This document shows positions 1 through 39,866 of a stretch of DNA of 39,866 nucleotides, piece by piece. Every line of letters starts with the position of its first letter. Position 1 is the first letter of the stretch. Origin of the DNA: Rhizobium sp. NFR03 (GTDB lineage: Bacteria > Pseudomonadota > Alphaproteobacteria > Rhizobiales > Rhizobiaceae). The position numbers and the translations under genes were made by a program. The notes beneath the pieces were generated by a model. That model saw only the letters and a list, made by a program, of their open reading frames with translations. It had not been told where the DNA came from and did not search any database. The stretch spans positions 1 through 39,866 of the forward strand of contig NZ_FOGR01000015.1 in NCBI RefSeq assembly GCF_900111275.1, in the 5' to 3' direction.

Positions 1-448
1 TATATCTGGCTAGTGCACAGAAAGGCGAGAACGCTGACGTGGTGCATCCGAGACTGCAATGAATGACTACGTGAATTTCAAGGCCTGTTCCCTGTTGCAC
101 CAACGACAAATTTGCCTTTACGCGACACTCCTCAACCACCGGACAGGTGGTGAGATCAGATCTACGGCTTTGTCGGTGGTTGGTTCACCCGTAGGACATT
201 ATCTTGGCTTGGGAGGCCAGAGAGTTGAATCAATTTGAAATTTCAACGACAAATATGGCGCCGAGAGTTCTAATCCGTTCAATCCACTCATGTCGCATTG
301 GGCATTCTGGGCTGGTGCCGGTCGCTTGAGGATCGGCGTGCAATTGCGAGTTCTTGCCTTCATCTTAGCACTACCTCGACGGTACTTGACATCCGTAAGC
401 TCCATCCCAGATAGTTGATGCATGGCTAATTATCACCGGGCTATCTAA
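1..448. other. Intergenic region, no gene recognised
   Basis: No convincing gene is visible here. A 74-codon leftward frame at 199-423 has no recognisable domain, no clear ribosome binding site and an atypical composition, so it is not called. The last 60 bases hold the likely promoter of the MarR gene at 449. Confidence 0.5.
386..415 (+). promoter_or_regulatory. Candidate sigma-70 promoter for the MarR gene at 449
   Basis: TTGACA at 386-391 is followed after 18 bases by GATAGT at 410-415. The hexamer agatag (409-414) is repeated inverted as ctatct at 441-446, just before the start codon, so MarR autoregulation is possible. This is by inspection only. Confidence 0.4.
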
Positions 449-883
449 ATGAGCATTGTAGTTCTGCGAGGCATTTCTCTTGCAGCGAGAAAGATGCAGA
501 CCTACTTCGATGCGAAGCTTAAGGCTGAAGGCCTCACTATGGCTAGAGCTCGCGCTCTACACTTCCTCGTTCAGCCCCGGACTTGGACTCAAGCCGAGCT
601 CGCAGACGAGCTGGACATTGAGCGACCGTCAGCCGTACGCCTCATAGATGGCATGGAAGCTGCCGGATTGGTCAAACGAGTGCCGGTGCCATGGGATCGC
701 CGTGCCAACCACCTGGAGCTGACGAACCAGGCGAAACCACTCCTTGAGATAATCGACCAACTGGCTCAGGCGGGCCAGACCGTCCTTCTGGAGGGCATAG
801 ACGACCACGATCTGGAGATCACCTTAACGGTGCTCTCAAAGATCGCCAAGAACGCTGCATCTAACACGGGTGGCCTCACTTGA
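449..883 (+). CDS. MarR-family transcriptional regulator
   Basis: A 144-residue protein of normal MarR length. A winged helix-turn-helix spans about residues 48-82 (QAELADELDIERPSAVRLID, then the GLVKR recognition/wing region), with the typical DRRANHLELT wing strand after it. Long helices at both ends would form the dimer interface. The ATG at 449 has no good Shine-Dalgarno sequence; an internal ATG at 494 is possible but would remove the first dimerisation helix. The stop codon overlaps the TTG start of the following efflux gene, so the two are translationally coupled, as in emrR-emrB-type pairs. The ligand is unknown, but a phenolic or antibiotic-like effector is usual for such an arrangement. 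Confidence 0.85.
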   Translation: MSIVVLRGISLAARKMQTYFDAKLKAEGLTMARARALHFLVQPRTWTQAELADELDIERPSAVRLIDGMEAAGLVKRVPVPWDRRANHLELTNQAKPLLEIIDQLAQAGQTVLLEGIDDHDLEITLTVLSKIAKNAASNTGGLT

Positions 884-1545
884 AGTACACCCCACCGCTT
901 CTCGAGCCGACGCCGGACTGGACCGACGACGAGCGGCCGTCATTACCGGGTTCGGCTTCGACGCCTGGTCACGGACCAGCAGGTCGGGCCGCCTATTTCG
1001 TGGTAGGTCTACTGCTTTCACTGACGGGAGGGCTCGCCAACGCGATGCTGACGGCCAATCTGCCGCAAATTCAGGGAGAGCTTGGTCTGACGCCGACAGA
1101 GGGCGCTTGGCTGAGTTCCGCCTACGTGATGGTCAACATCTCCGCCAACCTTCTTATCTTCAAGTTCCGACAGCAGTTCGGTGTCACCCGCTTTGCCGAA
1201 ACCGCCATAGTGGTGAACCTAGCGATGATCGGCCTCTACCTCGTCATTGATACCTACGAGATGGCGCTTGTGACTAGAGCGGTCAGCGGCTTTGCGTCAG
1301 CAACCGTAACATCCCTTGGTATTCTGTACATGCTGCAGGCTTTTCCCAAGAGCAAGATGGGTAACGGACTATGCATTGCGCTTGGCACCATCCAGCTTGC
1401 CTCGCCAATCGCCTTCATCATCTCGCCATCGCTTTTGCAAGACGGCGGCTGGCAGATTCTGTACCGATTGGGGTTCGGTCTGGCTCTTTGCTGCCTCGCC
1501 AGCATTTTTTCCCTTAACCGAACGAAATTCCAAACAGTAGTTTGA
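880..1545 (+). pseudogene. DHA2-type MFS efflux transporter, truncated after about 210 residues
   Basis: The 221-residue product starts like an EmrB/QacA drug:H+ antiporter. A cytoplasmic N-terminus is followed by TM1 (about residues 35-58), the conserved segment around LPQIQGELG and TEGAWLSSAYVM, and further membrane helices to about residue 210. The family normally has about 500 residues and 14 helices, so more than half is missing. The last dozen codons (from about 1511) are the antisense of the 3' end of a nitroreductase gene, which shows a deletion junction rather than a natural stop. The start is TTG at 880, sharing bases with the MarR stop. A functional transporter is unlikely. Confidence 0.8.
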
Positions 1546-2112
1546 ATGACGGATCGACTCCCAGCCTTCCCGGATCGTGTCTGCGTAGAAACCGAGCATC
1601 GTCTAGGGAATGCCTCCCAATCCGTGCGCCGTCAGAGACAGGAGGAAGGTCTGCGCGTACATGCCGATGTCGCCGGCAACCCTCACGTTGTCGCCAACCT
1701 CGGGCATGAACAGCAGCGCCACGTGCGGCGCACCGAAGAATTCGAGGTTCCGGCGCGAGGCGTCACGTCGTTGGTCATAAGCGTCGCGCGGAACGGCTAT
1801 CGCCTGATAGTAAGCCGCGCCCTGATCCTTGGCCCGCTGCTCATAAACGCCTTTAAAGTCGCTGATCGCGAAGCTGAAATCAGGGGAGTGGACGCCTGCA
1901 TTGTCGGCTGCAAGCATCGCCCTGCTCAAGGTATCTCGCGTAGCGCCCGAGACGATATGCGTCTGCCACGGCTGCGTGTTGCAGTTGGAGGGGGCGCGCT
2001 GCGCGTCCTCCAGTACCGAACGCAGTATCTCATCAGGAACAGGTTCCGGGCGAAAGCTCCGGACGGAATGGCGCTTGTGGACCACGTCGTGAAACGGCTT
2101 TGTTGCGGGCAT
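1514..2112 (-). pseudogene. Nitroreductase family protein, inactivated by a stop codon and a frameshift
   Basis: From ATG at 2112 the frame encodes a nitroreductase N-terminus: KRHSVRSFRPEPVPDEILRSVLEDA, then APSNCNTQPW, the classic FMN-binding segment. It reads well to GLGGIP and hits TAG at 1603-1605, where relatives carry a glutamine codon (CAG). Reading on gives TMLGFYADTIRE, and after one missing base near 1570 the family C-terminus DPSFKLLFGISFG followed by TAA at 1514-1516. Two independent lesions mark a true pseudogene. The gene is divergent from the OhrR-like regulator at 2221 and has an operator-like site upstream, so it was probably once part of that regulon. Confidence 0.85.
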
Positions 2113-2190
2113 TCTTCGCTTCTCCACACGATCTTTAATTATGCGCGGCCAGCGCTCGCTGCAGACCTTGCCATCCCTAGTGCATAGGTA

Positions 2191-2208
2191 TATCGTGCAC
2201 AAGACAAC
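2191..2208 (-). promoter_or_regulatory. Operator-like site (copy 1) of the OhrR-like regulator
   Basis: On the minus strand this reads gttgtcttgtgcacgata. It matches copy 2 at 2704-2721 at 17 of 18 positions and has the near-palindromic core tTGTGCACGA. It lies in the 108-bp divergent region between the nitroreductase pseudogene and the regulator, consistent with autoregulation. The assignment is inferred from position and repetition. Confidence 0.6.
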
Positions 2209-2220
2209 ACGCGACTGAAT

Positions 2221-2673
2221 ATGGGGAATTGGCGAGTGGCAGAAACCAGCTCTTGGCATAAGGTGGGCATGCAGTTGTCGTTCGCCCTGTATGGCGCGAC
2301 AGGGCGTGTTATTCGCCTGCACAAGCCTTTCCTTGAGCCGCTGGGTCTGACTTTCCCACAGTATCTGGTGATGCTGGAATTGTTCAGCCGGACCCCGCAG
2401 TCGGTTGGCGAACTGGGAAATGCCCTCAGCATGGACACAGGGACCATCACGCCCCTGCTCAAACGCCTCCAGGCCTCCGGCATGGTAACGCGGCAACGCG
2501 ACCTTTCTGATGAACGCCGGGTACTCGTTGACCTGACGCCTGAGGGAGAGAGCAAACGGCGTGATGTCTGGAGCGTGACCGAGAAGATCAAGGCAGCCTG
2601 CGAGCTAGACGAGCAGGGTATCATTGCGTTGCGTGACACCCTTCGGGGCCTCGGTTATCCCCGGCAAGATTAA
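2221..2673 (+). CDS. OhrR-like MarR regulator lacking the usual reactive cysteine
   Basis: A 150-residue MarR protein of the OhrR branch. The segment LSFALYGATGRVIRLHKPFLEPLGLTFPQYLVML aligns with the OhrR start, and the winged helix GELGNALSMDTGTITPLLKRLQASGMVTR with the wing DLSDERRVLVDLTPEG follows at about residues 62-105. In OhrR the motif is L-C-FALY, with the peroxide-sensing cysteine; here it is L-S-FALY. The one other cysteine visible is near residue 123 (KAACELDEQG). Sensing must therefore use another residue or a bound ligand. The start at 2221 is assumed; ATG at 2269 is an alternative. It is divergent from a nitroreductase pseudogene and 128 bp upstream of the reductase operon it probably controls. 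Confidence 0.85.
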   Translation: MGNWRVAETSSWHKVGMQLSFALYGATGRVIRLHKPFLEPLGLTFPQYLVMLELFSRTPQSVGELGNALSMDTGTITPLLKRLQASGMVTRQRDLSDERRVLVDLTPEGESKRRDVWSVTEKIKAACELDEQGIIALRDTLRGLGYPRQD

Positions 2674-2703
2674 CAAAGCGCTCATCAGGCCGCTCCGCGT
2701 CCG

Positions 2704-2721
2704 GTTGTCTCGTGCACGATA
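2704..2721 (+). promoter_or_regulatory. Operator-like site (copy 2) in front of the reductase operon
   Basis: Reads gttgtctcgtgcacgata and contains the perfect 10-bp palindrome TCGTGCACGA (2710-2719). It matches copy 1 on the other side of the regulator gene with one difference. It lies 80 bp before the first gene of the 2802-7444 operon, in the region expected to hold its promoter. Confidence 0.65.
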
Positions 2722-2801
2722 ATATAGAAGGCTAGGAAGTTTGATTGCCCCTATGAAAGATGCTTGGCCACTGAGCATTCTCGGATGAAAGGAACATCAT
2801 C

Positions 2802-3545
2802 ATGAAAATTGGAATCCTTGGAGCCGGAACTATCGGTGCCACGCTTGCTCGTAAGCTTGCCGCCGCAGGCCACGAAGTGAAGGTCGCAAACTCGCGCGGC
2901 CCTGAGACAATCAAGACGGAAGTGCTGGAAACGGGTGCTAAGCCCGTTGCGGCCAAGGATGCGGTGGGCGATATGGATGTCGTGATCCTGTCCATGCCGC
3001 ATACCGGCTTTGAGAAGATCAGGCACCTGGTTTCCACACTGCCGGAGGAGACGGTGGTGATCGACACATCCAACTACTTTCCGCAGCGTGACGGCGTGAA
3101 CCCGGCAATCGAAGCAGGCGACGTCGAGAGCAAGTGGGTTCAGGACTTCTTCGGTCGACCTGTTGTTAAGGCCTGGAACGCCATTGGAACAGTGCCTTTC
3201 GCAGAGCGAGGACAACCCAAGGGACATCCCGAGCGGGCCGCCATTCCCATCGCCGGAGATCGCGAACGGGACCGGGAAGTCGCGATGGCCTTGGTGGATG
3301 AAACCGGGTTTGACGGCTACGACGCTGGCACCCTGGCGGAGTCCTGGCGTCAGCAGCCAGGCTCACCGGTCTACTGCACCAACCTGAGCTACGACAGGAT
3401 CGGCGCGGCATTGGCGGCCGCCGAGCAGGAACGTCTTCCCAAGCGTCGCGACGTGTCGGTTGCCATCTTCTCCGAGCGCTTCGGCCCAGGGGTCAATCCT
3501 GACGCCGATACGATCATCCGGATCAGCCGCGCCCTGCAAATGTAA
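2802..3545 (+). CDS. NADPH-dependent F420-reductase-like Rossmann protein (copy 1 of a tandem pair)
   Basis: 247 residues, COG2085-type NAD(P)-binding oxidoreductase. The N-terminus MKIGILGAGTIGATLARKLAAAGHEVKVANSRGP is a GxGxxG Rossmann fold with an NSR segment typical of NADP-preferring members. DTSNYFPQRDG and VKAWNAIG follow, with DAGTLAESWRQQPGSPVY near the C-terminus. Family members reduce F420 in archaea and actinobacteria, but rhizobia are not known to use F420, so the substrate here is open; quinones, flavins or other electrophiles are guesses. A good Shine-Dalgarno (aaagga, 2788-2793) supports the start. It is the first gene of a five-gene operon preceded by an operator-like site, and the next gene is a same-length paralogue 22 bp away. 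Confidence 0.85.
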   Translation: MKIGILGAGTIGATLARKLAAAGHEVKVANSRGPETIKTEVLETGAKPVAAKDAVGDMDVVILSMPHTGFEKIRHLVSTLPEETVVIDTSNYFPQRDGVNPAIEAGDVESKWVQDFFGRPVVKAWNAIGTVPFAERGQPKGHPERAAIPIAGDRERDREVAMALVDETGFDGYDAGTLAESWRQQPGSPVYCTNLSYDRIGAALAAAEQERLPKRRDVSVAIFSERFGPGVNPDADTIIRISRALQM

Positions 3546-3567
3546 TTCCACTGAAAGGATCAACATC

Positions 3568-4311
3568 ATGAAAATTGGCATTCTCGGAACGGGCAACATG
3601 GGCCGGGTTCTTACCCGGAAGCTTGCCGCAGCAGGCCATGACGTGAGGGTTGCGAACTCGCGCGGTCCGCAGACCATCGAAGCTGAAGTGCTTGAAACCG
3701 GAGCACACGCTGTCACCACGGAAGACGCGGTCAAGGATGTGGAGGTCGTGATCATGACCATGCCTCATCCAGCGTTCGAGAAGATCAGGCACCTGATCTC
3801 GGCTCTACCTGAAGAGACAGTGGTCATCGACATCTCCAACTATTTCCCCGGCCGCGATCCGGTAAATCCTGAACTCGATGGCGAAATCGCTGAAAGCGAA
3901 TGGGTTCGTGACTTCTTCGGCAGGCCGATCGCCAAGGCGTGGAATTCGATCGGCATGGTCGCCTTTGAGGCCAAGGGCATGACGAAGGGACAGCCCGGAC
4001 GCGTCGCACTTCCGGTGTCCGCTGACCGGGACCACGACCGTGAAGTTGCCTTGGCGCTGGTGGACGACACAGGCTTCGATGCCTTTGACGCTGGCAGCCT
4101 TGCTGATTCGTGGCGGCAGCAGCCTGGTTCGCCCGTCTACATCACCGACCTGACCTATGACGAGCTGGCACCGGAGCTTGCCGCTGCAGAACGTCACCGT
4201 CTTCCCAAGCGCCGCGATATCTCGGCTCAAGTGTTTGCAGAGCGCGTGGGCGAAGGGAAGTCTCCCGACGCGGAGACGGTCGTGAGGATCGCTCGCGCTC
4301 TGTTCATGTGA
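3568..4311 (+). CDS. NADPH-dependent F420-reductase-like Rossmann protein (copy 2 of a tandem pair)
   Basis: 247 residues, exactly the length of the upstream neighbour and alignable end to end without gaps: MKIGILGTGNMGRVLTRKLAAAGHDVRVANSRGP, then SNYFPGRDPVNPE, AKAWNSIGMV and DSWRQQPGSPVY. The two arose by tandem duplication but have diverged around the substrate side (ISNYFPG against TSNYFPQ; MVAFEAKGMTKGQ against TVPFAERGQPKGH), which suggests different substrates. The ATG at 3568 with gaaagga at 3553-3559 is preferred over upstream in-frame starts inside the first gene. A strong hairpin follows at 4346-4385. Confidence 0.85.
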   Translation: MKIGILGTGNMGRVLTRKLAAAGHDVRVANSRGPQTIEAEVLETGAHAVTTEDAVKDVEVVIMTMPHPAFEKIRHLISALPEETVVIDISNYFPGRDPVNPELDGEIAESEWVRDFFGRPIAKAWNSIGMVAFEAKGMTKGQPGRVALPVSADRDHDREVALALVDDTGFDAFDAGSLADSWRQQPGSPVYITDLTYDELAPELAAAERHRLPKRRDISAQVFAERVGEGKSPDAETVVRIARALFM

Positions 4312-4345
4312 AGAAGGCGTCCTGACCTCCAGGCGCGACGCCTCG

Positions 4346-4385
4346 GTTCATCAGGTCCAGCCTGCAGAAGCTGGACCTGATGAAC
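4346..4385 (+). terminator. Perfect 15-bp stem-loop between operon genes
   Basis: gttcatcaggtccag (4346-4360) pairs perfectly with ctggacctgatgaac (4371-4385) around a 10-base loop. No T-run follows, so it is not a standard intrinsic terminator. It could stabilise the upstream mRNA end, attenuate, or mark a processing site that lowers expression of the downstream genes. An in-frame ATG at 4380 lies inside its right arm. Confidence 0.7.
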
Positions 4386-4409
4386 ACAACCCAGAACATG
4401 GAGATTAAA

Positions 4410-5408
4410 ATGAAAACTTGGCGAGCCGAAAAGTTCGGCAATCCGAAGGATGTACTGAAGCTGGTGGAGACGGATGTCCCAGTTCCAGGGCCCGGTGAGG
4501 CGCTGCTGAGGGTGCTGGCGACGAACATCGGTCTTCCTGACCGCATGATGCTGGAAGGTCGCTATTTCCTCGTGCCCCAGCCTCCAGTGACGCCCGGCCA
4601 GGAAATCGTCGGCATCGTCAAGGTGGCAGGCGACGGTTATCCGTTCCCGGTTGGAGCGCGCGTCATCGGCGGTGCCAACTTCATGTCGGGTTCGGGTGGA
4701 CTTGCTGAGTTTTGTCTGTCTCCCGCTCAAGGCGCGATCCTGGCGGACGAGGACATGCCCGACGAGCAGGCGGCCGCCTTCCTCGGGACGTTCCACGTTG
4801 CCTATGTCGGCTTGCTCAACCGCGCTCGGGCGAGGGCAGGCGAGACCCTGCTGGTGCTCGGCGGCACGGGCGGCACGGGTTCGACCGCGATTCAGCTCGG
4901 CAAAGCTCTGGGCCTGAATGTGATCGCCACCGTGCGCGACGCCAGGAAGGTCGCTTTTTGCCGAGAACAGGGTGCCGACCATGTCATCGAGACGCAAACG
5001 GAACGGCTCAGCGAGCGGGTCCGTGCGCTGACTGGAGGCAAGGGCGCTGACATCGTCTACGATACCGTCGGCGAACCTCTGGTCGAGCAGGCGCTGGATG
5101 CGATCGCCATCGGGGGACGCTATGTCCTCATCGGCTTCGCAGGAGGGTCCGACTTCCCAACGATCCCACCTTTCAAGATTCAGACGCTTGGTATTTCGGT
5201 GACGGGTGCCTTGCACAGCATACGCACGCCCGAAGAACGTGACGAGGCAATTGCCGTTCTCGGCCGCCTGTTCTCGGAAGGCAAGATTGCCATGCCGATT
5301 GACCAAGTCGTTCCCTTCGCAGACGTGCCCGAGGCGCTTGAACGGCTGGGCGGCGGGGTCAACGGCAAGCTGATTGCCCGAGTAAGCAAGGCGGCTACGT
5401 CGGGTTGA
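4410..5408 (+). CDS. Zinc-independent quinone oxidoreductase (zeta-crystallin type MDR)
   Basis: 332 residues. The N-terminal GroES-like domain (VPVPGPGEALLRVLATNIGLPDRMMLEG, then PVTPGQEIVGIV) is followed by a nucleotide-binding domain with LVLGGTGGTGSTAIQLGKALGLNVIAT at about residues 147-173 and GADIVYDTVGE. The cysteine and histidine zinc ligands of alcohol dehydrogenases are absent, as in NADPH:quinone reductases and enone reductases. ATG at 4410 is chosen because ggag at 4400-4403 is well spaced; the in-frame ATG at 4380 is buried in the hairpin. Its operon partners are Rossmann reductases and an Old Yellow Enzyme, so reduction of quinones or unsaturated carbonyls is likely. Confidence 0.85.
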   Translation: MKTWRAEKFGNPKDVLKLVETDVPVPGPGEALLRVLATNIGLPDRMMLEGRYFLVPQPPVTPGQEIVGIVKVAGDGYPFPVGARVIGGANFMSGSGGLAEFCLSPAQGAILADEDMPDEQAAAFLGTFHVAYVGLLNRARARAGETLLVLGGTGGTGSTAIQLGKALGLNVIATVRDARKVAFCREQGADHVIETQTERLSERVRALTGGKGADIVYDTVGEPLVEQALDAIAIGGRYVLIGFAGGSDFPTIPPFKIQTLGISVTGALHSIRTPEERDEAIAVLGRLFSEGKIAMPIDQVVPFADVPEALERLGGGVNGKLIARVSKAATSG

Positions 5409-5506
5409 GGCAGGTCGTTAGCGTCCGACGGAACGACATGATCAAGACAACACAGGAGCCGCAGACGGCTTGGAGAATGTGCATGACTTTAGAAGAAAAG
5501 GCTGGA

Positions 5507-6604
5507 ATGTCGACGTTGTTTGAACCGGTGACGCTCGGACCACTGCAGCTTCCCAACCGCGTGGTCATGGCACCGATGAGCCGGTACCGATCTCCGGAGG
5601 GCGTGCCCGGTGAAGACATCGCACGATACTACCGTCGTCGGATCGAGGGCGGGGTCAGCCTGATCATCACCGAAGGTTCATGGGTTCCCCATCCCGGCGC
5701 GTCGGATCAACCAAACGCACCGCGTTTCTACGGCGACGACGCGCTGGCAGGCTGGAAACGGGTGCTCGACGAAGTGCACGCTGCGGGGGGCAAGATCATG
5801 CCCCAACTCATGCATCGCGGACAGACGGAAGAGGGCCCAGGAGGTCGAGGAGCGCGCCGCGTCGGCCCTTCCGGCATGTTCGGCTCCCTCGGCGTTCCGC
5901 TAAAACAGGTCGACGAGCCTGCAACGCTTCGTGATATCGAGGATGTCATCGACAGTTTTGCCATCGCTGCCCAGTCCGCACATCAAATGGGATTCGACGG
6001 CATCGCGCTTCACGGCGGACATGGCTACATCATCGACCAGTTCTTCTGGTCGGCCACCAACTTGCGTACTGATGAGTACGGCGGCGACATAGCCGGTCGC
6101 ACCCGTTTCGCCTGTGATCTGGTGCGGGAAGTCCGACGTCGCACCGCGCCGGACTTCCCGATCATGATGCGTTTGTCCCAATGGAAGCTGCACGACTATT
6201 CGGCGCGTCTGGCACAGACACCCCAGGAGCTGGAGGCCTATCTTCTCCCGCTCGTCGACGCGGGCGTGGACATCTTCGACTTCTCGCAACGCCGGTTCTG
6301 GGAAGGCGAATTCGGCACGGACATGAACATTGCCGGCTGGGCGAGGAAGCTGAGCGGCAGGCCCAGCATGACTGTCGGTTCGGTCTCCCTGACGAACGAC
6401 ATGTTCGACTCGTTCATGGGTAACGCCAGCAATGTGGCCGACAACCTCGCCGAACTTGAACGGCGTCTGGATCGCGGCGACTTCGATCTGGTGGCGGTCG
6501 GCCGAGCCCTCATAGCCGATCCCGATTGGCCCAGGAAGGTCGCAAACGGAGCGAATGCTGACATCGTGCCCTTCCAGCCCGCTGCGCTGAAAGAACTCGT
6601 GTAG
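5507..6604 (+). CDS. Old Yellow Enzyme family NADH:flavin oxidoreductase
   Basis: 365 residues, a full-length FMN-dependent TIM barrel. The start MSTLFEPVTLGPLQLPNRVVMAPMSRYRS is textbook. The substrate-binding pair is HGGHGYIIDQFF (His169 and His172, with Tyr174 as proton donor region), followed by NLRTDEYGG; the C-terminal phosphate-binding region is LVAVGRALIADPDW. These enzymes reduce the C=C bond of enones, nitroesters and quinones with NAD(P)H. A start at 5483 (preceded by ggag at 5472-5475) would add eight residues; 5507 fits family N-termini better. It is the fourth gene of the 2802-7444 operon. Confidence 0.9.
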   Translation: MSTLFEPVTLGPLQLPNRVVMAPMSRYRSPEGVPGEDIARYYRRRIEGGVSLIITEGSWVPHPGASDQPNAPRFYGDDALAGWKRVLDEVHAAGGKIMPQLMHRGQTEEGPGGRGARRVGPSGMFGSLGVPLKQVDEPATLRDIEDVIDSFAIAAQSAHQMGFDGIALHGGHGYIIDQFFWSATNLRTDEYGGDIAGRTRFACDLVREVRRRTAPDFPIMMRLSQWKLHDYSARLAQTPQELEAYLLPLVDAGVDIFDFSQRRFWEGEFGTDMNIAGWARKLSGRPSMTVGSVSLTNDMFDSFMGNASNVADNLAELERRLDRGDFDLVAVGRALIADPDWPRKVANGANADIVPFQPAALKELV

Positions 6605-6682
6605 GTGCCACGACGTCAGGCAGGGGTGATCGTGCACCCGCATATCGATCAACCTGACGAACAGAACAACAGGAGTATCACC

Positions 6683-7444
6683 ATGAAAATCGGCATCATC
6701 GGCGTTGGCAACATCGGCGGCACCCTCGCAAGCAAGCTGGTATCTACCGGGCATGAGGTCCGAGTTGCAAACTCTAAGGGCGCGGACGACGTGCGACCCT
6801 TCGCAGAAGAGGTAGGCGCTACCGCAGCCGATGCTCACGGAGCCGTTTTTGGGGCAGACCTGGTCATCCTCTCCATACCGCTGCCGGCCATCGAGAAACT
6901 GCCCAAGAACCTGTTCGAAGGCGTGCCTGTCCATGTCCCGGTCGTAGACACCAGCAACTACTATCCGGGGATGCGTGACCCGCAGATCGCGGAGCTGGAT
7001 GCCGGTGAAGTTGAGAGCATCTGGGTCTCCAGGCAGCTTGGCCGTCCCGTCATCAAGGCGTTCAACAATATCCTCGCCCATTCCCTGGCCGAGCTGGGCC
7101 AGCCGGAAGGCGTGGTTGGTCGACTCGCCGTCGCAGTTGCGGGAGATGACGCCGATGCCGTGCGGCTCGTCAGGGGCATCGTCAACGAGGTGGGATTCGA
7201 TCCGGTTGACGCTGGCACGCTGGCGGAGTCATGGCGGCAGCAGCCTCAGACGCCGTCCTACTGCTGCGACTACGACGCACCGACCATGCGCAAGGCGCTC
7301 GCCGCTGCGGTAAAGGGCGAAGCGCTAAGGCTTCGCGACCAGTTACCCGAAGCGATTGCCGCACTAGGGGCGAACCCGAGTCATGATGACATTGTGGCAA
7401 TGAACCGCTCGCGCAGCAGTCGGGGTCAACGACGGACGGTGTAA
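6683..7444 (+). CDS. Third F420-reductase-like Rossmann paralogue
   Basis: 253 residues. MKIGIIGVGNIGGTLASKLVSTGHEVRVANSKG is the nucleotide-binding motif, followed by VVDTSNYYPGMRDPQI, RPVIKAFNNILAHSL and DAGTLAESWRQQPQTPSY. It is clearly homologous to the genes at 2802 and 3568 but more distant: the NSK replacement of NSR, the FNNI segment and a different C-terminus point to another branch. AACAGGAG (6667-6674) precedes ATG 6683. It is separated from the Old Yellow Enzyme gene by 78 bp and closes the operon. The C-terminal tail is rich in Arg/Ser and looks unstructured. Confidence 0.85.
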   Translation: MKIGIIGVGNIGGTLASKLVSTGHEVRVANSKGADDVRPFAEEVGATAADAHGAVFGADLVILSIPLPAIEKLPKNLFEGVPVHVPVVDTSNYYPGMRDPQIAELDAGEVESIWVSRQLGRPVIKAFNNILAHSLAELGQPEGVVGRLAVAVAGDDADAVRLVRGIVNEVGFDPVDAGTLAESWRQQPQTPSYCCDYDAPTMRKALAAAVKGEALRLRDQLPEAIAALGANPSHDDIVAMNRSRSSRGQRRTV

Positions 7445-8159
7445 CAACGTTCAAGAAAATCTCGATCTCGAGCCGGAGGTCGTCGCCATCCATCGGCTTG
7501 TCGACTCTTGGGGTTCAGGCTCGGTAGCGCCGGCAGTCAACCAACAGCTTGATTGCCGGCTTGAAATGGCGACGGTTTGGATAGTAGAGATGGAAGCCAG
7601 TGAAAGGCTGGCACCAGTCTTCCACAACCAGAACAAGCCGCCCGTTGTCAATGCGCGCGTACCAGATCCGCGGGTTCGTAGCCGTTCCAAGGGCCACAAG
7701 CTGCTGTGAGAAGCTGCATAACGCTGTTGCACGCGAGTTATCCTTCGACCCGGAACAATGCCGCTTTCTGGAGCCCATTGGAACATTCGACCACCGAGGC
7801 GGAATCATACTATGCCATGCTGGACGAACTTGGGATACTGCGGTTTCCACAGCGAGAAGTTCCATAAATATGCTTCGGCGCACGAGTACGCGGCGGCTTA
7901 TGGATCATAGGCTTAGCCAATAACCTGAGAATCAGCGGTTCGATTCCTTTCAAGGCGCCGGATAGGACCGGCTGTTTGGCGGAAATAATTTCCGCACGCG
8001 ATACGGTCGGTGGATCATATCCATTCAAGGCGAAGGCGCGTATCGCTGTGGCTGCTCTGCGCTGTCATTTCGGTCGTTGAACATGTTTTTGATCTGGAAC
8101 GGAAGCTGTCACGGTATCTGATTTGATCTTAGCTGCGCGATATGGCTTCGAGCGCAAAT
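7445..8159. other. Intergenic region with gene remnants
   Basis: The 715-bp gap contains the LysR remnant at 7515-7735. The rest shows no intact gene. Short open stretches in several frames at 7740-8030 (for example one reading SYYAMLDELGIL on the plus strand) could be transposase or other debris but could not be assigned. Confidence 0.5.
7515..7735 (-). pseudogene. 3' remnant of a LysR-type regulator, frameshifted
   Basis: On the minus strand the last 40 or so codons read IDNGRLVLVVEDWCQPFTGF then HLYYPNRRHFKPAIKLLVD, the signature C-terminus of LysR regulators, ending at TAG 7515. Just upstream the match moves to another frame (NSVMQLLTAACGPWNGYEPADLVRAH), which is the preceding LysR segment with a single-base frameshift near 7656. 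The N-terminal two thirds, including the helix-turn-helix, are absent. It is a decayed leftover of another regulator/oxidoreductase pair. Confidence 0.8.
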
Positions 8160-8609
8160 TTAAGACGTACATCGTTGACCGTGATCTTGTTCGCGAACGC
8201 TGGGAAAACCTCTGGCGATATCGGCAAGCGTCACGCCCGCAAATCTCTTGCGCAACAGCTCCTCAGCCTCGTTGAAGACGTCTGTCAGTGTCCCGTTGAC
8301 AGCCTGCTCAATCAGACATCCTGGCATGTCATGTGCGGGTCCAACCGCGAAGATGGATGGCTCTCCAACTGCCCGGTAGATATCGAGAAGCGTCAGTTTC
8401 TCAAGAGGACGAGACAGCGTCCAGCCGCCACCATGGCCTTTCACGGAGCTGACATAACCTTGTTCGCGCAGCCCCGCCATGGTGCGCCGGATCACGACAG
8501 GGTTGGCGTCGAGCATCTGCGCGATCATCTCGGATGTCATCGCCCCGTCATGTCGTCCCATGTGGATCAACACATGCAGCATGCGCGATAGCCTCCCGTC
8601 CTGCCTCAT
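8160..8609 (-). CDS. Rrf2-family transcriptional regulator
   Basis: 149 residues. The winged helix covers MTSEMIAQMLDANPVVIRRTMAGLREQGYVSS, followed by KGHGGGWTLSRPLEKLTLLDIYRAVGEP, the typical Rrf2 wing and linker. The three-cysteine cluster of IscR/NsrR is absent (cysteines only in GCLIEQ and at the extreme C-terminus), so an iron-sulfur cluster of the classical kind is unlikely; the protein resembles the YwnA-like cluster-free group. Start ATG 8609 has aggggga upstream. It is divergent from the flavoprotein gene at 8736, with a two-armed inverted repeat in between, so it probably represses that gene. Confidence 0.88.
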   Translation of the reverse strand: MRQDGRLSRMLHVLIHMGRHDGAMTSEMIAQMLDANPVVIRRTMAGLREQGYVSSVKGHGGGWTLSRPLEKLTLLDIYRAVGEPSIFAVGPAHDMPGCLIEQAVNGTLTDVFNEAEELLRKRFAGVTLADIARGFPSVREQDHGQRCTS

Positions 8610-8670
8610 CCGTCATTCCCCCTGTCGCTTTCCCCAACGCTAGCACAGTCAGGGCTCACGATACAATCGG

Positions 8671-8706
8671 AGTGTCATGAGACTTGACCAGCGATTTCAC
8701 GACACT
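8671..8706. promoter_or_regulatory. Inverted repeat, likely Rrf2 operator
   Basis: AGTGTCATGA (8671-8680) and TCACGACACT (8697-8706) form a 10-bp inverted repeat with one mismatch and a 16-base spacer. The right arm fills the spacer of the 8684-8712 promoter, a good position for repression. Attribution to the Rrf2 protein is by adjacency. Confidence 0.6.
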
Positions 8707-8712
8707 TATGGT
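8684..8712 (+). promoter_or_regulatory. Promoter of the flavoprotein-methyltransferase pair
   Basis: TTGACC (8684-8689), 17-base spacer, TATGGT (8707-8712). The start codon at 8736 follows 23 bases later with aggag at 8724-8728. Confidence 0.6.
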
Positions 8713-8735
8713 GTTGCGAGATCAGGAGAATGTTT

Positions 8736-9659
8736 ATGAGCAACACGAACTACGACGTCATCATCATCGGAGGGAGCTACGCCGGCCTGTCGGCCGCCCT
8801 CCAACTCGGTCGAGCTCGTCAGAAGGTTCTGATTGTCGACGAGGGCCTAAGGCGCAATCGCTTTGCATCCCATTCGCATGGCTTCATTACACAAGACCAT
8901 GTCGATCCGGCTGAAATCGCAGCAGAAGCCCGTTCTCAGGTGATGGAATACAAGACGGTGGAATGGGTTTCGGGTCGTGCAGATGCCGCACGGCGAAACA
9001 TAGAGGTTGGTTCCGGAGAGACTTCATTTGCCATCGGGGTTAGAGGTGTCCGGTACCATTCTCGCCGGCTGATCCTGGCGCTGGGCGTCCGCGACATCCT
9101 TCCCGATATTGATGGGTTGCAGGAGCGTTGGGGCAGAAGCGTGTTCCACTGTCCCTACTGCCATGGCTATGAACTCAACCAAGGTAAGATCGGCGTTATT
9201 GCTGGTTCTGCGCTCTCTCTGCACCATGCGCTGATGCTTCCCGACTGGGGGCCGACAACCCTTCTTCTCAACGGGGCATTCGAGCCGGACAGAGACCAGC
9301 TTCACGCTCTTGCAGCGCGTGGCGTCGTCATCGAGCATTTCCCCGTGAAGGCGCTCAGCAATCACGCTGACGTGCAGCTTGCCGACGGTCGGACGCTGAC
9401 TTTTTCTGGCTTGTTCACGCTTGCTCCCTTCGAGGTTTCGAGCCCGATCGCACAGCAGCTCGGCGTCGACATGGAAGAAGGGCCCCTGGGCTTCACCATC
9501 AAAACCGATGCGATGAAGGGAACCAGCATCCCTGGCGTCTTCGCCTGCGGGGACGCTGCACGCCCCATGGCGTCCGTTGCGCTCGCTGTCGGTGATGGAA
9601 ATCTGGCCGGCGTGGGTGCGCACAGATCGTTGATGTTCGAGACCATCCATCATGAATAA
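8736..9659 (+). CDS. Thioredoxin-reductase-like FAD/NAD(P) oxidoreductase
   Basis: 307 residues. YDVIIIGGSYAGLSAALQLGRARQKVLIVD is the FAD-binding motif; HCPYCHGYE carries a CxxC pair (Cys139, Cys142) as in thioredoxin reductase; GVFACGDAARP is the C-terminal FAD-binding motif. The NADPH-domain loop (GVIAGSALSLHHAL) departs from the standard GGGxSA, so thioredoxin may not be its partner. Such proteins often act as small disulfide reductases. ATG 8736 is used because aggag lies 7 bases before it; ATG 8730 would be one base from the aggag. Its last codons overlap the methyltransferase start by 8 bases, showing a two-gene operon behind an Rrf2-controlled promoter. Confidence 0.88.
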   Translation: MSNTNYDVIIIGGSYAGLSAALQLGRARQKVLIVDEGLRRNRFASHSHGFITQDHVDPAEIAAEARSQVMEYKTVEWVSGRADAARRNIEVGSGETSFAIGVRGVRYHSRRLILALGVRDILPDIDGLQERWGRSVFHCPYCHGYELNQGKIGVIAGSALSLHHALMLPDWGPTTLLLNGAFEPDRDQLHALAARGVVIEHFPVKALSNHADVQLADGRTLTFSGLFTLAPFEVSSPIAQQLGVDMEEGPLGFTIKTDAMKGTSIPGVFACGDAARPMASVALAVGDGNLAGVGAHRSLMFETIHHE

Positions 9660-10317
9660 GTTCGATGGACGTCAGATGGGCTACATCGCAGGGGTTCGAC
9701 GCAACGTTCCGGGGCTCGATGGGCTTCACCGCATGACGGGACTGCTTTTGGCCGAACGCGTGCCTGCAGATGGACGTGTGCTGGTGGTCGGCGCGGGCGG
9801 TGGTCTTGAGCTGAAAGCATTGGCGGAGCAGCAGGCAGGCTGGAGCTTCGACGGCGTCGATCCGTCGCCAGACATGCTCGCATTGGCACGCGAAACGATC
9901 GGAAGCCTTGCGGAGCGTATCACCTTGCACACTGGGGACATCTCGGTGGCGCCGCACGGGCCGTTCGACGGTGCGGTTTGTCTGCTTGTATTCCACCATA
10001 TCTCACCGGAGGATAGGAAGGTTACGCTTCGTGGCATTCGCCAGCGTCTGAGACGCAAATCGCCGCTCGTGCTGGCTCATGTCAGCTTCCCACTCACCGA
10101 GCCCGCTTATTCATCCTGGATCCATCGGCACATCGAATTCGGCGCACCTGTACAGATGGATGCAGACAGACGTAATGCAGCCAAGACTGGCATGAGAGAA
10201 AACGCTTTCATCAGGTCTCCGGAAGACGAGCTCGGATACTTGCAAGATGCTGGCTTCACGGACACCACGCAATTCTATCATGCGATCAGTTTTCGGGGAT
10301 GGGTGGCCTATGCGTGA
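9652..10317 (+). CDS. Class I SAM-dependent methyltransferase
   Basis: 221 residues. Motif I is VLVVGAGGGLELKAL (about residues 42-56), motif II is the acidic GVDPSPDMLALA, and an FDGAVCLLVFHHIS motif follows, all of the methyltransferase-25/11 type. The substrate is unknown; partner enzymes of this type often act on small molecules. The ATG overlaps the stop region of the thioredoxin-reductase-like gene by 8 bases, so the two are co-translated and probably work on the same thiol- or electrophile-related process. Confidence 0.85.
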   Translation: MNKFDGRQMGYIAGVRRNVPGLDGLHRMTGLLLAERVPADGRVLVVGAGGGLELKALAEQQAGWSFDGVDPSPDMLALARETIGSLAERITLHTGDISVAPHGPFDGAVCLLVFHHISPEDRKVTLRGIRQRLRRKSPLVLAHVSFPLTEPAYSSWIHRHIEFGAPVQMDADRRNAAKTGMRENAFIRSPEDELGYLQDAGFTDTTQFYHAISFRGWVAYA

Positions 10318-10503
10318 GAGATTTGCTTGGTCAAGCATTCTGTTCGCTTTGGCCCAACCTTGGACCACATCGCAAGATATCCGACTGTCCGCTTTCGGCC
10401 CCTTTTCGGTAATGATGTCCTCTTTGCGCCGCCATGTTGGACCAGGAGCCCAGCGTTTATGCGTTCCCGCCGCCAACGTGCTCTTCCACTTGCACGGGAC
10501 ATA

Positions 10504-10923
10504 TTACTCGATCCCGGTTGGCTTGCCTCTCCACCATGCATGCCCTGTGGCCGCTCCACTTACGAAACCGAGCATTGCCAGGTAAGAGCTATCCGCGGAT
10601 CCGTTGATCAGGACCATTAGCATCGGGAGCGCAAAACCGATCAGTCCGCCAGTGAGACTGTATGCCAGGTCGCTTGCTCTGTGGGTCCGGACCAGCAGCC
10701 AGTGAACTGGAAGACCGAAGATGGCCATCGACCCCGTGACAATCGGCACGACGACTATCGACGGGAGGAAGATGATGTGGACTGCTGGCCATATGCTCTT
10801 GCCGTGTTCCAGGCCATCCGAGACGTACATCCCGGCGATGGCGATGGTGAAGAACGTCAATGGCACCACCAACACTGCGGAGCCGATCAGTGCTGAGACC
10901 AGGAAACGACGGCTAGGTGGCAT
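10504..10923 (-). CDS. Small integral membrane protein, four predicted helices
   Basis: 139 residues, not recognised. Hydrophobic stretches at about residues 7-30, 46-70, 85-105 and 112-128 suggest four membrane helices, with a basic cytoplasmic loop (LLVRTHRASDLAY) between the second and third. There is no enzyme motif. The end of the preceding exported-protein gene (10930) lies six bases away on the same strand, so the two are probably cotranscribed. It reads as a real gene because its frame is open for the whole length with well-formed helices. Confidence 0.65.
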   Translation of the reverse strand: MPPSRRFLVSALIGSAVLVVPLTFFTIAIAGMYVSDGLEHGKSIWPAVHIIFLPSIVVVPIVTGSMAIFGLPVHWLLVRTHRASDLAYSLTGGLIGFALPMLMVLINGSADSSYLAMLGFVSGAATGHAWWRGKPTGIE

Positions 10924-10929
10924 GTCGTT

Positions 10930-11427
10930 TCAGTTCATTTTCACACCGTCGATCGTCAGGCCCGAAAGGCCGACCTGCAAACTCATTGTGTTGTATGATC
11001 CACCTGCAAGATTAAGGCCGATGACGCGTGCACCATCGAGTATGTAGACCTTTGGTGCATCTGGCTTGTCCGATGTAACTGTCAGTTTTCGCGGCTGCTG
11101 CGTGTCTGCTGAAGCCTGGCTAGCCCACTGAAGCAAAACGTCGTCAATGCCACCTGCCAGGGCAAAGGTTGCGGATACCTCTCCCCGCGGGCTTCCACCG
11201 CTGTACGACATGCCAGGTGCTACGGATATTGCAAAGTCGGACAGGACGTACTCGTGCGTCCGCGAGCCGTCGGCGGTCGGCAGCGCCAGTTTGGTTGTAT
11301 AAGCGGGTGCGGCCGGGGCGGGATCGGAGACGACGACAGGCATCGGCGTTACGGTTGGTTTCTCCTGCGCGACGGCCGCCGAGCTTGTAAGGACGATGAT
11401 GAAAGCGACGGCGAGACGAATTTGCAT
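10930..11427 (-). CDS. Exported protein of unknown function
   Basis: 165 residues from ATG 11427, which has cggaga just upstream; longer in-frame starts to 11676 lack a signal peptide at their N-terminus. MQIRLAVAFIIVLTSSAAVAQ is a clean Sec signal peptide with an AVA cleavage site. A proline/alanine-rich linker (about residues 22-45) is followed by a beta-rich domain (YVLSDFAISVAPGMSYSGG, then KLTVTSDKPDAPKVYILDG and SLQVGLSGLTIDGVKMN). The repeated strands resemble a tube or jelly-roll fold, but no family could be assigned. It shares an operon with the four-helix membrane protein. Confidence 0.7.
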   Translation of the reverse strand: MQIRLAVAFIIVLTSSAAVAQEKPTVTPMPVVVSDPAPAAPAYTTKLALPTADGSRTHEYVLSDFAISVAPGMSYSGGSPRGEVSATFALAGGIDDVLLQWASQASADTQQPRKLTVTSDKPDAPKVYILDGARVIGLNLAGGSYNTMSLQVGLSGLTIDGVKMN

Positions 11428-11998
11428 GAGATCTCCGCTAGAGGCGTGGGTGAAGAAGGCGGCCTCAGCTGTTAGATACCGGATTGATGAGCTTGGACAA
11501 CCACAGTCTATAACACACCCATGGATGATTCCGGTTGCCGTAGCCCCACGGTGTTCCATCGACATAGAACGTTTGCCTCGCCTGCTGCTCGCATCCGCGA
11601 TGCTGCTTGCCATCTCCGGATCCGCATCGGCGCAAGATGGGCCCGTCGCGGCCCTACGACCTTTCATCGAGCTCACGATGTGCTAATCCGATCGCTACCT
11701 CTGCGGAAGAAGGCGCAGGCGCATGTCTCTGTGAACTAGCTTGCCGTTGGCGAACAAGGTCGTGGACGCCGTGCTTGTACTGGGCTTGCGGTTGGCTTGC
11801 CAAGTTCAAAATCCCGGCTTGCGCGTGTTTCCGTTGCTGATCATCGCGCGCAACGCGCCGCAGTTCAGTCGGCGGCAGCCCGCTCATTTCGTGCCTTGTC
11901 ATTTTAGGAGGAGCAGGGGTGCAAGGCTCGGTGCTCTTGACGGCGCAAGTCGTTCTGGTCGATCACACTGCAATCGCGCGAACAGAAAGCAGTCCCGC
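11428..11998. other. Intergenic region, possible secreted-protein remnant
   Basis: No intact gene seen. At 11600-11686 a short plus-strand frame encodes MLLAISGSASAQDGPVAA, which looks like the end of a signal peptide with its cleavage site, but stops after 28 codons. It may be the 5' stump of a lost exported-protein gene. The region also carries the upstream control sequences of the genes on either side. Confidence 0.4.
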
Positions 11999-12385
11999 AT
12001 GCCATATTACCTCGTCACCCAGACGTCGCTCATGGAAGGCGCGGATGAAGTCGAAGCAGCTCGTAAAGTCCTCACGAAGTTACAGTCAGACAGCGCCGTA
12101 GGATTCACCGTGAAATACGATGAAGAAAATATTCGGCAGGTGACGGTCGCCAACGTCCCGGACTCTAAAGTCGGGCAACCGGCTGTCCGGGAGCCCCGAC
12201 CGTCCCCAGAGCAGATACAGGAAGACAACATGCTTGAGGCCTCAGCCGTCAATCAAGCCCACACAGGTGTCTCCAAGTCGAGACGACTGTCAGTCAAGGG
12301 TATTGTTCTTGGACTGAGCCTGTTCGCAGCCGGAGTAACAGCGGGGCTTGTCACCATGGCTCTAGTCGATCGCACTCATGAATGA
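11999..12385 (+). CDS. Small protein with a C-terminal membrane anchor
   Basis: 128 residues, not recognised. The N-terminal half is soluble and charged (PYYLVTQTSLMEGADEVEAARKVLTKLQ, then FTVKYDEENIRQVTVAN), looking like a small alpha/beta domain. A proline/glutamate-rich linker follows. One hydrophobic helix (GIVLGLSLFAAGVTAGLVTMAL, about residues 102-123) is preceded by lysines and arginines, so the protein would be tail-anchored in the inner membrane with the domain in the cytoplasm. ATG 11999 is chosen because the domain begins there; no strong ribosome binding site is seen. Confidence 0.6.
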   Translation: MPYYLVTQTSLMEGADEVEAARKVLTKLQSDSAVGFTVKYDEENIRQVTVANVPDSKVGQPAVREPRPSPEQIQEDNMLEASAVNQAHTGVSKSRRLSVKGIVLGLSLFAAGVTAGLVTMALVDRTHE

Positions 12386-12578
12386 GCCACCGAAGCTTCG
12401 AGAGGACATTAGACTAAAACCGCCTTTCGCTGGCGACGCGAAGCCAGCTAGACCATACAACTCGGCTGATGACGAATAACTCTCAACCGGGCCTTGGTTC
12501 CAATAGGTTCAAGGCGAAGGCTTCATCAAAATTGCAACTAAACCGATTTTCGGCTTTGAACTATGATCATCTAGCCCT

Positions 12579-12950
12579 TTAGATGCCAGCATCCCATCGG
12601 GCTTGGGCTTCATCAATTTTAGCGGCGTTTTGTGCTGCCCAAGTTCCAAGGCCCAGCACCGCGCCGGAAAGCGAAATCCCAAGCTCAGTCAGTTCGTAAT
12701 CAACCCGAGGCGGTATCGACGGCGTAACGGTGCGCTTCACTAGGCCATCTCGCTCGAGATTGCGCAGCGTCAGTGTGAGCATTCTCTGGGAGATGCCCTC
12801 GATCTCGCGCCTCAGCTCGTTGAAACGATAGGAGCGCCGCTTGAGCGTCATGACCGTCATGACGCTCCACTTGTCACCCACGCGGGCTAGGACCTGCGAG
12901 ACCTTCAGACACGCGGGCGACAGGTTAGCGGGGGAGTAAGGCACAGCCAT
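12579..12950 (-). CDS. HxlR-family transcriptional regulator
   Basis: 123 residues. CLKVSQVLARVGDKWSVMTVMTL and FNELRREIEGISQRMLTLTLRNLERDGLVKR with PPRVDYELTELG are the hallmark HxlR winged-helix sequence. A single cysteine near the N-terminus (about residue 14) sits where the redox-sensing cysteine of the Bacillus relatives YodB and CatR lies; those proteins sense quinones and control azoreductase and catechol dioxygenase genes. It is divergent from azoR at 13042, which fits the same logic. The 91-bp gap between them contains a repeated gtatca element (12960 and 13005) that may be its binding site. Confidence 0.9.
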   Translation of the reverse strand: MAVPYSPANLSPACLKVSQVLARVGDKWSVMTVMTLKRRSYRFNELRREIEGISQRMLTLTLRNLERDGLVKRTVTPSIPPRVDYELTELGISLSGAVLGLGTWAAQNAAKIDEAQARWDAGI

Positions 12951-13041
12951 GTAACCTCGGTATCAAAAATGTGCATTCTTGCGCGGGTTGTCAGCCGATC
13001 TAGTATCACACTCAGTTACCAACGAGAACTAGGGTTACCAG

Positions 13042-13655
13042 ATGAAACTCTTGCACATCGACGCCAGCATCCTCGGGCCGCGCTCCGTCTCCCGGGAGCT
13101 TTCGGCTCTCATCGTCGACCGGCTGATGGCAGGCCAGGACGCCGACGTCACCTATCGTGATCTAGCGGCGGAGGATGTACCACATCTGGCCCTGGCGACA
13201 CTTCCGGCCGCGCATCCCGCGTCGAAGATGGCCGGGCCCCTCGAGGGGAGCGCCCAGGCATTCCGAAAAGACAGCGACCGCGTGCTTCAGGAGTTCCTGG
13301 ATGCCGACGTCGTCGTTATCGGCGCACCGATGTACAACTTCACGATCTCTACACAGCTCAAATCGTGGATCGACCGCATCATCGTTCCAGGTACCACGTT
13401 CCGTCCGGCTGCCGGCGGCGTCGAAGGCTTAGCGAAGGGCAAGCGCGTGGTCGTTGTCCTGTCCCGCGGCGGTGTCTACGCGTCCGGGTCTCCAGCCGCC
13501 TCCTCGGAGCATGCCGAGACGCTGCTTCGCACCCTGTTCGGCTTCATCGGCATCGCGCCCGAGTTCGTGGTGGCGGAAGGCTTGAATGCAGGACCAGAGG
13601 TGCGGGCGAGTCGGTGTCCGTGGCGCACAACGCGATCGTGCAACTGGTTGCCTAA
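13042..13655 (+). pseudogene. azoR: FMN-dependent NADH azoreductase, frameshifted near the 3' end
   Basis: [26 protein letters not shown] is the AzoR flavodoxin-like start; [17 protein letters not shown] and SRGGVYASG are the FMN-binding segments. The frame follows the family to EGLNAGPE (codon at 13597). From 13608 the family C-terminus ([15 protein letters not shown]) continues in another frame to TAA 13653-13655, so one indel lies between 13597 and 13608. Without correction, the frame runs on over the next gene to 13791. AzoR reduces quinones and azo compounds by two electrons. Only the last 15 or so residues are affected, so this may be a sequencing error or recent mutation. Corrected length is about 204 residues, normal for AzoR. 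Confidence 0.85.
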
Positions 13656-13685
13656 GCACCGCTCCCTCTCACGAAAGAACACCCT

Positions 13686-14093
13686 ATGGAAACAACATCG
13701 CTTGCCGGCCGTCCGAGCCGTCCCGTTATCTACACGATATGGGCTCTCCGCATTGTCCTGGGCCTTGCCTTCGTTCTCTTCGCGTTCATGAAGCTGAGCG
13801 GGCGAGAGGCGATGGTCGCGGAATTCGATGCCGTTGGCCTCGGCCAGTGGTTCCGGCACTTCACCGCGATCCTCGAGCTAATCGGTGGCATCGCAGTCCT
13901 GATCCCCAGCGTCTCCGTCTTCGGTGCCATTCTCATGCTGGTCGTCGATCTGGGTGCGCTGGTCGCGCAGGTCGGCATCCTCCACATAGACTGGGTACAT
14001 ACCGTAGTTATCGCCGCGCTCATCTCCCTACTGATCTATCTCCAACGAGGTGCCCTTGCCCGCGTTAGTTCCCGGAGGAGGCAACATGGCTGA
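13686..14093 (+). CDS. DoxX-family membrane protein
   Basis: 135 residues with four predicted helices: about 15-35 ([19 protein letters not shown]), 55-75, 78-98 and 105-122. The first helix, with its LRIVLGLAF and FMKLSG segments, is typical of DoxX/YphA proteins. These are often found beside quinone- or thiol-stress enzymes. It starts 30 bases after the azoreductase and overlaps the following VOC dioxygenase start by 8 bases, so all three form one operon under the HxlR regulator. Confidence 0.85.
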
Positions 14094-14949
14094 TCGTGAT
14101 GTGATCACCTTCGGCGCGGTTCACCTGGAGGTCAGGAATGTCGAGACGACGGCGCGCTTCTGGGAAAGCCTCTTCGGCTTCGCCCGCCGCATCTCTGGTG
14201 ACAGCATCGAGCTGGGCACCGAGAATGAGACGTTGATTGTCCTGCATGGCGGCGCGACCCTGCCAGTTGGACGTGGCCACAGCGGCCTCTACCATGTGGC
14301 GATACATGTTCCTGACCAGCGGGACTTCGCGCGATTGCTGAAGCGGTTCTCGAACCTTCGCTACCCGTGCTCACCGACCGATCACACGTTCTCCAAGGCC
14401 GTCTATCTCGACGACCCGGACGGGATCACCATAGAGGTGACGCTGGAAACGCCCGAGCGGTTCCTCGGTGTCAGGCCCGTAGGGAGCCAGCTGGCCTTTA
14501 TCGGCACAGACGGCGTCGAGCGCCCCGGCTCCTACCCTCTCGATCTCAACGAGATATTCCAGTCATACGAGACCGGTTCGGAAGGGGAGGCGGCCCATCC
14601 TGCTACAAGGGTCGGCCACATCCACCTCTATGTCGCCGATCTTGAACAGTCGCGCGAATTCTACACCGGGCTCGGTTTCGAGCTTGCAAGATGGTGGCCG
14701 CCGATGCAGATCGCCGACTTTGGAGCGGGCGGTGTCTTCAAGCACCGCATCGCCATTAATACCTGGCAGGGCATCGGCGCCCCGCCTCATCCGCCGGGCA
14801 TGGCGAGGATGCGGTACTTCGAACTGCGCTACGAGACCGTGGAGGGGCTTGTTGCTGCAATCAATGGAAATCCGTCCGCAACTCCCGTTGGTGCCGCACA
14901 TGTTTTGCATGACCCCTCGGGTATCGAGTTGAGGCTTGTTCAAGCATAG
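14086..14949 (+). CDS. Two-domain VOC (glyoxalase/extradiol dioxygenase) protein, CatE-like
   Basis: 287 residues with two vicinal-oxygen-chelate modules. The first begins GAVHLEVRNVETTARFWESLFGF (His in position 1) and reaches AVYLDDPDGITIEVTLE (Glu ligand); the second begins GHIHLYVADLEQSREFYTGLGFE and ends LHDPSGIELRLVQA. This matches the catechol-2,3-dioxygenase CatE and its relatives, which remove catechols and quinone precursors. The ATG at 14086 has a strong ggaggagg (14074-14081). It is the last gene of the azoR-doxX-VOC operon. Glyoxalase/thiol-lyase activity is an alternative reading. Confidence 0.85.
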   Translation: MADRDVITFGAVHLEVRNVETTARFWESLFGFARRISGDSIELGTENETLIVLHGGATLPVGRGHSGLYHVAIHVPDQRDFARLLKRFSNLRYPCSPTDHTFSKAVYLDDPDGITIEVTLETPERFLGVRPVGSQLAFIGTDGVERPGSYPLDLNEIFQSYETGSEGEAAHPATRVGHIHLYVADLEQSREFYTGLGFELARWWPPMQIADFGAGGVFKHRIAINTWQGIGAPPHPPGMARMRYFELRYETVEGLVAAINGNPSATPVGAAHVLHDPSGIELRLVQA

Positions 14950-15168
14950 ACACACCTTATATGTCGCCCAAACTCTAGGCGAGGTGTTGGTGAAGTCGAT
15001 GTTATGACCCCTGCACCAGACCCTGCTGGGTGTCAGGCGCATTGCGTGAGCGCTACCGTGAAGGTTTCGAGTCCACCATTTTCGACTGCGGCTGGTAAGG
15101 CCAGCGAGACCGCGGTGGAAGGGGAGGTAGAGGATATGTTTGTCCCACAATGACCGGCGCTGAAATCT

Positions 15169-16173
15169 CTATGAATTGGTCATCAACCCACCGACAAATG
15201 TATCATCGATCGTTAGCCGCGTCGATGTGAGACCCTGTTCGTGGTGGTAACGCAGGATCGCTTCCACTGCTGCGCGGTTGCGCTCGATCCCATAGGGCCA
15301 CCAGTCGTCGCCAAGCAGCGCGCGGTTGTTCCCAATGAGCTTGGTCAGCCATGGGTGCATCTCATCCATGTTGTTGAACGTCATCGCGTCGGCGTAACGC
15401 TTCTCCATAGCGTCTTTGGCTGCAACAAAACCCTGGTAGACGGCACGGATCAGGTCGGGCTCTCGCTCTGCCAGGTCGCGCGGCACGACAACCGCATGCA
15501 TGATCGGAAAAATGCCGGTGCGACGATAATAATCGCGTTCGACGGCTTCATAGTCTTCGAACAGCCGTCCCACCTTGGGTGAGCCACTGAGAACTGCATG
15601 TGGGATGTCCGCGGAGATCAACGCGTCGATCTCGCCTGCTACCAGCATACGGCCGAGATCAACGGCCCTGGGGGCCCATTCCACGTCTACGGCATCCGGC
15701 ACTGTCCGTGGTACAAAATCGACTGGATCCATGGGAAAGTCGATGCCGCCGATGATCCAGCGGCTCTGATCAGGACGTACGCCATATTCGTCCGATAAGA
15801 TGCCCTTCACCATGACACCAGCATCGTGGCCGTAAAGCGCAAGCTCGCCGATCCGTTTGCCGATTAGATCTTGCGGCTCGTATATGCCTGCGGCTTTGTT
15901 CACGTAGATCGCGCTGTGCCGGAACGCGCGGTTGAGGAAGACCGGCAATGCAATGAAAGGTGGACGCCCCTCCGTGTCAAAGGTTCTCAGATAGTAGGTC
16001 ATCCCCATCTCGGACACGTCGAATGCGCGATGCTGGATCATCGCCTTGAAGATTTCCGGAACGATGCGTGCGGTGTGGAAGCTCGCGTCCACGCCATCAA
16101 TCGGAACGCTCCCGTCGCGCAGCAGACGGGTGCGGTCGTATTCCCAGAAAGCAATACTGAGCCTGCGTGCCAT
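15169..16173 (-). CDS. 4,5-dihydroxyphthalate decarboxylase-like protein
   Basis: 334 residues. RLSIAFWEYDRTRLLRDGSVPIDGVD, IFKAMIQHRAFDVSEMGMTYYL, FIALPVFLNRAFRHSAIYVN and the D-rich middle part match the Pht5/4,5-dihydroxyphthalate decarboxylase family, which has a periplasmic-binding-protein-like fold but acts in the cytoplasm. There is no signal peptide. ATG 16173 has GGAG six bases upstream, better than a GTG at 16185. It overlaps the SRPBCC gene by 77 bases and is the last gene of a leftward TetR-led operon. Substrate scope in non-phthalate degraders is uncertain, and many family members are uncharacterised. Confidence 0.8.
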   Translation of the reverse strand: MARRLSIAFWEYDRTRLLRDGSVPIDGVDASFHTARIVPEIFKAMIQHRAFDVSEMGMTYYLRTFDTEGRPPFIALPVFLNRAFRHSAIYVNKAAGIYEPQDLIGKRIGELALYGHDAGVMVKGILSDEYGVRPDQSRWIIGGIDFPMDPVDFVPRTVPDAVDVEWAPRAVDLGRMLVAGEIDALISADIPHAVLSGSPKVGRLFEDYEAVERDYYRRTGIFPIMHAVVVPRDLAEREPDLIRAVYQGFVAAKDAMEKRYADAMTFNNMDEMHPWLTKLIGNNRALLGDDWWPYGIERNRAAVEAILRYHHEQGLTSTRLTIDDTFVGGLMTNS

Positions 16174-16564
16174 CCATATCTCCACTGATAGGGCCGCCGC
16201 GACACCAAGCGATAAGCCGGGTTGCCAAGACCCCGCTGAAGTCTTCCGCGTGCTTCAGCAATGTTCCCCCCTTGGTCGGTGACAACTGCCAATAATGCTC
16301 GCCATCGAAAATGCCAGGAAGGATCAACCGGCCTCTCCAGCGGAGCTCTCGATCTGCATCTGCGACCAAGACGATAGGCTTGAACGTGATTGTCTTCCCG
16401 CCTGGAGGGGCAATGCGAACACGCAGCTCCGTACCCACTTTGGGTTCGCCGGATACTGCCGGCATGAACGGGTTCCAATGCGGATAAGCTCCAAAGTCCG
16501 TGAGTGTCTGCCACACCCGCTCAGGTGTAGCGGCAATTATGATCGAGGTGAAAACACGCCGCAT
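16097..16564 (-). CDS. SRPBCC (START-like) domain protein with a replaced C-terminus
   Basis: 155 residues from ATG 16564. MRRVFTSIIIAATPERVWQTLTDFGAYPHWNPFM is the classic SRPBCC start, followed by GTELRVRIAPPGGKTITF, ELRWRGRLILPGIFDGEHYWQL and LLKHAEDFSGVLATRLI. Relatives then continue with a long terminal helix of the type RRGFEAMNEALK. Here the chain instead reads on as CRGGPISGDMDGTQAQY, translating the start of the next gene in another frame, and ends 77 bases inside it. The terminal helix that lids the ligand pocket therefore seems lost. Such proteins bind small hydrophobic ligands, and the fold may be unstable in this form. Confidence 0.65.
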   Translation of the reverse strand: MRRVFTSIIIAATPERVWQTLTDFGAYPHWNPFMPAVSGEPKVGTELRVRIAPPGGKTITFKPIVLVADADRELRWRGRLILPGIFDGEHYWQLSPTKGGTLLKHAEDFSGVLATRLIAWCRGGPISGDMDGTQAQYCFLGIRPHPSAARRERSD

Positions 16565-16654
16565 TCTGCTTCTATCCAATGCTTGTTTTTGGCGCGCGTC
16601 CGTGCCGCCGGTCCCGACATTGGCTTGACACAAATGAGCATGCTAAGAGGCACA

Positions 16655-16957
16655 TCAGGTTGTAGGGCTGCCCCAGGATTGGACGATGAACGCGAAGCCG
16701 GTTGAGGCCTCATGCCTGATCGCGGCCACCTTCTGGTACTCCTCAGAGTGGTACCAGCGCTTAGCGGTATCGAGGTCGGGAAGCTCGACAACCACAGCTA
16801 CCGCTAGCGGCGGCCCCTCTATCGCAATAGGAGCCGGACCAGCGAAGAACTTCAACCCGGGTGTGGCTTCAAGCAGGGGAACCGCCTGTCGACGATACTC
16901 TGCCAGGCGCTCCTCATCATGAACCTTGGTGAGACAGAAGACGACATAAGCGGCCAT
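16655..16957 (-). CDS. DUF1330 family protein
   Basis: 100 residues. MAAYVVFCLTKVHDEERLAEYRRQAVPLLEATPGLKFFAG, PPLAVAVVVELPDLDTAKRWYHSEEYQKV and a C-terminal FIVQSW strand are the dimeric ferredoxin-like DUF1330 pattern. No catalytic role is established for the family. ATG 16957 has GGAGGTG closely upstream, so the longer in-frame start at 17005 is rejected. It is the first gene after the operator-promoter at 17010-17062, and the SRPBCC and decarboxylase-like genes follow it. Confidence 0.85.
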   Translation of the reverse strand: MAAYVVFCLTKVHDEERLAEYRRQAVPLLEATPGLKFFAGPAPIAIEGPPLAVAVVVELPDLDTAKRWYHSEEYQKVAAIRHEASTGFAFIVQSWGSPTT

Positions 16958-17009
16958 TCGCACCTCCAGTGCTTGTCGGGACATGACCCGGCCGCTCATC
17001 AACAAGCAC

Positions 17010-17058
17010 CTAGTACGATCATCCTAGAGAGCATGTTAGGCTAGGATAGCCGTACTAG
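17010..17058. promoter_or_regulatory. Large inverted repeat, likely TetR operator
   Basis: ctagtacgatcatcctag (17010-17027) and ctaggatagccgtactag (17041-17058) are inverted copies agreeing at 15 of 18 positions. Each arm is itself an imperfect palindrome beginning and ending in ctag, so two TetR dimers could bind side by side. The right arm fills the spacer of the leftward promoter. Confidence 0.75.
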
Positions 17059-17062
17059 TCAA
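17033..17062 (-). promoter_or_regulatory. Leftward promoter of the DUF1330-SRPBCC-decarboxylase genes
   Basis: On the minus strand TTGACT (17062-17057) is followed after 18 bases by TAACAT (17038-17033). The -35 lies just beyond the TetR stop codon, so the three downstream genes can be transcribed apart from tetR. Confidence 0.55.
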
Positions 17063-17066
17063 GGAA

Positions 17067-17621
17067 CTAATCAAAAGCTCGGCGTAATATCGGCGCAACC
17101 GCGTCAAATGCGTCAACCGAGGTGTTGGCGCGAGCCAGCACAAGGCTACCTTCGAGAAACGTAATGAGGAGCTGCGCGGTGGAACGCTCCGCTCCAGAGG
17201 TCACGCCTGCTTTGCGGAGCCGTACTTCAAGAGCGTCGATCCATGAAGCAAAAGCGGCTCTTGCCGCTGCCGCCAACGGCGACTGGGGGGACGATGCCTC
17301 AGCGGTAACGACGGCTGCCGCGCATCCGAGGCCTTCAGATGCCTGAAGCACAACTGGCCTGATGAGCCGCATAAACTCGTCGACCACAGCACTTGGGTTA
17401 GTGGCTTCGATGTTCTCGATTGCATCCCGTACCTCTCGAGCACTCCAATATACCGCCTGCTCGACAAGATCGTCCTTCCCTCCCGGGAAGTGGTGGTAGA
17501 TTGCCCCACGCGCTGCACCGCTGGCGGCCAAGATGTCCGTAAACGAGGTAGCGGCCAGCCCGCGCATGCGCAGCGATAATGCCGCTGCCTCGATCATCCG
17601 CTGCTTGGTATCTTGGGCCAT
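17067..17621 (-). CDS. TetR-family transcriptional regulator
   Basis: 184 residues. The N-terminal helix-turn-helix reads KQRMIEAAALSLRMRGLAATSFTDILAASGAARGAIYHHFPGGKDDLVEQAV (about residues 6-57), the unmistakable TetR pattern with YHHF. The C-terminal part (LGCAAAVVTAEASS, then LITFLEGSLVLARA) resembles the YxaF/LmrA group, whose members respond to flavonoids or drugs. It precedes the three metabolic genes on the same strand, with a two-arm operator in the 109-bp gap. ggagaag upstream supports the ATG at 17621. A plant-derived phenolic inducer is a reasonable guess only. Confidence 0.9.
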   Translation of the reverse strand: MAQDTKQRMIEAAALSLRMRGLAATSFTDILAASGAARGAIYHHFPGGKDDLVEQAVYWSAREVRDAIENIEATNPSAVVDEFMRLIRPVVLQASEGLGCAAAVVTAEASSPQSPLAAAARAAFASWIDALEVRLRKAGVTSGAERSTAQLLITFLEGSLVLARANTSVDAFDAVAPILRRAFD

Positions 17622-17761
17622 GAGCTTCTCCGTTACACATGCCCCTATAACACGTGCAAACTCACTTTAGGCAGCACGCGCCTGCTCACGGCCGCCCTTT
17701 ACCGATATCGAAGGCGCTATAAGCTTAAGGACGGTTAAAAGAACTGTCGTCGATCCTGCTG

Positions 17762-17764
17762 GAC
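17762..17764. repeat. Target-site duplication GAC (left copy)
   Basis: GAC directly precedes the left end of the IS element and recurs as GAC at 19006-19008 directly after the right end. A 3-bp duplication is normal for IS3-family insertion. Confidence 0.7.
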
Positions 17765-17798
17765 TGGCCTGCTGCCGGTTTCATGGACATCGAGTTAA
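17765..17798 (+). repeat. Left terminal inverted repeat of the IS3 element
   Basis: The outer 17 bases are an exact inverse of the right end; over 34 bases 27 positions agree. Confidence 0.85.
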
Positions 17799-17827
17799 GG
17801 TGTTCCTCCTGAAACTGGAGAGCATGA

Positions 17828-18118
17828 ATGCAAAGACGAATGTTCAGCCGCGAGTATAAGCTAGAAGCGGTGAAACTGGTCAGGGAACGTGGGGTCACTG
17901 TTGCCCAGGCGGCCCGTGACCTTGATGTCCACGAGAATGTGTTGCGCAAATGGGTTCGGGAATACGGCGACGATCCCAGCCAGTCTTTTCCTGGAAAAGG
18001 CCAGATGAAGCCGGAGCAGGTTGAGATCGAGCGGCTCCGTCGTGAAGTTGCCAAGCTGAAGGCGGAGCGCGATATCTTAAAAAAGGCCGCAGCCTACTTT
18101 GCCAGGGACGCGATATGA
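17828..18118 (+). CDS. IS3-family transposase OrfA
   Basis: 96 residues. A helix-turn-helix at about residues 6-45 (FSREYKLEAVKLVRERGVTVAQAARDLDVHENVLRKWVREY) recognises the IS ends. A leucine-zipper-like heptad region follows (EIERLRREVAKLKAERDILKKAAAYF) and mediates OrfA/OrfAB pairing. The slippery A_AAA_AAG at 18079-18085 near the 3' end would shift ribosomes into orfB. Its stop overlaps the orfB ATG (ATGA at 18115-18118). Confidence 0.95.
   Translation: MQRRMFSREYKLEAVKLVRERGVTVAQAARDLDVHENVLRKWVREYGDDPSQSFPGKGQMKPEQVEIERLRREVAKLKAERDILKKAAAYFARDAI
18079..18085 (+). promoter_or_regulatory. Slippery heptamer for programmed -1 frameshifting
   Basis: A_AAA_AAG in the orfA frame (tta aaa aag). 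The -1 frame is open from here into orfB, so a full OrfAB fusion can be made. Confidence 0.75.
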
Positions 18119-18975
18119 AGTTCGCGTTCATTGCAAAGCACCGTTCGATCTGGCCGGTGGCATGGCTCTGCGAAGCGCTGGGGGTTTCTCGTTCAGGTTT
18201 CCATGCATGGCTCAATCGTTCTCCGAGCGAACACGCCCGCTATGATGAGGTTCTGCTGGACAAGATCACGCAGAGCTTCAAATCCAGCGATCGAACTTAT
18301 GGTGCTCGCCGCGTATGGCACGACGTGCTGGAAGAAGGGTTATCCTGTGGCCTCCATCGTATTGAGCGGCTGATGCGTTTGAATGCGCTCAGGGCCAGGC
18401 CAAGACGGCGGGGCTTGCCAAAGGATGCCGGTGACCGTGCCGTCATCATGCCGAACGTGCTGGACCGTCAGTTCATGGCAGAGCGGCCGAACCAGAAATG
18501 GGTGGCCGACTTCACCTATATCTGGACCGCAGAAGGCTGGCTGTATGTCGCCGCTGTTATTGACCTGTTCTCACGCCGGGTCGTCGGCTGGTCGATGAAT
18601 GCCAACATGACGGCCCAGCTCGTCACAGATGCGCTGATCATGGCGATCTGGCGTCGAGGAAAACCAGATGCGCTCCTGCATCATTCCGATCAAGGAAGCC
18701 AATATACGAGCGAGCAGTTCCAGCGCCTCATGGGCGATCATGGCATTACCTGCTCTATGAGCCGCTCTGGAAATGTCTGGGACAACGCTGCGATGGAGAG
18801 CTTCTTCTCGTCACTGAAAACGGAGAGAACAGCTCGCAAGGTCTACAGGAGCAGGAACGACGCCAGAGCAGATGTGTTCGATTACATCGAGCGCTTCTAC
18901 AATCCGAAGCGCCGCCACTCGACACTGGGTTATCTCAGCCCAAATGATTTTGAAACCAAGGTGGGATTAGCTTAA
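18115..18975 (+). CDS. IS3-family transposase OrfB (DDE catalytic domain)
   Basis: 286 residues. An HTH_21 region (LCEALGVSRSGFHAWLNR, then YGARRVWHDVL) precedes the rve-type catalytic core. The DDE residues are visible in KWVADFTYIWT (first Asp), LLHHSDQGSQYTS (second Asp) and NVWDNAAMESFFSSLK (Glu). The C-terminus YIERFYNPKRRHSTLGYLSP is standard. Full length and undamaged. The stop codon lies in the right terminal repeat. Confidence 0.95.
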   Translation: MKFAFIAKHRSIWPVAWLCEALGVSRSGFHAWLNRSPSEHARYDEVLLDKITQSFKSSDRTYGARRVWHDVLEEGLSCGLHRIERLMRLNALRARPRRRGLPKDAGDRAVIMPNVLDRQFMAERPNQKWVADFTYIWTAEGWLYVAAVIDLFSRRVVGWSMNANMTAQLVTDALIMAIWRRGKPDALLHHSDQGSQYTSEQFQRLMGDHGITCSMSRSGNVWDNAAMESFFSSLKTERTARKVYRSRNDARADVFDYIERFYNPKRRHSTLGYLSPNDFETKVGLA

Positions 18976-19005
18976 CCTCGTGTCCGAAAAACCGGCAGCA
19001 GGCCA
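18972..19005 (-). repeat. Right terminal inverted repeat of the IS3 element
   Basis: Inverse of the left end, ending GGCCA at 19005; followed directly by the GAC duplication. Confidence 0.85.
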
Positions 19006-19329
19006 GACAGGGAGAGCAGGTTTCATTGGACATGATCAGCTTGCCCTAGCTTCTCTGTGAGCTGCCGGCCGTTCGTAATCGTGCTGAAGCCAGACTACGG
19101 CGAGGACATGTTCCCGGTCAAAATGGCGTAAGCGATTGTGTAGCACCGGACAGCCATGGTCACGTAAGTCCTTTGACGACCAATGTTTGCTAGCGGCGAC
19201 CAGGCATTGCTCAAAGGCTCGTGTTAATAGCGCCCTCTGCCTCGCCTTCTGAAAGGTGTGCATCTAACGAATGACTGCGCTGCAACAATGTCCATTTCAT
19301 GAGCGGCTTCAGCTGGTATATTTCGGTTG
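19006..19329. other. Intergenic region between the IS element and the small RNA
   Basis: Apart from the target duplication and the sRNA promoter region nothing is recognised. A 75-codon leftward frame at 19036-19263 has no known motif and no clear ribosome binding site. Confidence 0.45.
19295..19322 (+). promoter_or_regulatory. Weak candidate promoter of the C-rich small RNA
   Basis: TATATT at 19317-19322 is a good -10 element and would place the transcript start at about 19330, exactly at the first hairpin. The best -35 (tttcat, 19295-19300, 16-base spacer) is poor. Confidence 0.35.
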
Positions 19330-19485
19330 TCGAAGCAATGCACCTTCTCCCCGCAATGCTTCGGGCTCTGACGCCGTCTCCTCCCAAGGGGTGTCTGTCC
19401 GGACTACGGCGCTCCTCCTCCCAGCCGCTCTACGGAACCTTTGGAAAGCCTGCCGCACCTCCTCCCGCGGCAGGCTTTTTGCTTT
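19330..19485 (+). ncRNA. Anti-Shine-Dalgarno small RNA, αr14 (NfeR1)-like
   Basis: Four successive hairpins, each with a C-rich loop, end in an intrinsic terminator. Hairpin 1: cgaagcaatgc / gcaatgcttcg (19331-19341/19353-19363, one A-A mismatch), loop accttctcccc. Hairpin 2: gacgcc/ggtgtc (19370-19375/19390-19395), loop with TCTCCTCCC. Hairpin 3: cggc/gccg (19407-19410/19424-19427), loop with TCCTCCTCCC, closed outside by tccg/cgga. Hairpin 4: aaagcctgccgc/gcggcaggcttt (19445-19456/19467-19478), loop aCCTCCTCCC, followed by more Ts. The loops are complementary to AGGAGG ribosome binding sites. The rhizobial αr14 family (NfeR1 in Sinorhizobium) is known for exactly such CCUCCUCCC loop motifs and for broad regulation of transporter mRNAs. 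Family membership is inferred. Confidence 0.75.
19445..19485 (+). terminator. Rho-independent terminator of the small RNA
   Basis: A 12-bp perfect stem (19445-19456 with 19467-19478) is followed by a T-rich run (tttttgctttt). Its loop also carries an anti-Shine-Dalgarno motif, so it is both terminator and likely target-binding site. Confidence 0.85.
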
Positions 19486-20011
19486 TGTACTGCTGTCGGG
19501 CCATCGTTGAAGATGTCGGCAGCCGGTTCGGTAAAAGCGACACTGATCGGCTTCCACTGCCAGCGAAATACCACCTGTGCCCGTAACTGCGAGAGAACGA
19601 CGAGAAGTTTTGCGCTTTTCAGATGCAAAGACCGACACGCCGCGATCTATGGTATTAGGGATCGGCGCTGCGGCATGTGGTTTGGACTTCGCTGTGGCTC
19701 GCGAGCGCCGTCGACGGATCGCACTTTGGTCTTGATCCCGCTCGCTCTGGCGTCGAGTGCATGGACCAATGGAGCAGGGCAGTAGCGCTGGCGCAAGATC
19801 TGGCGTACCAACATGCAGAGACCTAAGCTCCCGGCATGCATCAATCCGTGAAGACGGTCGTAGCGACGTGATGCTAGACTGGAGGATGTAGGTCTTGCGT
19901 TCCTGGTCGTACGACGTCTATGTCCCTCGGAAAAAGCGACGCGGCCGGGTCAAGCGGGGGCAAGCTGCCTGGCGATCATGTCAATTCCACTGCTTGTGAA
20001 GGTCACAACCA
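19486..20011. other. Intergenic region, nothing recognised
   Basis: No open frame of convincing composition on either strand. A short leftward frame at 19647-19844 has no known motif. Some sequence may be debris from older insertions. Confidence 0.45.
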
Positions 20012-20686
20012 TTGAAGAAGCCAACAGCTCATTTCGCAGTTGAATACAAAAACTCTCGCCGCAAGGTCGCCTCTCCTGCGAACTCCATATGGGGCAATCT
20101 CGACCTGAAGTCGGTGACACGCCAGGTCGAGGATGAAACGCTTCCGCTCACCGATCAAGAGATAGCAGCACCTGCAGATCCAGATCATGCGCCGCCAGCG
20201 GGCGAGCTTTCTGCAGCTTCATTAACATCGGTCTTAAGCGTGATAACAACAGCATCTGTGGCACAGGAGGGACCTATGGCCGACGAGAACATGATCGAAC
20301 CTGATCTTGATGCACAGACGGCAGACGCCTTGCCGATTGAAACAGAAGAACCAAAGAAGCGGCGCGGGGGGCGCAGGAAGGCGTCAGCGGGAACAACAGG
20401 CGACGAGGCGGCTGTATCCAGTTCCACTAAGCCGGCCGCCAAACGCGGCAGGCCGAAAGCCGCCGCTCAGGGTAGGAACACGCGCGGTCCAGGACGGGCA
20501 ATGGGATCCGGCCCGGCACAGCCAAGCTCAGCATCAGTGGACACGGCTCCAGATATTGCCGCTCCGCTTGACGAGATGGAAGATCTTCTCCAGCTCGAGC
20601 ATGAAAACCAGCGGCTTCGCAAGCTTCTGGCGGAAAAGCTGCGCGACGAGAATGCGACGCTTCGCAAGCGCCTGGGCCTTGACTGA
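20012..20686 (+). CDS. SyrB-like regulator protein
   Basis: 224 residues. The C-terminus LLQLEHENQRLRKLLAEKLRDENATLRKRLGLD is a coiled coil nearly identical in style to that ending rhizobial SyrB/SyrB2-type regulators. The middle is lysine/arginine-rich with AT-hook-like GRP segments (KKRRGGRRKA, KRGRPKAA, GPGRA), suggesting DNA binding. The N-terminal 45 residues (HFAVEYKNSRRKVA, SIWGNLDLKSV) form a separate short motif common in rhizobia. The usual SyrB helix-turn-helix between the basic region and the coiled coil is not seen. Start TTG 20012 keeps the N-terminal motif; an internal ATG at 20276 with aggagg upstream (20266-20271) could give a 137-residue form closer to SyrB length. Confidence 0.7.
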   Translation: MKKPTAHFAVEYKNSRRKVASPANSIWGNLDLKSVTRQVEDETLPLTDQEIAAPADPDHAPPAGELSAASLTSVLSVITTASVAQEGPMADENMIEPDLDAQTADALPIETEEPKKRRGGRRKASAGTTGDEAAVSSSTKPAAKRGRPKAAAQGRNTRGPGRAMGSGPAQPSSASVDTAPDIAAPLDEMEDLLQLEHENQRLRKLLAEKLRDENATLRKRLGLD

Positions 20687-20696
20687 TCCATTGCCT

Positions 20697-20720
20697 GCGG
20701 CCGGGTCAAGGCTCGGCCGC
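20697..20720 (+). repeat. GC-rich hairpin after the SyrB-like gene
   Basis: gcggccg (20697-20703) pairs with cggccgc (20714-20720) around a 10-base loop. No T-run follows. It begins 10 bases after the stop codon and may act as a transcript-end stabiliser. Confidence 0.5.
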
Positions 20721-20806
20721 GCAACCCCGTCGTATTCCCCAAGTTGCGCGCGCTTTCCTGTGATAGCGTTAACGCAGTCTTTGCGGATTGAGACCACTCT
20801 CCCGGG

Positions 20807-20839
20807 AACCCTCGTTATTTGTTACGAGGTTTTCTCTTT
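20807..20839 (+). terminator. Rho-independent terminator
   Basis: cctcgt (20810-20815) pairs with acgagg (20824-20829), extended by aa/tt past a one-base bulge, and is followed by ttttctcttt. It probably ends the SyrB-like transcript, or a short RNA between 20690 and 20840. Confidence 0.6.
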
Positions 20840-21294
20840 AAGGGGGGAAATGGGGTCGCGGAGGCAATCGGCTTGCGAGACCTGGGGGGAAGGGGGAGGC
20901 GACCTCCGCGACGGCTGATGAACGGCTAACAAGTAGCCAAATTCCATGGCGCCATCGTTGAGGCCATCGTAATGTCGCAGAGGGCGGGACGGTGAACTCT
21001 AAACCGTCCGAGCACCAATGGAGGAGGGAGCGTACGACTACAACCTCAACGTCGAAGGTGTGCCCCCTAGAACGGCTGTATGCTTCTCCAGAAGCACCAC
21101 GTGGGTGCTGGCAACGATGAACCCGTTGCCATGAGGACGAGCACATCGGTCGCTCGCCTTTCCTGATAGGATAGGCGGCGACCGGTCTATCGCTATAGGT
21201 TGGCCTTTGATGCACTATTCTGCCGATGGCGCGTAGAAGCTCTGCACTCAGAACTTGTGGTCTAGCCCGCGGCTGGGTTTGCGCGCCTAAGGCG

Positions 21295-22032
21295 TCAATC
21301 CTGCGCGGTCGGTCGCACCACAATGCTGCCTATTTCAACATCACCGGGTTGGTCGATCGCAAAGCCTATCGCCCGTGCGACTGCGTCCGGCGAAATGGCT
21401 AGCTCTTTCTTGCGCTTGAGGATCGCTGCGCGGATCTCCGGATCGGCTATAGAGGCATCGGCAAAGCTGGTGTCAATAAAACCCGGCGATATCTCCGTGA
21501 CGCGCAGGTTCCGCCCAGATTCTTGCCGCAAAGCTTCACTGGCTGTACGCAAAGCATTCTTGGTCGCAGCGTAAACACCCATCGCAGGAACAATCTTGAG
21601 CCCTGCGGTTGATACGATATTGATGACATGCCCGTTGCCTTGACGCGCAAAGACGGGCATGGCGGCGGCGATGCCATATAGCGCGCCCTTCAGGTTCACG
21701 TCGATCATCTCATCCCAGTCATCGACTCGAAGAGCATCAAAGGGCGAAAGCGGACCGACGCTGGCATTGTTGATGATGACGTCAAGCCCTCCGAAGCGTG
21801 TGCAGGCTAGCGTCACCAGATTGTCGAGATCCGCGCGTCTGGTCACGTCGATGACCTGATAGACCGCCTGGCCGCCTCCAGCTGCAATTTCCCGCGCCGT
21901 AGCCGCAATTTCCGCTTCACTTCTTGCGCCAAGGACAAGGCGTGCGCCCAGCGCAGCGAGGTAAATGGCGGTGGCCCGGCCAATGCCACGGCCGGCGCCA
22001 GTGATGGCGATAATCTTTTGATTTATGGTCAC
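21295..22032 (-). CDS. Short-chain dehydrogenase/reductase
   Basis: 245 residues, classical SDR length. TGAGRGIGRATA is the cofactor glycine motif, NNASVG the structural NNAG equivalent, IVSTAG carries the catalytic serine, and YAATK the catalytic Tyr-x-x-x-Lys. An arginine after the second strand (GARSEAEI) suggests NADP preference. The substrate is unknown; the PGFIDTSF segment resembles the YdfG/clavaldehyde-dehydrogenase-like group. It is divergent from an AraC gene 52 bp away, which probably activates or represses it, an arrangement frequent in rhizobia. Confidence 0.9.
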   Translation of the reverse strand: MTINQKIIAITGAGRGIGRATAIYLAALGARLVLGARSEAEIAATAREIAAGGGQAVYQVIDVTRRADLDNLVTLACTRFGGLDVIINNASVGPLSPFDALRVDDWDEMIDVNLKGALYGIAAAMPVFARQGNGHVINIVSTAGLKIVPAMGVYAATKNALRTASEALRQESGRNLRVTEISPGFIDTSFADASIADPEIRAAILKRKKELAISPDAVARAIGFAIDQPGDVEIGSIVVRPTAQD

Positions 22033-22084
22033 GGCAAGGCCTTTATCTTGTATGGGAAAGCCAAATCTATGCAGTGATGGACGG

Positions 22085-23026
22085 ATGATCTATGTTCAGA
22101 AAACCATGGCTTTATCGCAATCCGCCAAAGATCGAAGTGATCCCTTCGCTGACGTTCTCGCTACGCTCGGGACGCGTAGTGTTCGTGGGACCAGTCTTGA
22201 TGCTTCGGGAGAATGGGCGGTCGCTTTTGACGGGCGAAGGCGGTTTAAGTTCGTTGCCGTGACACGGGGCCGCTGCTGGCTTCTGCTTCCGGATCATGCG
22301 CCAGAAGCGCTCGTCGAAGGAGATATCGTTCTCCTCACCGATACACGCTACGTGGTGGCCAGTGATCCGGCTCTCAAACCAATCGATGGCACGCCCCTCT
22401 ACGCATCGCCCGGACACGACGCGGTTCGTCTGGCCACAGGAGACGAGACTGCATTGATTGGCGGGGGGAGCGGCTTTGCGGTTGGCAGCGCCGACTTCGT
22501 TCTGGATGCACTCCCGACATTTATGCGTGTCGATCGGGCATCAGCTACTGCCGGATCTGTCGCCGCCACGCTGGAATCTCTGAGGACGGAGGTAGCCCAA
22601 GCGGCGCTCGGTGGTTCACTTGTTACTGAGCGGCTGGCAGAAATCCTCGTTATAGCAGCCGTCCGCGTCTTCGTCGCCGCTAGCCCAACGACCAGTGTCG
22701 GATGGATCACCGCCCTTGCGGATCCAAAGATCGGCAAGGCGCTCAGACTGATGCACGCGGATATTGCCTATCGCTGGACGGTGCCAAGGCTGGCATCGGA
22801 GGTTGGCATGTCGCGTTCGGCATTCACGCAGCGTTTCACTGAGCGTGTCGGTCGCCCGCCCCTCGACTACCTGATCCATTGGCGGATGGTTCTTGGACAA
22901 CAGAAGCTCAAGGACGGTCACACCGTTGCAGCGGTTGCAACAGCAGTAGGCTATAGCTCGCAAAGCGCCTTTTCTCATGCCTTCAGGCGAGCCCTTGGTA
23001 GAACGCCACGCTCAGATCCGGCTTGA
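22085..23026 (+). CDS. AraC-family transcriptional regulator (cupin_6 type)
   Basis: 313 residues from ATG 22085 (22106 is an alternative). The N-terminal half (FADVLATLGTRSVRGTSLDASGEWAVAF, FKFVAVTRGRCWLLLP, LVEGDIVLLTDTRYVVASDP) is the cupin_6 ligand-binding domain. The C-terminal double helix-turn-helix covers about residues 220-305 (IAYRWTVPRLASEVGMSRSAFTQRFTERVGRPPLDYLIHWRM, then VAAVATAVGYSSQSAFSHAFRRALG). It is divergent from the SDR gene and almost certainly regulates it. Confidence 0.9.
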   Translation: MIYVQKTMALSQSAKDRSDPFADVLATLGTRSVRGTSLDASGEWAVAFDGRRRFKFVAVTRGRCWLLLPDHAPEALVEGDIVLLTDTRYVVASDPALKPIDGTPLYASPGHDAVRLATGDETALIGGGSGFAVGSADFVLDALPTFMRVDRASATAGSVAATLESLRTEVAQAALGGSLVTERLAEILVIAAVRVFVAASPTTSVGWITALADPKIGKALRLMHADIAYRWTVPRLASEVGMSRSAFTQRFTERVGRPPLDYLIHWRMVLGQQKLKDGHTVAAVATAVGYSSQSAFSHAFRRALGRTPRSDPA

Positions 23027-23208
23027 TGCTTTTTGATCAGAGTGGTGGGCAGATCTTACGAGAGGCAGTGGTCGTTGCAGACTTACAACTTGTCAAATCC
23101 CGTTTGGGCGCGTTCCAAATCTACGCATTGCCTTTGAGAGGAAGCGCTGCGATGTGCGACTCGATGCTTCTGGAACTGGCAGTGAATTGTATCGGTCGCC
23201 GCCAGACG

Positions 23209-24054
23209 TCAGGATTGCTCTTTGAAGTCACGCGGCGAAACGCCATGATAGCTGCTGAAGGCTCGGCTGAACGCAAATTCGGATAGATATCCGACGTTTT
23301 CGGCCACCGTTCGCACGGTTGCTGCGCGTCGAAGCATATCAGCAGCGACATGCATTCGGCATCGCGTCAAATATCTTAGTGGGGTATCTCCAGTATCAGC
23401 CTTGAAACGCCGCGAGAACGCGGCGCGCGACAAGCCAGCCAGCGACGCCAGCTGGTCGACAGTCCAGGCATGTCCCGGTGCCTGCTGCATCTTGACTATC
23501 GCCTTGTTGACGTAGGGATCGTCCCGTCGAGTGTGTAGAGGACGACCATCGATAGAGACGACCGAACAATGACGGACAATCAGCACGTAAAGGGCTTCAA
23601 ACAAGTGGCTGCTGATCTCATCACGACCAGAGTTCTCAAAGCGGAACGCATTGCCGATCAACTCAAGTATGGCTGAAAAGTTCGTGTCGTTGCAAATGTC
23701 GTGGCGCGCGATTTTCGAGACAGGAGGCGCGGCAGAGAGGTGCTTGAGGAACACCGGGCTTCCTGCGAAACTCGCACAAATTACCACTGCTGTATTTGTG
23801 GTCGCAAGCACGGTTGCGACGGGACCCGGAGGCTCTTCGCCGTTTTCCCAGTGGACGAAGTAGATTTCTCCCGTGTCCAGATGGGTCACAGTTGGATCGT
23901 TCTTTACCTCGTAACGTCCCTCGACGACGATGAAAATAAAGATCCGTCCTCCGCACCGGAATTCTATCGGCTCACCAAAGGACTGCCGTAGTGTCGCAAC
24001 GCCGATTAAATTCGGCCGTAACGCAACCACCCAGTTGGTCAGAACATCAGCCAT
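23209..24054 (-). CDS. AraC-family transcriptional regulator
   Basis: 281 residues. The N-terminal cupin-like domain reads IEFRCGGRIFIFIVVEGRYEV and HLDTGEIYFVHW. The C-terminal AraC DNA-binding domain is at about residues 180-278 (AWTVDQLASLAGLSRAAFSRRFKADTGDTPLRYLTRCRM, then VRTVAENVGYLSEFAFSRAFSSYHGVSPRDF). It is divergent from the exported SnoaL-like gene at 24171 across 116 bp, so that gene is the natural target. The two AraC genes at 22085 and 23209 converge and are not recent duplicates. Confidence 0.9.
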   Translation of the reverse strand: MADVLTNWVVALRPNLIGVATLRQSFGEPIEFRCGGRIFIFIVVEGRYEVKNDPTVTHLDTGEIYFVHWENGEEPPGPVATVLATTNTAVVICASFAGSPVFLKHLSAAPPVSKIARHDICNDTNFSAILELIGNAFRFENSGRDEISSHLFEALYVLIVRHCSVVSIDGRPLHTRRDDPYVNKAIVKMQQAPGHAWTVDQLASLAGLSRAAFSRRFKADTGDTPLRYLTRCRMHVAADMLRRAATVRTVAENVGYLSEFAFSRAFSSYHGVSPRDFKEQS

Positions 24055-24170
24055 TCCGGTTTCTCCACATCAAGACAGTGTGCAATGTCTTCGATACGCA
24101 CAGACATACTCCCTCAGACTCTCCAGAGCTAAACTGCGGTGGCAAAACTACCCAACACTGAGGAGGTTTT

Positions 24171-25106
24171 ATGATGGGACGACTGTCTGTTGCCGCAACG
24201 GCTCTTTTCATAGCGGTATCTGCCCCGGGGGCGCATTCCGCCGAGCGCGTATTTCCCGACATCGCTGAAACGGCGAAGGCCGACCCGCAGACCGTGGATT
24301 TCTTCCGGGCCTATTTCACTGCCAAAAGCCAGCACGACGTCAATGCAACGATGTCGTTTTTCTCCCCGCAGCTTTTGACTTATACCGACGCTATCCTGGG
24401 CTGGCCACTGAATGACTTCAATGCGTTGAAGGCTGTTTTTGCGCAGTACATGCCAAAGTGGGGAAAAGGGAAATCCTATCCATTCCGCATCATCGGTGGC
24501 CCGGACAGCGCAGTCGTCGCGTTTATCGACACGCCGGAGCTTTTTGGCGGGGAGATAAGACTTCTCGGCGCCGTGGACTTCAAGGATGGAAAGATTATCC
24601 GTTGGGCAGACTACTGGGACAGTACGGGCTTCCCAGCTGACGTCTATAATGCGGTTCGCACGCCGTCTGACAAGTTCCCCACCGAGTTCCGTGAGAAGGA
24701 AATAAGCGGAAACGCTGCCGCGCGTATAATCGACGTAGCGACCGACGTTCAGAAGGCTCTGACGAGTAGCGATGGCGCGGACATAGGAAAACATCTGTCG
24801 GCGGATGTGATTTATGAGGATTTCGCCCTTCGCACTCAGCTTCTCGGAAAGGATGCGACGACGCGGTATCTGCAGAGGATCCAGAGTGAAGCGCCCTTCG
24901 CAAAGGGTTCCCAACTGATGCACATCGTGGGAGGCGAAAAGGGCGGCGGGTTCGAGTGGCGCAGCGCCGACGGCAAGATCCGCGGAATCACCGCCCTGGA
25001 GCTTGACGACCAAGGGCTCGTTTCGCGTATCACCACAACTTATGACGGCCGCCTGATATCCGCTCCTACACACCGGGAGCTGGTGAGACTGTCTGCCGAG
25101 GAGTAA
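24171..25106 (+). CDS. Exported protein with two SnoaL/NTF2-like domains
   Basis: 311 residues. MMGRLSVAATALFIAVSAPGAHSAE is a Sec signal peptide (cleavage after HSA). Domain 1 (about residues 35-165: VDFFRAYFTAKSQHDVNATMSFFS, ALKAVFAQYMPKW, DGKIIRWADYWDS) and domain 2 (about 185-305: VQKALTSSDGADIGKHLSADVIYEDFA, LELDDQGLVSRITTTYDGR) are both NTF2-like cone folds. Family members are ligand-binding proteins or simple isomerases/hydrolases; a periplasmic two-domain form is uncommon. GAGGAGG ends eight bases or less before the start. Controlled presumably by the divergent AraC protein. Confidence 0.75.
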   Translation: MMGRLSVAATALFIAVSAPGAHSAERVFPDIAETAKADPQTVDFFRAYFTAKSQHDVNATMSFFSPQLLTYTDAILGWPLNDFNALKAVFAQYMPKWGKGKSYPFRIIGGPDSAVVAFIDTPELFGGEIRLLGAVDFKDGKIIRWADYWDSTGFPADVYNAVRTPSDKFPTEFREKEISGNAAARIIDVATDVQKALTSSDGADIGKHLSADVIYEDFALRTQLLGKDATTRYLQRIQSEAPFAKGSQLMHIVGGEKGGGFEWRSADGKIRGITALELDDQGLVSRITTTYDGRLISAPTHRELVRLSAEE

Positions 25107-25116
25107 AAAGCCCACC

Positions 25117-25148
25117 GGAATGGCAGCAACCTCCGTTGCTGCCATTCC
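25117..25148 (+). terminator. Perfect 14-bp hairpin after the SnoaL-like gene
   Basis: ggaatggcagcaac (25117-25130) pairs with gttgctgccattcc (25135-25148) around the loop ctcc. No T-run follows on the plus strand. On the minus strand the stem is followed by ggtgggcttttt, so it may serve mainly as terminator for the leftward ligA operon and as a barrier between the converging transcripts. Confidence 0.75.
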
Positions 25149-25188
25149 CATATATGCGTAACTTCGTCTCGCGAAGGCCATAGATCAA

Positions 25189-25581
25189 TCATTCGAAATG
25201 CTGCGCGGCGGCCTGCCAGAGAGCGACCGAAGGGTAGTCCTTGCCAGTCCAATGCTCAAGTTTTCTGGCAAATTCCCGCTGGAACGAAAGAGGGCCGTGT
25301 TTTGCCATGTAGTCATCGTCGTAGATGGCGATAAAGATCGTCAGCGACAGGAAGAAATGGACTCCCATTTCAAATAGCGCCACGTAGTCGTGGTCGATCA
25401 GCGCGTTGCGCTCAGCGTCGGTCAGAAAGTTGACAGTCGAAATCTCCACATCACTGAGCTTCGGGCCGATCGATTGCTCCCAGCTGGCGACGAGCGACCG
25501 CGAGTCCTCCTTGTAACGGCGTAGCAGGTCTGGATCCCGGTCGACGGTGAAGAGGAACTTGTTCACATAATACTTGCTCAT
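25189..25581 (-). CDS. LigA-type small subunit of an extradiol dioxygenase
   Basis: 130 residues, the size of the protocatechuate 4,5-dioxygenase alpha chain (about 139). YYVNKFLFTVDRDPDLLRRYKEDSRSLVASW, LTDAERNALIDHDYVALFEMGVHFFLSLTIFIAI and an HGPLSF segment are the LigA helical pattern; the subunit covers the active site of the LigB subunit. The ATG overlaps the ligB-like stop (ATGA, 25578-25581), so the two are translationally coupled. The order B then A is the reverse of the usual ligA-ligB arrangement. It is the last gene of the leftward catabolic operon. Confidence 0.88.
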   Translation of the reverse strand: MSKYYVNKFLFTVDRDPDLLRRYKEDSRSLVASWEQSIGPKLSDVEISTVNFLTDAERNALIDHDYVALFEMGVHFFLSLTIFIAIYDDDYMAKHGPLSFQREFARKLEHWTGKDYPSVALWQAAAQHFE

Positions 25582-26438
25582 GCAGTTGCTCCTTCCGGAT
25601 ACCAGGTAAAGTAGGCCTCCATCGTGTGGAAGAGTTCCAGATTGTCGTGATAGGCTGACGGGATTGGCCCGGCGATACCCATCATCAGGATCAGGTCCAT
25701 AAAGCCGTGCGTGGCGTTGCCGCTAGCATCCATGCTTTCATGGGTGACATTTTCTAAGATCGCATCGATATTGCCGGTCGACAGCCATTCGATCGCCTTG
25801 CGGTCGAATTCGGGATCCGGCCCGGTCTCCTTAAACTGGCGTGGGCCGCCAAGTTCCAGCGACAGGTGGCCGCTGCCAATAGCGGCGATGCGCTTATCGG
25901 AAGGATAGGCGTCGATGATCTCGCGGATGGCGCGGCCGAGATCCCAGAACCGCCTGGGTGAAGGCAGGGGCGGCACGAAGATGTTAGTATAAATCGGCAC
26001 CACAGGCAGGTCGGCATCCGGCCGTGTAGTGATGATCGGGCAGATGATTGAATGATCTAGCTTCAGTTCGTGGCTAAAGGCGAAGTCGAAGCCGCGGTCC
26101 ATCAGGCCCTGATGCAGAAAGTTTGACAGTTCCTCATGGCCTTCCAGCACATATTTCGGAATGCCGAACTCGCGCTCCTCGTTGTAGAAGGTCGCGTCGT
26201 AGCGGGGCGCCTTGCCGATCATGAAGGTCGGATAGTTGTCGAGGAAGAACTGGTGGAAGTGGTCCGAGCCGATCATCACCAGAATGTCCGGGTTGGCGCG
26301 GGTCAGCGTCTCGCGATAGGCCTCGATCTTGCGCTTCCATTCGGCCGCCTGCGGGATCTGCTGTTCCGGCGGCATGGTTGTCGCCTTCAGGTAAAAGGGG
26401 TGGTGCGTGGTCGCAAGGACTGCTGCTAAAGTTGCCAT
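25578..26438 (-). CDS. LigB-type class III extradiol ring-cleavage dioxygenase, catalytic subunit
   Basis: 286 residues. The metal and acid-base positions are visible: TTHHPF near the N-terminus, GSDHFHQFF at about residues 59-67, LDHSIICPII in the middle, GSGHLSLEL (in place of the GTGGLSH of LigB) and the C-terminal ATHGFMDLI helix. This class uses Fe(II) to cleave catecholic rings next to the hydroxyls; substrates include protocatechuate, gallate and bicyclic phenols. ATG 26438 has GGAGGAG upstream, so the longer frame to 26513 is rejected. The gene overlaps the LigA gene and lies 38 bp after the CoA-transferase. The exact ring substrate cannot be told from sequence. Confidence 0.88.
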   Translation of the reverse strand: MATLAAVLATTHHPFYLKATTMPPEQQIPQAAEWKRKIEAYRETLTRANPDILVMIGSDHFHQFFLDNYPTFMIGKAPRYDATFYNEEREFGIPKYVLEGHEELSNFLHQGLMDRGFDFAFSHELKLDHSIICPIITTRPDADLPVVPIYTNIFVPPLPSPRRFWDLGRAIREIIDAYPSDKRIAAIGSGHLSLELGGPRQFKETGPDPEFDRKAIEWLSTGNIDAILENVTHESMDASGNATHGFMDLILMMGIAGPIPSAYHDNLELFHTMEAYFTWYPEGATA

Positions 26439-26476
26439 ATTCTCCTCCCAAGTGCTTCGTCTGTCGGACCTGATGA

Positions 26477-27655
26477 TCAATGAGCCGGCGCGGCCGGCTG
26501 CATTTCCGGCCACTTTTGCGGATCGCTTCCCAGTGCTGAGCGGATCTGGTCACCATGCTGGTTGACGACCGGTGCAGCGCGCACGGCGCTGGCGTGCTTT
26601 CCATCGAACGAATAAGCCGGCCGGACCGTCTGCTCGGCGCCCTCGATGCGTCCCGCGACCGGCACGAACATGCCCAGATGCTGCGCCTGCGGATCGTTGA
26701 CCACCTCGGATATGTTGTTGATCGGGGCGAAGGGCACATCGAAGCGGTCGAACCGCTCCAGCCATTCGCTGCGGTTGCGTGTCGCGAAGATGGCGTTGAG
26801 CTCGGCGTTCAGCGCCTCGTAGTTGTCGATCCGCTTCAGGCGCTGCGAGAACCGGTCATCGGCGGCGAGCGCCTGGCCGTCGACCGCCTCGACAAGCGCG
26901 TCCCAGAACTTGTCGAGCGACGACAGGTGGAAGGCGAACAATTTTTCGTCCTTGCAGCGGACGATGAAGGCCTGTGCCAGGCGAGGGCGGTCGACGCCGC
27001 TCGGCTCTTCGCCCAGCGCAAAGTAGCCCATGAACGGCTCGACGGCGAAATGCATCATCGCCTCGATCATCGAGATGTCGATGCGCTTGCCCTTGCCGGT
27101 CACGCCGCGCTCCACCAATGCTGCCGATATGCCGAGCGCGGCATAGATGCCGGTGATCGCATCGGCAAGCGCCGGGCCGATGAAGCGCGGCTGCTGCGGA
27201 TCGATGGCGACGCTGAGAAAGCCGCTGACGGCCTGCGCGACCGAATCGTAGACCGGCCGCTGCGCATAGGGTCCATCGGGGCCAAAGCCGCTGATCGAGC
27301 AGTAGATCAGCTTCGGATTGATCCGGGCGAGCGTCTCGTAGTCGGCCCCGAAGCGGCCGGCGGCGCCGGGCCTGAAATTCTGGATGTAGACGTCTGCCTG
27401 GGCGACCAGCTGGTAGAAGACGTCGCGGTCCTGTTCGTTCTTGAGATCAAGGCCGATCGCGCGCTTGTTGCGGTTGTAGGCCTGGAAATGGGCGCTGTAG
27501 AAACCCGTCTTGAAGCTGCGGTAGGGATCGCCGTTGCCGGGCGATTCGATCTTGATGACGTCGGCGCCGAGATCGGCGAGCATCATGCCGGCGCAAGGGC
27601 CCGTGATGAAGGTGCCCTGTTCGACGATGCGAATATGATTGAGAGCGGTCAGCAT
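26477..27655 (-). CDS. CaiB/BaiF family (class III) CoA-transferase
   Basis: 392 residues, full length. IRIVEQGTFITGPCAGMMLADLGADVIKIESPGNGDPYR is the family start, with YNRNKRAIGLDLKNEQDR, IQNFRPGAAGRFGADYETL and ISGFGPDGPYAQRPVYD following. GPALADAITGIYAALGIS carries the aspartate that forms the acyl-enzyme in formyl-CoA transferase. The enzyme moves CoA between carboxylic acids by an ordered mechanism. It starts nine bases after the citryl-CoA-lyase-like gene, so its acid product may be the substrate of that lyase or its CoA donor. Confidence 0.9.
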   Translation of the reverse strand: MLTALNHIRIVEQGTFITGPCAGMMLADLGADVIKIESPGNGDPYRSFKTGFYSAHFQAYNRNKRAIGLDLKNEQDRDVFYQLVAQADVYIQNFRPGAAGRFGADYETLARINPKLIYCSISGFGPDGPYAQRPVYDSVAQAVSGFLSVAIDPQQPRFIGPALADAITGIYAALGISAALVERGVTGKGKRIDISMIEAMMHFAVEPFMGYFALGEEPSGVDRPRLAQAFIVRCKDEKLFAFHLSSLDKFWDALVEAVDGQALAADDRFSQRLKRIDNYEALNAELNAIFATRNRSEWLERFDRFDVPFAPINNISEVVNDPQAQHLGMFVPVAGRIEGAEQTVRPAYSFDGKHASAVRAAPVVNQHGDQIRSALGSDPQKWPEMQPAAPAH

Positions 27656-27664
27656 GTCCGGATC

Positions 27665-28477
27665 CTAGTTCTCGTTCGCGACGAAACCCGTTGGCGCGCG
27701 ACCGTCGTAATCAATGGCGCCTGCTGCGGCGTGGGACATGATGAAGCCGATCGGCCGGGTCTGTTCTTCCAGCAGATGGCCGATAAGGCCGGCGGTGCGT
27801 GCCAGAAGCGGCACTCCCTTCAGCGCCAGCAGTGGGTAGCCGGCATCGAGCAACACACACGGAATGGCACTCGAGACATTCATGACTAGCGGTTTGCCGA
27901 TGATGTCAGGAATCAGTCTTTCGATTGTTTTTGCAATATCGCAGTGGATGCCGGACAGCCCCAGTTCGGCGGCAATGTCGAGAAGGCGCTCGGCGCGCGG
28001 ATCGCTGCCCTTGTGCAGTGGATGTCCGTATCCCGGCAGCGGCTTGCGGTCGTCCTTGTAACGCCGCATCAGCTTTTCGGCGGCCGCTTCCGTGGAGCTG
28101 CCGTCGGCTTCCTTCAGTTCGCGGACGTCGCGGAAGAAGGCGCCGGCCGATTCCGAGGCACCGAGAATGACCGAGCCGCAGCCCAGCAGACCTGCAGCGA
28201 CGGCGCCCTGGACGGCTTCCGGCGATGCGGCAAGCGTCATGCGCGCCGCCTGGACGCTCGGCACCAGCCCATGCTCGGCAATGGCGACAAGCGTCGCGTC
28301 CAGCATGCGGCGCTGCTTGTCGTCGGGCAGCGTGCCGGCCACCAGCAGCCAGGTATATTCGGTAAAGGAGATCGAGCCGACCAGGTCGTTTACCAGGTCG
28401 TGGCCGCGGACGATGATCGTGTCGGGATTGGAGGTGCAGATCGCCTGGTAGGGGGCTGATTGCTTGCCGATTTTCAT
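27665..28477 (-). CDS. Short citrate-synthase fold protein, citryl-CoA-lyase-like
   Basis: 270 residues, much shorter than citrate synthase (about 430) and close to the stand-alone citryl-CoA lyases and related acyl-CoA lyases. IIVRGHDLVNDLVGSISFTEYTWLLVAGTLP starts the domain; PLPGYGHPLHKGSDPRAERL contains the catalytic-histidine motif of the citrate synthase fold; RPIGFIMSHAAAGAIDYDG ends it. Lyases of this type split 3-hydroxy acyl-CoA tricarboxylates. ATG 28477 has gagga upstream; a TTG at 28501 is less likely. It sits between the FMN reductase and the CoA-transferase, so a CoA-dependent cleavage of a ring-fission product is a strong possibility. Confidence 0.85.
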   Translation of the reverse strand: MKIGKQSAPYQAICTSNPDTIIVRGHDLVNDLVGSISFTEYTWLLVAGTLPDDKQRRMLDATLVAIAEHGLVPSVQAARMTLAASPEAVQGAVAAGLLGCGSVILGASESAGAFFRDVRELKEADGSSTEAAAEKLMRRYKDDRKPLPGYGHPLHKGSDPRAERLLDIAAELGLSGIHCDIAKTIERLIPDIIGKPLVMNVSSAIPCVLLDAGYPLLALKGVPLLARTAGLIGHLLEEQTRPIGFIMSHAAAGAIDYDGRAPTGFVANEN

Positions 28478-28504
28478 GCGGAAATCCTCAGATGCTGACA
28501 AAGG

Positions 28505-29080
28505 TCAGGGTGTGATGTCGGTGGTGTCGGTAAAGCGGCGGACCCATCGCTCGAACTGGTCCATGTAGCCCTGCAGAAAGATGCGGGTGTCGTCATTGGT
28601 CACGTCGCCTTCCGGCGTGATGAGGCCGGGCACCAGGTGGATGAAGGCTTCCGGCTGTCCCATCACCGCCACGTCGAGGCAGCCAAGCACGGCCCGCAGG
28701 TGCTGCTGCGCGGCGGCCGTGCCGATGCGCCCGTAGGAGGCGCCGGCGATCGCTGCGGGCTTGCCGGCCCAGACGCTGGCGCCGAACGGGCGGGACGCCC
28801 AGTCGATGGCGTTCTTCAGCATCGCCGAGATAGAGCGGTTATGCTCCGGCGTCAGGATCAGCAGGCCGTGGGCCCAGCGGATCTGCTCTTTCAGCCGCTC
28901 GGCGGCATCGGGAAACCCATGATCGAGACGATCCTGGTCGAAGAGCGGCAGGTCGTGGATCGATACCCAGTCGAATTCGATGTCGTGGCTGGCGAGCCGG
29001 GTCAGCGCCAGCGCCAGCAGCCTGTTGAGCGATGCCTGATGGGCGCTGCCAACGATGACGGTGATCTTCAACCGTGTCAT
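28505..29080 (-). CDS. NADPH-dependent FMN reductase
   Basis: 191 residues, flavodoxin-like. IVGSAHQASLNRLLALAL is the FMN phosphate loop, LILTPEHNRSISAMLKNAIDWASRP the core family signature, and PAAIAGASYGRIGTAAAQ the second flavin loop. The protein would supply reduced FMN or reduce quinones. Its presence at the head of the dioxygenase operon is odd, because no flavin-dependent monooxygenase is encoded nearby; a ring-hydroxylating partner may lie elsewhere. GGGAGGG precedes ATG 29080. The first gene after the IclR-type promoter at 29130-29159. Confidence 0.9.
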   Translation of the reverse strand: MTRLKITVIVGSAHQASLNRLLALALTRLASHDIEFDWVSIHDLPLFDQDRLDHGFPDAAERLKEQIRWAHGLLILTPEHNRSISAMLKNAIDWASRPFGASVWAGKPAAIAGASYGRIGTAAAQQHLRAVLGCLDVAVMGQPEAFIHLVPGLITPEGDVTNDDTRIFLQGYMDQFERWVRRFTDTTDITP

Positions 29081-29104
29081 GAGACCCTCCCAGCCCTTAA
29101 GAAT

Positions 29105-29128
29105 ATTCGCTGTACGAACTTATATTCG
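29105..29128 (-). promoter_or_regulatory. IclR-type operator, catabolic-operon copy
   Basis: Reads attcgctgtacgaactt then atattcg. The inverse of the site at 30094-30117 is identical at 21 of 24 positions. On the minus strand it begins two bases after the -10 element of the FMN reductase promoter. Confidence 0.75.
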
Positions 29129-29129
29129 T

Positions 29130-29159
29130 ATAATGAATAGTTTTGGAGACGCCTGTCAA
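29130..29159 (-). promoter_or_regulatory. Promoter of the catabolic operon (leftward)
   Basis: On the minus strand TTGACA (29159-29154), an 18-base spacer and CATTAT (29135-29130), with the operator immediately downstream. Spacing and operator placement match those of the transporter promoter at 30060-30089. Confidence 0.6.
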
Positions 29160-29204
29160 GACCGTTCCCGTCGAAATCGGACCCGATGACAGAGTGCCGG
29201 GTCG

Positions 29205-30020
29205 TTATCGCGCCGTCGGCGGAGCCGGTGCCAGCGAGTGAACGAGTGCCGGGAAACGGGCAAAAAGCTGGGAGAGACGGTTGGCAGCAAGCCGCAGTTC
29301 CGGCAGGCGCTGCTCGACCAGTTCCTCGGGAGTTAGTCGTGGCGTATAGCCCGAACTGTTGATCGAGCAAACGACGCGGCCAGTCGTATCCTTCACCGGC
29401 ACGGCGATTGCAGTAATGCCGTAGTCGAGCTGGTCGACGGTGATCGAGTAGCCGCTCGCCCGCACCTCCACCAGCATCCTGCGCAGTTCCGCCTCGTCCG
29501 TCACCGTGTAGTCGGTGAGCTTGACCGGGCTGTAAGCCTGGAAGTAGCGGTCGAGGTCCTCCCCCGGCAGCGCGGCGAGCAGCGTCCGACCCATCGACGT
29601 GGCATAGGCCGGATAGGTGACGCCGAGGCTGGCGTTGCGACGCACACCGAGGCTTTCTGACAGATGGGCGACGTAGAGGACGTTTGTGCCGTCGAGCACC
29701 GCCATGTTCGCGGCATCGCCGAACTGAGAGGTGATCCGGTGAAGCTCGGGCGTCACCGCTTCCTCCACCTTGAAAGCGTTGAGATAGGACGAGCCGAGCG
29801 ACAGGATGCGGGGCGCCAGCAGGAAGTGCTTGTTGTGGCGGCGAATGAAGCCGAGTGCCTCGAGGGTCAGGACGTTGCGCCGGACCGTGGCGATCGACAT
29901 GCCGACCTTGCGGGACAGCTCGGCGAGCGTCATTTCCGGATCAGTGGCGTCGAAAGCTTCCAGGACGGACAGCCCCCTCGCGAGGGCTTCGACGAAGTCG
30001 GACGACTTGCTGTCGATCAT
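29205..30020 (-). CDS. IclR-family regulator, PcaU/PobR/PcaR type
   Basis: 271 residues. The winged helix-turn-helix (about residues 10-70) reads FVEALARGLSVLEAFDATDPEMTLAELSRKVGMSIATVRRNVLTLEALGFIRR, matching the aromatic-catabolism branch (PcaR, PobR, PcaU). The effector domain (SLGSSYLNAFKVEEAVTPELHRI, GVTYPAYATSMGRTLLAALP, AIAVPVKDTTGRVVCSIN) covers the rest. ATG 30020 has aggag seven bases upstream; the longer frame to 30161 crosses the divergent promoter. It lies between the two operons it probably controls, each with one copy of a 24-bp site. An aromatic acid is the likely effector. Confidence 0.92.
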   Translation of the reverse strand: MIDSKSSDFVEALARGLSVLEAFDATDPEMTLAELSRKVGMSIATVRRNVLTLEALGFIRRHNKHFLLAPRILSLGSSYLNAFKVEEAVTPELHRITSQFGDAANMAVLDGTNVLYVAHLSESLGVRRNASLGVTYPAYATSMGRTLLAALPGEDLDRYFQAYSPVKLTDYTVTDEAELRRMLVEVRASGYSITVDQLDYGITAIAVPVKDTTGRVVCSINSSGYTPRLTPEELVEQRLPELRLAANRLSQLFARFPALVHSLAPAPPTAR

Positions 30021-30059
30021 AGGATTCTCCTGCCTTTTCTTTTTCGTTCGCACAAGGGA

Positions 30060-30089
30060 TTGACAAGCGCAAGACCTACTGCCTATCGT
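30060..30089 (+). promoter_or_regulatory. Promoter of the ABC transporter operon
   Basis: TTGACA (30060-30065), 18-base spacer, TATCGT (30084-30089), with the IclR-type operator from 30094. Confidence 0.6.
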
Positions 30090-30093
30090 TAAG

Positions 30094-30117
30094 CGAATAT
30101 TTATTCGTACAGCGAAT
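30094..30117 (+). promoter_or_regulatory. IclR-type operator, transporter copy
   Basis: cgaatatttattcgtacagc then gaat. The repeat of cgaat/attcg halves gives an inverted-repeat character. It overlaps the expected transcript start, four bases after the -10. The second copy is at 29105-29128. Confidence 0.75.
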
Positions 30118-30137
30118 TTCTTGGGAGGGAAAAAGCG

Positions 30138-31406
30138 ATGAAGACGAGACGGGACTTTCACAAGCTGATGGCGGCCACGGCCGCTGGACTTGCCGCTCCG
30201 GCGATCCTCGGCAGCAAGGCGTTTGCGCAGGACAAGCCGATCCGGGTAGGGGCGAGCGTGTCGCTCACTGGTCCACTCTCGAGCACCAAGAACGGCCTGA
30301 TCGGTTACGAGCTGTGGCGCGACGATGTGAATGCCGTTGGTGGCCTACTCGGTCGCAAGGTTGAACTGATCACCTATGACGACCAGAGCAGCGCCGCCAA
30401 CGTCCCGGCGATCTATTCGAAGCTCGTCGACGTCGATGCCTGCGACGTGCTCTTCTCGCCCTACGGCGCCAATCTTTCCGCCCCGGTCATGCCGTTCATC
30501 AAACAGCGCGACCTGTTCATGATCGGCATGTTCGGACTTGCCGGCAACGACGTGGCGAGGCACGACAAGTTCTTCCACAGCGGCCCCTGGGGGCCAAATT
30601 CAGGCCGCGACTGGGCCCGGGGCTTCTTCGATCTCGCCAGGGCGCAAGGCGTGAAGACGGTCTCGATCATCAATGCTGACCTTGAGTTTTCCAAGAACGC
30701 TGCCAAGGGTGGTGCAGAGGTTGCCAAGGAATACGGCATGGAGGTCGTGTTCAACCAGAGCTATCCGCCGAATACCAGCGACTTCTCGTCGATCATCCGC
30801 AACATCAATGCCGCCGATCCCGACGCGATCTTCATTGCATCCTATCCAGCCGACAGTACGGCGATCATCCGCGGCGTCAAGGAAATCGGCATTTCCGACA
30901 AGGTGAAGATCTTTGGCGGCTGCATGATCGGTCCACAATATGGCGCGCTTCTGAGCTCGCTCGGCCCAGAGTTGAACGGCCTCGTCAACTCGCACACCTT
31001 CGTGCCGGAGCCGACGATGCAGACGCCGCATATCAAGTACTTCTTCGACCGCTACACGCCGATTGCGCTGAAGCAGGGCGTCGACCCGCTCGGCTACTAC
31101 ATCCCGCCATTCTATTACGTCGCAGGACAGCTGGCTGCCGCGGCTATCACCGGATCCAAATCGGTTGATCCGGCTAAGATGGCTGAATTCCTGCACGCCA
31201 ATACGGTCGACACGATTGCTGGCCCGACCGCCTTCAACGAGATCGGCGACTGGAAGGAGCGGCGGGTGCTGATGGTCCAGCTGCGCGGCATCAAGGGCAA
31301 TGATCTGGAACAGTTCCGCAGTCCCGGTCGCCAGGTAATCCTGGATCCGCCGTCACTGAAGACAGGGGATCTTGCCGGTCCCTACAACAAGGCTCGCGCC
31401 GGCTGA
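30138..31406 (+). CDS. ABC transporter substrate-binding protein, branched-chain amino acid (LivK) type
   Basis: 422 residues. MKTRRDFHKLMAATAAGLAAPAILGSKAFA is a twin-arginine-like signal peptide (T-R-R-D-F-H-K) ending in an AFA cleavage site. The mature part begins PIRVGASVSLTGPLSSTKNGLIGYELWRDDVNAVGGLLGRKVELITYDDQS, the type I periplasmic-binding fold of the Leu/Ile/Val and aromatic-acid importers. The protein would capture the pathway substrate in the periplasm. GGGAGGG precedes the ATG. It heads the five-gene import operon with its own IclR-type operator, so an aromatic acid rather than an amino acid is the likely ligand. Confidence 0.92.
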   Translation: MKTRRDFHKLMAATAAGLAAPAILGSKAFAQDKPIRVGASVSLTGPLSSTKNGLIGYELWRDDVNAVGGLLGRKVELITYDDQSSAANVPAIYSKLVDVDACDVLFSPYGANLSAPVMPFIKQRDLFMIGMFGLAGNDVARHDKFFHSGPWGPNSGRDWARGFFDLARAQGVKTVSIINADLEFSKNAAKGGAEVAKEYGMEVVFNQSYPPNTSDFSSIIRNINAADPDAIFIASYPADSTAIIRGVKEIGISDKVKIFGGCMIGPQYGALLSSLGPELNGLVNSHTFVPEPTMQTPHIKYFFDRYTPIALKQGVDPLGYYIPPFYYVAGQLAAAAITGSKSVDPAKMAEFLHANTVDTIAGPTAFNEIGDWKERRVLMVQLRGIKGNDLEQFRSPGRQVILDPPSLKTGDLAGPYNKARAG

Positions 31407-31451
31407 CAATCGGCCACGTCATTGTCTCTAACGTTCCAGAGAGCCGGCGTG

Positions 31452-32351
31452 ATGCTGGCTCAGGGCCCTATCATGCTATCAATCGACATTCTGGTGAATG
31501 CCCTGGTGACCGGGATCCTGCTGGGCAGCGTCTATGCGGCGCTCGCGCTTGGTCTCGCGATCACTTTCGGTATTCTGCATATACCCAATATCGCTCACCC
31601 GACGCTGGTCATTGCGGGCGCCTTCTTTGTCTATACGCTGGCCCAGTGGGGCGTGGACCCGATCCTTGCGGCGCTGGTCGGCCTCGTTCCCTTCTACCTT
31701 CTCGGCGTTGCGCTCTACTTGTTCTACTCGCGGCTCTTCGAGCGTCGCGGCGGCGCCAATGTCCTGCAGAGCCTGACGCTGTTTTTCGGCCTGTCGCTGG
31801 TGATTGAGATCCTGCTGGCGCTGAGCTTCGGCTCCGAGCTGAAATCGGTCAACGTCTTCTATATCGGCTCCAGCCTGCGGCTCGGCATCCTCACGATTCC
31901 CTATCGACTGCTGATCCCGGCGCTTCTCGCGCCGGTGATGATCGGCGCCGTCTGGCTCTATCTCAGCCGCACCAATACCGGCACGGCCATCCGCGCCGTG
32001 GCGCATGAGGAGCGGGCCCTGTCGATTGCCGGGCTCAACCCGGCGTCCATCAAGCGGCACGCCTTCGGCATCGCCACCGCGACCGCCGTGGTCGCCGGCG
32101 CGGCACTGATTATGGTCGGCCCGATCGAACCGTTCTCCGGGCGCTTCCAGATCGGCCGTGTGTTTGCCATCGTCGTGCTGGCAGGCATGGGCTCGATCCC
32201 CGGTAGCCTGGTGATCGCCATCGTTATCGGCATCTCCGAGGCGCTGGTCTCCAGCTACCTCAATCCTTCCTGGTCTCCCGGCGTTGCCTTCGCGATCCTG
32301 CTTCTCGGCCTCGCACTCCGCCCCCAGGGCCTGTTCGGAGCCGCGCGATGA
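31452..32351 (+). CDS. ABC transporter permease, LivH type
   Basis: 299 residues from ATG 31452 (31473 is an equally possible start; a TTG at 31422 lacks a ribosome site). About eight membrane helices, starting with ILVNALVTGILLGSVYAALALGLAITFGILHIPNIAHPT, the typical LivH first segment. The cytoplasmic EAA-like loop is TAIRAVAHEERALSIAGLNPASIKRHAFGIATATAVVAGAA. Its stop overlaps the LivM start (ATGA, 32348-32351). Confidence 0.9.
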   Translation: MLAQGPIMLSIDILVNALVTGILLGSVYAALALGLAITFGILHIPNIAHPTLVIAGAFFVYTLAQWGVDPILAALVGLVPFYLLGVALYLFYSRLFERRGGANVLQSLTLFFGLSLVIEILLALSFGSELKSVNVFYIGSSLRLGILTIPYRLLIPALLAPVMIGAVWLYLSRTNTGTAIRAVAHEERALSIAGLNPASIKRHAFGIATATAVVAGAALIMVGPIEPFSGRFQIGRVFAIVVLAGMGSIPGSLVIAIVIGISEALVSSYLNPSWSPGVAFAILLLGLALRPQGLFGAAR

Positions 32352-33298
32352 CCAAGAATTCCATCCTCTTCCTCGTCGGCATCGCCATCGTTCTGGTGCT
32401 CGGTTTCCTGATGCCCTGGGTCCTGAAGAACCCGTTCTACTTCTTCGTCGGCTACGTCGTCCTGCAATATGTGACGATCGCCACCGGCTGGAACATCCTC
32501 GGCGGCTATGCGGGATACATCAATTTCGGTGCGGCGGGCTTCTTCGGCGCGGGCGTTTATCTGTCGGCCTTCCTGTTCACGACGCTCGGCCTGCCGCTGC
32601 CGCTTTGCATTCTTGCTGCGGCCATCTTCGGCGCGGTTCTCGGCCTGCTGATGGGCTATCTGACACTGCGCATCCAGGGTGTCTACTTCGCCATCGCGAC
32701 GCTTGGGCTCGTTGTGGTGCTGGAAACCATCGTCCACAACATCCCGGCGCTCGGCGGCGCCAGCGGCATGGCCGTCTACGGGCCGCGTCAGCCGTTCTGG
32801 AGCCCTGGGCCGTCGCAATTCAATTTCACCGTCATGCTGATCATTGCGGCTGCTGCCGTGACGCTCGCCCGGTTCGTCGAGATCTCGTGGATCGGCCGCG
32901 GGCTGCGTGCCGTACGGGCGAGCGAGGATGCGGCCGAATGTTCCGGCGTGCCGACGCTGCGCCTGAAGCTGCTCGCCTGCGCGCTAAGCGGAGCGGTGCT
33001 TGCGGCGGCCGGAGCGCCCTATCCGTTCTACACCTCCTATATGGAGCCGGTCACCGCCTTCAGCCTGATCATCGGCCTCAATGCCATCGCCATGCCGTTG
33101 ATCGGCGGCACCCGCAGCTGGGTCGGCCCGGTCCTCGGCGCATTGTTGCTCGCCTCAGTACAGCAGATCGCCACGGTGACCATATCCTCCGAACTTAACA
33201 TCCTGTTCGTCGGCCTGGTGCTGATCGCCTTCGTCGCCTTCGCGCCGGGCGGACTGGCCGAACTCTTTGGCCGCAAGCAGAGGAGGGCGCGGTCATGA
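32348..33298 (+). CDS. ABC transporter permease, LivM type
   Basis: 316 residues with about ten hydrophobic segments. GWNILGGYAGYINFGAAGFFGAGVYLSAFLF, LTLRIQGVYFAIATLGLVVVLETIVHN and the cytoplasmic loop GLRAVRASEDAAECSGVPTLRLKLLACALSG are LivM signatures. It pairs with the LivH protein to form the channel. Starts overlap the LivH stop, and its stop overlaps the start of the ATPase gene by four bases. Confidence 0.92.
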   Translation: MTKNSILFLVGIAIVLVLGFLMPWVLKNPFYFFVGYVVLQYVTIATGWNILGGYAGYINFGAAGFFGAGVYLSAFLFTTLGLPLPLCILAAAIFGAVLGLLMGYLTLRIQGVYFAIATLGLVVVLETIVHNIPALGGASGMAVYGPRQPFWSPGPSQFNFTVMLIIAAAAVTLARFVEISWIGRGLRAVRASEDAAECSGVPTLRLKLLACALSGAVLAAAGAPYPFYTSYMEPVTAFSLIIGLNAIAMPLIGGTRSWVGPVLGALLLASVQQIATVTISSELNILFVGLVLIAFVAFAPGGLAELFGRKQRRARS

Positions 33299-34008
33299 GC
33301 GAGACGATCCTGTCCCTGAAGGGGGTCGAGAAGATCTTCGGATCCTTCCGGGCGCTTGGTCCGGTCGATCTCGACGTGTCGGCCGGGGAACGGCTCGGCA
33401 TCATCGGTCCGAACGGCGCCGGCAAGACAACGCTGATCAACTGCATCACCGGGGTTTATGCTCCTGACAAGGGTTCGGTACATTTCCAAGGCCGCGATAT
33501 TTCCCGGATCGAGGCCCACAAACGCGCGCGGCTCGGCATCTCGCGCAGCTTCCAGATCCCGCGTCCCTTCACCGGCATGACGGTTCTCGAAAACCTTCTG
33601 GTGCCGCTCGATTACTGCCATGTCGACGGCAGCAAAGCGGAGCGGGCCCACGCCGTGCTGGCAAGCGTCGGGCTGTCGGGCCGCACGGCGGATGCCTCCG
33701 AAACCCTGTCGCAGCTCGAACTCCGCAAGCTCGAGCTTGCCCGCGCCCTCGTCGGCAATCCGAAGGTGCTGATCGCCGACGAGGCGATGGCCGGACTGTC
33801 GGACGAGGAGATCGACGAGGTTCTGGAAATCCTCTTCGCGCTTAACCGCTCCGGCGTGGCGGTTATCATGATCGAGCACATCATGCATGCGGTGATGCGC
33901 TTTTCGCAGCGGATCGTCTGCTTCGAGACCGGCCGGCTGATCGCCACCGGCACCTCGGCGGAGATCGCCGACAACCCGCTCGTTCAGAAGGTGTATTTCG
34001 GTGAATAG
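33295..34008 (+). CDS. ABC transporter ATPase, LivG type
   Basis: 237 residues. Walker A is GPNGAGKTT, Walker B is KVLIADEAMAGL and the branched-chain-type ending VIMIEHIMHAVMRFSQRIVCFETGRLIATGTSAEI is present. The signature motif is unusual: LSQLELRKLELARAL instead of LSYGxQRxLEIARAL, i.e. the central glycine is missing, which could lower ATPase activity at one of the two sites. Transport with one degenerate site is common in other ABC families. It overlaps the next gene by 8 bases. Confidence 0.92.
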   Translation: MSETILSLKGVEKIFGSFRALGPVDLDVSAGERLGIIGPNGAGKTTLINCITGVYAPDKGSVHFQGRDISRIEAHKRARLGISRSFQIPRPFTGMTVLENLLVPLDYCHVDGSKAERAHAVLASVGLSGRTADASETLSQLELRKLELARALVGNPKVLIADEAMAGLSDEEIDEVLEILFALNRSGVAVIMIEHIMHAVMRFSQRIVCFETGRLIATGTSAEIADNPLVQKVYFGE

Positions 34009-34741
34009 GCTGATCATCGACAATTTGTCCGCCGGCTACGGCGCGGTCTCCGTGCTGCGCAACGTCTCGCTAGAACTCAACGAGGGCGAGATGGTGGCGC
34101 TGCTCGGCATGAACGGCAACGGCAAAAGCACGCTGCTCAACTGCGTGCTGGGCTTCGTGCGCGCCAGTGCCGGGCGGATCCTGCTCGAGTGGAACGGCAA
34201 GAGCAGGGATCTCACCAGGCTTCAGCCGCACGAGATCGTCCGGCTTGGTCTGTCGATAGTGCCGGAGGGTCGCCGGCTGGTGCCTAACATCTCGGTCGAG
34301 GACAATCTCAAGCTTGCAGGCAGCAATCCGGTGGTCCGCGACCGGATGACCCAAAACTTGTCATACTGTTTTGACACGTTTCCACTTCTCCTGGAGCGGC
34401 GCCGGCAGATCGCCTCGACCATGAGCGGCGGACAGCAGCAGTTACTGGCAATCGCCCGATCGCTGATGACCTTGCCGAAGATCGTCGTCATCGACGAGCC
34501 GTCAGTCGGCTTGGCTCCGATCGTGGTGCGCGATGTGCTGGCTGCCATCGAACATCTGCGCGCCAAGAGCGGCATGACCATCCTGATGGCAGAGCAGAGC
34601 TTCTTCCAGGCGATCGATGTTTCGTCGCGGGCTTATATCCTAGCGCACGGCAGCATTCAGCGGGAATTTAGGCGTTCCGAAGGCGAGATAGCTCATGAGG
34701 ATATCCGCAAGGCAATGCTAGGAGGAGTCATTCAGCACTAG
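34001..34741 (+). CDS. ABC transporter ATPase, LivF type
   Basis: 246 residues. Walker A GMNGNGKSTLL, signature MSGGQQQLLAIARSL, Walker B KIVVIDEPSVGLAPI and the H-loop region give a complete ATPase; it carries the intact signature that the LivG partner lacks. Start GTG at 34001 inside the end of livG is the only one that keeps the N-terminus MNRLIIDNLSAGYGAVSVLRNV. It closes the import operon; no terminator with a T-run is seen after it. Confidence 0.9.
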   Translation: MNRLIIDNLSAGYGAVSVLRNVSLELNEGEMVALLGMNGNGKSTLLNCVLGFVRASAGRILLEWNGKSRDLTRLQPHEIVRLGLSIVPEGRRLVPNISVEDNLKLAGSNPVVRDRMTQNLSYCFDTFPLLLERRRQIASTMSGGQQQLLAIARSLMTLPKIVVIDEPSVGLAPIVVRDVLAAIEHLRAKSGMTILMAEQSFFQAIDVSSRAYILAHGSIQREFRRSEGEIAHEDIRKAMLGGVIQH

Positions 34742-34819
34742 TCTAGGTCGGCTGCAGTCCCAAACTTCTGAGGTTGCGACGTCGTCTCTGATGGGCGGAA
34801 CCTGCGACGCCGGCGCGAA

Positions 34820-35716
34820 CTAGTGGTCCGGAGGCAGACGTGCGTCTAGTGCCTTATCAAGGGCTTGACGTCCGCTTGTACCAAGCCAGGACTGGAAGCT
34901 GAGGATTTCCGGATTCAACTCACGCATCACATTCAGATCGACCTGTTCCGCCAGCGGCCCGTTCTCGAGGCTCCAGGCCATATGAGCAAGATCGATATTG
35001 GCTGCGAGAACGTCGTCTGAAAAGCGTGCGTAAGATATGGGGCGGCCTGCTACTGCGGTGAAGGCGGCTCCGAGGTCGTGGCCAGTAACTCTGTCGCTCG
35101 CAATTTTCAAAGTCACGCCACTGAATTTGATTGGATCGGTGAATATGGCCGCAACAAATTTTCCGATGTCCTCCACGGCAATCAGTTGAATTGAATTTTC
35201 CGGTTTGATCAGAGAGACCAACCTCCCCTCATGCAGACCCAAACCGGGTCTTACGAGCATTTCCATAAAGATCATCGGTCTAATGATGGTAGCGGTGATT
35301 GGCAGCTGCCGGATGTGGGCTTCAACGCGTGGTTTTGCGTCAAAGCGTGGCACACCAGTCAGCACATCGCCGACGCTGGCGCCCGAGGAATAGACGAAAT
35401 GGGCGATACCACTTTCAGAGGCGAGGTCCGCGATGCACGTCCCATAGTGTATCTCATCGTCTGCCGCCATATCAGCCGGTAGCACACTGAAGATGCCATA
35501 CGTGTCTTTCATCGCAGCCAGCATTGCATCAGGGTCCTGGAATGAGCCGGTCATGACCTCAAGCCCCGCGTTACGAAGCGCTACTGAAGCCGGTTCTGAT
35601 GGATTACGCACAAGTGCGCGGACAGGCCAACCCTCCCTGAGTAGGGCCCTCGCAACAGATCCGCCCTGTCGCCCGGTTGCGCCGAATACAAGAATTGGAG
35701 GTTTATCATTTTTCAT
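34820..35716 (-). CDS. NmrA-family NAD(P)-binding protein
   Basis: 298 residues from ATG 35716 (the frame extends upstream to 35800 but gaggg supports 35716). ILVFGATGRQGGSVARALLREGWPVRALVRNP is the atypical-SDR/NmrA Rossmann start; FVYSSGASV and IIRPMIFMEML follow. NmrA proteins sense or use NADP, and many act as quinone or enone reductases. It is divergent from an HxlR gene at 35805, the usual partner arrangement for such stress-type reductases. Confidence 0.88.
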   Translation of the reverse strand: MKNDKPPILVFGATGRQGGSVARALLREGWPVRALVRNPSEPASVALRNAGLEVMTGSFQDPDAMLAAMKDTYGIFSVLPADMAADDEIHYGTCIADLASESGIAHFVYSSGASVGDVLTGVPRFDAKPRVEAHIRQLPITATIIRPMIFMEMLVRPGLGLHEGRLVSLIKPENSIQLIAVEDIGKFVAAIFTDPIKFSGVTLKIASDRVTGHDLGAAFTAVAGRPISYARFSDDVLAANIDLAHMAWSLENGPLAEQVDLNVMRELNPEILSFQSWLGTSGRQALDKALDARLPPDH

Positions 35717-35804
35717 GGGAAGCCCTCGTGTTAACAAGGGTAATCCATATAAACGAAAAAGAAGCGTCCGGAAGACGGCACATTCTTTAGCATGGGGCAC
35801 AGGA

Positions 35805-36185
35805 ATGATACCCTTGGAAAAGCACAGTCCTCAGTTCAGGCCAATCTCGTTTAACGGAATTTGCACTCGGCTCGGTGACAAATGGACCGTTCAGGTCCTT
35901 TGGCGCCTTTCACTCGCACAGGACCGGCGGCTCCGTTTCTCCGCACTCAGAAAGGAGATCGACGGGATTACGCAGCGGATGCTGACACTGACATTGCGCA
36001 ATCTTGAGCGTGACGGCCTTATCATGCGGCACTATTTTCCCGAAGTGCCGCCGCGGGTCGAATATGATCTGACTGAGATGGGTATTGGTGTTCTAGGCGC
36101 CCTTGAAGGGCTCAACTCATGGATTCAAAATAACCTTTCAGTCATTGAGCAGCACCGTCAGATCTACGATCGAAACAACCAGTGA
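35805..36185 (+). CDS. HxlR-family transcriptional regulator
   Basis: 126 residues. ICTRLGDKWTVQVLWRLSL, RLRFSALRKEIDGITQRMLTLTLRNLERDGLIMRHYFPEVPPRVEYDLTEMG is the HxlR winged helix, very similar in the recognition helix to the HxlR protein at 12579-12950. A cysteine in the N-terminal region (NGICTRLG) corresponds in position to the sensing cysteine of YodB-type proteins. ATG 35805 is chosen from family alignment; the ribosome site agga is unusually close. The frame continues upstream over the NmrA promoter but without sense. It is divergent from the NmrA-like gene. Confidence 0.88.
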   Translation: MIPLEKHSPQFRPISFNGICTRLGDKWTVQVLWRLSLAQDRRLRFSALRKEIDGITQRMLTLTLRNLERDGLIMRHYFPEVPPRVEYDLTEMGIGVLGALEGLNSWIQNNLSVIEQHRQIYDRNNQ

Positions 36186-36277
36186 CGAGACTTACCGCAG
36201 ATCCGGGCGGATCTTGCTACCCGCTTTATCAGCCAACACGTTGTGCGAGTACCGTGATTGACGGGATCGCCCAGCTT

Positions 36278-37189
36278 TCAAAATAATTCTTGCGCGAATC
36301 TGTGAACCAAATCAGCCACCAGCTTTACAGCCGGATCGTCTGTTGAGCGATGGTGGCTGACGAGATAGAGCGACACGGGCTCTAAGGCTACCGGGGGTGG
36401 GCGGGTCGTTAGTCGCATCCCAATGGTGCTCGTCATGGCAGCCTTGGGAAACGTGGCCATCAGGTCTGTTTCGCAAAGAAGTTCGAGTGCCATCAAGAGA
36501 GTCGGCACGACGATGGCGACACGTCGCTCTCGACCGATCTTGCCTAGTGCACTGTCGACAGATCCTCGCTTGCCACCATGGCCCGATACGACAACGTGGG
36601 GAGACGCCAGCCACCTATCGATATCAAGTGTTTCGTCACTGGCCGAAGGGTGCTCGCGCCTCATCAAAACGGAATAAGGGATCTCGCCGAGCCACTCGCT
36701 CCTGAATGAAACTCCTGAGGCAGGGGCAACGGCAACAGCCAAATCTATCTCGCCTCGGGTTAGGCGCTGGACTTCATCTCCCACGTGCCAGGGATGAAAA
36801 ATCAGATCAATGCCAGGTGCAAGTCTTGCCAATTCCCTCGTGATTCTGGCGCCCAGGGCGATGGCTGGAATATCAGATACGACGAGGCGAACAGCACCTT
36901 GCAGTTCGGCAACAGGAGGAGGATTGGCTTCCACGATGATGGAAAGATCAGCAAGTGCGAGGCGGAGAGGCTCCCGGATCAAGTTGGCACGCGGCGTGCG
37001 CTGAAGCCCTTTTGCTGAAGCGCGCACCAGAAGCGGATCGTCGAACAGATTGCGTGCACGCGCCAGTGCGTTGGAAGCTGCCGGTTGCGACAGACCAAGC
37101 CGGGCTGCGGCTCGTCCCACATGCGCTTCGTCTAAAAGCGCGTCCAAAATCACCAGCAGATTGAGATCGACATTGCGTAGCTTCACCAT
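36278..37189 (-). CDS. LysR-family transcriptional regulator, NodD-like branch
   Basis: 303 residues. VDLNLLVILDALLDEAHVGRAAARLGLSQPAASNALARARNLFDDPLLVR is the LysR helix-turn-helix (about residues 7-56), with the DLNLL and DDPLLVR details of the NodD/NahR/PcpR group that respond to aromatic compounds. The effector domain runs to residue 300. It is divergent from a quinone-reductase-like gene 82 bp away with a LysR-type palindrome between them, and probably activates that gene. Confidence 0.92.
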   Translation of the reverse strand: MVKLRNVDLNLLVILDALLDEAHVGRAAARLGLSQPAASNALARARNLFDDPLLVRASAKGLQRTPRANLIREPLRLALADLSIIVEANPPPVAELQGAVRLVVSDIPAIALGARITRELARLAPGIDLIFHPWHVGDEVQRLTRGEIDLAVAVAPASGVSFRSEWLGEIPYSVLMRREHPSASDETLDIDRWLASPHVVVSGHGGKRGSVDSALGKIGRERRVAIVVPTLLMALELLCETDLMATFPKAAMTSTIGMRLTTRPPPVALEPVSLYLVSHHRSTDDPAVKLVADLVHRFAQELF

Positions 37190-37207
37190 ATGAATGGTCT
37201 AGCATAA

Positions 37208-37220
37208 CAAATATCATTTG
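37208..37220. promoter_or_regulatory. Candidate LysR binding site
   Basis: CAAAT-ATC-ATTTG is a perfect 5-bp inverted repeat with the T-N-A pattern usual for LysR boxes. It lies in the 82-bp divergent region between the LysR and quinone reductase genes. Confidence 0.5.
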
Positions 37221-37271
37221 GAAAAATGGGGAAGCAACGCGGCATAAGCACTGGACGAAGGAGAATAGACG

Positions 37272-37826
37272 ATGACAACGCTGCTGCTGCTTGCCCATCC
37301 CGATCTTGAAGCCTCGCGGGTCAACCGCGCACTGCTCAAAGGACTTCAGAGTCTGTCGGATCTGGAAATCGCCGACCTTTACGCACTTTACCCCGATAAT
37401 CGGATCGATCCACAAGCGGAGATCGACAGGCTGCTGCGGGCTGACAGGCTTGTACTCCAGTTCCCACTGTTCTGGTACTCTACACCGCCACTTCTCAAGC
37501 TATGGGAAGACGTGGTGCTTACGCCGATGTTTTATCAAGAGCCCGACCTTGGAATATCCACCGCGGGTCTTCCGGTGCTTGCAGCAACTACGACGGGGGG
37601 GCCATCTGCAAGCTACCATCCAGAAAGCCGCATCGGACTAACGATCGACGACCTCTTCGCGTCGCTCAAAGCCACGACGCGACGCTGCGGCTGGCATTGG
37701 CAATCACCTTTTGCCGTCCATGACGTACGGAATCTAGATGATAGATCTCTAGCAAAAGCTGTCGATGATTACAGGTCTACGATCGTGTCATTCGTGACAT
37801 TGAGCAGGATCTCAACGGCTGCTTAG
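37272..37826 (+). CDS. NAD(P)H:quinone oxidoreductase, flavodoxin-like (KefF/MdaB type)
   Basis: 184 residues. LLLLAHPDLEASRVNRALLKGL is the flavin phosphate loop, VLQFPLFWYSTPPLLKLWEDVVLTPMF the family hallmark, and AATTTGGPSASYHPES the second flavin-binding loop. It catalyses two-electron reduction of quinones at the expense of NAD(P)H. GAAGGAG (37257-37263) is well placed before the ATG. Divergent from a NodD-branch LysR gene, which suggests induction by a phenolic compound. Confidence 0.9.
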   Translation: MTTLLLLAHPDLEASRVNRALLKGLQSLSDLEIADLYALYPDNRIDPQAEIDRLLRADRLVLQFPLFWYSTPPLLKLWEDVVLTPMFYQEPDLGISTAGLPVLAATTTGGPSASYHPESRIGLTIDDLFASLKATTRRCGWHWQSPFAVHDVRNLDDRSLAKAVDDYRSTIVSFVTLSRISTAA

Positions 37827-37898
37827 CATTCCTCGCCATTCGCAGGGCGCGGTTTGTGCACTTTCCGAACGACTTACAAGGCTGCCGCTGAGCCAACC

Positions 37899-38564
37899 TT
37901 ACCAGGTGATCAACGGCATCTTATGAAGCCAGCGATCTGTTGCAACCTGATCCAGCACGAAGGTTGCAACGTCTTGGCGCGAGATGGAGCCGCCATGAAA
38001 ATCCCTTAAGTCGGTGAGGGCTCGTATTTCCTTGCGACCCGCTTTGTTGTTGAGGATCGATGGCCGGACGATGGTCCAAGCAAGGTTGCTATCTCTGAGA
38101 ATCGCTTCCTGGCGGTTCTTGTCGGAGTAAACCTTGCGCAGCAGCAGTGGAAAGATAACTTTGTCGAACAGGACGCCGCCATGGCCGGCACTGTCACCGG
38201 CGCCGATCCCGGTGATCGCTACGAGGCGCGACACACCCTCTGCCTTCATGGCGTCAACAACCGCTCGGGTCGCCGTCGATAGCAGTGTCACGTCCTTGAA
38301 TGGGCTGGCTGGTGTGCCGAGCGCGCTGATCACGGCGTCGTGGCCCTTCATGGCTTTGCGCAACACCGTTTCGTCACGGGCATCTCCAGCCACAATCTTT
38401 GCCCCCTCCAAGTTCGCGGTTTTTTCAGGCGAACGCACCAGGATGGTAACATCATAGCCGCGACCTACGGCTTGGCTGACGATATGACGGCCGGTCGGCC
38501 CGGTGGCGCCGAGCACCAGGATTTTCGGTGCAGCGGCGTTGGTAGTGGTAACAGAGATAGTCAT
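37899..38564 (-). CDS. Atypical SDR (NAD(P)-binding, BVR-B-like) protein
   Basis: 221 residues. ILVLGATGPTGRHIVSQAVGRGYDVTILVRSPEK is the atypical-SDR Rossmann motif; VISALGTPASPFKDVTLLSTATRAVVDAMKAEGVSRLVAITGIGAGDS and WTIVRPSILNN follow as in the biliverdin-IX-beta-reductase-like SDR5/NAD(P)H-binding family. It is compact, lacks the C-terminal substrate lobe of larger members, and its substrate is unknown. The first gene after a 71-bp gap from an AtaL-like gene on the same strand; the three at 37899-39866 may form one leftward unit. Confidence 0.85.
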   Translation of the reverse strand: MTISVTTTNAAAPKILVLGATGPTGRHIVSQAVGRGYDVTILVRSPEKTANLEGAKIVAGDARDETVLRKAMKGHDAVISALGTPASPFKDVTLLSTATRAVVDAMKAEGVSRLVAITGIGAGDSAGHGGVLFDKVIFPLLLRKVYSDKNRQEAILRDSNLAWTIVRPSILNNKAGRKEIRALTDLRDFHGGSISRQDVATFVLDQVATDRWLHKMPLITW

Positions 38565-38635
38565 TGTCTTGGTCCTCTTAAATGGCTGGGCGCCTCGCCA
38601 AGAGGCCGCCCTTCTGGTGTCGTTGCTGGGGGTAA

Positions 38636-39109
38636 TCAGAGCTTCCCCTCTGCTACGAGCTCGCGTGTTCGCTTGAGCGTCGACAGGAGGGCAGATCTGT
38701 ATCCCTTGTCACTGTCGAACTGCGCCTGTTCGGCCTGCTCTTCTGGTCCGCCGGGCTGCTTGCCGCGCAGACCGAGGTAGCAGTAGAATTTTAGCTGCAG
38801 CGCGCCGGCTTCATCCTCGAACAGTTCGTTGATGATGGAGCCCTCGCGCGGACCGGTCGCCTGAAAGAACGTGACCTTGCTTTGCGCTTCCAGGGTAATG
38901 ATCTCCCTGATGCCAGAGCCTGCGATCGTCGCCTCGCGAACGAAATGAGTCGCACTTTCCTCGACAACGTCGCAGCGGGTGCAGAGGCCCGGCGGAAGAA
39001 ACAAACGCGCGTCGCGCGCTTTCAGTTTAAGGCCTTTCCAGACCTGCTCTCGGGTGAGCGTGGTTTCGCCTTCAGGATTTACGAGAACGGTGGCGGTCGA
39101 ATAGATCAT
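38636..39109 (-). CDS. AtaL-like SRPBCC protein (DUF1857)
   Basis: 157 residues from ATG 39109. MIYSTATVLVNPEGETTLTREQVWKGLKLKARDARLFLPPGLCTRCDVVEES and REIITLEAQSKVTFFQATGPREGSIINELFEDEAGALQLKFYCYLG match the DUF1857/AtaL branch of the START-like fold. In fungi a member belongs to the acetylaranotin cluster; bacterial roles are unknown. The C-terminal EQAEQAQFDSDKGYRSALLSTLKRTRELV helix closes the pocket. It is 37 bp downstream of the NmrA-type gene on the same strand, so they are likely cotranscribed. Confidence 0.82.
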   Translation of the reverse strand: MIYSTATVLVNPEGETTLTREQVWKGLKLKARDARLFLPPGLCTRCDVVEESATHFVREATIAGSGIREIITLEAQSKVTFFQATGPREGSIINELFEDEAGALQLKFYCYLGLRGKQPGGPEEQAEQAQFDSDKGYRSALLSTLKRTRELVAEGKL

Positions 39110-39146
39110 GACGATGGTCCTTGTTTTGTATGTGGGACGGCCTTCC

Positions 39147-39866
39147 TCAGGCGGAGGCCGCAGTTTCCAAAGCGAAGTCGCGATAGGAGCGAAGCGGGCG
39201 GCCAAGCAGCATTGTCAGGCGCTCGACATCGCCCTCGTCGGGCAGCATGCCGTCGGTCAGGAACCGCTCGCCCATCATGCGCATGTCGTAGGCCATCCAT
39301 GGCGGCATGAACTGCTTGAGGTTCTGCTCGAAGGCCGCTGTGTCGCCACCCCCATAGCCGATCGGGCGTCCCAGGACGTCCGACCAGATGGCGGCGATAT
39401 CGGCTCCGGTTAGTGTTTCGGGACCGACGAGATTGATGCGGGTGAGGGGCAGCGGCTGTGCTGCCTGTTCGCGACGCAGCAGTTCGAGGGCGGCAATCTC
39501 TGCGATATCGCGCACATCGATCATCGCGAGGCCCTTGTCGCCGACCGGCATGGGGTAGACGCCGTAGCCGGTGATGACATCCTTGATCGTCAGATCATTC
39601 TGGATGAAGTAGGCCGGACGCAGGATCGTGGCGGCCATCCCCATCTGCTCGATCATGCGCTCGACGGCAAACTTCCCGGCGAAATGCGGAACGTTGACAT
39701 AGACGTCGGCGTGGATCACCGACAGGTAGACGATCCGTTCGATGCCAGCCGAGCGTGCCAGGTTGAGGGCAATCAGAGCCTGGGTGAATTCGTCCGGTAC
39801 GACAGCGTTCAGCAGAAAGAGCGTAGTGACGCCTTCGAATGCGCTGCGCAGCGAGTCTACATCGAG
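39147..39866 (-). CDS. NmrA-family NAD(P)-binding protein, 5' end beyond the window
   Basis: The frame is open from the stop at 39147 to the window edge, so the N-terminal Rossmann motif is not in view. Visible parts: SLRSAFEGVTTLFLLNAVVPDEFTQALIALNLARSAGIERIVYLSVIHAD, TILRPAYFIQNDL and GLAMIDVRDIAEIAALELL are typical of NmrA/SDR5-type proteins, with a C-terminal domain ending in PLRSYRDFALETAA. It resembles the neighbour at 34820 but is more distant. The substrate is unknown. Confidence 0.85.
   Translation of the reverse strand, partial: LDVDSLRSAFEGVTTLFLLNAVVPDEFTQALIALNLARSAGIERIVYLSVIHADVYVNVPHFAGKFAVERMIEQMGMAATILRPAYFIQNDLTIKDVITGYGVYPMPVGDKGLAMIDVRDIAEIAALELLRREQAAQPLPLTRINLVGPETLTGADIAAIWSDVLGRPIGYGGGDTAAFEQNLKQFMPPWMAYDMRMMGERFLTDGMLPDEGDVERLTMLLGRPLRSYRDFALETAASA

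Follow-up and report, generated by a model that had tools for sequence, protein, structure and literature searches.

Organization of the gene unit

The window, by which we mean the whole 39,866-nucleotide stretch of Rhizobium sp. NFR03 DNA that was analyzed, contains five adjacent genes for an FMN-dependent reductase, a citrate-synthase-fold protein related to citryl-CoA lyases (CCL-like protein), a CaiB-type CoA-transferase, a LigB-fold protein, and a LigA-like protein (Table 1). The spacings between these genes, in that order, are 3, 9, 38, and -4 bases, and therefore the five genes are probably one transcription unit. All genes listed in the first-pass annotation were found at the same place and on the same strand; its interval, however, omitted the IclR regulator and the divergent ABC transporter (29205-34741), which are part of the conserved unit in the nearest relatives. 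The solute-binding protein of the transporter was found in the same divergent position in several Neorhizobium and Rhizobium relatives. The SnoaL-like protein is possibly an associate of the operon; in L031, which is identical with locus L050, a 66% homolog comes after the operon.

Table 1. Genes of the unit and its surroundings, with positions in the window
Feature	Position	Strand	Basis
SnoaL-like protein, N-terminal signal-like stretch	24171..25106	+	PF12680, 29.2 bits
LigA-like small subunit	25189..25581	-	PF07746 below cut-off; homolog beside family LigBs
LigB-fold catalytic subunit	25578..26438	-	PF02900; start set by alignment, ORF reaches 26513
CaiB/BaiF type III CoA-transferase	26477..27655	-	PF02515, 365.1 bits
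CCL-like citrate-synthase-fold protein ("citryl-CoA lyase" of NF004868)	27665..28501	-	313.9 bits, cut-off 193
FMN-dependent reductase	28505..29080	-	PF03358, 131 bits
IclR regulator	29205..30020	-	Start inferred, ORF reaches 30161; TIGR02431 below cut-off
ABC solute-binding protein (Peripla_BP_6)	30138..31406	+	Family search
Branched-chain-amino-acid-type ABC permeases and ATPases, four genes	31422..34741	+	Family search of two of the four genes (31422-32351 and 33295-34008)

The nearest solved structures of the reductase are 3u7r, 1rtt, and YieF (3svl), chromate reductases among them, and the protein probably belongs with the NAD(P)H quinone/chromate reductases. The occurrence of an FMN reductase without a monooxygenase, which had been regarded as unusual, is thus not odd. 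The IclR regulator is nearest to PcaR, PcaU, and PobR, with a TIGR02431 score of 241.7 bits, under the cut-off of 284.75. The LigB-fold protein is the sole PF02900 match in the genome (104 bits), and its AF2 model (pLDDT 84) matched LigAB (1bou) with a TMq of 0.85 and DesB with a TMq of 0.84 in Foldseek, while none of the named dioxygenases of NCBIfam was matched over its cut-off (best 130.3 vs 290). The LigA-like protein scored 18.6 bits with PF07746, whose cut-off is 25.3, and the best Foldseek match of its AF2 model (pLDDT 84.5) was DesB, with a probability of 0.90 but a weak E value of 0.59.

Conservation and linkage of the gene set

A total of 452 relatives of the LigB-fold protein were confirmed, and the neighborhoods of the best 80 (L041-L120), all distinct, were read. 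Presence in these 80 loci was counted by tblastn, with two queries each for the CCL-like protein and CaiB; the other gene calls in these loci are heuristic and include some antisense or over-long ORFs, and absences are less certain in 10 of the 80 loci, where the stretch measures less than 17 kb. Among these best 80 of the 452, a LigA-like homolog adjoined LigB in every case, an IclR regulator in 71, and an amidohydrolase in 63, while the FMN reductase was counted beside 17 with the window query only, an undercount when compared with 38 of 86 loci by gene calls. Both CaiB and the CCL-like protein were present within 8.5 kb of LigB in 74 of the 80 family loci and in none of 20 control LigB loci, for which the queries were the family's own LigA, IclR, CaiB, CCL, and amidohydrolase, with which neither a canonical LigA nor a distant IclR would be detected, and among which three stretches cover only 10.5-12 kb and two genomes supply two loci each. 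A search for conserved neighborhoods, suggested as a check in the first-pass annotation, thus revealed a co-diverging module. The distance matrices were correlated (LigB-CCL 0.80, LigB-CaiB 0.82, CCL-CaiB 0.98; none of 500 permutations was as high), with shared species history included in these values. Mean identity was highest for LigB (81%), the most constrained member, followed by LigA (70%) and by CCL, CaiB, IclR, and the amidohydrolase (51-56%).

The carriers belong to the Proteobacteria and Actinobacteria, the module occurs in several gene orders, and many bacteria of soil and sea carry the gene set. It is hardly credible that chance alone placed an ordinary dioxygenase next to CoA genes of unrelated function in one operon: six of the 80 carriers are without CaiB and CCL nearby, but the contrast with the controls, the variety of gene orders, the spread over two phyla, and the correlated divergence all stand against it, and chance linkage was rejected by the 20-locus control. 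A shared CoA-dependent pathway for the linked families is therefore well supported, and we propose that it is a catabolic module that has spread horizontally. The CCL step is not universal among carriers, because a CCL match at an E value of 1e-30 was lacking in six of the 80 carrier genomes while the positive-control genomes were matched in six of six cases. In a literature search of titles and abstract openings, the gene set was not described among the matches listed.

An altered active site on the LigB fold

The alignment of the LigB family contains 86 rows, 83 of which are distinct (L033 equals L059, L036 equals L098, and L038 equals L101). The window protein shares its fold with class III extradiol dioxygenases such as LigAB and DesB, and the two iron-binding histidines of these enzymes (His12 and His59 in DesB, here His12 and His60) and the second active-site histidine (His124 in DesB, here His129) are present in 86 of 86 rows. 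In contrast, the position of the DesB iron ligand Glu239 is occupied by Gly245 and that of the catalytic base His192 by Leu194, again in every row, and the window further differs from these enzymes in a new histidine (His191), in the order of ligB before ligA, and in a LigA-like protein under the Pfam cut-off. The first-pass annotation had considered LigBA to be a dioxygenase of the protocatechuate/gallate type, an assignment that was rejected because these residues do not support it. His12, His60, His129, His191, Glu195, and Asn241 are invariant in all 86 rows, which points to selection on an active site, and the residues that are invariant in addition to those of the known enzymes are His13, His62, His191, and Glu195. 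In a comparison set of 39 LigB rows, the iron glutamate was present in 36, the exceptions being the window and L011/L179, which are one gene in two rows; these are also the only rows with His191. The rows of this set are not independent. His191 may therefore be a metal ligand that replaces the glutamate, as judged from this alignment.

Loss of both the base and the glutamate may mean loss of oxygenase activity, because the His192Phe variant of DesB has no detectable activity (PMC3962378). In that case, the LigB fold could now serve as a hydrolase, an isomerase, or a lyase whose metal is not redox-active, in a non-oxidative pathway with CoA activation after hydrolytic ring opening. We consider this unlikely, though a serious alternative: the two universal replacements, the additional invariant residues, and the amidohydrolase that adjoins most of the relatives are consistent with it, and the reverse swap has been published in the case of KpiC, an amidohydrolase-family protein reported to be a 3,4-dihydroxypyridine dioxygenase (PMC7356986). 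However, the FAD monooxygenase-like genes in some clusters, the quinone-type reductase, and an IclR regulator near PcaR and PobR point to hydroxylated aromatics.

The CoA-transferase and the citrate-synthase-fold protein

The closest solved relatives are 4ed9 for CaiB (E value of 1.4e-64) and 6hxp for the CCL-like protein (E value of 1.7e-39), and alignment rows were required to have 70% coverage, by which 80 CCL and 78 CaiB rows were kept. In CaiB, Asp165 is conserved throughout the 78 rows, and we take it to be the catalytic aspartate, with the role that this residue has in formyl-CoA transferase; among transferases of known substrate, none was matched over the cut-off (best 242 vs 750).

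The citrate synthase fold has three catalytic residues, His274, His320, and Asp375. Equivalents of His274 and Asp375 are missing in 80 of 80 CCL rows, so that an ordinary citryl-CoA lyase is not supported, while the His320 equivalent is kept as His160 in all of them. The oxaloacetate-binding half of the site is retained throughout the 80 rows, in which His160, Arg169, Arg235, Glu245, and Glu246 are invariant. The same two equivalents are absent in all 19 loci that were read for the 20 NF004868 matches over the cut-off in a survey of 289 genomes. Both 6hxp and nine CCL loci under the cut-off (L152-L160) share with the window the citrate synthase C-terminal fold, the His320-type histidine, and the carboxylate-binding arginine positions, but L152-L160 have both of the residues that the window protein lacks. 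In other loci, the NF004868 homolog adjoins either CaiB or, in L162, a gene that matches an AMP-binding C-terminal domain (29 bits), which fits a CoA-thioester substrate.

Without the two acetyl-CoA-activating residues, the CCL-like protein may cleave no carbon-carbon bond at all. It might instead be a CoA-ester hydrolase, a hydratase, or a binding partner of CaiB. The position equivalent to Asp375 is, we assume, Asp1026 in ACLY. The Asp1026Ala variant of ACLY was found to be inactive, although the authors argue for an allosteric role (PMC10115795). This result and the absence of both equivalents in the module and in the over-cut-off NF004868 loci favor a function other than that of a lyase, which we nevertheless consider rather improbable, as the five invariant residues are those expected for a working oxo-acid half.

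Aldolases, entry enzymes, and comparison with known clusters

The first-pass annotation had stated that no aldolase is present and had proposed 4,5-cleavage of gallate or protocatechuate to 4-carboxy-4-hydroxy-2-oxoadipate, the CoA ester of which would be split by the lyase. For LigK, the first statement holds across the genome of the window (best 112 bits, cut-off 304.5), and no LigK was found in G048 either. However, of 12 genomes that were tested and have either this LigB or the CCL-CaiB pair, 10 contain a LigK over the cut-off, among them G041, in which LigK and the module LigB share a contig and are about 17 kb apart, and the genome of L169, whose CCL-CaiB pair is next to a canonical 4,5-cleavage cluster with its own LigK; the notion that CCL-CaiB generally stands in for the aldolase is weakened accordingly. 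The LigA, LigB, and nearby CCL-CaiB-IclR genes of L169 resemble those of the window, but L169 differs in its GFO/IDH-type (LigC-like) and Amidohydro_2 genes, in LigK, and in a canonical LigB site. We give the 4,5-cleavage route little chance: the lack of LigK in the window's genome and G048, the arrangement in L169, and LeuD-type small subunits in L079, L082, and L089, which could be part of a hydratase, are in its favor, but the LigB active site is unlike the gallate/protocatechuate kind, most of the genomes tested have LigK, and no hydratase, tautomerase, dehydrogenase, LigC, LigI, or LigJ was found by family search of the window operon. In addition, two adjacent intradiol dioxygenase genes in the genome suggest that protocatechuate is degraded there by ortho-cleavage.

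Candidate entry enzymes differ among the relatives. In L069, L076, and L089, in which the amidohydrolase is missing, an MhpA-type hydroxylase (NF004829, over the cut-off) is located beside IclR. A search of the remainder of the window's genome returned no ortholog of the module-type amidohydrolase (best E value of 2e-6) or of the MhpA-type hydroxylase (best 2e-11 at 28% identity). The other LigB without the glutamate, L179, is near an FAD monooxygenase-like gene (PRK06847, over the cut-off), which was under the respective cut-offs of named relatives such as the urate, 3-hydroxybenzoate, and salicylate hydroxylases.

The 3-hydroxy-4-pyridone (mimosine) pathway was also considered and rejected. 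The cluster on plasmid pCB3060_4 of Rhizobium sp. CB3060 (L121), presumably a Leucaena isolate, is like the window rhizobial and catabolic, with a LigB family member, which we take to be PydA-like, and a transporter. Unlike the window, it has retained the iron glutamate and the base histidine, and an alpha/beta hydrolase and an FAH-family protein come next; no CoA-transferase or citryl-CoA lyase is annotated in the 12.5 kb read. PydA belongs to mimosine degradation (PMC7356986).

Proposed pathway and its significance

The gene set appears to be an undescribed breakdown route for a ring-shaped compound, in which relatives of known enzymes have key residues replaced. We assign a probability of roughly 0.4 to the reading that the LigAB fold, with a re-ligated metal site, opens the ring to give an acid, which is converted to a CoA-thioester and split by the citrate-synthase-fold protein. 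The substrate would be a single acid that contains a ring, probably of an enol- or catechol-like kind, imported by the dedicated transporter or, in relatives, formed by the amidohydrolase or the MhpA-type hydroxylase, and the quinone-type reductase may hold it in the reduced state. LigAB would then open the ring at a metal site in which His12, His60, and the new His191 replace the His-His-Glu set, CaiB would transfer CoA to the fission product, and the citrate-synthase-fold protein would cleave the resulting thioester to an acyl-CoA plus an alpha-keto acid by means of the oxaloacetate-binding half (His160, Arg169, and Arg235) instead of acetyl-CoA-enolizing residues, with IclR putatively governing the unit. 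A tricarboxylate as substrate is a guess, as are ascorbate-like reductones, mycosporine/gadusol, hydroxypyrones, hydroxypyridones, and polyhydroxybenzenes. The CoA-dependent pathway suggested in the first-pass annotation therefore stands with respect to the linked, co-diverging families, the conserved Asp165 of CaiB, and the lack of LigK, but not with respect to the LigBA and lyase chemistry proposed there.

It is a tentative idea, with the odds against it, that this is an undescribed CoA-dependent ring-fission pathway, widespread in Alphaproteobacteria and Actinobacteria, that combines a three-His-iron LigAB-fold oxygenase with a citrate-synthase-fold lyase that splits CoA-thioesters without the Claisen residues; a single operon would then contain two known folds, each with a newly acquired active site. 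At least 83 loci, and probably several hundred genomes given the 452 LigB relatives, bear genes that would be annotated as "extradiol dioxygenase" or "citryl-CoA lyase" without the catalytic residues behind these names, and the module offers a small, concrete gene set for finding the substrate. If the proposal is true, ring fission would gain a CoA-dependent route, the LigB fold a new metal site, and the citrate synthase fold an enzyme that works with half of the classical active site; the proposal could also explain the use of a ring compound by a carrier that has no LigK.

Conservation of the gene neighborhood

The linkage of LigB and LigA with a type III CoA-transferase (CaiB) and a citrate-synthase-fold protein annotated as citryl-CoA lyase (CCL), described in the first-pass annotation, was confirmed. 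Within 8.5 kb of LigB, the best 80 of 452 relatives found by scanning a single genome from each species had LigA in 80 cases, CaiB and CCL in 74 each, IclR in 71 and an amidohydrolase in 63. The same queries at 20 control loci of other LigBs gave one CaiB (34% identity) and no LigA, CCL, IclR or amidohydrolase, and thus no locus with both CaiB and CCL; because LigA and IclR were sought with queries specific to this family, this contrast is fair only for the CaiB and CCL figures. Furthermore, pairwise distances were correlated (LigB-CCL 0.80, LigB-CaiB 0.82, CCL-CaiB 0.98; none of 500 permutations as high), with shared species history still included in these values. A CoA-dependent pathway common to the module genes is well supported. 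No description of the module was found among the papers listed from the open-licence PMC literature.

The gene order is FMN reductase-CCL-CaiB-LigB-LigA-amidohydrolase in Neorhizobium and CaiB-CCL-LigB-LigA in many Actinobacteria, and in many marine Alphaproteobacteria the module forms a pair of divergently oriented arms accompanied by TRAP transporters. In the window, an IclR gene, nearest to PcaR/PcaU and below the cut-off of that family, and a divergent, branched-chain-type ABC transporter are located upstream of the five genes. As a member of the quinone/chromate reductase type, the reductase could keep a quinol protected. SnoaL-like and AraC genes adjoin the window operon, and a SnoaL-AraC pair is also found 3' of the operon at L031/L050 (one locus under two labels), another carrier without an amidohydrolase nearby.

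Features considered in this analysis and their positions
Feature	Position	Remarks
FMN/quinone-type reductase, CCL-like, CaiB, LigB, LigA-like	window 25189-29080	successive; minus strand; gaps 3, 9, 38, -4 bases
Integrase-core (transposase-like) gene	window 18115-18975	~6 kb from operon
SnoaL-like protein and AraC regulators	window 22025-25106	adjoin operon
Two P450s, GMC oxidoreductase, DAHL histidine kinase, di-haem peroxidase-like protein	L113:277-9807	beside LigB of this family
Canonical protocatechuate 4,5-cleavage cluster, LigK within	L169:2246-11442	directly beside CCL-CaiB-IclR
Second Glu-less LigB	L179:5348-10428	36% identical; GHMSN motif; small ORF after LigB
LeuD-type aconitase small subunit	L079:13770-14369	downstream of LigA; no evident large subunit adjoining; amidohydrolase absent
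LeuD-type aconitase small subunit	L082:9866-10465	as for L079
LeuD-type aconitase small subunit	L089:11245-11877	as for L079

The best 80 of the 452 relatives include members of the Rhizobiales, Rhodobacterales and Actinobacteria (Arthrobacter, Microbacteriaceae, Occultella, Microlunatus). The window LigB was matched in 10 of 201 genomes searched, its own included (74-100% identity), and had no match at E 1e-20 in the 6 same-genus genomes searched. The host genome is placed in or near Rhizobiaceae, with Mangrovicella, Chelativorans and a Mesorhizobium as probable kin, an assignment drawn from the identity of loci L031, L033 and L037 with L050, L059 and L096. Such patchy matches, together with the nearby integrase-core gene, which we take to be IS3-like, fit a horizontal gain of the module.

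CaiB and CCL were both missing nearby in six of the 80 loci (L058, L064, L065, L078, L100 and L113; L058 and L064 are from metagenome-assembled genomes). No CCL match at E 1e-30 was found in these six genomes, and the same search gave a match in all 6 control genomes with CCL at their locus. Therefore, the CCL step of the pathway is usual, not universal. L100 and L113 have a common neighborhood in place of CaiB/CCL. At another locus, L165, GMC and P450 genes adjoin CCL-CaiB.

The CCL-like protein and the proposed chemistry

The window CCL-like protein scored over the NF004868 cut-off. At positions that we liken to His274, His320 and Asp375 of citrate synthase, the first is Val/Ile/Phe/Tyr and the last Ser/Ala in all 80 rows, and the His320 equivalent (His160) is invariant, as are Arg169 and Arg235; its assignment as a standard lyase is therefore not upheld. 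Both residues were also gone in all 19 over-cut-off NF004868 loci read (L131-L149; 289 alphaproteobacterial genomes were surveyed and gave 20 such matches, the window's own included). Among 11 under-cut-off loci read, nine had both and the other two Asp alone. Since the same losses extend well beyond the operon, the NCBIfam name "citryl-CoA lyase" may be wrong for the whole NF004868 subfamily, judging from these sequences. The substrate is likely a CoA thioester, because the neighboring gene encodes an AMP-binding C-terminal domain (29 bits) in L162 and CaiB elsewhere.

The proposal that the 4,5-cleavage tricarboxylate is activated with CoA and then split by the lyase is not supported in that form. 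LigK, the aldolase of protocatechuate 4,5-cleavage, was sought in 12 genomes with either this LigB or the CCL-CaiB pair and scored over cut-off in 10; in the window's genome the best score, 112 bits, fell short of the cut-off, and genome G048 gave no LigK match. LigK is on the module's own contig, ~17 kb away, in genome G041, and in L169 it lies within the stretch where CCL-CaiB-IclR adjoins LigA, a canonical-site LigB, a LigC-like gene and Amidohydro_2. In addition, two intradiol dioxygenase genes lie next to each other in the 5.4-Mb host genome, so that protocatechuate is probably cut ortho there.

Active site of LigB

The window LigB model has the LigB fold (pLDDT 84; TMq 0.85 to LigAB 1bou and 0.84 to the gallate dioxygenase DesB). 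According to an excerpt of PMC3962378, the iron of DesB is surrounded by His12, His59, Asn57 and Glu239, His124 positions the substrate, and His192 is the likely base, its change to Phe leaving activity undetectable. His12, His60 and His129 are retained in all 86 rows of the window family, and the iron Glu is replaced by Gly245 and the base His by Leu194 in every row; this LigB is no standard dioxygenase. Further invariant residues include His13, His62, His191, Glu195 and Asn241. The Glu is present in 36 of 39 comparison rows. The exceptions are the window row and the two rows of a single duplicated entry (L011/L179), and His191 occurs in this set only in these Glu-less rows; L122, L181 and L182 have the Glu and lack the base. 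We infer that His191 may take the place of Glu as third ligand, in a predicted three-His site. An FAD monooxygenase-like gene a few kb from the L179 LigB favors an oxygenase role for the Glu-less LigBs; an NMT1-type ABC transporter lies farther on.

Entry enzymes and a proposed central substrate

The module amidohydrolase is of the atrazine-chlorohydrolase/deaminase kind, over the NF006056 cut-off. It is absent where an MhpA-type FAD hydroxylase lies beside IclR (L069, L076, L089) or a CocE/S15-type hydrolase is found (L076, L079, L082); no ortholog of the amidohydrolase or of the MhpA-type hydroxylase was found in the window's genome. KpiC, an amidohydrolase-family protein, has been reported as a ring-opening dioxygenase (excerpt of PMC7356986), and thus fold leaves open which protein opens the ring. 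A MetE-like protein recurs in the module (L039, L059, L081, L096, L101, L102 and L118, grouped by clustering; L059, L096 and L101 are the same loci as L033, L037 and L038), assigned to Meth_synt_2 by a family search on L038 only, and might serve to demethylate the substrate.

Mean identity was highest for LigB (81%), followed by LigA (70%), CCL (56%), amidohydrolase (53%), CaiB (52%) and IclR (51%), and this conservation of LigB suggests one fixed central substrate for the module. Differing entry enzymes that feed one conserved LigAB fit a scheme in which several routes converge on one ring substrate.
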